64,000 nucleotides of DNA from Sphingomonas abietis (lineage in GTDB: Bacteria; Pseudomonadota; Alphaproteobacteria; Sphingomonadales; Sphingomonadaceae), in the NCBI RefSeq assembly GCF_027625475.1, contig NZ_CP115174.1:620001-684000 (forward strand). Reading direction: 5' to 3'. The notes beneath the pieces were generated by a model that made no database searches, had not been told where the DNA came from, and saw only the letters and a program-made list of their open reading frames with translations. Positions 1 to 64,000 of the stretch are shown piece after piece (the stretch's first letter is position 1; each line of letters starts with the position of its first letter). A program made the position numbers and the translations under genes.

Positions 1-306
1 ATCGAACACCACGCGGCCGACGCCGGGCTTCACCTGGCCGACGCGGGTCTGCATCACCGGGCCGCCGGACGCGGTGGCGCTGCCGGCGGTCAGGCCCTGG
101 ACGTCGATCGCGAGCCGGCGCGGGCCGTCCAGCACCATGCCGGACACACCTACGATCGCCGAATCGAACGCCATCGTGATCGCGTTGCCGTCGACCGACA
201 TCGCGCTGATCGCACTCGCCTGCGCGGCCGTGAACGGCAGGGCCGTCAGGCTCAAGATTGCGGCGGCGCCCAGAAGCACGCGGCGCGCCGGATAAACGAA
301 TTTCAT
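1..306 (-). CDS. N-acetylmuramoyl-L-alanine amidase, N-terminal part (AMIN domain), cut by window edge
   Basis: I translated this from the reverse strand. The ATG is at 306 and the frame is open to base 1, giving 102 residues of a longer protein. It begins with a basic n-region and hydrophobic stretch ending around TALPFTAAQA, a likely Sec signal peptide. A beta-rich segment follows, with SVDGNAITMAF, MVLDGPRRLAIDVQGL and a closing GRVVFD. That alternation of 'R-L-A-I-D' and 'R-V-V-F-D' strands is typical of the AMIN domain, which targets periplasmic amidases to septal peptidoglycan. The zinc amidase domain would lie to the left of the window. AMIN domains also occur in secretins and PilQ-like proteins, so the enzyme call is inferred; the overall look is of alphaproteobacterial AmiC. 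Confidence 0.75.
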   Translation of the reverse strand, partial: MKFVYPARRVLLGAAAILSLTALPFTAAQASAISAMSVDGNAITMAFDSAIVGVSGMVLDGPRRLAIDVQGLTAGSATASGGPVMQTRVGQVKPGVGRVVFD

Positions 307-416
307 GAGCCCGTTGATCCCCAACAGCGCTCCCCCACCTCCTGATTAGGTGAAGCGCCTGTCATTGGGGTGAACCGGTACGGTTGACTCGTCAGTAACC
401 AAGCGATGGACCGTGT

Positions 417-1676
417 TCAGGCGGAGGTGGATGGCATGTTAACCATATTTTTCAGAGGGGTGGCGGCATTGGCGAGTCGTTCTGGGGCGATGACGAGCCG
501 TCCGGCGACGAGCGCCTTGCCCTGCACATAATCCTTCGTGGCGTTGACGCAGTCGAGCGCCGCGACATGGCCCTGCTTCAGATAGACGACCGAGAAGGAG
601 CGGCTGGCGATATCGCCGCGGATCACCGTCGCATCGTGGCCGGCGGAGAGGCCGATGGTTTGGAGGCGCAGATCATATTGGTTCGACCAGAACCACGGCA
701 CCGAATCATAGGGCTCGGGATCGCCGGTGATCGCGCGGGCCACGGTGATCGCCAGATCATGGGCGTTCTGCACCGATTCGAGCCGGATCGGCAGGCCGTC
801 GGCATAGGGGTTGGCGTGCATCGCGCAGTCGCCGATCGCGAAGATGTGGGGGAGCGAGGTGCGGCCATGCTCGTCCACCGCGACGCCGTTGCCGGCGCGC
901 GCGCCGGCCGCGACCAGCGGCTCGACCGCGGGCACGATGCCGATGCCGACGATCACCATGTCGGCGGCGACGATCGTGCCGTCGGCCAGCCGCACGCCGC
1001 TCACCCGGCCGGCCTGCCCCTCGATGCCGTCGACGGTGACGCCGAGCCGGATGTCGACGCCGCGGGCGCGATGCTCGGCCTCGTAGAAGCGTGACAGCGG
1101 TACGCCGGCGACCCGCGCCAGCACCCGGTCCTGCGCTTCCAGCACCGTCACCCGCTTGCCGAAGCTGGTCAGCACCGCGGCCGCCTCCAGCCCGATATAG
1201 CCGCCGCCGATCACCGCGACGCGGGTGGTGGCGGCGAGTTCGCCGATCATCCGATCGACATCGGCGCGGGTGCGCACCGAATGGACGCCGATCAGCTCAT
1301 GGCCGGCGCAGGCGAGGCGGCGGGCATGGCCGCCGGCCGCCCAGACCAGTGTGCCATAGCCGATCGTCTCGCCGCTCGCGGTGGCCAGGGTGCGGGCCTC
1401 GGGATCGACCGCGACGACGCGCTGGCCGGTGCGCAGGACGATGCCGCGCTCCGCCCAGAAGCCGGCCGGGCGGATCAGGATGCGCTCGAAGCTCTTGTCG
1501 CCGGCGAGATACTCCTTGGACAAAGGCGGCCGCTCATAGGGGATATCCGGCTCCTCGCCGATCATCGCGATGGTGCCGGCGAATTTGCGCTGGCGCAGCG
1601 CGATCGCCGCCTGCGCGCCGCCATGGCCGGCGCCCACGATCACCACGTCATAGCTGCTCGTCACGCCGTCGGTCAC
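417..1676 (-). CDS. FAD-dependent ferredoxin/rubredoxin-type NAD(P) reductase
   Basis: A flavoprotein of about 419 residues that should pass electrons from NAD(P)H through FAD to a ferredoxin, for example for an oxygenase or P450. The N-terminal FAD fingerprint is [10 protein letters not shown] (residues 11-20). [12 protein letters not shown] follows near 47-58, the NAD(P) fingerprint [14 protein letters not shown] is near 153-166, and the second FAD motif IFAIGDCA is at 278-285. The C-terminal region [17 protein letters not shown] is the reductase C-terminal domain of the rhodocoxin/putidaredoxin reductase family. I chose the GTG at 1676 because GAGGA lies just upstream and the FAD motif then sits at the normal depth. 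The frame stays open to 2078, but that extension is Arg/Pro-rich and does not look coding. No ferredoxin or oxygenase partner is adjacent. Confidence 0.88.
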
Positions 1677-1890
1677 GCCGTCCTCATTCCTCTTCCCGGC
1701 CTCGTCGCGAGCGGCATGCCCGCGATGGCGTTGGCTGGCAATTGTCGGGATCGGAAGTCCGGAACGGATCGACGGGTTTCGGGGGGCGCCCTCTTCCCGA
1801 ACCGGATCGGGCCTGTCATCGTGTCGGCATGACGAGGTCCGCATCCCGATCGGTTTCCTTCCCTGCCGCCCGGCGACCGGCGGGCCGGCC

Positions 1891-2844
1891 ATGAGCGGGC
1901 TGGCGGTGGAGGCGCATGGCCTCATCAAGCGGTTCGATGGGCAGCGCGCCGTCGACGGGATCGATCTCGCGGTGCCGGAGGGCAGCATCACCGGCGTGCT
2001 CGGCCCCAATGGCGCGGGCAAGACGACGACGCTGAGGATGCTGCTCGGCATCATCGAGCCCGATGTCGGCTGGCGCAAGGTGCTGGGCGAGGAGAAGCCG
2101 ATGCGGGCGGCGCCGCGCGTTGGCTATCTGCCCGAGGAGCGCGGCCTCTATCCGAGCATGAAGGCGGCCGACGGCATCGCCTTCATGGGCGCGCTGCGCG
2201 GCCTGCCGCTGGCCGAAGGGCGCCGCCGCGCCGTGACGCTGATGGAGGAGGCGGGGCTCGGCGAGGCGATCACCAAGCCGATCCGCGCGCTTTCCAAGGG
2301 CATGGCGCAGACCGTCCAGCTGCTCGGCACGATCGTCCACAAGCCGAAGCTGCTGGTGCTGGACGAGCCCTTTTCCGGGCTCGATGCGATCAACCAGCAG
2401 CGCCTCGAAGGGCTGATCCGCGCGCAGGTGGCGGAAGGGGCGACGGTGCTGTTCTCCACCCACGTCATCGCCCATGCCGAGCGCCTGTGCGAGCGGATCG
2501 CGATCATCGCCCGGGGCGGGGTCCGCTTCGACGGCACCGTCGCCGAGGCGCGGGGGCGGCTGCCGGCCCGCGTCCAGCTCGGCACCCGCCATGCCGACGG
2601 GCCGTGGCGCGCGGCGCTGCCGGCCGACACGGTGGCGGACGGGCGCAACTTCAGCTTCGTGCTGCCCGCCGGCGGGATCGAACCGGTGCTGGAGGCGCTG
2701 ATCGCCGGCGACGCCGGGATCGAGGCGCTGGCGATCGAGCGGCCGAGCCTGCACGAGGCGTTCGTCGAACTGGTCGGCGAGCCGGTGCCGCAGCCGCATC
2801 TGGGCATGGATTCCGGCGCCCATGCCGAGGAGGATGCCGCGTGA
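1891..2844 (+). CDS. ABC transporter ATP-binding protein (NatA-like exporter)
   Basis: The ATPase subunit (317 residues) of an ABC-2 type exporter. Walker A is GPNGAGKTT (38-46), the Q-loop region carries [10 protein letters not shown] (79-88), the signature is LSKGMAQ (134-140), Walker B is LLVLDEP (154-160) and the switch histidine is in [10 protein letters not shown] (188-197). The signature has K in place of the more usual G (LSKGM), as in the NatA/YhaQ branch, where the Q-loop glutamine is also replaced by E. The C-terminal 100 residues form the extra beta domain common in this branch. The stop overlaps the GTG of the permease gene by four bases, so the two are translationally coupled. 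The exported substrate (sodium, drug or peptide) cannot be read from sequence. Confidence 0.92.
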
Positions 2845-4067
2845 ATCAGCTGCTCGCCTCCGCCTGGGTGATCGCGCGGCGCGATTATGGCGCCACCGTC
2901 TTCTCGCGCATCTTCATCCTGTTCCTGATCACGCCGCTCTTCTCGCTGGCGTTCGGCGGGATCTTCGCGCTGATGGGCCATGGCGACGACGGCCCGGCGC
3001 GCCCGCCGGTGGTGGCGCTGATCGGCGATGCGCCGATGCAGGATGCGGTGCTGGCGGCGCGGACCCGGCTGGCCCGCCGGCTCGGCGACGATGCCTTGCC
3101 GGAGCTGCGCGCGGACAAGCCGCAGCCGGGGAACCCCCGTGCGGCGGTGCGGGCGATGCTGGCCGTGCCCCGACAGGGCAACAACGCGCCGGCCGATGCG
3201 CCGCTGGCGGGAGCGCTGGGCGGCACGCTGGCGGCGCCGGTGGCGGCGGTGAGCGGCGACGATCGGGACACCGCCGATCGGATCGGCCTGATCCTCGATA
3301 CCGCGCGGGCCGGCCCCCCCCATGCGCCGAGCGACTTCGATCTCGAGCGGGTCGCGCGGCCGGCAACGCATGGCGACAAGGATCGCCGCGCGGTGGCGCG
3401 GGGCGCGCAGACCGGCGTGTTCTTCTTGCTCGTGCTGCTCGCCGGCATGTCGCTCTCCACCTTCGTGGAGGAGAAGTCGAACAAGGTGATCGAGGTGCTG
3501 GCTGCCGCCGTCCCGGTCGACGGCATCTTCATCGGCAAGCTCGCGGCGATGCTGGCGATCTCGCTCACCGGCGTGGCGATCTGGGGCGGCACCGCGGCGG
3601 CGGCGGTGCTGATCTTCTTCCCCCATGCGCTGGCCCACACCGCCGAACCGGCGATCGGCTGGCCGCTCTTCTTCACCGCCGCGATCGTCTATTTCATCGT
3701 CTCCTACCTGCTGGTCGGCGCGGTGTTCCTCGGTCTTGGCTCGCAGGCCTCGTCGCCGCGCGAGGTGCAGTCGATGGCGATGCCGGTAACGATGCTGCAA
3801 TTGCTGCTGTTCGGCTTCGCCACCGCCGGCACCGCGCATCCCGAGGGCTGGGTGGCGACGGCGGCGGCGATCTTCCCGTGGAGTTCGCCGCTGGCGATGC
3901 TCGGCCGCGCCGCGACGGTGCCGAGCCTGTGGCCGCATCTGGTGGCGCTGTGCTGGCAGATATTGTGGCTGGTGCTGGCGCTCCGCGTCGCCGCCGCGAT
4001 GTTCCGCCGGGCGGTGCTCAAATCCGGCGGCAAGTGGCGCTGGTCGGTGTTGCTCGGCGCGCGCTGA
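2841..4067 (+). CDS. ABC-2 type transporter permease (NatB-like)
   Basis: The membrane partner of the preceding ATPase, 408 residues from the GTG that overlaps its stop (GTGA). It has one transmembrane segment near residues 23-45, then a large soluble loop of about 145 residues. A second block of five or so hydrophobic segments starts near 190 (GVFFLLVLLAGMSLSTF). The cytoplasmic motif EEKSNKVIEVL just after that segment is characteristic of the NatB/YhaP permeases. The frame remains open far upstream, but only the overlap start gives the expected first membrane span. The pair probably works as a homodimeric or heterotetrameric exporter; the cargo is unknown. Confidence 0.9.
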   Translation: MNQLLASAWVIARRDYGATVFSRIFILFLITPLFSLAFGGIFALMGHGDDGPARPPVVALIGDAPMQDAVLAARTRLARRLGDDALPELRADKPQPGNPRAAVRAMLAVPRQGNNAPADAPLAGALGGTLAAPVAAVSGDDRDTADRIGLILDTARAGPPHAPSDFDLERVARPATHGDKDRRAVARGAQTGVFFLLVLLAGMSLSTFVEEKSNKVIEVLAAAVPVDGIFIGKLAAMLAISLTGVAIWGGTAAAAVLIFFPHALAHTAEPAIGWPLFFTAAIVYFIVSYLLVGAVFLGLGSQASSPREVQSMAMPVTMLQLLLFGFATAGTAHPEGWVATAAAIFPWSSPLAMLGRAATVPSLWPHLVALCWQILWLVLALRVAAAMFRRAVLKSGGKWRWSVLLGAR

Positions 4068-4270
4068 TCTCGGCCGGCCGCGCGCTGCGCCGGCGCGGCC
4101 GTTCGCTTTCCTGAGAAATGCCAGTGAACACAATGGGATGCCGGTGCGGGCGCGCCGGCCGGCCCGGTAAATAATAAATCATATTTAATATTCCCTCCAA
4201 GAGAATCCGGTGATAGGAGGGCGCCAAGATTCCAGCGGTATAAGCCGTCACGAGAAATCGAGGGGAGGAC

Positions 4271-4306
4271 ATGCGGCGCGGCTGCTGTCCCCATAACTGG
4301 TGTTGA
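4271..4306 (+). CDS. candidate 11-residue Cys-rich leader peptide
   Basis: ATG preceded by a purine-rich AGGGGAGG, followed by ten sense codons (MRRGCCPHNWC) and TGA. It lies 90 bases upstream of the TonB receptor start and is far too short to judge by composition. Three cysteines, a histidine and a tryptophan in 11 residues is unusual and would suit a ribosome-stalling leader. It may equally be chance. Confidence 0.25.
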   Translation: MRRGCCPHNWC

Positions 4307-4338
4307 TAGAATGCGGCCCATTCGGCGCGCGTCTATGT

Positions 4339-4350
4339 GTTAGCGCTAAC
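4339..4350. promoter_or_regulatory. LacI-family-type operator palindrome GTTAGCGCTAAC
   Basis: A perfect 12-base palindrome with the central CG step and flanking T/A pattern of LacI-family operators. It sits 46 bases upstream of the TonB receptor ATG. Carbohydrate-uptake TonB receptors in Caulobacter, Xanthomonas and Sphingomonas are commonly controlled this way. No LacI-type gene is in this window, so the regulator would be elsewhere. Confidence 0.6.
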
Positions 4351-4395
4351 GGTTCTATCGCCACAGGAGCGAGGGCCGACAGGAGGGGAGATATC

Positions 4396-7197
4396 ATGGT
4401 GGACAAGAAGCGGAACGCGGTGCTCATATTGTTGGCGGGCGCCTCGCTGGCGACGATCGCCCTTCCGGGCATGGCGGCCGCGCAGGATGCGCAGAGCGGC
4501 GCCACCGCGCCCAGCGGCAATGCCGCGCCGAGCGCCGACACGACCACCGATCCGGGCGCGATCGAGGCGATCGTGGTGACCGGCGTGCGCGCCTCGCTCC
4601 AGTCCGCCGAGAACATCAAGCGCAACTCCCCGCAGATCGTCGACTCGATCGTCGCCGAGGACATTGGCAAGCTGCCCGATCGCAACGTCGCCGAGGCGCT
4701 CCAGCGCATCCCCGGCATCCAGGTCAACCGCAGCTATGGCGAGGGCACCTCGGTCGCGATCCGCGGCCTGACCCAGACCCGCACCGAGCTCAACGGCCGC
4801 GACATCTTCACCGCCGGTGATGGCGGCGGCGACGGCACCAACACGCCGGGCACGCTCAGCCTCGGCGATATCCCGTCGGAACTGCTCGCCGGCATCGACG
4901 TCTACAAGAACCCCTCGGCCGATCTGATCGAGGATCAGCTGTCAGGCACGATCGACCTGCGCACCCGCAAGCCGTTCGATTTCGACGGCTTCAAGATCGC
5001 CGCCACCGCGAGCAACACCTATTCCGATCTGGTGCGGCACAGCCGCCCGTCGGGCTCGGTGCTGATCAGCGACCGCTGGGATACCGGCATCGGCGAGATC
5101 GGCGTGCTGGTCGACGTCGCCTACCAGACCAGCGAGTTCCGGCAGGACACGATCTCGACCGAGCCTTTCTACCCGCTCGACCAGAGCCTGAACGCCGACG
5201 GCACCTATCATAGCCCGACCGATGCGGCGATCGCCGCCGAGCTCGGCCGCACCGGCCAGGCGACGTCGTTGCCGCACGGCAGCGGCATCGGCGAGGTCTA
5301 TGGCAATCGCCGCCGCTTCGGCACCGACGTCGCGCTCCAGTGGAAGCCGACCGACACGCTGGAGCTGACCGGCGAGGTGTTCCGTTCGGACTATAAGTTC
5401 CGCTTCGACGATTACAGCTACTTCGCCTACACTGGCGGCGCCTCGATCCAGCCGGCGGCCGGCGCCCCCTTCACCTTCGCCAACAGTGGCGACTTCGTCA
5501 GCGGCACCTTCCAGAACGTGCCGATCGGCGTCAACACCAGCCTCGACACCCGCCATTCGGTGACGACCGACTATTCGCTGCACGCCAAGTGGAAGCCGAC
5601 GTCGCAGCTGACGGTGACCGGCGATCTGCAATATGTCGATGCCAGCACCCATGACCTGCGCTCGATCGTCGGCCTGAACGGCGCGGATTCGACGCTGTAT
5701 CAGGATCTTTCCGGCAGCACGCCGGTGCTGCACATCACCACGCCGCTGGGGCTGACCAGCCCGGCCAATTATGTCAGCGCCTTCTATCTCGACGATCTCA
5801 ACCGCTCGAAGGCAAGCGACAAGACCGCCCGCCTGGACGCCGAGTACAAGTTCGACGGCGGCCTGATCCAGTCGATCAAGGCCGGTTTCCGGATCGCCGA
5901 TCGCAAGAACCGCACCGACGACACCGGCTATCGCTACACCGGCCTCGCCGACGTGCCGAGCAACCTGCAATATACCAATCTCGGCAATTTCTTCCGCGGC
6001 CAGGCCGATCTGTTCGGCGACGCGCTGTTCTACAACCGCAACACGATCCTGAGCTACGATGCGACGCGCGCCGATCTCGGCATCGATTCGGAGCCGACCT
6101 ACGTGCCGAGCGGCACCAGCCGCGAGAGCCTGAAGACCTATGCCGGCTATGTCGCCGCCTTCTTCAAGGCGGACGCGCTGCCGGTGCCGATCGACGGCAA
6201 TATCGGCCTGCGCGTGGTGCGGACCGAGCAGAGCGCGAGCGGCTACACCCAGATCGTGCCGCTGGTGCTGGGCGACAATGGCCAGGAGCAGAGCGGCGCG
6301 GCGATCGCCACGCTGACCGATGTCAGCCAAGCCTACACCAAGTTCCTGCCGAGCCTCAATCTGCGCGGCCACCTGACCGACAATCTCCAGCTCCGCTTCG
6401 CGGTGTCGAAGAACATCTCGCGGCCGAACCTCAGCCAGCTCAACCCGGCGGTGACCTACACCCAGCCGGGCACCGCGCAGGCGAATCAGGAGCATGATAC
6501 CAGCGGCGGCAACCCGGATCTGAAGCCGATGTCGTCGTGGAATTTCGACGTCTCGCTCGAATGGTATTTCTCGCACACCGGGTCGCTGACCGCGGCGGGC
6601 TTCTACAAGAATATCAAGAACTACATCCAGACGGCGATCAACCAGCGGGACATCTCCTTCCCGGGGGCCAGCGAGCCTGTCACATTCTACACGACGACCT
6701 ACGACAATGTCGCGACCGCCAAGGTGAAGGGCTTCGAGCTCGCCTATCAGCAGTTCTTCGACTTCCTGCCCGGCCCGCTCAGCGGCCTCGGCATGCAGGC
6801 GAACTTCACCTATGTCGACTCGAGCGCGCCCGGGCCGGCAACGCAGGGCGGCCCGATCACGACCGTGCCGCTGGAGCAGCTGTCCCGCTACAATTACAAT
6901 CTCGTCGGCATCTACGAGAAGGGCAAGCTCTCGGCCCGCGTCGCCTATAACTGGCGCAGCAAATATGTCGTCACCACCCAGGGCAACGGCACCGGCGATC
7001 GCCCGATCTTCGACAAGCCGTTCGGCGAGCTCGATGCGTCGATCAGCTACGACGTGACGCCGCATTTCTCGCTGACGCTGGAAGGCGCGAACCTCAACGA
7101 CGCGATCCACTCGACCTATTTCGGCACCACCACCGAGCCGCGCGACGTGATCATGAACGACCGCCGGATCACCGGCGTGGCCAAGATCACCTTCTAA
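4396..7197 (+). CDS. TonB-dependent receptor, carbohydrate-uptake (TIGR01782-like) type
   Basis: An outer-membrane active transporter of 933 residues. The signal peptide (1-30) ends at GMAAAQ. A TonB-box-like EAIVVTG follows at 57-63, and the plug domain begins with DIGKLPDRNVAEALQRIPG (89-107), the hallmark of the large Caulobacter/Xanthomonas/Sphingomonas subfamily that imports oligosaccharides. The rest is a 22-strand-type barrel ending in VAKITF, a C-terminal aromatic suited to BAM insertion. The ATG at 4396 has AGGAGGGGAG immediately upstream; an in-frame extension to 4300 lacks a signal peptide at its start. The gene stands alone, with a LacI-type operator before it and a strong terminator after it. 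The ligand is unknown; the operator supports a sugar. Confidence 0.93.
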   Translation: MVDKKRNAVLILLAGASLATIALPGMAAAQDAQSGATAPSGNAAPSADTTTDPGAIEAIVVTGVRASLQSAENIKRNSPQIVDSIVAEDIGKLPDRNVAEALQRIPGIQVNRSYGEGTSVAIRGLTQTRTELNGRDIFTAGDGGGDGTNTPGTLSLGDIPSELLAGIDVYKNPSADLIEDQLSGTIDLRTRKPFDFDGFKIAATASNTYSDLVRHSRPSGSVLISDRWDTGIGEIGVLVDVAYQTSEFRQDTISTEPFYPLDQSLNADGTYHSPTDAAIAAELGRTGQATSLPHGSGIGEVYGNRRRFGTDVALQWKPTDTLELTGEVFRSDYKFRFDDYSYFAYTGGASIQPAAGAPFTFANSGDFVSGTFQNVPIGVNTSLDTRHSVTTDYSLHAKWKPTSQLTVTGDLQYVDASTHDLRSIVGLNGADSTLYQDLSGSTPVLHITTPLGLTSPANYVSAFYLDDLNRSKASDKTARLDAEYKFDGGLIQSIKAGFRIADRKNRTDDTGYRYTGLADVPSNLQYTNLGNFFRGQADLFGDALFYNRNTILSYDATRADLGIDSEPTYVPSGTSRESLKTYAGYVAAFFKADALPVPIDGNIGLRVVRTEQSASGYTQIVPLVLGDNGQEQSGAAIATLTDVSQAYTKFLPSLNLRGHLTDNLQLRFAVSKNISRPNLSQLNPAVTYTQPGTAQANQEHDTSGGNPDLKPMSSWNFDVSLEWYFSHTGSLTAAGFYKNIKNYIQTAINQRDISFPGASEPVTFYTTTYDNVATAKVKGFELAYQQFFDFLPGPLSGLGMQANFTYVDSSAPGPATQGGPITTVPLEQLSRYNYNLVGIYEKGKLSARVAYNWRSKYVVTTQGNGTGDRPIFDKPFGELDASISYDVTPHFSLTLEGANLNDAIHSTYFGTTTEPRDVIMNDRRITGVAKITF

Positions 7198-7250
7198 CGG
7201 CCCTGCCTGGAGGCGCCTTCGCGCGCTTCCACCCCTTTTCCTGCGCCTAT

Positions 7251-7281
7251 GGCCGGAGCCTTCGGGTTCCGGCCTTTTTTT
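7251..7281 (+). terminator. Rho-independent terminator of the TonB receptor gene
   Basis: A ten-pair stem, GGCCGGAGCC / GGTTCCGGCC (one G-U pair), closed by a TTCG tetraloop and followed by seven T. It lies 54 bases after the stop codon. Confidence 0.92.
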
Positions 7282-7335
7282 GTGGCAGGGCCGATCGCGC
7301 GGCGATCGCCCAGGATGCGCCGCCATCCCATATAT

Positions 7336-7424
7336 CGTCACTCCCGACCTGATGCGGGATCCGGATTCTGGGATTTTAGCGGAATAGGAAAGAAGCGGGA
7401 TCCCGCATCAAGTCCGGGATGACG
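7336..7424. repeat. REP-like inverted pair (family A)
   Basis: The left arm starts CGTCACTCCCGACCTGATGC, and the inverted right arm reads CGTCATCCCGGACTTGATGC on the other strand. Both arms continue into GGGATCC and are separated by about 30 unrelated bases. The same arm sequence recurs at 11819-11912. The paired-palindrome layout in intergenic DNA fits a non-autonomous REP/REPIN element, common in sphingomonads. No transposase is nearby. Confidence 0.75.
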
Positions 7425-7499
7425 ACCGAAGAGCGGCGGGTTCGCATCCAACCCCAGCCATGCCGGCGTCTCGCCGGCCCGTCGAGACGGTCGCCGTTG

Positions 7500-7533
7500 C
7501 CCCGTCCGCCTCGGCCGGGCCGTGCGGACGGGG
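7500..7533 (-). terminator. GC hairpin after the small outer-membrane protein gene
   Basis: A perfect ten-pair stem, CCCCGTCCGC / GCGGACGGGG, with a 14-base loop begins six bases past the stop codon of the reverse-strand gene. There is no T-run, so it may stabilise the mRNA 3' end or act with Rho. Confidence 0.45.
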
Positions 7534-7539
7534 CGGGGG

Positions 7540-7932
7540 TCAGTAGCCCACCGTCAGGCCGAGCGCGTAATATTTGGGGCCGGCATTGCCCTTGATCGCG
7601 ATCATCGGCAGCAGCGGCATCGAGACGGTGCCGTAAGGCCGGGTGTGATCGCCCGAGAAGCGCGCGCCGACGCCGACCTTGGCGAACAGCGGGATCTTGT
7701 ACGCCGCCTCGATCCGGCCATAGGCGCGGGTGTGATCGTCGCCGACCAGCACGCCGGCGCCCGGCGTCAGGCTGAAGCCGGCGAAGCCGAACGAATAGCC
7801 CGCACCGAACTCGCCGCCCCACTGGCCGTCGGCGCGGGCGCCCATGCCCTCGGCGCCGATCCCGGCCGATGCCGCGGACGCCCCGCCCGCGCAGAGCGCC
7901 AACGCCAGTGCCAGCTTCGAAAAGCCCTTCAT
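7540..7932 (-). CDS. small secreted/outer-membrane protein of unknown function
   Basis: A protein of 130 residues. MKGFSKLALALALCAGGASAASA is a clear Sec signal peptide. The mature part (about 107 residues) alternates polar and apolar residues with many Gly and aromatics, and ends in YYALGLTVGY, resembling a small eight-strand outer-membrane barrel. Two near repeats, GDDHTRAYGRIEAAYKIP and SGDHTRPYGTVSMPLLP, suggest duplicated hairpins. The start was chosen because the signal peptide begins there and GAAAGGG precedes it; the open frame continues upstream to 8088 without looking coding. I do not recognise a named family. It is transcribed on its own, with a REP-like element and a hairpin downstream. 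Confidence 0.75.
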   Translation of the reverse strand: MKGFSKLALALALCAGGASAASAGIGAEGMGARADGQWGGEFGAGYSFGFAGFSLTPGAGVLVGDDHTRAYGRIEAAYKIPLFAKVGVGARFSGDHTRPYGTVSMPLLPMIAIKGNAGPKYYALGLTVGY

Positions 7933-8101
7933 TTTTCTACCCTTTCGCAACGATACCCTGTGGCCTCCGGCTGGCAGCGCGCCACCGGCCACGCAAGCGA
8001 GGCAAGGCGAGGGGAGTCGGGCGTGCGACGGAGCGATCGCGGATATGCGGGCAAGCGGACAGGCAGGCACGCCGTCACGCCGGCACAATGACTCGCCGGG
8101 T

Positions 8102-9391
8102 TCAGCCGCGCGGGACGGGCGGCGCGATCGGAGCGCGATAGGAGGCGAGCGCGACGACCAGCCCGAACCCGCCGAGCATCAGGAACAGGCCTGCGCTGCC
8201 CGCCCCCAGCGCCAGGATCAGCGTGACCGCCAGCGAGATCGCCACCATGCCGGCGGCATTGACGATGTTGTTGGCGGCGACGTCGCGCGAGCGGCTGGCG
8301 GGATCGCCGAGCGTCTGGAGCAGCGCGTAGAGCGGCACGATGTAGATGCCGCCGGCGATCGCGATCACCAGCAGGTCGATCACCAGATGCCAGCTCCCCG
8401 CGGTGGCGAGGAAGGCGGGGATATCGGCGGGTGTCGCGGCCGGGAGGGAGGACGGCATCATGCCGCGCACGGTCAGGCCGAGGTCGATCACCGCCAGCGC
8501 CAGCACCAGGGCGGATGCCGGCCCGTAGCGCGCCGAGATCGCGCCGCCGAGCAGCTGGCTCACCGCCAGCGACCCGATCGCGACGCCCACCGAGAACAGC
8601 CCGAGGAACAGCGCGCCGACCGCCTGGGTGGCGCCGAGCTGGCCGACCAGCGGCACGAACTGCTGGGTCAGCACCGCACCCAGCGAGAAGAACCAGGTGA
8701 TGCCGAGGACGGCCCGGAACAGTCCCTTTTCGGCGCGGGCATGGCCGACGATCCGTGCGGTCGAGGCGATCAGGTTGGGCTCGACGGCGGGCCGGTCGGC
8801 GGCGGCCGGGGCGGCGGGGATGAACAGGCTCGCCGCCAGCCCGATCACCGCGACCGCGAGCATCGCATGGGTGGCGTCCGTGGTGGCGAGCAGCCCGCCC
8901 GCCAGCTGGCCGGCGAGGATGGCGAGGAAGGTGCCCGCCTCGACCAGCCCGGTGCCGCCCATCAGCTCGTCGGCGGCGAGATGCTGCGGCAGCATCGCAT
9001 ATTTGACCGGGCCGAAGATCGTGGAATGCACCCCCATCGCGAACAGCACCGCCATCATCAGCATGAGCGATCCGCCGTCCAGCGCAACGACGCCCACCGC
9101 CATGATCACGATCTCGGCGATCTTGACGATCCTGGCGATCCGCGCCTTGTCGATCCGGTCGGCGAGCTGGCCCGCGATCGACGAGAACAGGAAATAGGGC
9201 AGGATGAACACCCCGCTCGAAATCACCGCGATCAGCGCCGCATCCGTGCCGTCCTGCCGGTAGAGATTGAAGGCGACGAAGAACAGCATCGCCGAGCGAT
9301 AGAGATTGTCGTTGAACGCCCCCAGGAACTGGGTCGCGAACAAAGGCAGGAAGCGGCGCGTGCCGAGCAGGCGGAGTTGGGGAGCGGCCAT
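8102..9391 (-). CDS. MFS transporter, LplT-like (lysophospholipid-type)
   Basis: A protein of 429 residues with about 12 membrane spans. The N-terminus carries FLPLFATQFLGAFNDNLYRS, matching the LplT branch and the MFS half of LplT-acyltransferase fusions; the family flips lysophospholipids across the inner membrane for re-acylation. QLADRIDKARIARIVK is the MFS loop 2-3 motif. No acyltransferase is fused or adjacent, so the substrate is only inferred from this resemblance. The frame is open to 9475, but I prefer the ATG at 9391: it has AGGG upstream and puts the first span at the usual depth, while the upstream part runs into a REP-like element. Confidence 0.82.
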   Translation of the reverse strand: MAAPQLRLLGTRRFLPLFATQFLGAFNDNLYRSAMLFFVAFNLYRQDGTDAALIAVISSGVFILPYFLFSSIAGQLADRIDKARIARIVKIAEIVIMAVGVVALDGGSLMLMMAVLFAMGVHSTIFGPVKYAMLPQHLAADELMGGTGLVEAGTFLAILAGQLAGGLLATTDATHAMLAVAVIGLAASLFIPAAPAAADRPAVEPNLIASTARIVGHARAEKGLFRAVLGITWFFSLGAVLTQQFVPLVGQLGATQAVGALFLGLFSVGVAIGSLAVSQLLGGAISARYGPASALVLALAVIDLGLTVRGMMPSSLPAATPADIPAFLATAGSWHLVIDLLVIAIAGGIYIVPLYALLQTLGDPASRSRDVAANNIVNAAGMVAISLAVTLILALGAGSAGLFLMLGGFGLVVALASYRAPIAPPVPRG

Positions 9392-9468
9392 CGCGGCGGA
9401 CCCTAGACGGTGCGCGCCGGGCGCGACAGCGGGGATTGGCGGCTCAGTCGGCGTTGGCTCTCCCACCG

Positions 9469-9559
9469 GCGTCATGCTGAACTTGTTTCAGGATCCCAGC
9501 TAACCTTGGCTTTTCGCGCCCGGCTGAGGCGGGATGCTGAAACAAGTTCAGCATGACGC
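9469..9559. repeat. REP-like inverted pair (family B)
   Basis: The left arm is GCGTCATGCTGAACTTGTTT, and the right arm is its inverse complement over about 24 bases (both read on into CAGnATCC). The centre of about 35 bases is unrelated. It lies between the stop of the penicillin-binding protein gene and the LplT-like gene, so it would form a hairpin in the latter's 5' untranslated region or in read-through RNA. Confidence 0.75.
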
Positions 9560-9583
9560 AGGAGAGGGTGCGGTCTACCCGCA

Positions 9584-11659
9584 TCACCCGTCGTCATTGC
9601 CCCCGCCGCCATCCCGGCCCCCATGATCGCCATCGTCGCCATGATCGCCGTCCCCCTCGGACGGCGCCGCCGGGGCGTGCGGGGTGGTGCTGACATGGAG
9701 TCCGTCGGTGCCGAGATCGACGCCGAAATCCATGTTGCCGAGCGTGAAGCTGCCATGGGCAAAGGCATCGGGATCGACCGCGGCGGGCAGCTTCTGGCCG
9801 AGCGGATGCGCGCCGGTCGCCTGCACCATGAAGCTGCGCCAGATCCGGGCCGGCAGCCCGCCGCCGGCCATGCCGGGGATCGGCTTGTTGTCGTCGCGGC
9901 CGATCCACACCGCGGTGACGAGGCCGTCTGCGAAGCCGACGAACAGCGCGTCGCGATTGTCCTGCGTGGTGCCGGTCTTGCCGAACACCTGGGTGTCGAG
10001 CGCGGCCGCCTTGGCGGTGCCCTGCTTCACGGTGGCGGAGAGCAGATCGAGCAGTTCGTCATGCTGGCGGCCGGCGAAATGGCTCTGATGATCCCAGAAG
10101 CGATCGATCCAGCCCGGCGGCGGCACCGGCAGGCCGTGGGGCAGCACCGGATAGGCGTTGGCGGCGACCGCGGCATAGGCGCGGGTCAGCTCGAGCAGGG
10201 TCACGCCCGAGGTGCCGAGCGGCAGGCTGGCATCGACGGTGAGCGGGCTGGCGATGCCGAGGTCGCGCGCCGCCCTGGCGACCGCGTCCGGCCCGACCTG
10301 CTGGGTCAGCCGCACGGCAGCGACGTTGCTCGATCGCGCGAACGCCTGGCGCAGCGTGATCATCCCCGCATAATGGCGATCGGCATTGGCGGGAGACCAG
10401 CCGTTGATGGTGATCGGCGCGTCATCGATCTTGCTGTCCGGCGTCATCCCGGCGCGCAGCGCGGCGAGGTAGACGAACAGCTTGAAGGTCGATCCCGGCT
10501 GGCGGCGGGCCTGGGTGGCACGGTTGAAGCCGCCATCCTCATAATGGCTGCCGCCGACCATCGCGACGACCCGGCCATCGGGCTTCATCGCCACGATCGC
10601 GACCTGCGCGCGGTCGCCGACCTGTGCGGCGGCAGCCTCGGCGGCGCGCTGCATGCGGCTGTCCAACGTGGTCTTCACGCTCTGCTCTTCATAGCCCGAT
10701 CCGGCCTGGTCACGCGCGGCGGGCAGGATCCAGTCGGCGAAATAGGAGCCGCCGATCTCGGCCGGCACGGGTCGGAGGTGCAGCCGGGCCGGACCGGTCG
10801 CGCGCGCCTGCTGCGGCGAGAGGAAGCCCGCATCGGCCATCGCGCCCACCACCAGCGCCTGCCGCGCCTGTGCGCCGGCGAGGTTGGTGCTCGGCGCGAG
10901 CTTGGACGGCGCCTTCATCAGCCCGGCGAGCAGCGCCGATTCGCCGATGCTCAGATCCTCGGGCCGCTTGCCGAAATAATGATGGGCGGCGGCGCGCAGC
11001 CCATACACATTGTCGCCGAAATAGACGTTCGAGAGGTAGCGCGAGAGGATCTGGTCCTTGCTCAGCCACGCCTCCAGCCAGAAGGCGACCATCACCTCGC
11101 GGATCTTGCGCCCCGCCGTGCGATCGGCGTTGAGGAAGACCAGCTTGGACAATTGCTGGGTGATCGTGCTGCCGCCCTCCCGCACATGGCCGGCGCGCAG
11201 ATTATGCCAGGCGGCGCGCGCGATGCCGTGCGGATCGATCGCCATATGCTGGTAGAAGCGGCGGTCCTCGATCGCGACGAACGCCTGCCAGACATGCGGG
11301 GGCAGCGCCTTCACGTCGACCGGGCGATCGACGATCGCGCCGCGCCGCGCGAAGATGCGACCGTTCGAATCGAGCAGGGTGATGCTCGGTGGCGCGATCG
11401 GCTGGAGCGACTTGGACAGCGGCGCGGTCACCGCCAGCCACGCCACCGCGAGCATGAACAGCAGCAGCAATGCGGCGATCGCCCAGCGCAGCCGGCGCCA
11501 GCGGAACCAGCGCCAGCGCGACCGGCGCGGGACGGGCGCGACCGGCGGCACGGCGCCGCCACTGCCCATGCCGCCGGCCGGGAGCGGCGCGCCCCTGGGA
11601 TGGTCGCCGAACGGATCGACGATCGGCCTGTCGCCGGACTCCGAATAGGGATCGTGCAT
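9584..11659 (-). CDS. class A penicillin-binding protein (PBP1 family glycosyltransferase/transpeptidase)
   Basis: A bifunctional peptidoglycan synthase of 691 residues, anchored in the inner membrane. A Pro/Arg-rich cytoplasmic tail (1-58) precedes one membrane span (about 59-79). The glycosyltransferase domain has catalytic Glu131 in AIEDRRFYQH and the GGSTITQQL motif (162-170). The transpeptidase domain has the S-x-x-K motif PGSTFK (Ser390/Lys393), SSN (443-445) and KTGT (561-564), so both activities should be intact. The C-terminal tail beyond about residue 660 is Asp/Gly/His-rich low complexity. The start ATG at 11659 is the only one that gives the usual cytoplasmic tail plus anchor. It is monocistronic, with its own promoter region to the right. 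Confidence 0.93.
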   Translation of the reverse strand: MHDPYSESGDRPIVDPFGDHPRGAPLPAGGMGSGGAVPPVAPVPRRSRWRWFRWRRLRWAIAALLLLFMLAVAWLAVTAPLSKSLQPIAPPSITLLDSNGRIFARRGAIVDRPVDVKALPPHVWQAFVAIEDRRFYQHMAIDPHGIARAAWHNLRAGHVREGGSTITQQLSKLVFLNADRTAGRKIREVMVAFWLEAWLSKDQILSRYLSNVYFGDNVYGLRAAAHHYFGKRPEDLSIGESALLAGLMKAPSKLAPSTNLAGAQARQALVVGAMADAGFLSPQQARATGPARLHLRPVPAEIGGSYFADWILPAARDQAGSGYEEQSVKTTLDSRMQRAAEAAAAQVGDRAQVAIVAMKPDGRVVAMVGGSHYEDGGFNRATQARRQPGSTFKLFVYLAALRAGMTPDSKIDDAPITINGWSPANADRHYAGMITLRQAFARSSNVAAVRLTQQVGPDAVARAARDLGIASPLTVDASLPLGTSGVTLLELTRAYAAVAANAYPVLPHGLPVPPPGWIDRFWDHQSHFAGRQHDELLDLLSATVKQGTAKAAALDTQVFGKTGTTQDNRDALFVGFADGLVTAVWIGRDDNKPIPGMAGGGLPARIWRSFMVQATGAHPLGQKLPAAVDPDAFAHGSFTLGNMDFGVDLGTDGLHVSTTPHAPAAPSEGDGDHGDDGDHGGRDGGGGNDDG

Positions 11660-11984
11660 CAGACTGTGTTACTACAATAATACGGATGGATGAACAGCCT
11701 ATATCATAGCTTGGCCGGTTCGTGCCGAGCGCATATCGTGGGTACGGGTGCGGCTATACCCCTACCGCCGATCGACATTCGGCGTTTTCCAACCGACGAG
11801 TCGTGCTTTATCGTATGACGCCATCCCGGACTTGATCCGGGATCCAGCTTTCCTGATCGCCTGAATCTGAAAAAAGGCAGCTGGACCCCGGCTCAAGGCC
11901 GGGGTGACGGCGAGATTTTGGAAAAACAGGGAATGTCGATCGGCCCTCGATCGACGTCGCTCGGGGCGAACGGCGAGACCCGGG
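11660..11984 (-). promoter_or_regulatory. 325-base gap: PBP promoter region and REP-like element
   Basis: On the reverse strand, AT-rich stretches near 11675-11715 contain TATGAT and TATTAT hexamers that could be -10 elements of the penicillin-binding protein gene; no convincing -35 pairs with them. The other half is occupied by the repeat at 11819-11912. I see no further gene. Confidence 0.35.
11819..11912. repeat. REP-like inverted pair (family A, second copy)
   Basis: Left arm CGCCATCCCGGACTTGATCC and inverted right arm CGCCGTCACCCCGGCCTTGA share the core of the element at 7336-7424. Both arms end in a shared ..GGnTCCAGCT flank. The centre is AT-rich (CTGAAAAAA). Confidence 0.72.
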
Positions 11985-12884
11985 TCACGCCGTCTCCCAT
12001 GGCGGCACAGGGCTGAAGGCGGCGGCCATGTGATCGACATAGGCGGTGATCGCGGCCGGCAGCGGCGTCGCGCGGGCGTGGACCGCATAGATGCCGACGT
12101 CGCTCGCGCCCTGCCAGTCGGCCAAGATGCGGCGGAGCGCGCCCGCGGCCAGTTCGGCGCCGACATCCCAGGTCGATCGCAGCGCGACGCCGACTCCGGC
12201 GAGCGCCAGCTCGCGCACCGCCTCGCTGCTGTTGGTGGCGACATGGCTGATGACCTCCACCAATCGCCGAGCGCGTGCGCTCTCCAGCCGCCATGGCGAT
12301 TGGTGGCTTGCGGCGAGCAGCCGGTGGCCGGCGAGCGCGGCAAGCGTGTCCGGCTCGCCATGCTCGGCCAGATAGGCGGGTGCCGCGCACAGGATGCGAT
12401 GGTTGGGCGCGAGCAGGCGCGCGGCGAGGCTCGGCGAGGCCGGGTCGGCGGCGATGCGGATGGCGACGTCGATCCGATCGCCGAGCAGGTCGGAATAGCC
12501 GTCGTCCAGCACCAGTTCGGCGCGCACCGCTGGATATCGGGCGAGGAAGGCCGGCAAAGTCGGCGCGACATGCAATCGCCCGAACGACGTCGGCGCCGAG
12601 ATGCGCAGCAGCCCGGCTGGGCGCTCGGCCCGCCCCGCCACCCGCGCCTCGGCGGCATCGGCGGCGGCGAGGATCGCGCGCACCTCCTCGTGGAAGCCGC
12701 GCCCCGCCTCGGTGGCGGACAGGCGCCGGGTGGTGCGGTGGACCAGCCGCGCGCCGAGCCGCGCCTCCAGCGCCGCCAGCCGCTTGGATGCGGCGGCCGG
12801 CGATAGGCCGAGTTCGCGCCCCGCCGCCGACAGGCTGCCGAGCTCGATCACGCGGACGAAGAGGCGATAGTCGCGGTCCATCAT
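11985..12884 (-). CDS. LysR-family transcriptional regulator
   Basis: A protein of 299 residues. The winged helix-turn-helix occupies about 1-60 ([20 protein letters not shown], then [16 protein letters not shown] and [13 protein letters not shown]). The periplasmic-binding-like effector domain runs from about 88 ([13 protein letters not shown]). It is divergent from malate synthase G with 86 bases between them, the standard LysR layout in which the regulator controls the neighbour and itself. An effector such as glyoxylate or glycolate is inferred from position only. AGGAAACA precedes the ATG; an adjacent second ATG three bases in is an alternative. Confidence 0.92.
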
Positions 12885-12970
12885 TGTTTCCTGCAGCGAT
12901 CGAATGCTTTTCGTACTTTCCGTCTAATGATCCAATCCTGAATCGCCTATACCGGCCGCAGGAGGACAGC

Positions 12971-15070
12971 ATGACCGACCGCATCGACAAATCCGGCCTC
13001 GCCGTGGCGCCCGCACTGGCCCGCTTCATCGACGACCGGGTGCTGCCCGGCACCGGCATCGCGCCGGAGGCCTTCTGGGCGGGCGCGGCCGGCATCTTCG
13101 CCCGCTTCGCGCCGGAAAATGCGGCGCTGCTCGCCACGCGCGATCATCTGCAGGACATCATCGATGCCTGGCATGTCGAACAGGCCGGCCGGCCTATCGA
13201 CATGGCCGAATATCAGGCCTTCCTGCGCGAGATCGGCTATCTGGTCGACGAGCCCGCGCCGTTCGCGATCGACGTCGATCGCGTCGATGCCGAGGTCGCG
13301 ACGATGGCCGGGCCGCAGCTGGTCGTGCCGATCCTCAACGCCCGCTTCCTGCTCAACGCGGCGAATGCGCGCTGGGGCAGCCTCTACGATGCGCTCTACG
13401 GCACCGATGCGCTGGGTTCGCTGCCGGCTGGCGGGGGCTATGACAAGGCGCGCGGCGCCGAGGTCGTGGCGCGCGCGAAAGCCTTGCTCGACGAGGCGGT
13501 GCCGCTGGCCTCCGGCAGCTGGGCGGATTTCACCGGCGGCGATCCGGCGCTGGCCGATCCGGCGCAGCTGGTCGGCCGCACCGGCGACAATCTGCTGTTC
13601 CGCCACCACGGCCTGCACATCGAGGTCGTGATCGACCCGACCTCGCCGATCGGCCGGGACGATCCCGCCGGCATCGCCGACGTCATCCTCGAATCCGCGC
13701 TGACCACGATCTGCGACCTCGAGGATTCGGTCGCGGCGGTCGATGCCGAGGACAAGGTCGCCGCCTATGCCCATTGGCTCGGCCTGATGAAGGGCGATCT
13801 CGAGGCCAGCTTCCAGAAGGGCGGCGCGACGCTGACCCGCACGCTGGAAGCCGATCGCGCCTACACCGCGCCGGACGGCACCGCCTTCACGCTGCCCGGC
13901 CGCTCGCTGCTGTTCGTCCGCAATGTCGGCCACCTGATGACGACGCCCGCCATCCTGCTGCCTGATGGATCGGAGGCGCCCGAGGGCATCCTCGACGGCA
14001 TCGTCACCTCGCTGATCGCGCTGCATGATCTCGGCGGCAAGAGTCGCTTCGCCAACAGCCGCGCCGGATCGGTCTATATCGTCAAGCCCAAGATGCACGG
14101 GCCGGAGGAGTGCGGCTTCACCGATCGGCTGTTCGATGCGATCGAGGATCTGCTCGCCCTGCCGCGCCACACCATCAAGGTCGGCGTGATGGACGAGGAG
14201 CGCCGAACCTCGGCCAATCTCGCCGCCTGCATCGCGGCGGTGAAGGGGCGTATCGTGTTCATCAACACCGGCTTCCTCGATCGCACTGGCGACGAGATGC
14301 ACACCGCGATGCGGGCCGGCCCGATGATCCGCAAGAGCGAGATGAAGGGGGCGACCTGGATCACCGCCTATGAGAAGCGCAACGTCGCGATCGGGCTGGC
14401 CTGCGGGCTCGCCGGCAAGGCGCAGATCGGCAAGGGCATGTGGGCGGCGCCCGATCGCATGGCGGACATGCTGGAGCAGAAGATCGGCCATCCGAAATCC
14501 GGCGCCACCACCGCCTGGGTGCCCTCGCCGACGGCGGCGACCTTGCACGCGATGCACTATCACGCCGTCGACGTCGCGGCGCGCCAGCGGGCGATCGCCA
14601 GCGATCCGGTGCCCCCGCTCGCCGATCTGCTGACCGTGCCGCTGGCGCATGGCCATAACTGGTTGGCGGACGAGATCGCTGCCGAGCTCGACAATAATGC
14701 GCAGGGCATCCTCGGCTATGTCGTGCGCTGGGTCGATCAGGGCGTCGGCTGCTCGAAGGTGCCCGACATCCACGACATCGGGCTGATGGAGGATCGCGCG
14801 ACGCTGCGCATCTCGTCGCAGCACATGGCCAACTGGATGCTGCACGGCGTCGCCGGCGCCGACGAGGTGGAGGCCGCGCTGGTCCGCATGGCGGCCAAGG
14901 TCGATGGCCAGAATGCCGGCGATCCCGCCTATCGGCCGATGGCCGGCCGCGAGGCCGAGAGCCTCGCCTTCCAGGCGGCGCGCGCGCTGGTGTTCGAGGG
15001 GGTGGAGCAGCCCAATGGCTATACCGAGCCATTGCTCCATCGCTTCCGGCAACGGGTGAAGGCGGGCTGA
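12971..15070 (+). CDS. glcB: malate synthase G
   Basis: Condenses glyoxylate with acetyl-CoA to malate; 699 residues against about 723 in E. coli. TIM-barrel active-site segments are visible: [14 protein letters not shown] (367-380), [13 protein letters not shown] (405-417, with the Glu acting in Mg2+ binding in the family) and [33 protein letters not shown] and the C-terminal [25 protein letters not shown] carry the remaining catalytic region. The ATG at 12971 follows GGAGGACAGC; the frame is open 700 bases further upstream across the regulator gene, which is only a shadow. It is regulated, by inference, by the divergent LysR protein. No isocitrate lyase is in the window, so glyoxylate could come from glycolate or purines. 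Confidence 0.96.
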
Positions 15071-15248
15071 GCAGATTATGTGCCCATTTGTTCGTCGCTC
15101 AGGCCTAACGGAGTTCGGGAAACCGCCCGTTCGCTGAACAAGCTCGGGCTGATGCGGGGCGGGAAGGGGGCGCTCGCTCCACCGTTGCGCACGGCGCGTC
15201 CGTCTCTTCTTGTCTGACAAAAGATCCCGACCCGGTTATAGGCACGAC

Positions 15249-16220
15249 ATGACCAAACCCCAGATCCTCATGACCGCCCCGATGAACCCCGCCGTGATCG
15301 ACGCGCTGGATAAGGCCTTTGCGCTTCACCGTCTGTGGGAACAGGACGACAAGCCCGCTTTCCTCGCTGCCGTCGGGCCGGAGATCCGGGGCGTCGCCAC
15401 CAGCACCCTGTTCGGCCGGGTGGACGATACGCTGTTCGCGCAGTTGCCGGCGCTGGAGATCGTGGCGAGCTTCGGGGTCGGCTACGACAATGTCGATGCC
15501 GCCGCTGCCGCCGCACGGGGGGTCGTCGTCACCAACACGCCGGGCGTGCTGGACGAGGAGGTCGCCGATCTGACCCTCGGGCTGCTGCTGGCGACCTTGC
15601 GCCGGATTCCGCAGGCCGATCGGTTCGTGCGCGACGGGCGCTGGGCAAAGGGCAGCTTCCCTTTGTCGCCGACCTTACGCGGCCGGCGCGTCGGCATCGT
15701 CGGACTCGGCAATATCGGCAAGGCGGTGGCGCGCCGGCTCGAGGGGTTCGGCGTCGCGATCGCCTATCATGGCCGCTCGCGGCAGGCCGACATCGGTTAT
15801 GACTTCCACGCCACCCCGGTGGCGCTAGCCGAGGCGTGCGACGTGCTGATCGTGATCGTGCCGGGCGGCGCCGGCACCAGCCATCTGATCGATGCCGACG
15901 TGCTGGCCGCGCTCGGCCCGCAGGGAGTGCTGATCAACGTCGCGCGCGGCAGCGTGGTCGACGAGGCGGCGCTGGTCCAGGCCCTGCAGGCGGGCACGAT
16001 CCTCGCCGCCGGGCTCGACGTGTTCGCGCATGAGCCGCAGGTGCCCGACGCGCTGATCGCGATGCCCAATGTCGTGCTGCTGCCGCATATCGGATCGGCG
16101 TCCGAGCATACGCGCGCGGCGATGGGGCAACTGCTGGTCGACAATCTGGCGGCGTGGTTTGCGGATCGCCGGCCGCTCACGGCGGTGCCGGAAACCCGGC
16201 ATCTGATCGGCCCCGCCTAG
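15249..16220 (+). CDS. D-2-hydroxyacid dehydrogenase (glyoxylate/hydroxypyruvate reductase-like)
   Basis: A protein of 323 residues that reduces glyoxylate, hydroxypyruvate or a related 2-oxoacid with NAD(P)H. The Rossmann motif is GIVGLGNIGKAVARRL (149-164). The catalytic triad is Arg233 (NVARGSVVDE), Glu262 (GLDVFAHEP) and His280 (LLPHIGSAS). SFGVGYDNVD (74-83) is the substrate-domain signature. The residues after the nucleotide-binding strand (HGRSRQ) favour NADPH. It lies 178 bases after malate synthase on the same strand, so both genes would act on glyoxylate; whether they share a transcript is unclear. ATG 15249 was chosen for the domain boundary; its ribosome site is weak. Confidence 0.9.
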   Translation: MTKPQILMTAPMNPAVIDALDKAFALHRLWEQDDKPAFLAAVGPEIRGVATSTLFGRVDDTLFAQLPALEIVASFGVGYDNVDAAAAAARGVVVTNTPGVLDEEVADLTLGLLLATLRRIPQADRFVRDGRWAKGSFPLSPTLRGRRVGIVGLGNIGKAVARRLEGFGVAIAYHGRSRQADIGYDFHATPVALAEACDVLIVIVPGGAGTSHLIDADVLAALGPQGVLINVARGSVVDEAALVQALQAGTILAAGLDVFAHEPQVPDALIAMPNVVLLPHIGSASEHTRAAMGQLLVDNLAAWFADRRPLTAVPETRHLIGPA

Positions 16221-16492
16221 ACACGGCCCGGCACGAATCTGGTAAATGGCACTATTCCGCGGTTTTTCGGGCAAAAACGGGCATTAGACGCTCGTCTCAC
16301 TGCCTATAGACCTCCGTCTAACTGCTTAATTCTTCGGTTCGTCAGCAACTGGCGCAAACGCGCCGAATTTTGCGAAAATGCCGCGCCAATCGTTAACGCG
16401 CAGCGCTAAGTCCTTACGCGTCCATGAAATTCCAGTAACCCGCTGTTAGCCGTGAAGGCCGCCAATACGCCCATCTTTCAGGGGTTTCAGGC
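16221..16492 (+). promoter_or_regulatory. AT-richer leader of the DUF11 operon with tandem dyads
   Basis: These 272 bases are notably lower in GC than the surroundings. They hold two AGAC-N4-GTCT dyads (16286-16297 and 16308-16319) embedded in 19-base direct repeats exactly 22 bases apart (TAGACnnnCGTCTnACTGC). Such spacing places two binding sites on one DNA face. No -10/-35 pair is certain. The last 10 bases before the GTG contain AGGGG as a ribosome site. Confidence 0.5.
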
Positions 16493-17473
16493 GTGTTCAA
16501 CAGGGGCGGAGGGTATCGGGGGACGTGGATCGCGTCGGCAGCTCTGCCGGTCGCGATCCTTTTCGCCGTCCCGGTGACGGCCGCGCCGGCGGAACAGAGC
16601 CGGGCCGCCTCCACCATCGTCAACCGCGCCGAAGCCAGCTTCACGATGGGGGGCGCCGAGCAGACGGCCGGTTCGAACGACGCCACCGTGCAGGTCGCCG
16701 AGGAACTGGGCATCGGCCTCGTGGCCGCGAGCGGCACGATCGCGGTGCGCGCGGGCGTGCTGACGCCGGCCCCGTTCGTGCTGACCAATGCCGGCAACGG
16801 CCAGGAAGCCTTCGTGATCGACGGCAAGATCACCGGCTTCGTCGGCACCGTCACCGGCTTCGCGATCGATGTCGATGGCGATGGCCGCTACGATCCCTCG
16901 GTCGATACCCGGTTCGATGTCGGCGGCGCCACGCCGCAGCTGGCGCCCGGCGCCTCGCTGAAATTGCTGGCGCTGATCCAGAGCAGCGCGCCGCAGCCCG
17001 CCGGCACGCTCGACATCGCCGGCCGCGCCAGCACCGGATCGGGCCGGCCCGGCACGCTGTTCGCCGGGCAGGGCGATGGCGGCGTCGATGCCGTGGTCGG
17101 CCCGACCACCGCGGCCGCCAGCCTGTCGATCCCGCTGGCCCTCGGCGCCGACGCCGTCACCGTCACGCTCGCCAAGTCCCAGCAGGTCGTGGCGCAGGAC
17201 GGCAGCGATCGGCCGACCCACGGCGCGACCATCACCTACACGATCGACGCGCAGATCGCCGGCGCCGGATCGGCGGGCGGCGCGATCGTCGCCGATCCGT
17301 TCCCCGACGGCACCGATTACATCCCCGGCAGCATGACGCTCGACGGCACTGCGCTGTCCGATGCGACCGACGGCGATGCCGGCACGATCACCGCCAGCGG
17401 CGTGCAGATCTCGCTCGGCGATGTCGTCGCGCCGGCGACCAGAATCATCGGCTTCAAGGTGAAGATCCGATGA
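16493..17473 (+). CDS. secreted protein with DUF11-like domains, first gene of surface operon
   Basis: 326 residues from a GTG with AGGGG about nine bases upstream. A Sec signal peptide (about 1-30, ending VPVTAAPA) is followed by a beta-rich N-terminal module with TIVNRAEASF (41-50) and a GG..QTAGSN motif (53-62). A DVDGDGRYDPSVD loop (126-138) resembles a Ca2+-binding DxDxDG site. A C-terminal DUF11-like module (about 222-326) has the pattern HGATITYTIDAQ followed by DPFPDGTDYIPGSMTLDG. DUF11 domains are extracellular Ig-like folds in surface proteins. No enzyme motif is visible. The stop overlaps the possible first ATG of the next gene (ATGA). The same N-terminal module recurs in the genes at 18021 and 19228. 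Confidence 0.75.
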   Translation: MFNRGGGYRGTWIASAALPVAILFAVPVTAAPAEQSRAASTIVNRAEASFTMGGAEQTAGSNDATVQVAEELGIGLVAASGTIAVRAGVLTPAPFVLTNAGNGQEAFVIDGKITGFVGTVTGFAIDVDGDGRYDPSVDTRFDVGGATPQLAPGASLKLLALIQSSAPQPAGTLDIAGRASTGSGRPGTLFAGQGDGGVDAVVGPTTAAASLSIPLALGADAVTVTLAKSQQVVAQDGSDRPTHGATITYTIDAQIAGAGSAGGAIVADPFPDGTDYIPGSMTLDGTALSDATDGDAGTITASGVQISLGDVVAPATRIIGFKVKIR

Positions 17474-17508
17474 CCATTCCCACCACTGCCAAGACGAGGA
17501 GGAAGACC

Positions 17509-17979
17509 ATGATGCTTCGATACGGACTATGCGCGGCGATCGCCGTGGCCACCGCTTTGCCCGCCTTCGCGGCGCCGGTGGAACTCGTGACCAAGGTGCT
17601 GGCCGAACAGCGCACCGCGGCCAAGGACGGCACCACCCAGATCGCGCTGACGCCGGCCGCCCGCGTCACGCCGGGCGATCGGATCGTCTACGAGATCAGC
17701 TATCGCAACACCGGCAGCCAGCCGATCGGCAATTTCGTCGTTTCCAATCCCCTGCCGAAGGATGTCGCCTACATGGCGCCCGCGGCGGGCTCCCCCGCGC
17801 CGGATCTCTCGGTGGATGGTTCCACCTTCGGTCCCCTCGCCACGCTTCGGGTCAAGGGCCCGAAGGGTGATCTCCGCCCTGCCATCGCCACCGACGTCAA
17901 AGCCGTCCGCTGGCGCCTGGCCGAGCCTCTCGCAGCGGGTGGCTCCGGCCAGTTCGCGTTCCGCGCCATGCTGAAGTGA
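17509..17979 (+). CDS. small secreted DUF11-domain protein
   Basis: 156 residues from ATG 17509, preceded by GAGGAGGAA. An in-frame ATG at 17470 overlaps the upstream stop and would add 13 residues before the signal peptide. The strong ribosome site decides for 17509 (or the ATG three bases on). The signal peptide reads MMLRYGLCAAIAVATALPAFA. The mature part is a single DUF11-type fold: VTPGDRIVYEISYRNTGSQP, then NPLPKDVAYMAPAAG and a closing FAFRAMLK strand. It is the smallest member of the five-gene operon and may be a soluble periplasmic or surface-shell subunit. The role is not known. Confidence 0.78.
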   Translation: MMLRYGLCAAIAVATALPAFAAPVELVTKVLAEQRTAAKDGTTQIALTPAARVTPGDRIVYEISYRNTGSQPIGNFVVSNPLPKDVAYMAPAAGSPAPDLSVDGSTFGPLATLRVKGPKGDLRPAIATDVKAVRWRLAEPLAAGGSGQFAFRAMLK

Positions 17980-18020
17980 AGTCCACATTCCACATCTGGA
18001 AGTAAACAGGGGTAATCGTC

Positions 18021-19151
18021 ATGTATAACCGCAGATTCAAGAGCATATTGCTCTCGGGATTATCCGCTTCGGCGGCGATCCTGATGGGCAGCGCGGGCCA
18101 CGCGCAGACGACGAGCGCAACCGGCACCGCCGCCGGTACGATCGTCAACAACACGGCCAGCGTCTCCTACTCGGTCGGCGGCACGCCGCAGACCGCGCAG
18201 TCCAACACCGCGACGTTCGTGGTCGATAAGAAGGTCAACCTGACCGTCGCCGAACTGGGTGGCACCGACACCCAGACCGCACTCGGCGCGACGGACCAGG
18301 TGACCACCTTCACCGTCACCAACCTGACCAACGCGATCCAGGATTTCCGCCTCACCGCGGATCAGCAGAGCGTGTCGATCCCGATCCTGGGCGTCGACAA
18401 TTTCGATGTCACCAATGTCCGGATCTTCGTCGATTCCAACGGCAACGGCGTCTATGACGCGGGCGTCGACACCCGCTCCTATATCGACGAACTGGCCCCC
18501 GACGCGACCGCGACCGTGTTCATCGTCGCCGACGTGCCGAACGCGCCGGGCGAGAATGTCGCGATCGTGTCGCTGAACGCCATCGCGGCGGCCGGCGGGA
18601 CGAGCGGCTCGCTGGGATCGGATCTCGTCGCCACCTCGACGCTGACGCCGGATTCGCCGACCACCGTCGATATCGTGTTCGCCGACGGCGGCGGCATCGG
18701 CGATCTGCCGCGCAACGGCCAGGCCCGCGCGTTCGACGCCTACCAGATCTCGACCGCGGCGGTCACCATGACCAAATCGGCCGTCGTGATCTCCGATCCC
18801 TATGATCTCGCGGTCAATCCCAAGGCGATTCCGGGCGCGACGATCCGTTACTGCATGATCGTCAGCAATGCCGGCCCGGGCGCCGCGACCGCGGTGAACG
18901 TCACCGACTCGCTGCCGGCCAACGTCACCTTCGTCTCGGGCTCGCTGAATGTCGGCGGCACCGGTGCCGGCGGCGTCTGCGGTGCGGGCGGCACCCAGGA
19001 GGATGACGACGCGGTCGGGCCGGACGAGAGCGATCCGAATGGCGGCTCGTTCGACGGCACGACGGTGCGGGCAATGCTGCCGCTGCTGGCGGCGCCGGTG
19101 CTCGGCATCCCCGTTCCGCTCGCCGTGACCTTCCTCGCGACGATCAACTAA
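18021..19151 (+). CDS. secreted protein with SN-module, Ca-loop and DUF11 domain
   Basis: 376 residues. The signal peptide (1-28) ends GSAGHAQ. An N-terminal module GTIVNNTASVSYSVGGTPQT (39-58) continues to SNTATFVV and is clearly paralogous to the module of the operon's first protein. The loop DSNGNGVYDAGVD (138-150) matches that protein's DVDGDGRYDPSVD. A C-terminal DUF11 domain (about 250-320) contains VVISDP, then PKAIPGATIRYCMIVSNAGP and TDSLPANVTFVSGSL. A GAGGVCGAGGTQEDDD stretch follows, with a second Cys after the one in YCMIV. No membrane anchor or LPXTG-like signal is visible; how it is held at the surface is unknown. Confidence 0.78.
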   Translation: MYNRRFKSILLSGLSASAAILMGSAGHAQTTSATGTAAGTIVNNTASVSYSVGGTPQTAQSNTATFVVDKKVNLTVAELGGTDTQTALGATDQVTTFTVTNLTNAIQDFRLTADQQSVSIPILGVDNFDVTNVRIFVDSNGNGVYDAGVDTRSYIDELAPDATATVFIVADVPNAPGENVAIVSLNAIAAAGGTSGSLGSDLVATSTLTPDSPTTVDIVFADGGGIGDLPRNGQARAFDAYQISTAAVTMTKSAVVISDPYDLAVNPKAIPGATIRYCMIVSNAGPGAATAVNVTDSLPANVTFVSGSLNVGGTGAGGVCGAGGTQEDDDAVGPDESDPNGGSFDGTTVRAMLPLLAAPVLGIPVPLAVTFLATIN

Positions 19152-19227
19152 AAGCCAGTCTTTTCAGGCTTTTCGTTCCACCAAACCGGCACGCGTCGCC
19201 AAGGCGCGTGCCGGCAAGGGACCCTGT

Positions 19228-22200
19228 ATGTCCGATTTCCGGAAGATTTTCCGCCGTGCTTCGCTCGGCCTGGGCCTCGCCACCGCCGCCGTCCCCGTGA
19301 CGACGGCGCTGTCGGCGCCTGTCAGCAATACCGCGAGCATCCATTACACGATCAACGGCCTCGACCGGACGGTGAGCTCCAACACCGTCTCGACCGAGGA
19401 TGTGATCGCCAAGCGGCCGACGACGCTGAGTTTCCGTCAGCTTCCAGACGGTTACAAACTGCACGACATGAAGTGCGACACCTCGCCGACGATCATGTTC
19501 ACGCCGTCACCGGTGAACGTGGCCGAACTCGCGGCGTCCGCACCGCTCGAGTCATTTGACGTCTTCAACCCGGAAATCATCGTCATCGACAGCCAGGGCG
19601 GCAATCACGATCCGCTGGTCCGCGAGACGGTGACGATCACCGCCGATTTCGACGGGCACAGCCACCCGGTTCCGCTGCTGGAGACCGGCCCCGATACCGG
19701 CGTGTTCGCCGGCGCCTTCCCCGGCATCGGTTCGCCGGTGGACGACGCGCTCAAGGCCTGCGATCCGTCCGGCGAGCTGAGCCGCAACGGCACCGTCAAG
19801 ATCAGCTTCACCGAAGACGAATATAGCTATGGCTCCACCGCCACGCTGCTGATCGATCCGACCGGCTACACCTTCGATTCCCGCACCGGCACGGTGATCG
19901 ACGGTGCCACCGTCTCGATCGTCAACGATGCGACCGGCCAGCCGGCGGCCGTGATCGGCGAGGACGGCAAGAGCGTCTATCCCTCCACCGTCATCTCCGG
20001 CCAGACCGCGACCGACTCCAGCGGTCACGTCTATCCGGCCAGCCCCGGCAAATATCGCTTCCCGCTCCTGGCCCCCGGCCGATATCATCTGGTGATCACG
20101 CCACCGGGCCAATATACGGTGCCGTCCACCGCCTCGCCCACCGCGATCGCCAAGCTGCCCAACACGGTCGGCGGCTATATCATCAGCGATGCGTCCTACG
20201 AGAAGCCGTTCGATCTGACGGATCCCGCGCCGCTCGAAGTCGACGTGCCGATGGATGCCGCCCGCGACGGGCAGTTGCTGCTCGAGAAGACCGCGTCGCT
20301 GGATGTCGCGTCACCGGGCGATTTCGTCCAGTATCGCCTCAATATCACCAACAAGAGCAGCGCGGACGCGAGCGGCGTCACGATCACCGATACGCTGCCG
20401 ATCGGGCTGCGCTATCGCGCCGGATCGACGCGCGGCGTCTCGGGCAACAGCGTGTCGAGCGCCGTCACCCAGCCCGATGTCTCGGGGGACGGCCGCCGGC
20501 TGACCTTCACGGTGCCGACGCTGGCCGCCGGTGCCTCCACCCAGCTCAGCTATGTCGTCGCGATCGCGCCCGGTGCGCCGGTCGGCGAGGCGATCAACCA
20601 CGCCGTCGCGGCGGGCGCCTCGATCACCAGCAACGATGCCAGCGCCTCGGTGCGCATCCGTCCGCTGCTGTTCACCGATGCGCTGACCATCATCGGCCGC
20701 GTCACCGAAGGCGATTGCGGCTCGCCCGAGCGCGGCCGCAAGGGCGTGCCCGGAATCCGCCTGCTGATGGAGGACGGCACCATCGTCGTCACCGATCGCG
20801 ACGGCCTCTACCATTTCGAGGGCGCCAAGCCCGGCACCCATGTCGTTCAGATCGATACCAATTCCGTCTCCCGCGCATTCGCGCCGGTGGCTTGCGACCT
20901 CGATAGCCGCCAGGCCCGCAGCCCGATCTCGCGCTTCGTGGAAGGTGGCGGCGGCAGCCTCCAGCGCGTCGATTTCCAGCTCCGCCGCACCGGCGCCGAG
21001 AGCGAGGCGAACAGCGCGCTGCCGATCGACGTCGCCAGCGACGGCGATGCCGCCGGCAACCGCGAGGATTGGCTGGCGATCGCGACGCCGGGCGTCGACT
21101 GGATGTTCCCGCTGGCCGATCACAATCCGCGCGCGCCGGCGCTGCGCGTCGTCATCAAGCATCTGCCGGGGCAGCGCGTGGCGCTCACCGTCAACGGCGC
21201 CCCGGTCGATCCGCTGTCCTTCGACGGCACCGACAGCGACGACAAGCGTGGCGTCGCCGTCTCGCGCTGGACCGGCCTGCCGATGCAGGACCGCGACAAT
21301 GTGCTGGAAGCCCGCGTGCTCGATGCCTCGGGCAGGCTGGTGACCACGCTGACCCGCACCGTCCATTATGCCAATGCCGCCGCGCATGTCAGCTATGTTC
21401 CTGAAAAGTCGAAGCTTGTTGCCGATGGCCTGACCCGCCCGCTGATCGCGGTGCGCGTCACCGATCGCGACGGCAAGCCGGTTCGCGCCGGCACGATCAT
21501 CCCGTTCCGGGTCGATCAGCCCTACACCGCCGCGCAGGAAGTCGCCGCCCAGCAGGGCCGCCAGCTCGCCGGCCTCGATCGTGCCGCCGCGACCGCGCGC
21601 GTGGTCGGCGACGACGGTCTCGCCTTCGTCGCGCTCGAGCCGACCATGCAGGCCGGCGAAGTGCATGTCGTGGTCAGCCTGCGCGATGGCGACAAGGAAA
21701 CGAACACCGATTTCAAGGCGTGGCTCGCCGCGATGCAGAAGGATTGGGTCGTCGTCGGCTTCGGCAAGGGCACCGCCGGCTATTCGATGCTCAAGAAGCA
21801 CTCCGAATCCGTGCCCGGCGGTCGGCATGATGTCACCACCGATGGCCAGCTCGCTTTCTATGCCAAGGGCCGGATCAAGGGCTCCTGGCTGATCACCATC
21901 GCCTATGACTCGGCCAAGACGCGCGATCTCGATCGCGGCCTGCTCGGCCAGATCGATCCCGATCGCTACTACACCGTCTATGGCGACGGCACCCAGCAGA
22001 GCTACGACGCCTCGACCTCGCGCAAGCTCTATCTCCGCCTGGAACGCCGCGATTTCTACGCGCTGTTCGGCGATTTCGAGACCGGCATGACCGAGACCAA
22101 GCTCGCCCGCTACAGCCGCACGCTGAACGGCGTGAAGGCGCAATATCAGGGCAATCACCTGATGTTCACCGCCTTTGCCGCCAATGACGACCAGCTCTAC

Positions 22201-24255
22201 GGGCGCGACGAGATCCGCGGCAACGGCCTGTCCGGCCCCTATCGTCTCTCGGCCAGCGGCATCGTCGTCAACAGCGACCAGGTGACGATCGAGACGCGCG
22301 ATCGCTTCCGCTCCGAGAAGATCGTCGACAGCAAGCAGATGACCCGCCACATCGATTACGACATCGATCCGGATGCCGGCACGCTGCGCTTCCGCGAGCC
22401 GATCCTCAGCCGCGACACCGATCTCAACCCGATCTACATCGTGGTCGACTACGAAACCTACGGCCGCAGCCGCAAGCTTGCCGCCGGTGGCCGCGCCGCG
22501 GTCAAGCTGTTCCACGGCCGGGTCGAGGCGGGCGCCAGCGTGCTGCGCGACGAGACGCTGAGCAAGGCGACGGTCGCCGGCGTCGATCTCAAGATCCATG
22601 TCGACAGCAAGACCGAGATCCGCGCCGAGGGTGCCACCGGCGGGCGTGACGGGCTGGGCAACGGCAAGGCCTATCTCGCCGAGTTCGAGCATCATGACAG
22701 CCGGATCGACATGCTCGCTTATTCCCAGCAGCAGGATGAGGATTTCGGCCTGGGCCAGCAGAATTTCGGCGAGGCCGGCACCAGCAAGAGCGGCATCGAC
22801 GGCCGGCTGCGCATCACCGAGAAGCTGAATTTCGTCGGATCGGGCTGGTATCAGCGCGATCTGGACGGATCGGCGAAGCGGTTCGCGCTCGACACCAAGC
22901 TCGAATATCGCCGGAAGACCGGCACCGTCTTCGCCGGCGCGCAGATCGCCTCCGATCGCACGATCGGCGATGCCAAGCGGGATTCGCGCCTGCTCACCTT
23001 CGGCGGCAGCCAGAATTTCTTCAACAACAAGGTGGTCGTCACCGGCCAGACCCAGATCGCGATCGGTGGCATGGACAGCAGCGTCGATTTCCCGGTGCGC
23101 CACCAGGTCGATGTCGCATGGCGCATCACCAAGGGCATCCGCCTGATCGGCACCGAGGAGATTGCCGAGGGCGATAAATATAAGGCGCACAGCACCCGCA
23201 TCGGCTTCGATGTCGCACCGTGGACGGGCGCGCGCCTGCTCAGCACGCTGAACCAGCAAGCGATCGGTGAAAACGGCCCGCGCACCTTCGCGCAATATGG
23301 GCTCAGCCAATCGCTGCCGCTCGGCCATGGCTGGTCGGTCGATGGCACCGTGGATGCGAGCAGCACGGTGAAGGGCACGATCGCGCCGACCGACCTGGTC
23401 AACCCCTTCCAGCCGGTCTCCTCGGGCACCACCATCTCGGGCACCGACCAGGAGGATGGAGACTATAAGGCGATCACCGGCGGCCTGACCTATCGTTCGG
23501 AGGCATGGTCCTGGAACGGCCGCGCCGAATATCGCCTCTCGGATCTGTCGAAGCGCTGGGGCTTCACCTCCAACATGCTGCGCACGCTGGGGCAGGGCAA
23601 GACGCTGGCATCGAGCGTGCGCATCTACAAGGTGAAGGAGGATGACGGCGGCAAGGTCTCCTTCGCCAGCGCCGATCTCGCCTTCGCGATGCGGCCACTC
23701 GACAGCCGCTGGTCCCTTCTCGAGCGGCTGGAGCTGCGCCATGAGGGGGCCAATGGTTCGGCGACCAGCAACAATGCGCTGGCGGTGCCCACCTTCGCGC
23801 AGGGCGACGATACCACCACGCGCATCATCAACAACATCGCGGTCAATTATCGCACGGGGGCCGAGGGAGACGGCCACGGGCTGGAGGTAAGCCTCTATTA
23901 TGGCGCCAAATATGTCCGCGGGCGCTATTCGGACGATGTCTATCAGGGCTTCATCGATGTGATCGGCTTGGAGATCCGCAAGGATGTCGGTACGCATTTC
24001 GATGTCGGCGTGGCGGGCAGCGTGCAACATGCCTGGACGGACAAGGCGGTGTCCTTCTCGGCCGGCCCCTCGATCGGCGTGTCGCCGGGCCGCAACATGT
24101 GGATCACCGCCGGCTACAACGTCACCGGCTATCGCGATCATGATTATCAGGATGCGCGCTACACGCGGCAGGGGCCTTATGTCACCATGCGGTTGAAGTT
24201 CGATCAGCTCTCGCTCGGCGATGCCGGGCGGGCGCTCCGGGGGGCGGTGCGATGA
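19228..24255 (+). CDS. giant outer-membrane surface protein: Ig-like/DUF11/SdrB-like modules plus C-terminal beta-barrel
   Basis: 1675 residues. A signal peptide (about 1-30) leads into a short copy of the operon's SN module (NTASIHYTINGLDRTVSSN, 34-52). About 80-210 is a beta domain with LETGPDTGVFAGAFPGI (151-167). Residues 210-300 look like a prealbumin or SdrB-type fold ending in PGRYHLVITPPG. A DUF11 domain spans about 348-475 (SPGDFVQYRLNITNKS), and a second SdrB/CNA-B-like domain about 485-590 (GVPGIRLLMEDG, DRDGLYHFEGAKPG). A further sandwich precedes a Big_1-like domain at about 725-825. From about 870 onward the sequence alternates like a long outer-membrane barrel (RKLYLRLERRDFYALFGDFE) up to YVTMRLKFDQLSL near the C-terminus. 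No TonB plug is seen. The stop overlaps the next ATG. Confidence 0.78.
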   Translation: MSDFRKIFRRASLGLGLATAAVPVTTALSAPVSNTASIHYTINGLDRTVSSNTVSTEDVIAKRPTTLSFRQLPDGYKLHDMKCDTSPTIMFTPSPVNVAELAASAPLESFDVFNPEIIVIDSQGGNHDPLVRETVTITADFDGHSHPVPLLETGPDTGVFAGAFPGIGSPVDDALKACDPSGELSRNGTVKISFTEDEYSYGSTATLLIDPTGYTFDSRTGTVIDGATVSIVNDATGQPAAVIGEDGKSVYPSTVISGQTATDSSGHVYPASPGKYRFPLLAPGRYHLVITPPGQYTVPSTASPTAIAKLPNTVGGYIISDASYEKPFDLTDPAPLEVDVPMDAARDGQLLLEKTASLDVASPGDFVQYRLNITNKSSADASGVTITDTLPIGLRYRAGSTRGVSGNSVSSAVTQPDVSGDGRRLTFTVPTLAAGASTQLSYVVAIAPGAPVGEAINHAVAAGASITSNDASASVRIRPLLFTDALTIIGRVTEGDCGSPERGRKGVPGIRLLMEDGTIVVTDRDGLYHFEGAKPGTHVVQIDTNSVSRAFAPVACDLDSRQARSPISRFVEGGGGSLQRVDFQLRRTGAESEANSALPIDVASDGDAAGNREDWLAIATPGVDWMFPLADHNPRAPALRVVIKHLPGQRVALTVNGAPVDPLSFDGTDSDDKRGVAVSRWTGLPMQDRDNVLEARVLDASGRLVTTLTRTVHYANAAAHVSYVPEKSKLVADGLTRPLIAVRVTDRDGKPVRAGTIIPFRVDQPYTAAQEVAAQQGRQLAGLDRAAATARVVGDDGLAFVALEPTMQAGEVHVVVSLRDGDKETNTDFKAWLAAMQKDWVVVGFGKGTAGYSMLKKHSESVPGGRHDVTTDGQLAFYAKGRIKGSWLITIAYDSAKTRDLDRGLLGQIDPDRYYTVYGDGTQQSYDASTSRKLYLRLERRDFYALFGDFETGMTETKLARYSRTLNGVKAQYQGNHLMFTAFAANDDQLYGRDEIRGNGLSGPYRLSASGIVVNSDQVTIETRDRFRSEKIVDSKQMTRHIDYDIDPDAGTLRFREPILSRDTDLNPIYIVVDYETYGRSRKLAAGGRAAVKLFHGRVEAGASVLRDETLSKATVAGVDLKIHVDSKTEIRAEGATGGRDGLGNGKAYLAEFEHHDSRIDMLAYSQQQDEDFGLGQQNFGEAGTSKSGIDGRLRITEKLNFVGSGWYQRDLDGSAKRFALDTKLEYRRKTGTVFAGAQIASDRTIGDAKRDSRLLTFGGSQNFFNNKVVVTGQTQIAIGGMDSSVDFPVRHQVDVAWRITKGIRLIGTEEIAEGDKYKAHSTRIGFDVAPWTGARLLSTLNQQAIGENGPRTFAQYGLSQSLPLGHGWSVDGTVDASSTVKGTIAPTDLVNPFQPVSSGTTISGTDQEDGDYKAITGGLTYRSEAWSWNGRAEYRLSDLSKRWGFTSNMLRTLGQGKTLASSVRIYKVKEDDGGKVSFASADLAFAMRPLDSRWSLLERLELRHEGANGSATSNNALAVPTFAQGDDTTTRIINNIAVNYRTGAEGDGHGLEVSLYYGAKYVRGRYSDDVYQGFIDVIGLEIRKDVGTHFDVGVAGSVQHAWTDKAVSFSAGPSIGVSPGRNMWITAGYNVTGYRDHDYQDARYTRQGPYVTMRLKFDQLSLGDAGRALRGAVR

Positions 24256-24794
24256 GCAACCTGCGTGTCTTCATCCTGCTGGGCGGCGCGCTGCTGGCGA
24301 TGCTGGTTCCGGCGGCAGGCCGGGCGGCCAACCCGCTGACCGTGGTCAAGACGATGACGGTGGTGTCCGATCCGCTCAACGAGACGCTGCCCAAGGCGAT
24401 TCCCGGCGCGCTGCTCGATTATACCGACACCATCACCAATCCCACCGGCGGCGCGAGCAACGTCACCGGCATCGCCTTTGCCGATGCGATCCCGGCCAAG
24501 ACCAAGCTGATCGTCACCGATCTCAACGGATCGGGCAGCGGGCCGGTGGTGTTCAGCGACGGCGGCCTGATCCTCGGTCTGCTCGGCAGCAACCTGACGT
24601 ACAGCTATTCGGGGCTCGGCAGCACCACCGACAGGCTCGATTTCTCGAACGATAACGGCGCCCACTGGGATTATGTGCCGGTGGCCGATGCGGATGGGGC
24701 CGATGGAGCGGTCACCAATATCCGGGTCCGGCCCTCCGGCACGCAGGCGGTGGGCAGCTATTTCCGGATCCGGTTCCGGGTGGAAGTGAGGTAG
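24252..24794 (+). CDS. secreted single-domain DUF11-like protein, last gene of the operon
   Basis: 180 residues, with the start ATG overlapping the stop of the giant barrel gene (ATGA). The signal peptide (about 1-26) ends AAGRAA. The mature protein is one DUF11-like domain: VVSDPLNETLPKAIPGALLD, then YTDTITNPTGG and a C-terminal YFRIRFRVEVR. Its first half matches the C-terminal domain of the protein at 18021 (VV-SDP....PKAIPGA...Y.....N), so it is probably a duplicated and liberated domain. Tight coupling to the barrel gene suggests equimolar production, perhaps as a barrel plug or surface partner. That is inference. Confidence 0.76.
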   Translation: MSNLRVFILLGGALLAMLVPAAGRAANPLTVVKTMTVVSDPLNETLPKAIPGALLDYTDTITNPTGGASNVTGIAFADAIPAKTKLIVTDLNGSGSGPVVFSDGGLILGLLGSNLTYSYSGLGSTTDRLDFSNDNGAHWDYVPVADADGADGAVTNIRVRPSGTQAVGSYFRIRFRVEVR

Positions 24795-24846
24795 ATCGCG
24801 AATATTCTCCACGAGATGGCTGGTTTCGGCCCGATCCCCGCCGGAA

Positions 24847-24874
24847 CCGGCCGCCCCCCGATGGGGGGGGCCGG
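24847..24874 (+). terminator. strong GC hairpin after the DUF11 operon
   Basis: CCGGCC pairs with GGCCGG, and CCCCCC with GGGGGG (one bulged G), around a GAT loop, 52 bases after the operon's last stop. No T-run follows, so termination may depend on Rho. Confidence 0.5.
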
Positions 24875-25014
24875 GGCGCGCCGCGTGACACAGCGCGCTC
24901 CGGCCTGACGGAACGGTCGTGCCAGGCTTTGCTGTGCTTTCCCGTCGGGCCGACACCCCGACTATCGACCAAAGTCTGGCGTCGTGGACGGTGGGAGGCC
25001 GTGCATGATGACCG

Positions 25015-25026
25015 GCGGTTAACCGC
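25015..25026. promoter_or_regulatory. perfect palindrome GCGGTTAACCGC before the GGDEF-EAL gene
   Basis: A 12-base perfect dyad ending 31 bases before the GTG of the c-di-GMP gene. Its placement fits an operator or a 5' untranslated hairpin; no cognate regulator can be named. Confidence 0.4.
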
Positions 25027-25057
25027 GCGCGCGCAGATCATCGGAAAGGAGCGATAG

Positions 25058-27040
25058 GTGCTGAAGCGTTTGGGCCTCTGGATGCGATTCTCGGATGAGC
25101 CCAACGTCGTTTTGGCTCAGTATCGGGAATTGAAGCGGCAGGTGCCGCTGCTCTACGCATTGCTGACGGTCAATGCGTGCGCGGTCGCCTATACCCATTG
25201 GTCGGTGGCGCCGGGCTGGCTGACGATCGGGCTGGACGGCTTGCTGGTCGCGGTCTGCGGCATCCGCATCCTGCGCTGGATATTCGCCGAAGGCGACGAG
25301 GCGATCTCGGTGGAAGAGGCGCGACGGCAATTGATCCGCACCACCATCCTGGCGGGCGTGCTCGGCGTCGCCTTCGTCTGCTGGTCGCTGCTGCTCGATC
25401 GCTATGGCGGGCCGATCGAGCGCGCGCATGTCGCCCTGTTCATCGCGGTGACGGTGATCGGCTGCATCTTCTGCCTCGCCAACCTGCCGCAGGCGGCGAT
25501 GCTGGTGACGGCGGTCGTCACCATCCCCTATCTCGCTTATTATCTGGTCCAGGGCAGCCCGGTGTTCACCGCGATGGCGTTCAACATCGCGCTCGTCACC
25601 GCGGTGATGATCCGCGCTTTGCTCAACAGCTTCGCCGGCTTCGGCACGCTGATCCGATCGAAGGACCGGCTGGCCGCCAAGCAGGCGGAGGCCGAGCGGC
25701 TCGGCGCCGAAAATGCCCGGCTGGCGCACACCGATGCGCTCACCGGCCTGCCCAATCGCCGCCATTTCTTCGCCGAGTTCGATCGCCTGCTCGCCGATGC
25801 GCGGCGGCAGGGCCGGCAGATCGCGGTCGGCGTGCTCGATCTCGATCGCTTCAAGCCGGTCAACGACACCTATGGCCATGTGCTGGGCGACCGGCTGCTG
25901 ATGGAGGTCGGCCAGCGGCTGGCGGAGGCGTCCAGCGATACGATGCTGCTGGCCCGGCTCGGCGGCGACGAGTTCGGCATCCTGCTCACCGCCGATATCG
26001 ACCAGACCTGCGCGATCGGCCAGGCGGTGTGCGACCGGCTGTCGCGCGCCTTCCTGATCGACGAGCAGCGCATCCAGCTCGGCTGTTCGGCGGGCTTCGC
26101 GATCTTCCCGCAGGCCGGCGAGACCGTCCACGAGCTGTTCGATCGTTCCGATTATGCGCTCTACCACGTCAAATCGACCGATCGCGGCCGCTGTGCCTTG
26201 TTCTCGCACGAGCATGAGACGCTGATCCGATCCGAGCGCGCGGTCGAATCCGCGCTCCAGACCGCCGATCTCGAATCCGAGCTGCACGTCCGCTTCCAGC
26301 CGATCCTCTGCACCCACAGCGGCACGGTGTTCGGGGTCGAAGCGCTCGGCCGCTGGACCAGTGCCACGATCGGCCATGTCAGCCCGGAACGCTTCATCAC
26401 CACCGCCGAGCGAATCGGCGTGATCCATGCGATTACGCTCATCCTGTTCCGCAAGGCGCTGCGCGATTTCGCGCGGATGCCCGAGACGATCGGCCTGTCC
26501 TTCAATCTCTCCGCGCACGACATCGTCTCGCCCAACACCATCTCGATCCTGATCCGCATGGTGGAGAGCGCCGGCATCGACCCCAAGCGGATCACCTTCG
26601 AGCTGACCGAGACCGCGCTGCTGCGCGATTTCGATGCGGCGGTGCGCGGCATCCGGGCGCTGCGGGCGCTCGGGATGCGGATCGCGCTCGACGATTTCGG
26701 CAGCGGCTATTCGAGCCTCGGCTATCTGCGCCGGCTGCCGCTCGACAAGGTCAAGGTCGATCGCAGCTTCATCGCCGACATGGACGAGGCCTCGGGCCGC
26801 AACATCATCACCGCCATCCTCGGCCTGTGCCAGACGCTGGAGCTCGATTGCATCGTCGAGGGCGTCGAGACCGAGGCGCAGCTGCGATCCTTGCGCGATC
26901 TCGGCTATCGCATGGCGCAGGGCTATCTGTTCGCGCGGCCGATGGACCTCGGCGAATTCCTCGCCTGGATGCGCCGCCAGCCGGTCAGCACGCCCGATAT
27001 CGAGCCGAAGGCGCTGCCGACGCTGCGCGTTGTCGCCTGA
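25058..27040 (+). CDS. membrane-bound GGDEF-EAL protein (c-di-GMP turnover)
   Basis: 660 residues from GTG 25058, with AAAGGAG six bases upstream. An N-terminal part (about 30-200) has five or six membrane spans and no recognised sensor domain. A short coiled linker (about 200-222) follows. The diguanylate cyclase domain begins at HTDALTGLPNRR and keeps an intact GGDEF (302-306). The EAL domain keeps EAL (428-430), NLSA (483-486), ELTET (515-519), DDFGSGYSSL (545-554), KVKVDRSF, EGVET (601-605) and QGYLFARP. Both catalytic sites therefore appear complete, and it could synthesise and degrade c-di-GMP. Typical outputs are the motile/sessile switch and surface polymers. It stands alone behind a palindrome; a role in controlling the preceding surface operon is possible but unproven. 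Confidence 0.93.
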   Translation: MLKRLGLWMRFSDEPNVVLAQYRELKRQVPLLYALLTVNACAVAYTHWSVAPGWLTIGLDGLLVAVCGIRILRWIFAEGDEAISVEEARRQLIRTTILAGVLGVAFVCWSLLLDRYGGPIERAHVALFIAVTVIGCIFCLANLPQAAMLVTAVVTIPYLAYYLVQGSPVFTAMAFNIALVTAVMIRALLNSFAGFGTLIRSKDRLAAKQAEAERLGAENARLAHTDALTGLPNRRHFFAEFDRLLADARRQGRQIAVGVLDLDRFKPVNDTYGHVLGDRLLMEVGQRLAEASSDTMLLARLGGDEFGILLTADIDQTCAIGQAVCDRLSRAFLIDEQRIQLGCSAGFAIFPQAGETVHELFDRSDYALYHVKSTDRGRCALFSHEHETLIRSERAVESALQTADLESELHVRFQPILCTHSGTVFGVEALGRWTSATIGHVSPERFITTAERIGVIHAITLILFRKALRDFARMPETIGLSFNLSAHDIVSPNTISILIRMVESAGIDPKRITFELTETALLRDFDAAVRGIRALRALGMRIALDDFGSGYSSLGYLRRLPLDKVKVDRSFIADMDEASGRNIITAILGLCQTLELDCIVEGVETEAQLRSLRDLGYRMAQGYLFARPMDLGEFLAWMRRQPVSTPDIEPKALPTLRVVA

Positions 27041-27177
27041 GCGGGCAGACCTGCGGAAATCGGTTTTCCGGCCGGCCATGCCATGTTTTGCCTATGTCCG
27101 AGGCCGATCGCATCGATCCGGGCCGACCTGTCGCAGCGGACCCTCCAGCATCACCCCCGATGCCCCGCCTTACTCTC

Positions 27178-27193
27178 CTCGTAATCTTACGAG
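27178..27193. promoter_or_regulatory. inverted repeat CTCGTAATCTTACGAG
   Basis: Two perfect 7-base arms (CTCGTAA / TTACGAG) with a 2-base spacer, 54 bases upstream of the small gene at 27248. It is AT-richer than its surroundings and operator-like. Confidence 0.5.
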
Positions 27194-27247
27194 TTTGCGC
27201 CTCCGGTCGCTTGATAGAGAAGCCGCAGCCCGTTCCGGAGGGTTTAC

Positions 27248-27607
27248 ATGGTCGCGTCGAAACTCAGGCTGCTCGCCCAGATGCGGGCGTTGCTCCGCGC
27301 AGCGCTCGAAATATCGGAGCGCAGCGGCGAGCATTTGATCTCGGCGCATATCGGCCAGATATTCGGCCATCTCTCGCGAAAGATCAGGCTTCACGAAGCC
27401 GCGCTCGAAGCCCACGGCGCCAGTTTCCACCCGGACAACGAGATATTCTATTCCGCGATCGATCAGACCAGCATATTGAAAGACCATATAGGGGCGGCGA
27501 TCAGCCTATGTGAAATATTGCGGGAGGCGGTCGCCGCCGAGCATCTCGACACCGCCCTGCAATCGATCAGCCTTCGCCCCGCGCTCGGTTGCCGCGCCAA
27601 TGACTGA
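27248..27607 (+). CDS. small helical protein of unknown function
   Basis: 119 residues from an ATG with GGAGGG five bases upstream. No signal peptide or membrane span. The sequence reads as all-helical, with charged amphipathic runs (SRKIRLHEAALEAH, SLCEILREAVAAEHL) and several His. I do not recognise a family. The stop overlaps the ATG of the next small gene (ATGACTGA), so the two form a coupled pair. The operator-like dyad upstream and the PAS-LuxR gene downstream suggest a regulatory or stress-response setting. Codon use looks like that of its neighbours. Confidence 0.65.
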   Translation: MVASKLRLLAQMRALLRAALEISERSGEHLISAHIGQIFGHLSRKIRLHEAALEAHGASFHPDNEIFYSAIDQTSILKDHIGAAISLCEILREAVAAEHLDTALQSISLRPALGCRAND

Positions 27608-27905
27608 TGGTGAGTGGATCGACGAGGATCGCCGTCGTGCAGCACTGGCAGATGGGCTGATCCTTCAGTTCGGCGAGCGCGCCGGCGATGTCGCGCGGGC
27701 CGAACAGGCCAAGGCCAGCGGCCAACCGGCGGTCGCATGGCGCCATGTCGCCAATGTCGTCGATCGCAAATTGAGCGACCGGCAATTCCATCGGGAGCGG
27801 GTGGATCAAGCGCTGAAGATGGCAGCCGCGGCGCACAGCCCCACGATCCGCAACCTGCACCTCGAGCTGGCCAGGCTTCACGCCGCGAAAGCTCTGGATG
27901 CCTGA
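27600..27905 (+). CDS. small helical protein of unknown function, coupled to the previous gene
   Basis: 101 residues from the ATG that overlaps the preceding stop; the frame is open a further 90 bases upstream, but this start gives clean coupling. The protein is hydrophilic and helical (RRRAALADGLILQFGERAG, AWRHVANVVDRKL, LELARLHAAKALDA), with no Cys and no export signal. Short proteins with a W-x-x-V pattern like this are common orphans in sphingomonads, but I cannot assign a family. With the 27248 gene it could be a two-component cassette (for example regulator plus partner). A toxin-antitoxin pair was considered, but nothing diagnostic was seen. Confidence 0.6.
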   Translation: MTDGEWIDEDRRRAALADGLILQFGERAGDVARAEQAKASGQPAVAWRHVANVVDRKLSDRQFHRERVDQALKMAAAAHSPTIRNLHLELARLHAAKALDA

Positions 27906-28097
27906 CATGGCCAATTGGCCCATGGGGCACGGGACGTCGCGGATTCCGACTCGTATGGCGTATCGGCGATAAGCGAGGCAGCCGGCAACGGCGTGGAATC
28001 ATGATCGGCCGACTGCGGCGCCGGTAAAATTACTAGTTGGCAGCCCCGAGAGCAGGCATACCAATGGACGGCCGACCAGAAGCCGAAACGGAGGACG

Positions 28098-28181
28098 ATG
28101 TCAGAAACAGAGGCGCCGCCGGTATCCCGCAACCGAGACGGCCCATGCGCGCTTGCTAGCAAACGGAGTGCGCTCCCATGA
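28098..28181 (+). CDS. candidate 27-residue leader ORF coupled to the PAS-LuxR gene
   Basis: ATG with ACGGAGGA immediately before it. It encodes 27 residues starting MSETEAPPVSRNRDG and stops in TGA within the ATGA of the regulator's start codon. The exact stop-start overlap and good purine-rich site suggest translational coupling or a regulatory leader. Chance cannot be excluded at this length. Confidence 0.35.
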   Translation: MSETEAPPVSRNRDGPCALASKRSALP

Positions 28182-29029
28182 AGAAAGACACGACGGGCGA
28201 TCGCCCCAGGGAAGGCCGCCTTCCGATCGATTGCTCCGCGACCAAGCCAAGATCCGCGACGAAGTCCAGCCTCGCGATGAAATCCAGGCCGGCGCCCATA
28301 AGTCGGCCCACGATACCGCCCCGGATGGCGCCTGCCAGGGCAAGGGGCCGATATGATCACCTCATCGCCCCGGAAATTCTGGATGTCAGCCCCGACTGCA
28401 TCAAGATCATCGGGCTCGACGGTCGTCTCAGGCACATGAACAGGGCGGGCTGCACCGCCCTCCAGATCGATCGGCACGAGGTTTCGGGAACCGAATGGGT
28501 CAGGCTGTTGCCGCCGCAGGTGCATGAACTGGGTTTTCGTTCGCTGGGGGAGGCGGGGCGGGGCAGCAACATCCGCTTCCGGGGCCTCAGCGAAGGCGGG
28601 GATACCGGTCTCCGGCATTGGGACAATATGCTCACCCCTCTGCGGAACTTCTCGGGCATCGTGGAGAATATATTGTGTATTTCCAGGGATGTGACAGATC
28701 AGGTGGCGTTGGATCGATCATTGCCCGCAAGCGGAACGATCGCGTCGTCGATGGCCGATGAACCGAACGGGTCGCACCATAACCTGCCCGGCGACGATCC
28801 GGCCGGCGCTTCTGGCTTCAAGCGTGAACTACTCAGTTCGCGCGAAAGGGAATGCCTGTTCTGGGCGATGTCGGGCAAGACGGCGTGGGAAACGTCGGTG
28901 ATACTGGGCATCAGCCGCAGGACGGTGGAGTTTCATCTGGCCAACGCCGTGAAGAAGCTGGGCGCGGTGAACAAACATCAGGCGGCGCTGATGGCCCTCA
29001 ACCAAGGACTGTTCAAACTGGCGCCCTGA
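28178..29029 (+). CDS. PAS-domain LuxR-type transcriptional regulator
   Basis: 283 residues. An unusual basic, Ser/Pro-rich N-terminal tail (1-58) precedes a PAS domain at about 64-175 (SPDCIKIIGLDGRLRHMN through ILCISRDVTDQ). A C-terminal LuxR helix-turn-helix spans about 218-278 (LSSRERECLFWAMSGKTAWE, SRRTVEFHLANAVKKLGA). It keeps the E-x-E and V-E-x-H residues typical of the GerE fold. The architecture fits a cytosolic sensor regulator binding a small ligand, rather than a phosphoreceiver or an AHL-binding LuxR. GGAG lies nine bases before the ATG, and the short leader frame ends in the start codon. It is convergent with lepA. Confidence 0.88.
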   Translation: MKKDTTGDRPREGRLPIDCSATKPRSATKSSLAMKSRPAPISRPTIPPRMAPARARGRYDHLIAPEILDVSPDCIKIIGLDGRLRHMNRAGCTALQIDRHEVSGTEWVRLLPPQVHELGFRSLGEAGRGSNIRFRGLSEGGDTGLRHWDNMLTPLRNFSGIVENILCISRDVTDQVALDRSLPASGTIASSMADEPNGSHHNLPGDDPAGASGFKRELLSSRERECLFWAMSGKTAWETSVILGISRRTVEFHLANAVKKLGAVNKHQAALMALNQGLFKLAP

Positions 29030-29138
29030 CCGACGTACCCGTTCGGCTCGGGCGCCGACCCGCCGGCCGGCATTCGGCTGATCCTCGCCTAACGCCCGGA
29101 TTGCTGCGCAACCCGCTCGTCAGGCTCGGGCCTCATGC

Positions 29139-30947
29139 TCAAGCATCATCCCCCATGCGCAGCGCGGCGATGAACGCCTCCTGCGGGATGCTCACCGAGC
29201 CATATTCCCGCATCCGCTTCTTGCCCTCCTTCTGCTTGTCGAGCAGCTTGCGCTTGCGGCTGGCGTCGCCGCCATAGCATTTGGCGGTCACGTCCTTGCG
29301 CATCGCCGCGATCGTCTCGCGGGCGATCACCTTGCCGCCGATCGCCGCCTGGATCGGGATCTTGAACAGATGGCGCGGGATGAGATCCTTCAGCCGCTCG
29401 CACATGCCGCGCCCGCGCGCCTCCGCCGTGCCGCGATGGACGATCATGCTCAGCGCGTCGACCGGCTCGTTGTTGACGAGGATGCCCATCTTGACGAGGT
29501 CGCCCTCGCGATAGCCGATCTGGTGATAGTCGAAGCTGGCATAGCCGCGCGAGATCGATTTCAGGCGATCGTAGAAATCGAACACCACCTCGTTGAGCGG
29601 CAGCTCATATTTCAGCTGCGCGCGGCCGCCGACATAGGTGAGGTCGAGCTGAATGCCGCGCCGGTCCTGGCAGAGCTTGAGGATCGAGCCGAGATATTCG
29701 TCGGGCACGTAGATCGTCGCCTCGATCCACGGCTCCTCGATGCTCTCGATCCGGTTGGGATCGGGCATGTCGGCCGGGTTGTGCAGCTCGATCGTCCTGG
29801 CGTCCTCGGTCTTCGAGTGGGTCAGGTGGATGGTGTAGACCACGGAAGGCGCGGTGGTGATCAGGTCGAGATCATATTCGCGGGTCAGCCGCTCCTGGAT
29901 GATCTCGAGGTGGAGCAGGCCGAGGAAGCCGCAGCGGAAGCCGAAGCCGAGCGCGGCCGAGGTCTCCATCTCGAAGCTGAACGAGGCGTCGTTGAGGCGC
30001 AGCTTGCCGATGCTGTCGCGCAATTTCTCGAAGTCGTTGGCGTCGACCGGGAAGAGGCCGCAGAATACCACCGGCTGCACCTCCTTGAAGCCGGGCAGGG
30101 CTTCGGCGGCGGGGCGCTTGGCGTCGGTGATGGTGTCGCCGACGCGGGTCTCGGTGATCTCCTTGATCTGCGCGGTGATGAAGCCGATCTCGCCGGGGCC
30201 GAGATCGGGCAGCAGCTCGATCTTGGGGCGGAAACAGCCGACCCGGTCGATCAGGTGGGTGGTGCCGGCGTTCATGAACTTGATCAGCTGGCCCTTCCTG
30301 ATCGAGCCGTCGATCACGCGGATCAGGATGACGACGCCCAGATAGGGATCGTACCAGCTGTCGACCAGCATCGCCTTCAGCGGCGCGTCGGCATCGCCCT
30401 TGGGCGGCGGGATGCGCGCGACGATCGCGTCGAGGATCTCGTCGATGCCGATGCCCGACTTGGCCGAGGCGAGCACGGCGTCGTCGGCGGGGAGGCCGAT
30501 GATGTCCTCGATCTCCTTCTTCACCTTCTCGGGCTCGGCGGCGGGGAGGTCGATCTTGTTGATCACCGGCACGATCTCATGGTCGTGCTCGATCGACTGG
30601 TAGACGTTGGCGAGGGTCTGCGCCTCGACGCCCTGCGCCGCGTCGACCACCAGCAGCGCGCCCTCGCAGGCGGCGAGGCTGCGGCTGACCTCATAGGCGA
30701 AGTCGACATGGCCGGGGGTGTCCATCAGGTTGAGGACATGGCCCTTATAGTCGAGGCGCACGGTCTGCGCCTTGATGGTGATCCCGCGCTCCTTCTCGAT
30801 GTCCATGTTATCAAGGACTTGGGCGGTCATCTCGCGGTCGGAGAGCCCCCCGGTGCGCTGGATGAGGCGGTCGGCCAGCGTCGACTTGCCATGGTCGATA
30901 TGGGCGATGATGGAAAAATTTCTGATTTTGTCGAGCGGTGTTGCCAT
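29139..30947 (-). CDS. lepA: elongation factor 4 (LepA, ribosome back-translocase GTPase)
   Basis: 602 residues, the standard length (E. coli 599). [18 protein letters not shown] carries the G1 loop, followed by [15 protein letters not shown] (G2), DTPGHVDF (G3) and INKIDLP (G4). The C-terminal LepA-specific domain ends with [20 protein letters not shown], the tRNA/A-site contact loop typical of EF4. The ATG at 30947 gives the canonical start; the frame remains open to 31118 through unrelated Arg/Pro-rich sequence. It acts on stalled or mistranslocated ribosomes. It is transcribed away from the tRNA-Pro gene. Confidence 0.97.
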
Positions 30948-31141
30948 GATGAAACGCGCCCTAGCATCGCGCAGGCCCCTTGCCAAAGCGAGATCGCACG
31001 TCGCCGCCGGGCCGCTGCGATTTGCGCGGCGCGGCCGCCCGGCCCGTGCGGGGAGGGGAGCGGGCCTGCGCGGGGCAGCGACATTCCGGCGGCCGCCGAT
31101 CCTGCCCGCGCGGATCATGCGAAAATCGCGAAAAGAGACGC

Positions 31142-31170
31142 TTGCCCCCTTCGGAAAGCCTCCCTATAGG
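31142..31170 (+). promoter_or_regulatory. sigma-70-type promoter for tRNA-Pro
   Basis: TTGCCC (31142-31147), a 17-base spacer and TATAGG (31165-31170). The tRNA begins 60 bases further on, leaving a short 5' leader for RNase P. Confidence 0.6.
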
Positions 31171-31230
31171 GGCGCTCGCTCAGCAACGCCGGTCGGCTCC
31201 CGAGTGAACAAAAAACGACCGGTGCTCCGT

Positions 31231-31307
31231 CGGGGAGTAGCTCAGCCTGGTAGAGCACTGTCTTCGGGAGGCAGGGGCCGGAGGTTCGAATCCTCTCTCC
31301 CCGACCA
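31231..31307 (+). tRNA. tRNA-Pro (anticodon CGG)
   Basis: 77 bases including an encoded CCA. The acceptor arms CGGGGAG/CTCCCCG pair perfectly and the D stem is GCTC/GAGC. The anticodon stem CTGTC/GGCAG encloses TTCGGGA, giving anticodon CGG. The T-arm GGAGG-TTCGAAT-CCTCT holds the TTCGA loop. It decodes CCG, the most frequent Pro codon in such GC-rich genomes. No integrase or duplicated 3' end is nearby. Confidence 0.97.
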
Positions 31308-31449
31308 TTTTCGCTGAATTTCGCAGGAAGCATCCCGCCCTCCCGGAGGGGCCGCCCATGAGGGGCGAACCAGGTGCCTGCGGGCCGCCCACGACATTTT
31401 GACGCTGGCGGTTCGGCCGGCTACCGCGCTTCGGTAGAGAGGATCTTCC

Positions 31450-32778
31450 ATGCGCGTCATTCTGCTTTCGACACTCCTGCTCGCCACCGCCGCACCGGCC
31501 GCGACGCCGTGGACGGTGCAGCCGCAATCGGTGCGCGCGCATGAGGATTTCCTGGCCGGCGACGCCCTGCGCGGGCGCGGCAGCGCCACCCCCGACGAGG
31601 CGGTGGCGGCCGCCTATGTGGCGACGCAGTTCGAGGGCTACGGCCTGCGGCCCGCGCCGGGAATGGCGGGGTATGTCCAGACGGCCGGCGTCGTCAACGA
31701 CCGCATCGCATCGCCGCCGACGCTCGCGATCGCCGGCAGGCCGGCCGATGGCCTGCGGCTGATCGTCGGTGGCGCCGCCGACGTGCGCGGCCCGGCGGTG
31801 ATCGCCGACAGCCTGGCCGCCTTGCCCGACAACGCCGACGTCGTGGTGTTCACCGCGGCGGACGTGCCGGCGTTCGACGTGTGGCGGGCGGTGCGCGCGA
31901 AGCATATCGGCTTGCTGATCGCCAAGGACAGCAAGAGCGCCGCCGACTGGTTCGCCCAGATCGGGGGGCGGACGAGCATGCGGCGCTATCTCGCCGAGAC
32001 TCCGCCAGCCCCGCGCCCGGCCTTCGCGACATTGCCGCCCGCGACGATCGACGCGATCTGGGCCGGCGCGGCGGTGACGCTCTCCGTGCCGGTCGCGCAC
32101 GACCAGGCGACCACCAGCAATGCGATCGGCTATCTGCCCGGCACCGATCCCAAGGCCGGCGTGATCCTGCTCTCCGCGCATCTCGATCATCTCGGTCAGG
32201 CAGAGGGCGGGCCGATCATGCACGGCGCCAATGACGATGCGTCGGGCACGACCGCGGTGCTCGAACTGGCGCGTGCGCTGGCGGCGGGCAGGCCGCATCG
32301 GCGTGGCATCCTGTTCGTCTGCTATGGCAGCGAGGAGATTGGCGGATATGGCTCGCGCTATTTCGGCGCGCATCCGCCGGTGCCGCTCACCGACATCGTG
32401 GCGAACATCGAGTTCGAGATGATCGGCGCGCAGGATCCCAAGCTGCCCAAGGGGGCGCTGATGATGACCGGCTTCGATCGTTCGGATCTCGGCGCCGCAT
32501 TGCAGGCGCATGGCGGCCATGTCACCGGCGATCCCTATCCGCAGGAGAAGTTCTTCGAGCGATCGGACAATTACTCGCTCGCGCTCAAGGGTGTCGTGGC
32601 GCACACCCTGTCGGGCTGGGCGGTGGTGCCGACCTATCATCAGCCTACCGACACGATCGCGCATCTCGATATCGACTATATGACCAGCGCCATCCAGTCG
32701 CTGATCGCCCCGGTGCGCTGGCTGGCGGACGGCGATTTCACGCCGCGCTGGACGGGGGCGGGCAAGCCTGCGGAATAG
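31450..32778 (+). CDS. secreted M28-family zinc peptidase
   Basis: 442 residues with a signal peptide (1-18, ending TAAPAA). The co-catalytic zinc peptidase motifs are all present: SAHLDHLG (His244, Asp246), GANDDASGT (bridging Asp near 262), YGSEEIG (catalytic Glu near 295), ANIEFEMIG and, near the C-terminus, TYHQPTDT (zinc His). A protease-associated-like insert lies between about 80 and 215. Members are periplasmic or extracellular aminopeptidases or glutaminyl cyclase relatives; an aminopeptidase role is the usual assignment. It stands alone, downstream of the tRNA. Confidence 0.92.
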   Translation: MRVILLSTLLLATAAPAATPWTVQPQSVRAHEDFLAGDALRGRGSATPDEAVAAAYVATQFEGYGLRPAPGMAGYVQTAGVVNDRIASPPTLAIAGRPADGLRLIVGGAADVRGPAVIADSLAALPDNADVVVFTAADVPAFDVWRAVRAKHIGLLIAKDSKSAADWFAQIGGRTSMRRYLAETPPAPRPAFATLPPATIDAIWAGAAVTLSVPVAHDQATTSNAIGYLPGTDPKAGVILLSAHLDHLGQAEGGPIMHGANDDASGTTAVLELARALAAGRPHRRGILFVCYGSEEIGGYGSRYFGAHPPVPLTDIVANIEFEMIGAQDPKLPKGALMMTGFDRSDLGAALQAHGGHVTGDPYPQEKFFERSDNYSLALKGVVAHTLSGWAVVPTYHQPTDTIAHLDIDYMTSAIQSLIAPVRWLADGDFTPRWTGAGKPAE

Positions 32779-32834
32779 CGTTCGCTGTTCGCTGATGGCA
32801 GTCGTCGACGGCATCGCCCGCGACCGGACGCCGC

Positions 32835-33782
32835 ATGGCGAAGGTCCGCTTCCACCCCGCGCTCATGGATCACGACGACATCATGCCTGCCCTGTCCCTG
32901 CTCTGGATTCCCGCCACGATCGTCGCATCGATCTTCCAGGTCGGCCGCAATGCGCTTCAGCGCGGGGTGATGAGCAGCGCCGGGCCGTGGGGCGCGACGC
33001 TGGTGCGCTTCCTGTTCGGGCTGCCTTTCTCGCTGCTGTTCATGCTCGTGGCGTTTGCCGTCGTGCCGGCCGCGCATCCTGTTTTCGGCGGGGCATTCTG
33101 GATCTCGGCGATGGCGGGGGCGGCGAGCCAGGTGCTCGCGACTGCGGCCTTGCTCGAAGCCATGCACCGTGCGGGCTTCGCCGTCGGCACCGCCCTGCAG
33201 CAGAGTTCGCTGCCGCTTGCGGCGCTGGTCGGGCTGATCGTCTATCATGACCAACTGTCCGCGATCGCCTGGACCGGGGTCGCGATCACGACGATCGGGC
33301 TTGCCGTCCTGACATGGCCTTCCAGACTGGCGACGACGCCCCATGCCGTCTCGGGCGCCCTGTTCGGCTTGCTGTCCGGCCTGTGCTTCGGTTTCTCCCT
33401 CAACGCCTTCCGTCATGCGGCGCTGGCGATGGATGCGGCGCATCCGATCTTCGCGGCGATCGTGAGCGTCTGCGTGGTGCAGGCGATGCAGGCCGCGGCG
33501 CTCACGCTCATCCTGCTGGTGGTGAGCCCGGCCACGCTCCGTGCCGTCCTGCGGAGCTGGCGCGGATCGCTCGGCGCGGGCGCCTGCGGCTCCTTCGCGT
33601 CGGCCGGCTGGTTCGTGGCCCTGGCGCTGTCGCCGGCGGCCCCGGTGCGCGCGCTCGGCGTGATCGAGGCGCCGATGGCGGCGATCGCCGGGCACCGGCT
33701 CTTCCAGGAGACCGTCGATCTTCGGCAGATCATCGCTGGCCTTGCCGTCGTCACCGGAATCGTGATGACGTCGCTCTGGTAG
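32835..33782 (+). CDS. EamA/DMT-superfamily membrane transporter
   Basis: 315 residues with about ten membrane spans in two EamA-type halves (roughly 17-155 and 165-315). The family exports amino acids, nucleotide derivatives or other small metabolites; this one cannot be assigned a substrate. The start is uncertain. ATGs at 32835, 32865 and 32883 are in frame and none has a good ribosome site; the last would begin MPALSLLWIPATI directly at the first span. The gene is convergent with KDPG aldolase. Confidence 0.85.
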   Translation: MAKVRFHPALMDHDDIMPALSLLWIPATIVASIFQVGRNALQRGVMSSAGPWGATLVRFLFGLPFSLLFMLVAFAVVPAAHPVFGGAFWISAMAGAASQVLATAALLEAMHRAGFAVGTALQQSSLPLAALVGLIVYHDQLSAIAWTGVAITTIGLAVLTWPSRLATTPHAVSGALFGLLSGLCFGFSLNAFRHAALAMDAAHPIFAAIVSVCVVQAMQAAALTLILLVVSPATLRAVLRSWRGSLGAGACGSFASAGWFVALALSPAAPVRALGVIEAPMAAIAGHRLFQETVDLRQIIAGLAVVTGIVMTSLW

Positions 33783-33819
33783 CGATCGGGTGGCGCGCAT
33801 ATCGGCATGATCCGATACG

Positions 33820-33855
33820 AAAAAGCCCCGCGCCCTGGTGGCAGGGGCGGGGCTT
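33820..33855 (-). terminator. Rho-independent terminator of the KDPG aldolase gene
   Basis: On the reverse strand the stem AAGCCCCGC...CCCTG pairs with CAGGG...GCGGGGCTT, followed by T residues, 40 bases beyond the eda stop. The forward strand has no T-run, so it serves the reverse gene. Confidence 0.8.
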
Positions 33856-33894
33856 CGGTCGTGCCGTTGCCATCGGCTGGGGTGATCGGGCGCC

Positions 33895-34512
33895 TTAGCC
33901 GCGCAGCGCCGCCGCGGCTTCGGCACGCTGGCGGATCGCCGCCTCGTCGAGCGTGCCCGAGGGCACCAGCCAGCTGCCGCCGACGCACAGCACGGCCGGC
34001 TCGGCGAGCCAGAGCGGCGCGGTCTCGGCGGTGATGCCGCCGGTCGGGCAGAAGCGCGCGTCGCGGAACACGCTGGCATAGGCCTTGAGCGCCTTCAGCC
34101 CGCCAACGGATTCGGCCGGGAAGAATTTGAAGCGGGTCAGGCCGAGATCGAGCCCCGCCATGATGTCGGCAGCGTTAGCGACGCCGGGCAGGAAATCGAT
34201 GCCGGCGGATCCGGCCGCCTTGGCGAGCGGCGCGGTGAGTCCCGGCGATACGATGAAGGTGGCGCCCGCCTCCTGTGCATCGTGGAGCTGGTGTTCGTTG
34301 AGCACCGTGCCGGCCCCGACGATGGCGCCGGGCACCTGTGCCATGGCACGGATCGCGTCCAGCGCCACCGGGGTCCGCAATGTGACTTCGAGCAGCGGCA
34401 GGCCGCCGGCCACCAGCGATTCGGCGATCGGCACGGCGTCTTCCAGCCGGTCTATGACCAGCACGGGGATTACGGGCGCCTTGCGCATCAGGGCATCGAC
34501 ATCGGCCATCAT
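33895..34512 (-). CDS. eda: 2-dehydro-3-deoxy-phosphogluconate (KDPG/KHG) aldolase
   Basis: Cleaves KDPG to pyruvate and glyceraldehyde-3-phosphate, the last step of the Entner-Doudoroff pathway. 205 residues (E. coli 213). The Schiff-base lysine is Lys129 in RFKFFPAES, and the catalytic Glu42 lies in LEVTLRT. GAGTVLNEHQ and SPGLTAPL form the phosphate and substrate loops. GAGGAGACGTA precedes ATG 34512, which decides this start over the longer open frame to 34596. No edd or zwf is adjacent. It has its own terminator and is divergent from the efflux operon. Confidence 0.95.
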   Translation of the reverse strand: MMADVDALMRKAPVIPVLVIDRLEDAVPIAESLVAGGLPLLEVTLRTPVALDAIRAMAQVPGAIVGAGTVLNEHQLHDAQEAGATFIVSPGLTAPLAKAAGSAGIDFLPGVANAADIMAGLDLGLTRFKFFPAESVGGLKALKAYASVFRDARFCPTGGITAETAPLWLAEPAVLCVGGSWLVPSGTLDEAAIRQRAEAAAALRG

Positions 34513-34641
34513 TACGTCTCCTCGGCTTCCGCGTCGTCTAGTCGCGCCGATGCCGAAACGGAAGGCCGGAAGCAAAAGAGCAGGTGGGCTAGGCAAGCCG
34601 ATAAGGCCCCCCTATGCTCGACCGGTACGGCAGATAAAACG

Positions 34642-34653
34642 TACCGATCGGTA
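34642..34653. promoter_or_regulatory. TetR-type operator palindrome TACCGATCGGTA
   Basis: A perfect 12-base dyad, 61 bases before the efflux adaptor ATG and just ahead of a possible -35 (TTGCCT 34662-34667, 16-base spacer, TATTGC 34684-34689). A further outer pair, GGTAC (34624) and GTACC (34641), extends the symmetry. It resembles AcrR/TetR operators of RND pumps. Confidence 0.55.
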
Positions 34654-34714
34654 AAAAAAGCTTGCCTTGTTCTCGACAGGGACTATTGCTGCGGCGCAAT
34701 AGGAAAGGGGCCCG

Positions 34715-35908
34715 ATGACCCGCAACGCTGCTGCCATTTTCACATTCGCGCTGCTCGCCGCCTGTTCCAAGGGGAACCAGGCGCCGCCAGGGCCGCCTGC
34801 TCCCCATGTCTCCGTCGCGCCGCCGCTGGCCCGCGACGTCGTCGATTGGGACGAGTATGTCGGCCGTTTCGAGGCACCGCAAAGCGTCAATCTGAGTGCG
34901 CGGATCACCGGTGTGGTGACCCAGATACTCTTCCGCAACGGGCAGGACGTGAAGGAAGGGCAGCCGCTCTTCATCATCGATCCGCGTCCCTACAAGGCCA
35001 CGCTGGAGCAGGCGGAGGCGCAGGTCGCCTCGGCGCGCGCCACGCTCGTCAATGCCCGGTCGGTCGCGGCGCGCTCGGCCGAACTGGTCAAGGTGCAGGC
35101 GGTCAGCAAGGAAGAGCTGGAGAATAACCAGGCGCAGGTCCGTACCGCGCAGGCCAGCCTCCAGGCAGCGATCGCCAGTGCCGACAACGCCCGGCTGAAC
35201 CTGTCCTTCACCACGGTGCGGTCGCCGGTGTCGGGGCGCGTGTCTGACAAGCGCGTGTCGCTCGGCGATCAGGTGGTGGCGAATACCACCCTGCTGACCA
35301 CCGTCGTGTCGCTCGATCCGATCTGGTTCACCTTCGACGGCGCCGAAAGCTTCTACCTGAAATATCTGCGTGAAGCGCAGGATGGGCAGCGCGGCTCCTC
35401 GCGGAGCGCCTCCAACCCGGTGGATATCCAGCTTTCGGACGAGACCGGCTTTCCGCATCGCGGCCACATGGTGTTCGTGGACAATGCGCTCGATCCGCAG
35501 ACCGGCACGATCCGCGCCCATGCGGTGGTGGACAATCCGAAGCATTTCCTCACTCCGGGGATGTTCGGCCGTGCCCGCCTGAAGGGTTCGGGCACCTACA
35601 AGGCGATGCTGGTGCCGGACGAGGTGATCACCGCCGATCAGTCCCGCAAGCTGATCTTCGTGGTCGGCCGCGACGGCAAGGTCGTTCAGCGCACGGTCGA
35701 GACCGGCCCTGAAGTGGATGGCCTGCGCGCGATCCGCGATGGCCTGGCGCCGACCGATCTCGTGGTGCTGGACGGCGTCGCCCAGCTCCAGCCGGGCATG
35801 GCCGTCGATGCGACACGCACGGTGATCAAGCCGCGCGCGCCCGATGCTTCCCCGAGCACCCCCATTGTCACCGTTCCGCAGGCTTCGACCGCGACGACGG
35901 CAGGCTGA
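34715..35908 (+). CDS. RND efflux periplasmic adaptor (membrane fusion lipoprotein, AcrA/MexA family)
   Basis: 397 residues. The lipoprotein signal ends in FALLAAC with acylated Cys17. The barrel-sandwich (lipoyl) halves SARITGVVTQILFRNGQDVK and FTTVRSPVSGRVSDKRVSLG flank a coiled-coil hairpin rich in Ala/Gln/Glu (about 95-155). The beta-barrel and membrane-proximal domains follow. It bridges the inner-membrane pump encoded next to the outer-membrane channel encoded third. AAAGGGG lies before the ATG. The operon order adaptor-pump-channel is standard for multidrug HAE1 systems. Confidence 0.95.
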   Translation: MTRNAAAIFTFALLAACSKGNQAPPGPPAPHVSVAPPLARDVVDWDEYVGRFEAPQSVNLSARITGVVTQILFRNGQDVKEGQPLFIIDPRPYKATLEQAEAQVASARATLVNARSVAARSAELVKVQAVSKEELENNQAQVRTAQASLQAAIASADNARLNLSFTTVRSPVSGRVSDKRVSLGDQVVANTTLLTTVVSLDPIWFTFDGAESFYLKYLREAQDGQRGSSRSASNPVDIQLSDETGFPHRGHMVFVDNALDPQTGTIRAHAVVDNPKHFLTPGMFGRARLKGSGTYKAMLVPDEVITADQSRKLIFVVGRDGKVVQRTVETGPEVDGLRAIRDGLAPTDLVVLDGVAQLQPGMAVDATRTVIKPRAPDASPSTPIVTVPQASTATTAG

Positions 35909-35919
35909 GGCCGAAATTC

Positions 35920-38900
35920 ATGCGCTTTCCGCATTTCTTCATCGAGCGGCCGATCTTCGCGGCCGTGCTGTCGATCCTGATCGTGATCGTCGGGATCATC
36001 GCATATCCGACGCTGCCAATCTCGCAATATCCCCAAATCGCCCCGCCGACGGTGGTGGTCTCCGCGACCTTCCCGGGTGCCACGGCGGAAACGCTGGCGG
36101 ACACCGTGGCGGTGCCGATCGAGCAGCAGATCAACGGCGTCGAGGGCATGATCTACATGTCCTCCTCGGCGGTCGGTGACGGTACGCTGACGATCACGGT
36201 CAGCTTCAAGCAGGGCGTCGATGCCGATCAGGCCCAGGTGCTGGTGCAGAACCGCGTCTCGGAGGCCGAGCCTCGGCTGCCGCAGGAGGTCCGCAACATC
36301 GGTGTGACGGTGCGCAAGAACTCGCCCGACTTCCTGATGGCGATCGCTTTCTATTCGCCCGACAAGTCGCTCTCCGAGCAATATATCTCGAACTATGTCA
36401 CCTTGCAGATCGCCGATCGCATCAAGCGTGTGCAGGGTGTCGGCGGTTCGCTGGAGATCGGTGCCCGCGATTATGCGATGCGGATCTGGATCAATCCCGA
36501 TCTGGCCACCGCGCGCAACCTGACCGTGGACGAGATCACCAGCGCGATCCAGGCGCAGAACGCGCAGGTCGCCGCCGGTTCCGTGGGCGCTCCGCCGTTT
36601 GCCAAGGGCGGGCCGGCGTTCCAGCTGGGCGTGCAGGCGCTCGGCCGGCTGACCACGCCCGAGCAGTTCGGCGATATCGTCGTCAAGCGTGGTGCCGATG
36701 GCAGCCTGACCCGGTTGCGCGATGTCGCGCGGGTCGAACTCGGTGCGCAGGACTATACCACCAACGGCTATTTCTCGAACCAGCATGCGACCATGCTGGG
36801 CATCCAGCAGTTGCCCGGGTCCAATGCGCTGGCCACGGCGGATCGGATCAAGGCCGTGCTGGCCGATGCGGCCAAGTCGTTCCCGCCGGGGCTTGCCTAT
36901 GGCATCCCCTATCACCCGACCGACTATATCTCGGCGTCGATCGAGGAGGTGGAGCACACCCTCTATATCGCGCTGATCCTGGTCAGCATCGTGGTGCTGC
37001 TGTTCCTCCAGAGCTGGCGCGCCGCCATCGTGCCGCTGATCGCGATCCCGATCTCGCTCATCGGTGCCTTCGGCGTGCTCGCGGCGTTCGGGTTCAGCCT
37101 CAACAACCTGTCGCTGTTCGGGTTGGTGCTGGCGATCGGTATCGTCGTCGACGACGCGATCGTGGTGATCGAGAATATCGAGCGCCTGATCGCCGAAGAG
37201 GGGCTCACCCCGCGTGAGGCCGCGCACAAGACGATGGACGAAGTGTCCGGAGCGCTCGTCGCGATCGCCCTGGTGCTGTGCGGCGTGTTCGTGCCGACCG
37301 CCTTCATTCCGGGTATTTCGGGCCAGTTCTACCAGCAGTTCGCGCTGACCATCGTGTCGGCGACCGCGATCTCGGCCTTCGTGTCGCTGACGCTGTCGCC
37401 TGCGCTTGCCGCTCTCCTGCTCAAGCCGCATGTCCATGGCAGGGCGGTGCCGAGCGGGGTGCGCGGCTATCCGACGCGCTTTGCCAATGGCTTCAACCGC
37501 GTCTTCGATCGGCTGTCGGATCGCTATGGCCGGCTCACCGGCAAGCTGGTGCGGCGCCTCGCGCTGATGGGCATCGCTTATGTCTGCCTGATCCTGTTCG
37601 CAGGCTGGCGCTTCTATTCGACCCCGACCGGCTTCATCCCGGCGCAGGATCAGGGCTATCTGATCGGCGTCATCCAGATGCCGCCGGGCACGTCGCTCGA
37701 ACGGACGGACGAAGTCACGCGCCAGGTGCAGGCGCTCGCGCTCAAGAACCCGGCTCTGGAAGGCACCGTGGCCTTCACCGGCTTCGACGGTGCGACCTTC
37801 ACCACCGCCCCCAATGCCGCCGTGGTGTTCACGCCGCTGAAGGCCAAGGGCACGCGCGACGACATCGACAAGGTGACCGCCGATCTGCGCAAGTCGCTGT
37901 CCAGCATCACCTCCGGCAATATCCTGCTGATCCCGCCGCCCCCGGTTTCGGGGATCGGCACCGGCGGTGGCTGGAAGATGGAGATCGAGGATCGCAACGG
38001 CGCGGGTTACGAAGCGCTGGAGAAGGCCGCGTTCGGCATGATGATGGCGGCCAACAAGGCGCCGGGTATCGCTGCCGCCTTCACCACCTTCAACACCAAG
38101 ACCCCGCGTCTCTACGCCGACATCAATCGGGAGAAGGCGGAGCAGATGGGCGTTCCGGTCGCGAATATCTTCTCGACGCTCGGCACCTATCTGGGATCGA
38201 CCTACATCAACGACTTCAACTATCTCGGCCGCACCTGGCGGGTCACCGCGCAGGCGGATGCCAGCCATCGTCAGCAGGGTTCGGATATCGAACAGTTGCA
38301 GACGCGTTCGGGCAATGGCGGGATGGTGCCGCTGGCGGCGGTGCTGACGATGAAGAACGATGCCGGGCCGTGGCGTGTGGTGCGCTACAATCTCTATCCC
38401 TCGGCAGAGCTTCAGGGTGACACCGCGCACGGCTATTCGTCGGGCCAGTCGCTGAAGACGATGGCGGGTCTCGCCCAGAAGGTCTTGCCCAAGGGCATGA
38501 GCATCGAATGGACCGATCTCGCCTATCAGCAGGAGCAGGCAGGCAATACCGGCATCTATGTGTTCGGTCTGGCGGTCGTGTTCGTCTTCCTGCTGCTTGC
38601 CGCGCAATATGAGAGCCTGATCCTGCCGCTCGCGGTGATCCTGATCGTGCCGATGTGTCTGCTCGCCGCCATCCTCGGCGTCGGCTTCATGGGGATGGAC
38701 AATAATATCCTCACCCAGATCGGTCTCGTCGTGCTGGTCGGCCTGGCCGCCAAGAACGCGATCCTGATCGTCGAGTTCGCCCGGCAGGGCGAGGAGGACG
38801 GGCTGGGCCACCATGAGGCGGCCGAGCGTGCGGCGCACCAGCGTCTGCGGCCGATCCTGATGACCTCGATCGCGTTCATCCTCGGCGTGCTGCCGCTGGT

Positions 38901-39111
38901 GATCTCGAACGGGCCTGGTTCGGAAATGCGCAAGGCGCTGGGCGTCGCGGTGTTCTTCGGAATGATCGGCGTGACCTTCTTCGGCCTGATGTTCACGCCG
39001 AGCTTCTATGTGATCACCAAGAAATTCGGCGAGAGGATCTCGGAGCAGACGCGCCGCTGGCGTCGTCGTCACCCCTCCCACGATGTCTCGGCCGAGGGAG
39101 ATCTCGCATGA
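35920..39111 (+). CDS. RND multidrug efflux pump, inner-membrane transporter (AcrB/MexB, HAE1 family)
   Basis: 1063 residues, 11 bases after the adaptor gene. MRFPHFFIERPIFAAVLSIL is the classic HAE1 N-terminus. The proton-relay aspartates are Asp411/Asp412 in AIGIVVDDAIVVIENIER, and the TM10 lysine is Lys945 in GLAAKNAILIVEFA. Both are intact, so it should be active. Two large periplasmic porter/docking loops lie between TM1-2 and TM7-8, and 12 membrane spans are visible. It exports hydrophobic and amphiphilic compounds by proton antiport. The stop overlaps the ATG of the channel gene by four bases. Confidence 0.97.
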   Translation: MRFPHFFIERPIFAAVLSILIVIVGIIAYPTLPISQYPQIAPPTVVVSATFPGATAETLADTVAVPIEQQINGVEGMIYMSSSAVGDGTLTITVSFKQGVDADQAQVLVQNRVSEAEPRLPQEVRNIGVTVRKNSPDFLMAIAFYSPDKSLSEQYISNYVTLQIADRIKRVQGVGGSLEIGARDYAMRIWINPDLATARNLTVDEITSAIQAQNAQVAAGSVGAPPFAKGGPAFQLGVQALGRLTTPEQFGDIVVKRGADGSLTRLRDVARVELGAQDYTTNGYFSNQHATMLGIQQLPGSNALATADRIKAVLADAAKSFPPGLAYGIPYHPTDYISASIEEVEHTLYIALILVSIVVLLFLQSWRAAIVPLIAIPISLIGAFGVLAAFGFSLNNLSLFGLVLAIGIVVDDAIVVIENIERLIAEEGLTPREAAHKTMDEVSGALVAIALVLCGVFVPTAFIPGISGQFYQQFALTIVSATAISAFVSLTLSPALAALLLKPHVHGRAVPSGVRGYPTRFANGFNRVFDRLSDRYGRLTGKLVRRLALMGIAYVCLILFAGWRFYSTPTGFIPAQDQGYLIGVIQMPPGTSLERTDEVTRQVQALALKNPALEGTVAFTGFDGATFTTAPNAAVVFTPLKAKGTRDDIDKVTADLRKSLSSITSGNILLIPPPPVSGIGTGGGWKMEIEDRNGAGYEALEKAAFGMMMAANKAPGIAAAFTTFNTKTPRLYADINREKAEQMGVPVANIFSTLGTYLGSTYINDFNYLGRTWRVTAQADASHRQQGSDIEQLQTRSGNGGMVPLAAVLTMKNDAGPWRVVRYNLYPSAELQGDTAHGYSSGQSLKTMAGLAQKVLPKGMSIEWTDLAYQQEQAGNTGIYVFGLAVVFVFLLLAAQYESLILPLAVILIVPMCLLAAILGVGFMGMDNNILTQIGLVVLVGLAAKNAILIVEFARQGEEDGLGHHEAAERAAHQRLRPILMTSIAFILGVLPLVISNGPGSEMRKALGVAVFFGMIGVTFFGLMFTPSFYVITKKFGERISEQTRRWRRRHPSHDVSAEGDLA

Positions 39112-40645
39112 AGCGCCTCCGTGTCACCTTCGCGGTGCTTCCCGCCCTGGCGCTGGCCGCCTGCGCGGTAGGCCCCAACTACAAGCCGCCGGTGGTGCAG
39201 GCCGATGCCAAGGCACCGTTCGTGGAAGGCCAGGCGAGCACGATGCTTTCCGGCCAACCGCTCCCGGTGAATTGGTGGGAGATGTTCCAGGATCCGGCGC
39301 TCGACCGCCTGATCAAGGACGCCTTCGCCTACAACACCGATATCCGCGTCGCGGCGGGCAATCTCCGCAAGGCGCGCGGGGCGCTTTCGGAAGCGCAGGC
39401 AGGGCGGCTGCCGACCACCACGCCGTCCGCGGGCTATAGTCGCGAGCGGGTCGGGGCCGACAGCGTGACGGCCGGCAACGGCATCGCCACCGGCGCCGAT
39501 GGCGGCCCCAGCCATTATGATTTCAATTATTATCAGGCAGGTTTCGACGCCTCCTACGAGCTCGATCTGTTCGGCCGGGTGTCGCGCTCGATCGAGGCGT
39601 CGCGCGGCGATGCGATGGCGGCGCAGGCGGCGTTGGACGGCGCGCGCATCTCGATCGCGGCGCAGGTCGCGCAGAGCTATGCCGATGCGTGCGGCTATGC
39701 GGCGCAGGCCGATGTCGCCCGCGAGACGGCACGCTTGCAGGGCGATACGTTGAAGCTCACCCAGCGGCTGCTCGATGCCGGCCGTGGCACGCGGCGGGAT
39801 GTCGACCAGTCCGCCGTGCTGGTCGAGCAGGCCAATGCCCAGGTGCCGCAGCTGGAGGCGGAGCGTCGCGCCCAGCTCTATGCCCTGGCAGCCCTGACCG
39901 GCCGTACCCCGTCCGAACTGGATGGCGATGCCGTGGCGTGTCGGATGGTGCCCAAGGTCCGGACGGCGATACCGGTCGGCGACGGCGCGACATTGCTCGC
40001 CCGTCGACCGGACGTGCGCGCGGCGGAGCGGACCCTGGCGGCTGATACGGCCCGGATCGGTGTCGCGACGGCGGCGCTGTTCCCGTCCGTCACGCTGGCG
40101 GGATCGGCGACGCTCGGTGCGCCGCATATCGGCGATGTCGGCAAATCGGCCTCGTTCGGCTATTCGTTCGGCCCGCTGATCAGCTGGACTTTCCCGAACA
40201 TCGCGGTCGCCAAGGCGCGCATCCGCGAATCCAAGGGGCAGGCCGATGCCGATCTGGCGAGCTTCCAGGGCACGATGCTGACCGCGCTCAAGGAAACCGA
40301 GCAGGCGCTCGCGCGCTATGCGGCGGCGCTGGACCAGAATGCGGCGCTGGGCCGTGCGGCGGCGGCGGCGGACGATGCCGCCAAGCTCTCGCGCATCCGC
40401 TTCGATTCGGGCCGCGACAATTTCCTCAACCTGCTGGTTTCGGAACAGGATCGGGATACGGCACGCGCCGCGCTCGCCCAGTCCGATCAGGGTGTGGCCG
40501 ATGCCCAGGTGTCCTTGTTCAAGGCGCTCGGCGGCGGCTGGGAAAATGCCCCGCCGATCGCCAACGCGGCGCCCGGCGCGATCAGCGGAAACCCGTCGAT
40601 CCAGCATGGCAACTTCACCACGCCCGTTCCAAAGTCTGGCAACTA

Positions 40646-40646
<1 letters not shown>
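39108..40646 (+). CDS. outer-membrane efflux channel lipoprotein (NodT/OprM family)
   Basis: 512 residues. Lipobox LALAAC with Cys19, followed by AVGPNYKPP, the signature start of the NodT family. The repeated TolC-type alpha-hairpin segments (PVNWWEMFQDPALDRLIKDA; ASRGDAMAAQAALDGARISI; DVDQSAVLVEQANAQVPQLE and the second repeat from about 300) are present. It forms the trimeric exit duct of the pump encoded upstream, to which it is translationally coupled (ATGA). A hairpin follows the stop. Confidence 0.95.
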
Positions 40647-43047
<2,401 letters not shown>

Positions 43048-43052
43048 TCGGC

Positions 43053-44342
43053 ATGGCTCGCGTTCCCTTCCGTCTCCCCGACATCGGCGAAGGCATTGCC
43101 GAGGCCGAGATCGTCACCTGGCACGTCCAGGTCGGCGACAGGGTCGAGGAGGATCAGCCCGTCGCCGACATGATGACCGACAAGGCGACCGTCGAGATGG
43201 CGGCGCCGGTCTCGGGCCGGGTTATCGAACTCGCCGGCGTGGTCGGCGACCAGATCGCGATTGGCTCGACATTGGTGGTGTTCGAGACGGAGGCGGAGCC
43301 TGCGGCGGAGAGCGATCTGGGGCCTGCCGAACCCCAAGCCCCTGTTCCGTTCGTCCCGAGCGAAGTCGAGGGACATGCGACAAGCGCTGCGCCTGCTGCC
43401 CGTGTCTCGACTTCGCTCGACACGAACGGGGAGAAGGGGAACTCGGATGCCCGCAAGGTGCTCGCCTCCCCGGCGGTTCGCCAGCGCGCCAGGGAACTGG
43501 GCGTCGATCTCGCCGATGTGCTGCCCGCCGCCGGCGAGCGGATCAAGCATAGCGATCTCGATGCGTTCCTGAAATACCAAGGGGGCCTGAAATATCAGGG
43601 TGGCGCCGCGCCGTCCGCCCCGGCCCGCACGACCGTTGCCAGCCAGGACGAGATCGAGGAGATCAAGGTCACCGGCCTACGTCGCCGCATCGCCGAGAAT
43701 ATGGCGGAGTCGAAGCGGCGGATCCCGCATTTCGCCTATGTCGAGGAGCTGGACGTCACCGCCATCGAGGCGTTGCGCCAGGCGATGAACGCGGCGCGGG
43801 GCGAGCGGCCCAAGCTCACCATGCTGCCCTTCCTGATCCGCGCGATCGTCAAGGCGGCGGCCGACTTCCCGATGGTCAACGCGCGCTATGACGATGAGGC
43901 GGGGGTGGTCGCGCGCCATTCCGCCGTCCATCTCGGCATGGCGACGCAGACCGACGCCGGCCTGTCGGTGCCGGTGATCCGGGATGCGCAGGGCTTCGAT
44001 GTCTGGGGTCTGGCGGCCGAGATCGTGCGCCTCGCCGATGCGACGCGCCGCGGCAAGGCCAAGCGCGAAGAGCTTTCCGGCTCGACCATCACGCTCACCT
44101 CGCTCGGCGCGCTCGGCGGCATCGTCTCGACGCCGGTGATCAACCGGCCCGAGGTGGCGATCGTCGGGGTCAACCGCATGGTCGAACGGCCGGTGGTGAT
44201 CGAGGGGCGGATCGAGGTCCGCAAGATGATGAACCTGTCGAGCTCGTTCGATCATCGCGTGGTCGATGGCATGGACGCGGCGAAGTTCATCCAGGCGATC
44301 CGCCGGCTGATCGAGGTGCCGGCGCTGCTGTTCGCGGACTGA
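43053..44342 (+). CDS. bkdB: branched-chain 2-oxoacid dehydrogenase E2 (dihydrolipoyl acyltransferase) with REP-encoded linker
   Basis: 429 residues. The lipoyl domain (about 1-80) has the swinging-arm Lys44 in MTDKATVEM. The E3/E1-binding domain is VLASPAVRQRARELGVDLAD (136-155). The catalytic domain (about 205-429) carries SFDHRVVDGMDA with catalytic His401. The linker between lipoyl and binding domains contains residues of about 99-126, encoded by an inverted-repeat element in frame. The second linker has a tandem duplication, LKYQGGLKYQGG (173-184). No E3 (lipoamide dehydrogenase) gene is adjacent, so a shared one is presumably used. The ATG at 43053 follows the E1beta stop by five bases. 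Confidence 0.94.
   Translation: MARVPFRLPDIGEGIAEAEIVTWHVQVGDRVEEDQPVADMMTDKATVEMAAPVSGRVIELAGVVGDQIAIGSTLVVFETEAEPAAESDLGPAEPQAPVPFVPSEVEGHATSAAPAARVSTSLDTNGEKGNSDARKVLASPAVRQRARELGVDLADVLPAAGERIKHSDLDAFLKYQGGLKYQGGAAPSAPARTTVASQDEIEEIKVTGLRRRIAENMAESKRRIPHFAYVEELDVTAIEALRQAMNAARGERPKLTMLPFLIRAIVKAAADFPMVNARYDDEAGVVARHSAVHLGMATQTDAGLSVPVIRDAQGFDVWGLAAEIVRLADATRRGKAKREELSGSTITLTSLGALGGIVSTPVINRPEVAIVGVNRMVERPVVIEGRIEVRKMMNLSSSFDHRVVDGMDAAKFIQAIRRLIEVPALLFAD
43347..43429. repeat. REP-like inverted pair inside the E2 coding sequence (family C)
   Basis: The left arm CCGTTCGTCCCGAGCGAAGT (43347) and the inverse of the right arm, CCGTTCGTGTCGAGCGAAGT (ending 43429), match apart from two bases. 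Both continue into CGAG and then ACA after a two-base indel. The 83-base element keeps the reading frame open and encodes linker residues (FVPSEVEG...RVSTSLDTNG). Confidence 0.82.
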
Positions 44343-44346
44343 AGCG

Positions 44347-45612
44347 CTACGATCCCATCCGGGGGTGGAACAGATGTCCACCCTCGGTGATCAGCACGAT
44401 CGCGAGGCCGAGCACGCCGGCGGCGGCGAAACCGGCGGTCATCGGCAGGCTGGTGCCGTCGAAGCTTTGCCCGATCAGATAGCCCAGCACCGCGCCGCCG
44501 ACGGTGGTGACGAAGCCCTGCACCGAGGCGGCGGTGCCGGCGATCTCCGCCAGCGGCTCCATCGCCATCGCGCCGAAATTGGCCATCGACAGGCCGAAGC
44601 AGAACATCGCCGTCGCCTGGCACAGGGAAAAGCTGATCAACGTTTCGTGCCCGGTGATCGCGATGCCGAGATGGAGCAGCTCGATCACCACGAAACCGAG
44701 CAGCGCACTATGTGAGACCCGGCGGGTGCCGAGCCGCTCGACGATGCGCGAGTTGATCAGCGACGCCAGCGCCATCATCCCGGCGATCGCGGCGAAGACG
44801 GTGGGCATCAGCTTCGGGGCATGGAAACCATCGGCGAAGATCTGCTGGACGGAATTGATGAAGCCGTAGAGCGCGCCCGAAATCACGGTCTGCGCCAGCA
44901 TATAGCCCACGGCCTGCCGCGTCGTCAGCGCCCGGCGCATGGCGATGAAGACCGACGAGAAATCGATCGGCCGGCGATATTCGGGATGGAGCGTCTCGGG
45001 CAGGCGCATCGCGATCCAGCTCAGCACGATCAGGCCGTAGCAGGTCAGCACCCAGAACAACCCCCGCCACGGCAGGAACAGCAGGAAGAACTGGCCGATC
45101 GATGGCGCCAGCACCGGCACCGCCAGGAAGACCATGAAGGCGAGGCTCATCACCCGCGCCATCTGTCGGCCGCCATAGCAATCGCGCACCACCGAGATCG
45201 TCACCACGCGGGTGGCGGCAACGGCGGCGCCCTGCAGCGCGCGGAACAGCAGCAGCATCTCGAAATTCGGGGCGACCGCCACGCCGGCGCTGAACAGCAC
45301 ATAGGCGGCGGTGCCCGCGATCAGGATCGGGCGACGGCCAAAACGGTCGGACAGCGGGCCATAGACGAGCTGCGCGACACCGAGGCCGAGCAGGAAGGCA
45401 GTCACGATCAGCTGGCGCTTATTCTCGTCCGTCACGCCCAGTGAATTGCCGATCGAGGGCAGCGCCGGCAGCATCGTGTCGATGGCGAGCGCGACCATCG
45501 CCATCATCGCGGCCATCATCCCGACGAACTCGCGGAACGACATCCCGTCATGGGCGCCCTTGGTCGCGACGTGGGGGGACATTTGCTCGATGTTGGTCGG
45601 GTGGCCGCTCAT
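44347..45612 (-). CDS. MFS transporter, Bcr/CflA-type drug efflux
   Basis: 421 residues, 12 spans. MVALAIDTMLPALPSIGNSLG in TM1 and QLVYGPLSDRFGRRPILIAG (loop 2-3 motif) are hallmarks of Bcr/CflA exporters. GPLSDRFGRRP is intact, and FRALQGAAVAATRVVTISVVRD matches the motif-C region with GAAVAATR. Members export chloramphenicol, bicyclomycin and other compounds by proton antiport. It lies convergent to the bkd operon (four bases between stops) and 64 bases after glucokinase on the same strand. Confidence 0.9.
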   Translation of the reverse strand: MSGHPTNIEQMSPHVATKGAHDGMSFREFVGMMAAMMAMVALAIDTMLPALPSIGNSLGVTDENKRQLIVTAFLLGLGVAQLVYGPLSDRFGRRPILIAGTAAYVLFSAGVAVAPNFEMLLLFRALQGAAVAATRVVTISVVRDCYGGRQMARVMSLAFMVFLAVPVLAPSIGQFFLLFLPWRGLFWVLTCYGLIVLSWIAMRLPETLHPEYRRPIDFSSVFIAMRRALTTRQAVGYMLAQTVISGALYGFINSVQQIFADGFHAPKLMPTVFAAIAGMMALASLINSRIVERLGTRRVSHSALLGFVVIELLHLGIAITGHETLISFSLCQATAMFCFGLSMANFGAMAMEPLAEIAGTAASVQGFVTTVGGAVLGYLIGQSFDGTSLPMTAGFAAAGVLGLAIVLITEGGHLFHPRMGS

Positions 45613-45676
45613 CGATTTCCTCTACGCCACGCGGCGATCCAAACAACCCCCTCCATGCTGCACCTGCGAACTAGGC

Positions 45677-46654
45677 TCAGCGCAGATGCTTTTCCGCAAA
45701 GGCGGCGGCCGCGCCGAGCAGACCGGGCTGATCGTAGGTGACGAGCTTGACCGGGATCTTGGTCATGCGCGCCTCGAACCGCCCCTTGGCCGTATAGCGA
45801 CCGGCGAAGCCCGAGATCGGCAGATGGTCCGCGATGCGCGCACCGACGCCGCCGGCGATGACGGTGCCGGCCCAGGCGCCATGGGCGAGGGTCATGTCGC
45901 CGGCCACCGAGCCGAGCGCGAGGCAGAAGCGATCGAGCGCCGCCGATGCCAGCACGTCGGAGCCGGACAAAGCGAGCTGCCACAATTTCTTGTCGTCCAC
46001 ACCCAGCGGCACGGTGCGCCCTTCCACCGCCGCCAGCGCTTCATAGATGTTCACGAGGCCGGGGCCGGACACCAGCCGCTCGATCGAGACGCGGCGATAG
46101 CGCTCGCGCATCCGCTCGAGCATCTGGTCCTCCAGCCGGTCGAGCGGGGCGAAATCGATATGGCCGCCTTCGGTGGTGATGACGGTGACGCCGCGCTCGT
46201 CGCGGTGCAGCTGCGCCACGCCGAGGCCGGTGCCGGGGCCGACGATGCTGATCGTGCCGGTGTCGCCCAGCGGCTCGTCTGGGCCGCACAGATGGCGCAT
46301 GTCATTGGGGCCGAGCCGGGTCACCGCATAGGCGACCGCGCCGAAATCATTGACCAGTTCGTAGCGATCGAGGCCGAGCACCGACGGGATCAGCTCCGGC
46401 CGCAACACCCATGGACTGTTGGTCAGCTTGAGCACGGCGCCGTCCACCGGCCCGGCGAAGGAGATGGCGCCATCCTTCGGCAGCGGGCGGCCGATGCGCG
46501 CCGCGAAGGCGGCCCAGGCGCTGCGGAGGCTCGCATAGGCATGGGTGGCCAGGGTGATGACTTCGCCCAGATCGATCGAGCCATTGTCCCGCACCGTCGC
46601 GATGGTGAACCGCGCGTTGGTCCCGCCGATATCCACGGCCACGATTTCAGTCAT
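45677..46654 (-). CDS. glk: glucokinase (E. coli Glk family)
   Basis: Phosphorylates free glucose with ATP. 325 residues (E. coli 321). The N-terminal phosphate loop is VDIGGTNARFT (7-17). The sugar-binding FAGPVDG (67-73) and LTNSPW (77-82), the catalytic base Asp103 in LVNDFGAVAY, and TEGGHIDFAP (161-170) all match the family; GPGTGLGVA is the second phosphate loop. AAGGAGAGG precedes the ATG. It is divergent from the GH3 beta-glucosidase across a 161-base region with an operator-like dyad, which links glucose release and phosphorylation. Confidence 0.95.
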   Translation of the reverse strand: MTEIVAVDIGGTNARFTIATVRDNGSIDLGEVITLATHAYASLRSAWAAFAARIGRPLPKDGAISFAGPVDGAVLKLTNSPWVLRPELIPSVLGLDRYELVNDFGAVAYAVTRLGPNDMRHLCGPDEPLGDTGTISIVGPGTGLGVAQLHRDERGVTVITTEGGHIDFAPLDRLEDQMLERMRERYRRVSIERLVSGPGLVNIYEALAAVEGRTVPLGVDDKKLWQLALSGSDVLASAALDRFCLALGSVAGDMTLAHGAWAGTVIAGGVGARIADHLPISGFAGRYTAKGRFEARMTKIPVKLVTYDQPGLLGAAAAFAEKHLR

Positions 46655-46725
46655 TCAGCCTCTCCTTGCCGACCCGTCGCATACACCCAGCCGACGTGCC
46701 GTTACCGACGTCTCCCTAGACGATC

Positions 46726-46742
46726 ATGACAGCGCTTGTCAT
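46726..46742. promoter_or_regulatory. dyad ATGAC-AGCGCT-TGTCAT between glk and the GH3 gene, overlapping a -35
   Basis: TGACA and TGTCA arms flank GCGCT, and the right arm supplies TTGTCA (46736-46741), a -35 element with AATAAA 17 bases on (46759-46764). The overlap of dyad and -35 fits repression of the GH3 gene. The divergent glucokinase gene could share it. Confidence 0.5.
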
Positions 46743-46815
46743 GTCCCCTCTTCTCGGGAATAAACATGATAAATAAGGGGCGGCCGTTCGATCGTCCCGT
46801 TTTTTGGGAGAGATC

Positions 46816-49275
46816 ATGCGCGCCCTCGTCACCGTCAGCCTCGCGGCGCTTGCCGCTGCATCGGTCTCGGCCGCCCCGGCGCCCGCTCTTCCTGCCCCCG
46901 CTCTCCCGGCTGATGCGACGGCGCATCCCGCGCTCTGGCCAGCCGCGCATAGCGTTGGGCTGGTCGATGCCAAGACCGAAGCGTTGGTGACGGCGCTGAT
47001 GGCGAAGATGAGCCTGCGCGAGAAGGTCGGCCAGATGATCCAGGGCGACATCGCGTCGGTGAAGCCGGAGGATCTGCGCGACTATCCGCTGGGATCGGTG
47101 CTGGGCGGCGGCAATTCGCCGCCGTTGAGCGGCAATGATCGCGGGCCGGTCGGCGATTGGGTGAAGACGGCCGAGGCCTTTCGTCAGGTCTCGATCGAAA
47201 AGCGGCCGGGCCATGTGCCGATCCCGACGATCTTTGGCATGGATTCGGTCCACGGCAATTCCAACGTCTTCGGCGCGACCGTCTTCCCGCACAATATCGG
47301 TCTGGGCGCGATGCGCGATCCGGCGCTGATGGAGAAGATCGGCGCGGTGACGGCGGCGGAGAGCGCGGCGGCCGGCTTCGACTGGGCGTTCGGGCCGACG
47401 GTCACGGTGCCGCAGGACGATCGCTGGGGCCGCGCTTATGAAGGCTATTCGGAACGCCCCGACATCACCAAGCTCTATGCCGCCGCCATGGTGCGCGGCT
47501 TGCAGGGCGCGCCGGGGACGACGCGCATCCAGAACGGCAAGGTCGCCGCCTCGATCAAGCATTTCCTCGCCGATGGCGGCACCCATGACGGCATCGATCA
47601 GGGCGACGCCCGGATCGACGAGCAGACGATGATCGACACCCACGCCCCCGGCTACATCACCGGCATCGATGCCGGCGCGATGACCGTGATGGTGAGCTTC
47701 TCGTCATGGAACGGCGTGAAGAATCACGGCAACAGGTCGCTGCTCACCGATGTGCTCAAGGGCCGGCTCGGCTTCCAGGGCTTCGTGGTCAGCGACTGGA
47801 ATGCGCAGGGCCAGGTGCCGGGTTGCACCAACGGCGACTGCCCCGTCGCCTTCAATGCCGGGCTCGACATGGCGATGGTGCCGTCCGACTGGAAGGCGCT
47901 GTTCGACAACACGCTGAAGGAGGCGCAGGATGGCACCATCCCGATCGGTCGCATCGATGATGCCGTGCGCCGCATCCTGCGCGTGAAGGCGAAGCTCGGC
48001 CTGTTCGATCCGGCGCGGCCCTATGAGGCGATGAATGTGCTCGGATCGCCCGCGCATCGCGCGGTGGCGCGACAGGCGGTGGCGGAATCGCTGGTGCTGC
48101 TCAAGAATAATGGCGGCCTGCTGCCGATCAAGCCGGGCCAGAAGGTGCTCGTCACCGGCAGCCATGCCGACGATATCGGGCTCCAGTCCGGCGGCTGGAC
48201 GCTCTCCTGGCAGGGCACCGGCAACACCAATGCCGATTTCCCCGGCGCGACGACGATCTGGGGTGGGCTGAAGAGCGCAATCGAGAAAGCCGGCGGCACG
48301 GCGACGCTCAGCACCGACGGCAAGGTGACGGGTGGCAAGCCTGATGTGGCGGTGGTGGTGTTCGGCGAGCAGCCTTATGCGGAAATGGTCGGCGATATCT
48401 CGACGCTGGAGTTCCAGCCCGGCGACAAGCAGGCGCTGGCCGAGCTGAAGGCGTTGAAGGCGCAGGGCATTCCGGTGGTGTCGGTGTTCATCTCGGGCCG
48501 GGCGCTATGGGTCAATCCCGAACTGAACCAGTCGGATGCGTTCGTCGCCGCCTTTCTTCCGGGGACGGAGGGCGAGGGCATCGCCGATGTGCTGGTGGCC
48601 AAGAAAGATGGCACGCCCAATGCCGATTTCCGCGGCAGGCTGAGCTTCAGCTGGCCGAAGACAGCGGCGCAGTTCGCCAACAATGTCGGCCAGCAAGGCT
48701 ATGATCCGCTGTTCGCTTATGGCTATGGCCTGACCTATGCCAGCCACGTGACCGTGCCGAAGTTCAGCGAAGTGGCCGGCATCGACGCCTCGCTCGCCAA
48801 CATCTCGACCTATTATGTGCCCGGCAAGGTGCTGGCGCCGTGGAAGCTCTCTTCGGATGGCGCCGTGACGGTCAGGAATGTCGATGGGGCCGGCCGCCAG
48901 GAGGGCGCGCGCGAATATGCCTTCACCGGCGCCGGCCATGTCCGCGTCACCGGCCCGACGGTGGACCTCAACCGTCAGACCAACGCCCAGCTCAGCCTGC
49001 GGATCGACTATCGCGTCGATGCGGCGCCGGCGGGCAAGGTGATGCTCGGCATCGGCGAGGCCGGGACGCTGGACGCGACCAAGGCGTTCACGGCCGGCGC
49101 GCCGGGCCAGTGGACGAGCATCAAGATCCCGTTGTCCTGCTTCAAGGCCGCAGGTGCCGACGTCGCCAAGGTGTCCGAGCCGTTCCTGCTCGACAGCGAC
49201 GGCGCCTTTACCGTCTCGATCGTCGGCATCAAGCTGGATGCCGACCCGTCAGGATCGGCCTGCCCGGCGTCCTGA
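46816..49275 (+). CDS. secreted glycoside hydrolase family 3 (exo-beta-glucosidase)
   Basis: 819 residues. The signal peptide (1-19) is followed by a Pro/Ala-rich spacer. The (beta/alpha)8 domain contains MIQGDIASV, IPTIFGMDSVHG (substrate loop) and GGTHDGIDQGD. The nucleophile Asp327 is in GFVVSDWNAQG. The alpha/beta sandwich domain has the LLKNNGGLLPI and VVVFGEQPYAEMVGD acid/base region. A C-terminal beta domain (about 670-819), seen in the ExoP/cellulase-associated branch, is also present. This matches periplasmic beta-glucosidases acting on cellobiose or laminari-oligosaccharides. GGGAGAG precedes ATG 46816; an upstream TTG is in frame. Convergent with the GntR gene. Confidence 0.94.
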   Translation: MRALVTVSLAALAAASVSAAPAPALPAPALPADATAHPALWPAAHSVGLVDAKTEALVTALMAKMSLREKVGQMIQGDIASVKPEDLRDYPLGSVLGGGNSPPLSGNDRGPVGDWVKTAEAFRQVSIEKRPGHVPIPTIFGMDSVHGNSNVFGATVFPHNIGLGAMRDPALMEKIGAVTAAESAAAGFDWAFGPTVTVPQDDRWGRAYEGYSERPDITKLYAAAMVRGLQGAPGTTRIQNGKVAASIKHFLADGGTHDGIDQGDARIDEQTMIDTHAPGYITGIDAGAMTVMVSFSSWNGVKNHGNRSLLTDVLKGRLGFQGFVVSDWNAQGQVPGCTNGDCPVAFNAGLDMAMVPSDWKALFDNTLKEAQDGTIPIGRIDDAVRRILRVKAKLGLFDPARPYEAMNVLGSPAHRAVARQAVAESLVLLKNNGGLLPIKPGQKVLVTGSHADDIGLQSGGWTLSWQGTGNTNADFPGATTIWGGLKSAIEKAGGTATLSTDGKVTGGKPDVAVVVFGEQPYAEMVGDISTLEFQPGDKQALAELKALKAQGIPVVSVFISGRALWVNPELNQSDAFVAAFLPGTEGEGIADVLVAKKDGTPNADFRGRLSFSWPKTAAQFANNVGQQGYDPLFAYGYGLTYASHVTVPKFSEVAGIDASLANISTYYVPGKVLAPWKLSSDGAVTVRNVDGAGRQEGAREYAFTGAGHVRVTGPTVDLNRQTNAQLSLRIDYRVDAAPAGKVMLGIGEAGTLDATKAFTAGAPGQWTSIKIPLSCFKAAGADVAKVSEPFLLDSDGAFTVSIVGIKLDADPSGSACPAS

Positions 49276-49292
49276 GCGATCAGTCTGAGCGA

Positions 49293-50003
49293 TCAGGAAC
49301 CGGGTGCCTGCCGCTCGCCCTCGGCGATCAGTACGAGGACATCGGCGATGATCGCGGTCATTGCCGAGCGGGCACCTTCGCTATCCCGCGCGGCGATCGC
49401 ATCTGCCACCGCCTTGTGCGCGGGCAGGCTGGCGGTGCGGCCCTGGAAGCGGTTGGTGAAGCGGATCGAAGTGCGCAGCGCGGTCTCCACCACATCGCGG
49501 AATTGCGCGTAGAACGGGTTTCCGGATGCCTCCAGGATCGCGATGTGGAACACGATGTCGGCGTCGAGGGCCTCTTCCGGGCTGCCGCTATGCGCCTCCA
49601 TCCGGCGATAGCTGGCGGCGATCTGGGCGAGGGCGGCCTTGTTGCCGGCCTGTGCCGCGAGAGCCGCCGCGGCGGGCTCGATGGTGACGCGCAATTCGCT
49701 GAACTGGCGCAGCAAGGTGAGCGAGAATTTGCGTTCGAGCAGCCAGCGCAGCACATCCGCATCGAACAGGTTCCAGGCCGCTTCGGGGCGCACCGATGTG
49801 CCTTGCCGGGGCCGGGCGGAGAGCAACCCCTTGGCGGTGAGCATCTTCACCGCCTCGCGCGTGACCGATCGGCTGACGCCATAGAGGGTGGCGAGATCCG
49901 CCTCGGTCGGAAAAGGGATGTCCTGATAGGCGCCCGTGATGATCGCACGGCCGAGCGAATCGAGCATTCCGTAGGTGAGGTTGCGCCCGTTCGGCCTGTT
50001 CAT
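49293..50003 (-). CDS. GntR-family regulator, FCD (FadR) subfamily
   Basis: 236 residues. The winged helix-turn-helix (about 8-72) reads FPTEADLATLYGVSRSVTRE, then AVKMLTAKGLLSARPRQGTS. The all-helical FCD ligand domain follows (about 95-225), with metal-site residues in EALDADIVFHIAILEASGNP and PAHKAVADAIAARD. The closest look is to DgoR/GntR-type sugar-acid regulators, which sense galactonate, gluconate or KDG-like acids. Position beside the GH3 and glucokinase genes supports a carbohydrate role. GAAGGGG precedes the ATG at 50003; the open frame to 50096 is not needed. Confidence 0.9.
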   Translation of the reverse strand: MNRPNGRNLTYGMLDSLGRAIITGAYQDIPFPTEADLATLYGVSRSVTREAVKMLTAKGLLSARPRQGTSVRPEAAWNLFDADVLRWLLERKFSLTLLRQFSELRVTIEPAAAALAAQAGNKAALAQIAASYRRMEAHSGSPEEALDADIVFHIAILEASGNPFYAQFRDVVETALRTSIRFTNRFQGRTASLPAHKAVADAIAARDSEGARSAMTAIIADVLVLIAEGERQAPGS

Positions 50004-50149
50004 GCCCCTTCGTCGCCGATCCGGGGGGAGGGGGCAAGATTGGTCCTGACCTCGCCATCGGCGATTTTCTGCGGTGCATTTGCGATTGACTGGCAATAGC
50101 GATCATGCCAGCGCCATTCCCGGTGAGGACGATATGACGAGGGGCGGGA

Positions 50150-51265
50150 ATGGCGGGCCGGCAGGCATGGCGTAAGACGTGGTGGCAGATCCATAAGTGG
50201 ATCGGCCTGGCGCTGATGATATTGCTGATCCCGCTCGGGCTTTCCGGCATCGTCCTGACTTGGGACGATGCGATCGATCACGCGCTCAATTCGCAGCGTT
50301 ACGCGGTCCATGGGGAAGCGACGCTGGCGCCGTCCGTTTATGCCGCAGAGGCCCGCAAGGCGCTGCAGCCCGGCGATCGTCTGTCGCAGATTCGCTATCC
50401 CAAGGAGGAAGGCCCGGTCGTTGTGATGGCGACGGGGGCGGCTGCGGGCGGGCGCCACGGCCCGCCGCTGAGGATTTGGCTGTGGCTCGATCCCCGCAGC
50501 GCCCATGTGATCGAGGTGTCGCGTGGCGATCGCGGACTGGTCCGCATCGCGCATAATTTCCATGGCATGTTGTTCATTCCGGGTGGGCCGGGGCGCGCGT
50601 TGGTCGGGGTGCTGGGCGTGGCCATGTTCCTGATGGCCTTTGGGGGTGTCTGGTTGTGGTGGCCGCCGATCGGAAGCTGGATGACGGGGTTGCGCTGGCA
50701 GCGCGGCGATCGCCGGCTCGATACCAATCTCCATCATCGTGTCGGTTTCTGGATCGCCCTGCCGCTGGCAGCCCAGGCTTTCACCGGGGTCTGGATGGCG
50801 TGGCCGCAGATGATGGCGACGATCGGCCTGGCACCTGCGCGCGGCGGGATGGCGGCTCCGGCCGGGGACAGCGCGCTTACCGTCGATCAGGCGCTGGCCG
50901 CCGCACAGACGGCCGCGCCACATCCGGCGCCACAGCCGCGATCACCGCTGTCGATCGCATGGCCGGCGGGGCCTGACGGTGCCTGGCGGATATCACTCGC
51001 CGGTAAGGGTGGCGACGTCGAGGTGAACGATGCGACCCGCGCAGTCACGCAGGGCGCCCCCCGCGGCGGCGGCGGCCTCGCCGGGGCGATGCGCCACTAT
51101 CACGATGGCACCTTGCTCGGGCCGATCTGGCGGGTGCTGCTCGTGCTGCTCGGTCTCTCGCCATCGATACTCGGGATCACCGGGATATTGATGTGGCTGC
51201 GCGGTCGCCGTTGGCGGGCCAAGGCGGCGATGCGGAAGAACAAAGTGCGCGAACTGGTCGCATAA
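50150..51265 (+). CDS. PepSY-domain membrane protein
   Basis: 371 residues with four membrane spans in the PepSY-TM arrangement: KTWWQIHKWIGLALMILLIP (9-28), VRIAHNFHGMLFIPG with a span after it, LDTNLHHRVGFWIALPLAAQ, and a last span near 325-350. The His-rich HKW, HNFHG and LHH motifs are conserved and probably bind heme or metal. The family includes PiuB-like proteins near siderophore receptors, proposed to reduce or handle iron in the periplasm. A TonB receptor lies 1.4 kb further on with an MFS gene between, so an iron link is possible but weak. Confidence 0.85.
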   Translation: MAGRQAWRKTWWQIHKWIGLALMILLIPLGLSGIVLTWDDAIDHALNSQRYAVHGEATLAPSVYAAEARKALQPGDRLSQIRYPKEEGPVVVMATGAAAGGRHGPPLRIWLWLDPRSAHVIEVSRGDRGLVRIAHNFHGMLFIPGGPGRALVGVLGVAMFLMAFGGVWLWWPPIGSWMTGLRWQRGDRRLDTNLHHRVGFWIALPLAAQAFTGVWMAWPQMMATIGLAPARGGMAAPAGDSALTVDQALAAAQTAAPHPAPQPRSPLSIAWPAGPDGAWRISLAGKGGDVEVNDATRAVTQGAPRGGGGLAGAMRHYHDGTLLGPIWRVLLVLLGLSPSILGITGILMWLRGRRWRAKAAMRKNKVRELVA

Positions 51266-51432
51266 CGACTTCGGCGTGCCCGCGCGCATCGGCGTGCGTG
51301 TCCGATGTGGCGCGACGCGGCAGCTTTTCTTGGATCGAGGATTGCAGAAGTTAGGCGGGCCGGGCCGATCCGGCCTTGCTTATATTTCGCTCTCCCATAA
51401 ATGCTGCGCTGCAACCAAAACCGGAGCCCTGC

Positions 51433-52629
51433 ATGACCGTTACCGCCCCCTCGAGGAGCGTCCACCCCGGATTGGTGATGTTTGCGCTCGCGATGGGCGG
51501 CTTCGCGATCGGCACCACCGAATTCGCGACGATGAGCCTGCTGCCTTATTTCTCGAAGGATCTTGGCATCGACGAGCCGACCGCCGGCCATGTCATCAGC
51601 GCCTATGCGCTGGGCGTGGTGGTGGGGGCGCCGCTGTTCGCGGTGATCGGCGCGAAGCTCTCGCGCAAGACCTTGCTGATCGGGCTGATGATATTGTTCG
51701 CGATCGGCAACGCCCTTTCGGCATTGGCGCCCAATTATGGCTGGCTGGTCGCCTTTCGTTTTCTGAGCGGATTGCCGCACGGTGCCTATTTCGGCATCGC
51801 CTCGCTGGTCGCGACCACGCTGGTGCCGCCCAATCGCCGGGCCACGGCGGTTGGCCGGGTCATGCTGGGTCTCACCGTCGCGACGGTGATCGGCGTGCCG
51901 GTGGCAAGCTGGATCGGGCAGGCGATCGGCTGGCGATCGGGCTTCATCATCGTCGCCGCGCTGGCATTGGTCACGGTGGCGCTGGTCGTCTGGTTCGCAC
52001 CGCGCGACGTGCCGCATGGCGATGCCAGCCCGCTCCGGGAACTCGGCGCGCTGAAGCGCGGGCAGGTGTGGCTGACGCTGGCGATCGGTGCGGTCGGCTT
52101 TGGCGGCATATTCAGCGTCTATACCTATCTCGCGACGACGCTGACCGCGGTGACGCATGTTTCGCCGGCCTTCGTGCCGGTGGTGCTGGCGGTGTTCGGC
52201 ATCGGCATGACGCTGGGCAACATCGTCGTGCCGTGGTTCGCCGATCGCGCGCTGATGCCGACGGGAGGTGCGCTGCTGCTCTTTTCGGCGGCGACCCTGA
52301 TCGTCTTCCCGCTGGCGGCGCCGTCGCCACTGTGGATCATCGTCGACGTCTTCTTCATCGGCATCGGCGGCGCGCTCGGCACCGTGCTTCAGACCCGGCT
52401 GATGGATGTGGCGGACGATGCGCAGGCGCTGGCCGCCGCGCTCAATCATTCGGCGTTCAATACCGCCAATGCGCTGGGGCCATTCTTCGGTGGGCTGGCG
52501 ATCGATGCCGGCCTCGGCTGGAGCGCGACCGGGCCGGTCGGCGCCGCGCTGGCGCTCGGCGGTTTCCTGGTGTGGGCGATGGCCATGTGGGACGCGAAGC
52601 GCCGCCACGGGCGGCTGGCGCTGGTCTGA
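51433..52629 (+). CDS. MFS transporter (AraJ/YdhP-like DHA1 family)
   Basis: 398 residues, 12 spans. MGGFAIGTTEFATMSLLPYF in TM1, GVVVGAPLFAVIGAKLSRKT (loop 2-3) and FRFLSGLPHGAYFGIASLVA (TM5) are signatures of the AraJ/CmlA-type exporters of sugars or drugs. GGAG lies eight bases before the ATG at 51433; the frame opens 57 bases earlier without a better site. The direction of transport is inferred to be export. Its stop is 43 bases from the convergent TonB receptor gene. Confidence 0.88.
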   Translation: MTVTAPSRSVHPGLVMFALAMGGFAIGTTEFATMSLLPYFSKDLGIDEPTAGHVISAYALGVVVGAPLFAVIGAKLSRKTLLIGLMILFAIGNALSALAPNYGWLVAFRFLSGLPHGAYFGIASLVATTLVPPNRRATAVGRVMLGLTVATVIGVPVASWIGQAIGWRSGFIIVAALALVTVALVVWFAPRDVPHGDASPLRELGALKRGQVWLTLAIGAVGFGGIFSVYTYLATTLTAVTHVSPAFVPVVLAVFGIGMTLGNIVVPWFADRALMPTGGALLLFSAATLIVFPLAAPSPLWIIVDVFFIGIGGALGTVLQTRLMDVADDAQALAAALNHSAFNTANALGPFFGGLAIDAGLGWSATGPVGAALALGGFLVWAMAMWDAKRRHGRLALV

Positions 52630-52672
52630 AGCGACGCCCTCTTCCACCGCGGGGGAGAGGGCGTCGGCGATT

Positions 52673-54850
52673 TCAGATATCCTTGGTGATGCCGACGAAC
52701 ACGCCGCGACGCGGACCATATTCGGGCGCACCGACACCGACGCCGTTGCCGTCGCGGATCTCATATTTGTGGTCGGCGACGTTGGTGACGTCGAGGCGGA
52801 CCTCCACGCCCGGCTTGTCGAACTTGTGGCTCGCCGTCAGGTTGAACTGCGCATAGCCGGGCAGGTGCGCGCCATTGGGCAGCGTGCTGCCATCGGGCTG
52901 GACGCCATCGGTGCGCAGGCCCGATCCGTAGAGCATGTCGCCACCGATCTTGGAGCCGCTGAGGAAGCCGTCGCGGAAGCTGTAGGAGATGCCGGCGGAG
53001 CCGGTGTAGGTCTGGTCGTGGTCCAGATAGATATAGCGGCTGGCGATCGTCGCGAGATCGCCCGGATCGAAGCTGAACTGGCTGGAGACGATGTCCTTGC
53101 CCTGCGCCTTGGCGTAGGCGAAGTTGCCGTAGACCAGCCACGGGCCGTGCTGGTAGCTGATATTGCCCTCGACGCCGTGGATGCGGCCGTGGCGATAGTT
53201 GAACGGGGTGAGGATGATCGGCGCGCCAAACTGGCCCTCGTCGATCAGGTTCTTGGATTGGCGGTAATAGCCGTCGAGGCTGACGCTGACCGCGCCGATC
53301 TTCTGCTCCACGCCCAGATCGAAATAATTCTGGCGCTCGGCGAAGGGCGTGGTGTTCTGCGCGCCGGCGGGCGCCGCGGCGCTGGTGCCGACGAACCTGT
53401 CGATGCTGGTGGTGGTGACATTCTCGAACGGCGGCGGCGAGAAATAGCGGGCATAGCCGGCGTGGACGGTGGTGCGCCCGGTCGGCTGCCACACTGCGTT
53501 GACGCGCGGGCTGAACTGCTGCTCGCAGCGATAGCCGCAATAATGATCGAAGCGCCCGCCGAAATTGAGCGTGACGGTGGGAACGATCTTCCACTCGTCC
53601 TGGAGGTAGACGCTCTCGGTCCATTCGGTCGCGGCGTCGTTCTCCAGAATGCCGTAGGGTTCGCCGGTCTGCGCGCCGCCGGCATCGACCGGGAAGACAT
53701 AGGTGTTGGTGGTGCTGGTGCCGCGATCGCGGCTGAGGATCACGCCGCCGCGCAGCGTGTGGTGATCGGAGATCTTGTACGCGGCCTCGGACTGGAGGCC
53801 GACGGTGAAGTCCTTCTTGGTCGCCTGCTGCGCCTGGCCGTTGAACAGCAGCTCCCCGGTGACGTCGGGCCGGTAGACCAGCTCCGAATAGCGCGCGTAG
53901 AGCGAGGTCTGCCAGGTGAAGGCGCCGGCATCGTGCAGCCACGAAACCGCCCCGAAGCCGGTACGCTCGATCTGGCGCTCGTTGAGGTCGTTCGAGAGAT
54001 AGTCGCTCTGCCCGCCGACGCTGTAGCTGCCGTCCGGATGCAGGCCATTCGGGTTCGGGATCTGGAAATAGTCGTTGGAATAGCCGCCGAGGAAGGAGAC
54101 GCGATCGGTGTCGCTCAGCACATGATCGACATAGCCGAACAGATTGGCCTGATCGGTCTTGTCGTGGATCGGGGTGGAGGAGCCATCGACGCTCTCGATG
54201 CCGAGCTTGTTGTGGGTGAAGCTGCCGGAGACGAAATAATTGGTGTTGCCGGTCGAGCCACCATAGTCGGCGCTCGGTTCGATCGTGCCGTGGCTGCCAC
54301 CGTAGAGCGAGACGTGGCCGGCATTCTCGAAGCCGTTCTTGGTGGTGATGTCGATGATCCCGGCGGTGCGCAGGCCATATTGGGCGGGCAGCGCGCCGGT
54401 CAGCAGGTTGAAGCTCTTGATCAGGCGCGGCGACAGCGTCTGGCCGAACACCGCGAGCCCTTCCGGCAGGATCGTGCCGTTGATCCGATACTCCAAGCCG
54501 TTGTGGTCGTCGCGGACATGGAGCTGACCGAAGCCATCCTGCACCACGCCGGGCACCTGAAGGATCAGCTGGTTGAGCGCCTGGTTGTCGCCGCCCGGCA
54601 GCGCCTGGATCGTCGCCTGATCGACGCCGTAGCTAGTCGCGCCGAGCGAGGGTTGGATCGAGGCGCGGGCCGCATCGAGCCGGCGGCCGGTGACGACGAT
54701 CGCCTTGCCGGGGGCGGGGCTGGCGGCCGTATCCGTCGTGGTCGTGCTGGCGGCGCTGACCGCCGGCGCGGCGGCATCCTCCGCCTGGGCGAGGGCAGGC
54801 AGGGCAAGGATGGTGGCGACGCTCAGCAACGACAACGACTTGGGGGGCAT
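52673..54850 (-). CDS. TonB-dependent outer-membrane receptor
   Basis: 725 residues. The signal peptide (1-23) ends ALPALAQA. The TonB-box-like GKAIVVTGRRL follows, then a plug domain with NQLILQVPGVVQDG, LHVRDDHNGLEYRINGTILP and LLTGALPAQYGLRTAGIIDI. The barrel region has the usual RFDHY, SPRVNAVWQPT and GYARYFSPPPFENV strands and a C-terminal RRGVFVGITKDI. It is not of the oligosaccharide type found at 4.4 kb. The ligand could be a metal chelate or another small molecule. CGGAG precedes ATG 54850. No Fur box was recognised in the 235-base upstream region. Confidence 0.93.
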   Translation of the reverse strand: MPPKSLSLLSVATILALPALAQAEDAAAPAVSAASTTTTDTAASPAPGKAIVVTGRRLDAARASIQPSLGATSYGVDQATIQALPGGDNQALNQLILQVPGVVQDGFGQLHVRDDHNGLEYRINGTILPEGLAVFGQTLSPRLIKSFNLLTGALPAQYGLRTAGIIDITTKNGFENAGHVSLYGGSHGTIEPSADYGGSTGNTNYFVSGSFTHNKLGIESVDGSSTPIHDKTDQANLFGYVDHVLSDTDRVSFLGGYSNDYFQIPNPNGLHPDGSYSVGGQSDYLSNDLNERQIERTGFGAVSWLHDAGAFTWQTSLYARYSELVYRPDVTGELLFNGQAQQATKKDFTVGLQSEAAYKISDHHTLRGGVILSRDRGTSTTNTYVFPVDAGGAQTGEPYGILENDAATEWTESVYLQDEWKIVPTVTLNFGGRFDHYCGYRCEQQFSPRVNAVWQPTGRTTVHAGYARYFSPPPFENVTTTSIDRFVGTSAAAPAGAQNTTPFAERQNYFDLGVEQKIGAVSVSLDGYYRQSKNLIDEGQFGAPIILTPFNYRHGRIHGVEGNISYQHGPWLVYGNFAYAKAQGKDIVSSQFSFDPGDLATIASRYIYLDHDQTYTGSAGISYSFRDGFLSGSKIGGDMLYGSGLRTDGVQPDGSTLPNGAHLPGYAQFNLTASHKFDKPGVEVRLDVTNVADHKYEIRDGNGVGVGAPEYGPRRGVFVGITKDI

Positions 54851-55085
54851 GCGAATCTCCGGACGGGAAGCATGTGAGATATTGTAACATGACATTCCCA
54901 TGAAGTGACTTTTCGGTAATCAGCGTGTTTTCGGTGCGGTGCGGAATTCGTGTCACGCTTGCCGTCGCGACGATAAGGTGTCGCTGTGGACGCGATCCGT
55001 TCGCTGGCGCGGCGAAGCGCTTGATCGCGATGCTTGCCAAAGCGCGCTCGCTCGCCCACTCGGGCCGCCATGAGCGGGGGCGGGC

Positions 55086-56507
55086 ATGGATAGCGGGATC
55101 ATCGACCGGGGACAGGGCGACCGGGGACAGCGCGACCGGAAGCGGGCCGACAGGCGCTGGTGGCCTGTGGAAGCGCGGGCGATGATCGCGCTCGCCTATC
55201 CGCTGGTGCTGACCAACTTCGCGCAGGCGCTGATCCCGGCGACCGATGTGGTGCTGCTCGGCTGGGTAGGGCCGCAGGCGCTGGCGGCGGCGTCGCTCGG
55301 CGTCAACCTGTTCAACGCCTGCATGATCTTCGGCGTCGGCGTGATGATCGCCGCCTCGCCGATGATGGCGAGGGCATTGGGCCAGCGTGCCCACAATGTC
55401 CGCGATGTGCGGCGCACGGTGCGGCAGACGATGTGGTCGGCGGTCCTCCTCGTCGTGCCGATCTGGCTGTTGCTGTGGCATGCCGAGGCGATCCTGCTGA
55501 TGCTCCACCAGAATCCGGTTCTGGCGCGCGACGCCGCCCATCTGGTGCGGCCGATGATGTTCGGTATGCTGCCGCTCTTCTTCTATCAGGTGCTGCGTGG
55601 CTTCGTCTCGGCGCTGGAGCGGCCGGGCTGGGCGTTCCTGGTCGGCGCGTTCGCGGTGATCTCGAACGCGCTGATCAACTATGCGCTGATCTTCGGGCGT
55701 TTCGGCCTGCCGGCATGGGGGCTGTTCGGCGCCGGCCTCGGCAGTGCCATCTCCAACCTGCTGATGGCGCTCGGCATGGCGATCGTGGTGACGCGCCAGC
55801 GCCATTTCCGCCGCTACCGCCTGTTCGGCCATTTCTGGCGGGCGGACTGGCCCCGGTTCCGCGAAGTGTGGCGGCTCGGCCTGCCGATCGCGGTGACATT
55901 GGGCATGGAGGTGACGATCTTCAACGCCGCCGTCTTCCTGATGGGCCTGCTCGGTGCGGCCGAACTCGCCGCCCATGCGGTGGCGTTGCAGATCGCCACG
56001 CTCTGCTTCATGGTGCCGCTGGGGATCGGCCAGGCGACGACGGTGCGCGTTGGCCTCGCTTATGGCCGGGGCGATAGGATCGGGATCGGTCGCGCCGGCT
56101 GGATGGCGTTCGCGATCACCATGGCCTTCATGCTGGTGCCGGCGACGCTGATGCTGGCGGCGCCCCGCTTCCTTGTCGGCCTGTTCATGAACGTCGGCGA
56201 TCCGGCGAACGCCCATGTCGTGGCGCTGGCCTGCTCCTTCCTGACGGTGGCGGCGCTGTTCCAGCTGGTCGACGGTGCGCAGGCGGTGGGTGCCGGGATG
56301 CTGCGCGGCATCCACGATACCGCGATGCCGATGCTGTTCGCGGGCGTCGGCTACTGGGTCGTCGGCTTCGGCACCGCGATCCTGTTCGGCTTCCATTTCG
56401 GCTGGGGCGGCGTCGGCATCTGGACCGGGCTGGCTACGGGCCTCGCGGCGGTCTCGGTGCTGGTCATCGCGCGCTGGGCGCGGCGGGAACGCCTCGGGCT
56501 GGTCTAG
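55086..56507 (+). CDS. MATE-family efflux transporter (NorM type)
   Basis: 473 residues with 12 spans. ALAYPLVLTNFAQALIPATD in TM1, GWVGPQALAAASLGVNLFN, and ELAAHAVALQIATLCFMVPL after the mid-protein loop are NorM-branch signatures. Such proteins export cationic drugs with Na+ or H+. The N-terminal 32 residues are odd: DRGQGDRGQRDRK, encoded by two copies of a 15-base unit (GACCGGGGACAGnGC, 55104-55133). Translation may really start at the GTG near 55167 or the ATG at 55182, which would remove this tail. Its end lies one base from the convergent DUF188 gene. Confidence 0.9.
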   Translation: MDSGIIDRGQGDRGQRDRKRADRRWWPVEARAMIALAYPLVLTNFAQALIPATDVVLLGWVGPQALAAASLGVNLFNACMIFGVGVMIAASPMMARALGQRAHNVRDVRRTVRQTMWSAVLLVVPIWLLLWHAEAILLMLHQNPVLARDAAHLVRPMMFGMLPLFFYQVLRGFVSALERPGWAFLVGAFAVISNALINYALIFGRFGLPAWGLFGAGLGSAISNLLMALGMAIVVTRQRHFRRYRLFGHFWRADWPRFREVWRLGLPIAVTLGMEVTIFNAAVFLMGLLGAAELAAHAVALQIATLCFMVPLGIGQATTVRVGLAYGRGDRIGIGRAGWMAFAITMAFMLVPATLMLAAPRFLVGLFMNVGDPANAHVVALACSFLTVAALFQLVDGAQAVGAGMLRGIHDTAMPMLFAGVGYWVVGFGTAILFGFHFGWGGVGIWTGLATGLAAVSVLVIARWARRERLGLV

Positions 56508-56508
56508 C

Positions 56509-56960
56509 CTATCGCGCTGGGCGACGCGACAGCCGGCCCAGCGCCTCGTCCAGCGCTTGCAGGAAGCGTGACCGGTCCTGCCTGGAGAAGGGCGCGGCGC
56601 CGCCGATCTGATCGCCGCCGGCGCGCAGATCGACCATGATCGCGCGCACCGCGATCGCGCTGCCGATCGAGGCGGCGGTGAACGGCTTGCCGGTCGGCGC
56701 GATCACGGTCGCGCCGGCCTTGATGCAGCGATCGGCGAGCAGGATGTCGGCGGTCACCACCACATCGTCCGGCCCCGCCAGTTCGGCGATGCGGTCGTCC
56801 GCCGCATCCAGCACGTTGGTCACCGTTTCACGGGTGATCAGCGGATGCGGCGGCACGCGCAGATGCGAGTTAGCGACGAGCACCACCGGCACGTCCAGGC
56901 GAAAGGCGACCTTGTAGATCTCCTCTTTCACCGGGCATGCGTCGGCATCGACGAGGATTC

Positions 56961-56964
<4 letters not shown>
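56509..56964 (-). CDS. YaiI/YqxD family protein (DUF188, PIN-like)
   Basis: 151 residues. MRILVDADACPVKEEIYKVA is the family signature. It continues with NSHLRVPP, DVVVTADILLADRCIKAG and APTGKPFTAASIG, whose acidic residues would form a PIN-domain-type metal site. Structural similarity suggests a nuclease, but no activity is established. The start overlaps the stop of the DEAD-box helicase gene (ATGA), so the two are co-translated, a hint of a shared RNA role. Confidence 0.92.
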
Positions 56965-58640
<1,676 letters not shown>

Positions 58641-58811
58641 GGCGCCGCACATGGCCCTTTCCACGCCAAACGCAAGACTTTTCGTCTCGGCGGGCGTGTG
58701 GGAGCGCTATCATTATGCGATTGCGCCGCCGGACCTTTCTGGTAGGCAGGCAGCATCGCGGCATGAAAATCAAAAATAAGTCGCCCATGAACCAAGCTCA
58801 AGGAGAGGGTG

Positions 58812-60212
58812 ATGCGGCAAGGCGTCAGCTATAATATGGGTTTCATCGCGCTGATCAGTGGCGTCGCCACGATCGGCGGCTTTCTGTTCGGCTTCGATAG
58901 TGGCGTGATCAACGGCACGGTCGAAGGGCTTCAGCAGGCCTTCCATACCAGCAGCGCGGGCACCGGTTTCAACGTCGCATCGGTGCTGCTCGGCTCCGCC
59001 GCCGGCGCCTTTGCGGCCGGGCGGCTGGCCGACGTGTTCGGCCGGCGCTCGATCATGATCATCGCGGCGGCGATGTTCGTGCTCTCGGCGCTCGGCGCGG
59101 GCGCGGCCACCGGATCGGCGATGTTCGTGATCGCGCGCATGATCGGCGGCTTCGCGGTCGGCGCCGCCTCGATCCTGTGCCCGGCCTATATCTCGGAGGT
59201 GACGCCCGCCGATACGCGCGGCCGCCTCGCCTCGATCCAGCAGATCATGATCATCATCGGCCTGACCGGGGCCTTCTTCTCCAACTATCTGCTGGCCAAG
59301 TTCGCCGGCGTATCGACCGCGCCGCTGTGGGGCGGGTACGAGGCATGGCGCTGGATGTTCTGGATGCAGACCATTCCCTCCGCCATCTTCCTGCTCGCGC
59401 TGTTCGGCATTCCCGAAAGCCCCCGCTTCCTGGTCGCCAAGGGCAAGCGGGCGGTGGCGCTGCGCGTGCTGACCCAGCTGATGGGCCCCGACGCCGGCAA
59501 CGCCAAACTCGCCGAGATCGAGGGATCGCTCAGCCACGATCACAAGCCGCGCCTCGCCGATCTGCTCGACGAGAATGGCAAGGTGCGCCGCATCGTCTGG
59601 GTCGGCATCGGCCTCGCCGTGCTCCAACAACTCGTCGGCATCAACGTGGTCTTTTATTACGGTGCGGTGCTGTGGCAGGCGGTCGGCTTCTCGGAGGCGG
59701 ATTCGCTCAAGATCAACATCCTCACCGGCACCATCTCGATCGCCGCCTGCCTGGTGGCGACCGGCCTGATCGACCGGCTGGGGCGCAAGCCGCTGCTGCT
59801 GATCGGCTCGATCGGCATGACCATCACGCTGGCGCTGGTCGCCTTCGCTTTCTCCACCGGCGGTCTGGACGCGGCGGGCAAGCTCGTCCTCTCGCACGAT
59901 ATGGGCATCCTCGCGCTGGTCAGCGCGCTGATCTACTCGGCGATGTTCAACTTCAGCTGGGGCCCGGTGATGTGGGTGATGCTCGGCGAGATGTTCCCCA
60001 ACCAGATCCGCGGCGCCGGCCTCGCGGTGAGCGGGCTGTTCCAGTGGGTGGCGAACTTCGCGATCACCATGACCTTCCCGATCCTGCTCGCCTCGGTCGG
60101 GCTGACCGGCGCCTATGCGCTCTATGCCTTCTTCTCGCTCGTCTCGATCCTGTTCGTGATCAAGATGGTCTACGAGACCAAGGGCATGGAGCTGGAGGCC
60201 ATGCAGGGCTGA
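58812..60212 (+). CDS. MFS sugar porter (sugar:H+ symporter family)
   Basis: 466 residues, 12 spans. GGFLFGFDSGVINGTVEGLQ in TM1, GRLADVFGRRSIMI (loop 2-3), RMIGGFAVGAASILCPAYIS with the EVTPADTRGRL that follows, PESPRFLVAKGK, GLAVLQQLVGINVVFYYG and GLIDRLGRKPLLL are all sugar-porter signatures. The QQL-GINVVFYYG block contacts the hexose in XylE-type carriers. It would bring monosaccharides such as glucose or xylose across the inner membrane to glucokinase. AGGAGAGG precedes the ATG at 58812, with a GTG three bases earlier as alternative. Confidence 0.95.
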   Translation: MRQGVSYNMGFIALISGVATIGGFLFGFDSGVINGTVEGLQQAFHTSSAGTGFNVASVLLGSAAGAFAAGRLADVFGRRSIMIIAAAMFVLSALGAGAATGSAMFVIARMIGGFAVGAASILCPAYISEVTPADTRGRLASIQQIMIIIGLTGAFFSNYLLAKFAGVSTAPLWGGYEAWRWMFWMQTIPSAIFLLALFGIPESPRFLVAKGKRAVALRVLTQLMGPDAGNAKLAEIEGSLSHDHKPRLADLLDENGKVRRIVWVGIGLAVLQQLVGINVVFYYGAVLWQAVGFSEADSLKINILTGTISIAACLVATGLIDRLGRKPLLLIGSIGMTITLALVAFAFSTGGLDAAGKLVLSHDMGILALVSALIYSAMFNFSWGPVMWVMLGEMFPNQIRGAGLAVSGLFQWVANFAITMTFPILLASVGLTGAYALYAFFSLVSILFVIKMVYETKGMELEAMQG

Positions 60213-60248
60213 TTTGGGCAGGGCTGATCCGGTGGGCGGGCTTCGCGG

Positions 60249-61781
60249 TTAGCGGAGCCCGCCGCCCAATGTGCTGTACAAGGTGACGAGGTTGGTTTCG
60301 CGCTGGAGCCGGGTCGTCACCAGCGATTGCTGGGCGGCGTAGAGCGTGCGCTGGGCATCGAGCGTGGTCAGGAAGCTGTCGATGCCGCTTCGGTAGCGGG
60401 CGAGCGACAGCGTCGCCGCCTTGTCGGCCGAACCGGCGCCGGCGGTGCGCGCGGCGATCTGGGCGCCGATCGTGCCGCGCGTGGCGAGTGCATCGGAGAC
60501 TTCGCGGAACGCGGTCTGCACCGCCTTCTCGTAGGCCGCCACCGCCGCATCGCGATTGGCTTCGGCGTAGCGCAGGTTCGCCTTGTTGCGCCCGAAATCG
60601 AACAAGGTGAGCGCGCTCGATCCGGTCGCGTTCCATGAGAAGCTGCCGCCCGAGAACAGCCCGGTCAGCGCCGAGGAAGCGGTGCCGGCGGCCGACGTCA
60701 GCGAGATGGTCGGGAAGAAGGCCGCGCGCGCCGCGCCGATATTGGCATATTGGGCGCGCAACTGATCCTCGGCCTGCACCACGTCCGGCCGCTTGAGCAA
60801 GATCGTCGAATCGAGGCCGGCGGGCAGAGCGGCCAGGGTGTGATCGTCGGCGCCGATGCCGTCGGGCAACAGCGCGGCGGAGACGGTGGTGCCGGCCAGC
60901 AGGTTCAGCGCATTCTGGTCCTGGGCGATCTGGGTAGTCAGCTGCGCCACGTCGTAGCGCGCATTCTGGAGATTGGTCTCGGCCTGGCGGACATCCAGTT
61001 CGGAGGCGATGCCCTTGTCGAACTGCGCCCGGGTGATGTCGACCGACTGCTGATAGGCCCGCAGCGTCTGCGTCGACAGGCGAAGCTGATCCTGGTCCGA
61101 ACCCATCGTCAGCCAGGCGGTGGCGATTTCGGCGATCAGGCTGATCCGGGTCGCATCGGCCCCGGCCTGGGTGGCGAAATAGGCCTGCTGCGCGGCCTTG
61201 GTCTCGTTGCGGACCTTTCCGAACAGGTCCAGTTCGAACGATGATACGCCGATATCGGCCGTGTAGCTGTGGGCGGTGCCGCTGCCCTCGGTGCTGCCGG
61301 ACGTGCCGGTCGATCCCGACGACACGCTGCTGCCGTTGCTGCCGTTGCTGCCGCTATGGCGCACCGAGGCATCGGCGCCGGCCGCGATGGTCGGGAACAG
61401 ATCGGCGCGCTGGGCGCGATATTGCGCGCGTGCGGCAAGGATATTGGCGGCCGCCACGCGCAGATCGCGATTGTTGGCGAGGCCGAGCGCGATCGTCTGC
61501 CGCAACCGGTCGTCGGTGAAGAAGTCGCGCCAGCCGATCCCCGCAACATCCTGGGTCGCGTCCTGCCCGCCCGTGGCGGCGGGATAAGCCGGCCCTTGCG
61601 GGAAGCGCGACGGGGCGGCGAGCGCCGGCCGGTCATAATGCGGCGCGAGATCGCAGCCGGCGAGCGCCGTGGTCAGCAGCAGCAGGGAAGGCAGGCGACG
61701 GTGCAACGGACGGTATCCCGTAATTTCGATAGTCCCCTTGGGATGGCGATCAACACCAGCCGGCCGAGCTTGGCAAGCCAT
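60249..61781 (-). CDS. outer-membrane efflux lipoprotein (NodT family), orphan
   Basis: 510 residues. The lipobox is LTTALAGC with Cys43, followed by DLAPHYDRP, the NodT signature. TolC-type repeats include GWRDFFTDDRLRQTIALGLA, then NNRDLRVAAANILAARAQYR, and LKRPDVVQAEDQLRAQYANI in the second half. Residues 143-169 form a Ser/Gly/Asn/Thr-only insert. The start is uncertain: the 29 residues before the hydrophobic core are long for a lipoprotein signal, and a TTG at 61706 would give a normal one. No adaptor or pump gene is adjacent on this side, so it would serve a system encoded elsewhere or substitute for the channel at 39.1 kb. Confidence 0.88.
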   Translation of the reverse strand: MACQARPAGVDRHPKGTIEITGYRPLHRRLPSLLLLTTALAGCDLAPHYDRPALAAPSRFPQGPAYPAATGGQDATQDVAGIGWRDFFTDDRLRQTIALGLANNRDLRVAAANILAARAQYRAQRADLFPTIAAGADASVRHSGSNGSNGSSVSSGSTGTSGSTEGSGTAHSYTADIGVSSFELDLFGKVRNETKAAQQAYFATQAGADATRISLIAEIATAWLTMGSDQDQLRLSTQTLRAYQQSVDITRAQFDKGIASELDVRQAETNLQNARYDVAQLTTQIAQDQNALNLLAGTTVSAALLPDGIGADDHTLAALPAGLDSTILLKRPDVVQAEDQLRAQYANIGAARAAFFPTISLTSAAGTASSALTGLFSGGSFSWNATGSSALTLFDFGRNKANLRYAEANRDAAVAAYEKAVQTAFREVSDALATRGTIGAQIAARTAGAGSADKAATLSLARYRSGIDSFLTTLDAQRTLYAAQQSLVTTRLQRETNLVTLYSTLGGGLR

Positions 61782-61863
61782 GCTGTCACCAAACCGCCCT
61801 ACCGGGGGATTACGGTAGCTTCATTAGGAAAGGGCGGGCGGTGGTGGTAGCCGGGGCCTTCCG

Positions 61864-62673
61864 ATGAAGCCCTTGCCCGGCCGCCCATGGATTACGGGAT
61901 CGATCGTGACGGAAACGTCCTTGCCCATTGCCGGAACCTCGCACAGCCGCCGCTTGCTGGCGTCGATCCACGATGTCGGCCCACGCTTCGAGCGTGAGGT
62001 GGATCAGCTGGTCGATCGGCTGTCGCATCATCTGGCCGGGCCACGCTTCGCCATGCTGGTGGTCCCCGATCACTGGGGGCAGGCGCCGCTGGCACAGGCC
62101 AGGGCGTTCCAGGCGAAGCTGCGGGTTTGGGCGTCGAGCGGCGTCGAGATGTTCGTGCATGGCTGGACTCACCGCGACGATAGTGGCTCGGCCGGCTTCA
62201 AGGCGAAGCATATGACCGCGGGCGAGGGCGAGTTTCTCGGCCTGTCGCAGAATGAGGCGCTCCGCCGCATGACCGAGGGGCGGGCGCTGATCGAGGATAT
62301 CATCGGGCGCCCCGTCGCCGGGTTCATCGCGCCGGCATGGCTCTACGGGCCGGGTGCCCGCGCCGCGCTGGGCCAGGTGGGCTTCGCGCTGGCCGAGGAT
62401 CATATGCGGGTCTGGCGGCCGTCCGACGGAGCCGTGCTGGCCAAGGGGCCGGTGGTGACGTGGGCCAGCCGCAGCCCGGCGCGCGTCGCCAGTTCGCTGG
62501 CCTTCGCCGCGCTGGCCCGCACCGCGCTCAAGCCGCTGCGGACCCTGCGGATCGCGGTTCATCCCGGCGATACCGGCGTGCCGGCGCTGCTCGACAGCAT
62601 CGACGCGAGCCTGGCGGTGGCGGTTCGCGATCGCACCGTCGGCCGCTACACCGATCTTCTCAAGAGGAACTGA
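61864..62673 (+). CDS. polysaccharide-deacetylase-like protein (DUF2334 type)
   Basis: 269 residues, cytosolic by sequence. LLASIHDVGPRFEREVD gives the first metal-type HD motif, FAMLVVPDHWG a second strand, and MFVHGWTHRDDS the H-x(3)-H-like motif of the NodB-fold deacetylases. PVAGFIAPAWLYGPGARAAL and LRIAVHPGD complete the core. DUF2334 proteins are predicted carbohydrate esterases acting on surface glycans. The first 25 residues may not be translated, since a GTG near residue 15 is in frame. It precedes a membrane protein and a glycosyltransferase, which supports a role in envelope glycan or glycolipid building. Confidence 0.8.
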   Translation: MKPLPGRPWITGSIVTETSLPIAGTSHSRRLLASIHDVGPRFEREVDQLVDRLSHHLAGPRFAMLVVPDHWGQAPLAQARAFQAKLRVWASSGVEMFVHGWTHRDDSGSAGFKAKHMTAGEGEFLGLSQNEALRRMTEGRALIEDIIGRPVAGFIAPAWLYGPGARAALGQVGFALAEDHMRVWRPSDGAVLAKGPVVTWASRSPARVASSLAFAALARTALKPLRTLRIAVHPGDTGVPALLDSIDASLAVAVRDRTVGRYTDLLKRN

Positions 62674-62676
62674 GCT

Positions 62677-63654
62677 TTGGAGATGAGTCACGAAAGGCTG
62701 GTCCGGGACGGGGAGGCGGTCTCGCTGGGTGCCTGGATCGGCGAGGATGGCCAGACGCCCGCGCCGCAGCTGGAAGCGCTGGCGGCGAGCGCACCGCGCT
62801 GGCGGCAATGGCTGGGGCCGTTGCTGTCGCTGTCGATCGTCGCGGCGGTGCTCTACCAGATCGGCGGCGTCGATTTCGCCCGGATCGGGGCGATGGTGCC
62901 CGCCAATCCGCTGTTCTGGGCGATGTTCGCCGCCGCCTATATGGCGCAGCCGGCGACCGAATGGGTGATCTTCCACCGGCTGTGGAACCTGCCCGGCTCC
63001 GCGATCTGGCCGCTGATGCGCAAGCAGGTCGGCAACGAGGTGCTGCTCGGCTATATCGGCGAAGTCTATTTCTACGGCTGGGCACGCCGCAACACGCAGC
63101 TGGTGGCGGCGCCGTTCGGGGCGATCAAGGATGTCACCATCCTGTCGGCGATGCTCGGCAACCTGACGACGGTGGTCGCGCTGGTGATCGGATGGCCCTT
63201 GCTGGCGGAGCTTCCCGCCGGGCTGCACGTGCAGGCACTCAGCGGCTCGATCGGGGTGGTGATCGTCACCTCGCTGCTGGTCATGCTGTTCCGGCATCGC
63301 CTGTTCAGCCTGCCGCGCCGAGAATTGTGGTTCGTCTCGGCCATGCACCTGCTGCGGATCGCGGGTGGGACCGCGTTGTCGGCGGCGATGTGGCATCTTC
63401 TGCTGCCGGCGGTGCCGCTCTCCTCGTGGGTGATGCTCGCGACGTTGCGCCTGCTGGTCAGCCGCCTGCCGCTGATCCCCAACAAGGAACTGGTGTTCGC
63501 CGGCCTCGCGCTGTTTTTGATCGGTCGCAATGCGGCCGCCGCGGACGCGATGGCATTGATGGCCGGGCTGTTCGTGGCGACGCACATGGTCGTCGGCGTC
63601 GCGCTCGGCGCAGGCGAGCTGATCGGGGCGGCCCGCGCGAAGGCGGCCGCCTGA
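62677..63654 (+). CDS. multi-pass membrane protein, flippase-like/LPG-synthase-TM-like, function unknown
   Basis: 325 residues from a TTG with AGAGGA eight bases upstream; the ATG two codons later lacks a properly spaced site. A hydrophilic N-terminal part (1-42) precedes seven or eight membrane spans (about 45-65, 77-98, 145-172, 184-207, 220-247 and three more). The segment between spans 2 and 3, RKQVGNEVLLGYIGEVYFYG, is polar and conserved-looking. The layout resembles UPF0104/LPG-synthase membrane domains or lipid-linked-sugar flippases, but no motif is decisive. It sits three bases after the deacetylase-like gene and 23 bases before the glycosyltransferase, so it probably belongs to their pathway. 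Confidence 0.72.
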   Translation: MEMSHERLVRDGEAVSLGAWIGEDGQTPAPQLEALAASAPRWRQWLGPLLSLSIVAAVLYQIGGVDFARIGAMVPANPLFWAMFAAAYMAQPATEWVIFHRLWNLPGSAIWPLMRKQVGNEVLLGYIGEVYFYGWARRNTQLVAAPFGAIKDVTILSAMLGNLTTVVALVIGWPLLAELPAGLHVQALSGSIGVVIVTSLLVMLFRHRLFSLPRRELWFVSAMHLLRIAGGTALSAAMWHLLLPAVPLSSWVMLATLRLLVSRLPLIPNKELVFAGLALFLIGRNAAAADAMALMAGLFVATHMVVGVALGAGELIGAARAKAAA

Positions 63655-63677
63655 GGCGCAGACGGGAGGCGCGGGTG

Positions 63678-64000
63678 ATGAGGATTGTCGATGTCTGCGC
63701 CTTCTACGCGCCGCGCGGCGGCGGGGTGAAGACCTATGTCGATCGCAAGCTGGCGGCCGGCGCCCGGCACGGCCATGAGATCGTCGTGATCGCGCCGGGC
63801 GAGCAGCGCGCCACCGAAGTCCGCGGCCCCGGCGCGCGGATCGAATGGCTGCCGGCCCCGAAGATGCCGTTCGATCGCAATTATCGCTATTTCCCCGATC
63901 AGGAATCGATCCATGCCGCGCTCGATCGCTTGCGGCCGGACATGGTCGAGGCGTCGTCGCCGTGGCGCGCGGCGGAGGCGGTGGCCAGCTGGCGCGGATC
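63678..64000 (+). CDS. glycosyltransferase family 4-type, N-terminal part, cut by window end
   Basis: 107 residues are visible. MRIVDVCAFYAPRGGGVKTY (1-20) is the donor-independent N-terminal Rossmann loop of GT4 enzymes (GGG-V-K-TY), followed by DRKLAAGARHGHEIVVIAPG and MPFDRNYRYFPD. The C-terminal nucleotide-sugar domain lies beyond the window. GGGAGG precedes ATG 63678 by eight bases; a GTG three bases earlier is possible. Together with the deacetylase-like and membrane proteins it should build or modify a surface glycan or glycolipid. Confidence 0.85.
   Translation, partial: MRIVDVCAFYAPRGGGVKTYVDRKLAAGARHGHEIVVIAPGEQRATEVRGPGARIEWLPAPKMPFDRNYRYFPDQESIHAALDRLRPDMVEASSPWRAAEAVASWRG

Follow-up and report, generated by a model that had tools for sequence, protein, structure and literature searches.

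An operon of split DUF11 domains in Sphingomonas abietis as a candidate donor-strand surface fiber with predicted isopeptide links between subunits

We analyzed a window of 64,000 nucleotides from Sphingomonas abietis (GCF_027625475.1, NZ_CP115174.1, positions 620,001 to 684,000, forward strand), in which an operon at positions 16493-24794 encodes five proteins, here called A to E. All five of the co-directional open reading frames reported by the first-pass annotation are present on the plus strand:

16493-17473, + strand: gene A, 326 aa, GTG start; proposed secreted link subunit with donor and acceptor ends
17470-17979, + strand: gene B, 169 aa from an overlapping ATG (later ATGs are possible); acceptor-only, DUF11-like
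18021-19151, + strand: gene C, 376 aa; proposed second link subunit with donor and acceptor ends
19228-24255, + strand: gene D, 1675 aa; N-terminal donor, beta domains, complete DUF11, SdrD_B, and a predicted outer membrane barrel
24252-24794, + strand: gene E, 180 aa; acceptor-only, with Lys33 and Asp78; proposed covalent tip

Of the "two or three" overlaps claimed earlier, two were recovered, both ATGA stop-start overlaps (A-B and D-E); the third was not, the spacing being 41 nt between B and C and 76 nt between C and D. Signal-peptide-like N termini were recognized by eye in A to E, and it is in this form that the claim of a signal peptide on every product stands. The genes upstream, named by reading, presumably encode a LysR-type regulator, malate synthase G, and a D-2-hydroxyacid dehydrogenase, and the downstream neighbor is one that we take to be a GGDEF-EAL protein. 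A functional link to this GGDEF-EAL gene was considered and dropped, because matches to it occurred in the fetched flanks of only 11 of 80 loci and at varying places.

DUF11-type matches exceeded the Pfam cut-off in C and D and only the NCBIfam TIGR01451 cut-off in A and B; E scored 21.9 bits against TIGR01451, whose cut-off is 24 bits, and had no Pfam DUF11 match. The earlier assignment of DUF11-like domains to the four small products therefore holds above a cut-off for A, B, and C and falls below it for E. D has further matches to CarboxypepD_reg and SdrD_B, and a PF01345 search of the S. abietis genome returned three matches at an E value of 0.001 or less, namely, A, C, and D. The observation that the group contains no secretion ATPase or known pilus gene was borne out, in that Pfam and NCBIfam matched none of A to E to a characterized secretion or pilus family; a PHROGs search with B, C, and E gave no result. 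Type 11 secretion system (T11SS) cargo and F-ENA were considered from the literature and dropped; A to E have no DUF560 or DUF4183 match.

Conservation of the neighborhood had been set beforehand as the test that could refute a common system, and the genes do stay together while their flanks change. A pattern scan of GTDB genomes with tblastn confirmation gave 177 D loci; in 74 of the best 80 of these, A, B, C, and D occur together on one strand and in the same order. Three of the remaining six loci lie at contig ends (L028, L063, and L082), and three have no detectable A (L044, L045, and L094). B is present in 78 of the 80 loci (79 proteins with the window copy), and an E homologue of at least 80 bits lies downstream of D in 28 of them. 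The hosts are mainly Sphingomonas, with Sphingobium, Novosphingobium, Sphingopyxis, and others, and two are Asticcacaulis. When A, C, D, and frames antisense to D were set aside, no cluster of flanking open reading frames of at least 180 codons, a limit below which most B genes fall, was found in more than 24 of the 80 loci; the operon therefore moves as a unit. Its spread is patchy: D was matched in 12 of 60 genomes (own genome included) and in 1 of 9 others of the same genus, and C in 91 of 298 genomes of the same family and 42 of 96 genera (own included). Residues 480-1675 of D matched 1376 database proteins at an E value of 0.001 or less (7984 scored), and in an even draw across the class, 11 of 385 genomes (own included) had a match to a profile of D 476-1675, which was covered only in part in 7 of the 10 non-own genomes.

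The feature that carries our interpretation is the way in which the DUF11 domains of these proteins end. The C-terminal DUF11-type domain of A, B, C, and E breaks off after its penultimate strand, and it does so at an identical column in every protein compared (A, 76/76; B, 79/79; C, 80/80; E, 29/29; 264 proteins, window included). None of the 264 aligned acceptors has a residue past the last column of the window protein, and the last six columns are free of gaps; the end column of D is variable in the alignment. Against the Pfam DUF11 profile of 114 positions, the match ends at position 68 or 69 in A and C and at position 51 in B. Mature A, C, and D each start with a segment that follows the pattern I-x-N-T-A-x-x-x-Y ... 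S-N-T-V. The donor segments and the acceptor domains of the two proteins that have both are as follows:

16604..16690, + strand: A donor segment, residues 38-66, AASTIVNRAEASFTMGG...SND; Asn44 is codon 16622-16624
17144..17470, + strand: A acceptor domain, residues 218-326, without its last strand; Lys228 (17174-17176) and Asp268 (17294-17296)
18120..18227, + strand: C donor segment, residues 34-69, TGTAAGTIVNNTASVSYSVGG...SNTATFVVD; Asn44 is codon 18150-18152
18747..19148, + strand: C acceptor domain, residues 243-376; Lys252 (18774-18776) and Asp296 (18906-18908)
19315..19395, + strand: D donor segment, residues 30-56, APVSNTASIHYTINGL...SSNTV; Asn34 is codon 19327-19329; weak profile fit

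A regular expression for the donor segment matched 75 of 76 A, 67 of 80 C, and 78 of 80 D proteins, the missing A and the two missing D proteins being truncated. It also matched 1 of 79 B and 6 of 29 E proteins; the E matches were taken as false hits, because they lie mid-protein, at a median position of 52. In 31 tandem complete DUF11 domains from other genomes, the only nearly invariant columns are one Asp and the donor-type Asn. Judged from these alignments, the N-terminal segment of A, C, and D is the last strand of complete DUF11 domains, so that the strand absent from the acceptors of A, B, C, and E is found at the mature N termini of A, C, and D. Both features by which a donor-strand fiber can be recognized, an Ig domain without its last strand and a matching strand on another N terminus, are thus present, the donors of D being weak.

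If the donors are the missing strands, joining them to the acceptors should restore a full-length domain. We scored joined constructs with a DUF11 profile that was seeded from the internal domain of D and comprises 88 domains; the proteins that supplied these come from 13 other loci, including L142 and L149. Acceptors alone almost never reached the position of the last strand (A, 0/76; B, 0/79; C, 2/80; E, 1/28); with the C donor of the same locus appended, nearly all did (A, 76/76; B, 78/79; C, 80/80; E, 27/28), although these counts are not independent across loci, because the sequences compared are related. The median gains with the C donor were 10.1 bits on A, 9.1 on B, 9.9 on C, and 6.5 on E, compared with 4.7, 4.8, 6.2, and 2.5 bits for shuffled C donors and 0.3, 0.6, 1.2, and -0.5 bits for decoy segments. 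Shuffled C donors also reached the last-strand position often (59/76 on A, for example), and the gain that they bring is an effect of composition; the native C donor gained more than its shuffle in 70 of 76 pairs on A. A donors behaved similarly to C donors (gains of 4.8-8.7 bits), and D donors were weak, with gains of 1.3-4.4 bits against 0.3-2.9 bits for shuffles; the native D donor surpassed its shuffle in 42 of 74 pairs on A, 53 of 77 on B, 48 of 78 on C, and 16 of 28 on E.

Scored alone, the donors had a slight excess over their shuffles (medians of 3.9 and 3.1 bits for A, 8.1 and 5.9 for C, and 2.6 and 1.6 for D), and a profile made from the internal domain of D did not separate the two; the 88-domain profile separated them clearly only when they were joined to acceptors. 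The Pfam DUF11 profile responded in the same way to two of the window proteins: A with the C donor rose from 23.2 to 27.9 bits, its profile span extending from 10-69 to 10-111, and B with the A donor rose from 20.0 to 26.0 bits, its span extending from 10-51 to 10-112. For C, the donor added 3.9 bits, compared with -1.6 bits for a decoy, and the best stretch was unchanged at 10-69; E had no Pfam DUF11 match either alone or with the D donor joined.

DUF11 domains have been renamed CLIPPER in PMC12617251, the available part of which describes a first-strand Lys bonded to a last-strand Asn; in the solved domain (PDB 9IFR), the isopeptide bond joins Lys715 and Asn806, and Asp748 is the presumed catalyst. 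In the 9IFR chain, the Asp of the DTLG motif lies 34 residues after the Lys, compared with 33 by the numbering of the paper, and we used the Asp of the DTL motif; the Lys-Asn distance of 91 is the same in both. The Lys and Asp are each present in all 76 A and all 80 C acceptors, and the donor Asn is present in 75 of 75 A, 80 of 80 C, and 78 of 78 D proteins once truncated copies (1 of 76 A and 2 of 80 D) are left out, among proteins whose lowest pairwise identity is 0.28 in A and C and 0.38 in D. Conservation as high as that of the triad is seen in just 18 of the 297 mature columns of A and 23 of the 348 of C, and in each protein all three triad positions are among them. The E acceptor has Lys in 28 of 29 proteins (Arg in 1) and Asp in 22 of 29 (Glu in 7). 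In B, the Lys site is Lys in 18 of 79 proteins and the Asp site is Asp in 1 of 79, with both in 0 of 79. A complete domain inside D serves as an internal control:

20275..20661, + strand: complete DUF11 inside D, with Lys354, Asp388, and Asn457; Pfam score of 44.2 bits, profile span 2-99

Its Lys, Asp, and Asn are each conserved in all 78 proteins that reach it. The triad is therefore whole within one chain in D, divided between the two chain ends in A and C, and absent from B. In the joined constructs, none of the acceptor Lys residues fell in the Lys column of the model, because the acceptors have an insertion after strand A, and this Lys was assigned by its invariance and context rather than by a gapless alignment. 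The donor Asn fell within two columns of the model Asn in 80 of 80 cases for C on C and in 61 of 75 for A on A; for the D donor, the figures were 20 of 74 on A and 22 of 78 on C.

From these ends and the triad, we propose that D is a base, A and C are links, E is a covalent tip, and B is a nonreacting cap or a chaperone. A to E, with their signal-peptide-like N termini, would be exported by the Sec pathway, after which the mature N terminus of D, A, or C would present the free last (G) strand with its Asn, as the alignments indicate. This strand would fill the groove of the next subunit and complete its Ig fold, whereupon the donor Asn would meet the acceptor Lys and Asp and, by the chemistry of 9IFR and given the invariance of the triad, an isopeptide bond may form spontaneously. 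The chain would begin at D, anchored in the outer membrane by its C-terminal barrel and donating to A or C; A and C would donate to each other or to themselves along the fiber; and the fiber would finish at an acceptor-only protein, either covalently at E or at an unlinked adhesin-like tip, or reversibly at B. Alternatively, B may be chaperone-like and shield donor strands in the periplasm before assembly.

We consider it likely, with good though not full confidence, that the operon encodes a donor-strand fiber. That the fiber is a head-to-tail surface structure, built by donor-strand complementation of a split isopeptide domain of the DUF11 (CLIPPER) type and covalently linked, is in our judgment the probable case, held with somewhat less assurance. 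For the most specific version, in which a Gram-negative bacterium would make a covalent pilus without an enzyme from natural tag/catcher pairs, with a large non-usher barrel as its base, B as a chemically dead paralogue serving as a chaperone or removable cap, and exchangeable tip proteins that plug in by their acceptors, we regard the odds as even. The suggestion of the first-pass annotation that a barrel displays or exports the small subunits as a fiber is partly supported: the split DUF11 domain, its conservation, the donor and acceptor ends, and the invariant triad can be read directly from the alignments, whereas we infer from them that the subunits polymerize, that a bond links the chains, that D forms a barrel, and where the proteins are located.

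The base of the proposed fiber depends on the C-terminal part of D, which was earlier described as a 1675-residue protein with a terminal barrel; the length is as described, and the barrel is a prediction:

21745..24252, + strand: predicted barrel region of D, residues about 840-1675, from a crude strand count

A crude script found 43 amphipathic strand-like segments in the last 830 or so residues, a count suggestive of a barrel with several tens of strands. A PDB profile search gave no solved relative of this region, the best match (E value of 0.013) being to a short stretch before the barrel. Six other loci (L139, L140, L141, L144, L148, and L151) encode a protein of 740-3728 aa whose second half contains the D-like DUF11-SdrD_B part, and the gene after it encodes the barrel-like part. 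The match to the two parts covers 255-619 of 740 in L144, and the long protein of L139 has CshA_NR2, GEVED, and DUF11 matches and an OmpA match near its end. With the barrel as a separate gene in these loci, D looks like a fusion of a fiber base and a barrel.

These observations bear on a variant of the assembly route that overlaps with the fiber reading, in which B would be a periplasmic chaperone and D an usher-like channel for the growing fiber. An acceptor without reactive residues that is retained in 78 of 80 loci would suit a chaperone, and other proteobacteria encode the D-like barrel separately, next to a long DUF11 protein (with an OmpA domain in L139); however, neither Pfam nor NCBIfam gave an usher-type match for D, and we think this variant possible but doubtful.

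It may also be that strand exchange is correctly identified and that no isopeptide bond forms between the subunits. The lack of the triad in B and the Glu at the Asp site in 7 of 29 E proteins are consistent with such a noncovalent fiber; however, A and C have kept Lys, Asp, and Asn without exception despite the division of these residues between the chain ends, and B, with no conserved Lys or Asp, exemplifies what relaxed constraint looks like. We therefore regard a purely noncovalent fiber as unlikely.

Quite unlikely, in our view, is self-closure, in which A and C would each insert their own N-terminal strand into their own C-terminal domain and exist as closed monomers, either released or held on D. 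There are precedents for the geometry in the available part of PMC12617251, whose table gives the isopeptide domain of GBS104 (3TXA) as residues 137-211 plus 587-717 and which names RrgA and Spy0125 as having large domains inserted between the bonded residues. However, D has a donor and no open acceptor, its own DUF11 domain being complete, and B and E have an acceptor and no donor. Acceptors of this kind also occur away from the operon: among the matches listed in the family-wide search with C, nine regions of other genomes of the family hold ten acceptor-ended proteins of 652-714 aa outside the operon, all with the Lys and Asp when inspected by eye; the donor expression matched one of the ten, within its signal-peptide-like stretch, and two of five checked against Pfam have a P_proprotein domain. 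Since D has only a donor, and B, E, and the unlinked proteins have acceptors without donors, some of the pairing must be between chains.

The loci without E point the same way. In 51 of the 74 loci that have A, C, and D, there is no linked E of at least 80 bits; 4 of these (L047, L057, L058, and L070) have a longer, two-domain E-like protein further downstream of D, and of three checked against Pfam, those of L058 and L070 have an SCPU domain above the cut-off and that of L047 one below it. In the remaining E-less loci, A and C are the only reactive acceptors in the operon for the invariant Asn of D. Some of these genomes have acceptor-like matches elsewhere: a search of 27 with the C acceptor, not exhaustive in that it missed known E-like proteins, gave off-operon matches in 8 (G835, G843, G844, G847, and G855-G858). 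In two distant loci, moreover, the donor-acceptor grammar of the operon recurs with the two ends far apart. L142 has a 953-aa multidomain chain with a donor-like N terminus and an acceptor-like C terminus beside a donor-first, 2205-aa D-like protein; L149 has a 167-aa B-like protein without a donor, a 966-aa chain that is donor-like first and acceptor-like last, and a donor-first, 1962-aa D-like protein. In both chains, several hundred residues of Ig-like domains separate the donor from the acceptor.

That D is an outer membrane adhesin acting alone, and that A, B, C, and E belong separately to a matrix or shell and have only their fold in common, is very improbable: DUF11 and SdrD_B domains are known from ordinary fibrillar adhesins (PMC12617251, in the part available), but this account leaves unexplained why four families end at a common strand and why the missing strand is found at three N termini.

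The covalent donor-strand fiber that we favor has relatives among known surface structures, although it coincides with none of them. Chaperone-usher pili combine an acceptor-only tip, links with both a donor and an acceptor, a donor-only end, and an outer membrane barrel. The type 1, P, and archaic pili of this class share their grammar and polarity with the fiber proposed for A to E; in contrast to them, the donor here is predicted to weld covalently, and the base is itself the barrel protein. Pfam and NCBIfam scans of A to E gave no match to a PapD-like chaperone, and no usher domain was found in D by these scans or by the PDB search with the barrel profile; nor did Pfam or NCBIfam match D to an autotransporter, type 5 secretion, or two-partner barrel profile.

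The archaeal thread Saci_0406, compared here by description only, is likewise without recognizable chaperone-usher genes. According to the available part of PMC9715654, it is a head-to-tail donor-strand filament of a protein with no Pfam domain, an N-terminal Asp, and a YYY motif, and an intermolecular isopeptide bond from the N-terminal amino group to Asn57 two subunits along was read from the map. Usher-less donor-strand filaments therefore exist and, on that account, can have an isopeptide bond between subunits, at another place in the molecule; unlike the thread, whose archaeal host has no outer membrane, the fiber proposed here would have a Lys-Asn bond of a split domain to the direct neighbor.

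Other relatives share the domain or its chemistry. The CLIPPER adhesin B9T28_05395 (PMC12617251, as far as available) has the same domain and the same Lys/Asp/Asn triad as A to E, but the domain is whole and its bond intramolecular, within one long chain, unlike the split domains of A and C. The long protein of L139, adjoined by its D-like barrel gene, resembles in architecture this adhesin, the source of 9IFR. SpyTag/SpyCatcher and other split CnaB pairs (PMC5487036, in the part available) likewise present an isopeptide domain as a short strand and a self-reacting catcher; those are engineered CnaB halves, whereas the split proposed here would be natural, CnaA-like, and used for polymerization. 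The grappling hooks GhpA and GhlA (PMC13319060, in its available part) are surface filaments with DUF11-type domains, and GhpA was a PDB match here; however, GhlA is a giant chain of 6,596 aa with 49 DUF11 domains, in contrast to short, exchangeable subunits, and the longest protein of the operon, D, has 1675 aa and one DUF11 stretch. The sortase pili of Gram-positive bacteria (PMC7835359, as far as its text is available) are covalent, like the proposed fiber, with a Lys side chain bonded between subunits. Pfam and NCBIfam gave no match to a sortase or an LPXTG-type sorting signal among A to E, and unlike the bond of sortase pili, the proposed one would form without an enzyme. The open-license literature, searched for the most part as less than full texts, yielded no fiber of split DUF11 domains, and we file this one as a variant of the donor-strand fiber outside any named system.

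The available part of PMC7835359 contrasts noncovalently assembled filaments with the sortase-linked, covalent pili of Gram-positive bacteria; if the reading proposed here is true, a donor-strand fiber that welds itself would break that division. It would also give a common function to DUF11 proteins and an unclassified large barrel in a widespread group, supply natural tag/catcher pairs, and represent a new mode of fiber building for such bacteria.

Proteins resembling E, the proposed tip of the fibre, were found at three related loci; each has two domains, an N-terminal SCPU-type domain and a DUF11-type acceptor, that is, a C-terminal domain without its last strand. SCPU is a pilin domain in archaic chaperone-usher pili.

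L047, 13552-14664: E-like protein; SCPU-type domain below the Pfam cut-off
L070, 13663-14694: E-like protein; SCPU-type domain above the cut-off
L058, 16686-17756: E-like protein; SCPU-type domain above the cut-off

C, a proposed link subunit, is present as two tandem copies in L073 (5692-7898), as would be expected if the copies are variant shaft subunits; among the matches listed, neighbouring C-like matches also occur in several same-family genomes. Sphingomonas sp. H160509 (L059, 7857-12919) has an interrupted gene for D, the proposed base of the fibre; two main frames cover it, and the break reflects either sequencing error or decay. In L139, a single protein (4247-13667) has CshA_NR2, GEVED, DUF11, and OmpA matches, and a separate D-like barrel gene directly follows. 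The L139 protein is similar to the Acinetobacter fibrillar adhesin B9T28_05395 described in PMC12617251; the word "barrel" does not appear in the main text of that paper. A same-family genome carries an 11302-codon open frame containing DUF11 matches (L097/L121, G189:C1 near 2196778).

One gene lies immediately downstream of the operon.

Window, 25058-27040: GGDEF-EAL type protein

Among the 80 best of 177 confirmed D loci, no more than 11 carry a match to this protein in their flanking sequence, and its position varies.

The acceptor domain of the operon's subunits also forms the C-terminal end of ten proteins of 652 to 714 residues, encoded at unlinked loci in nine same-family genomes (L164-L172, among the matches listed), two of them in tandem in L164. 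A P_proprotein domain was found in two of the five compared with Pfam. These acceptor-ended proteins look like alternative tips.
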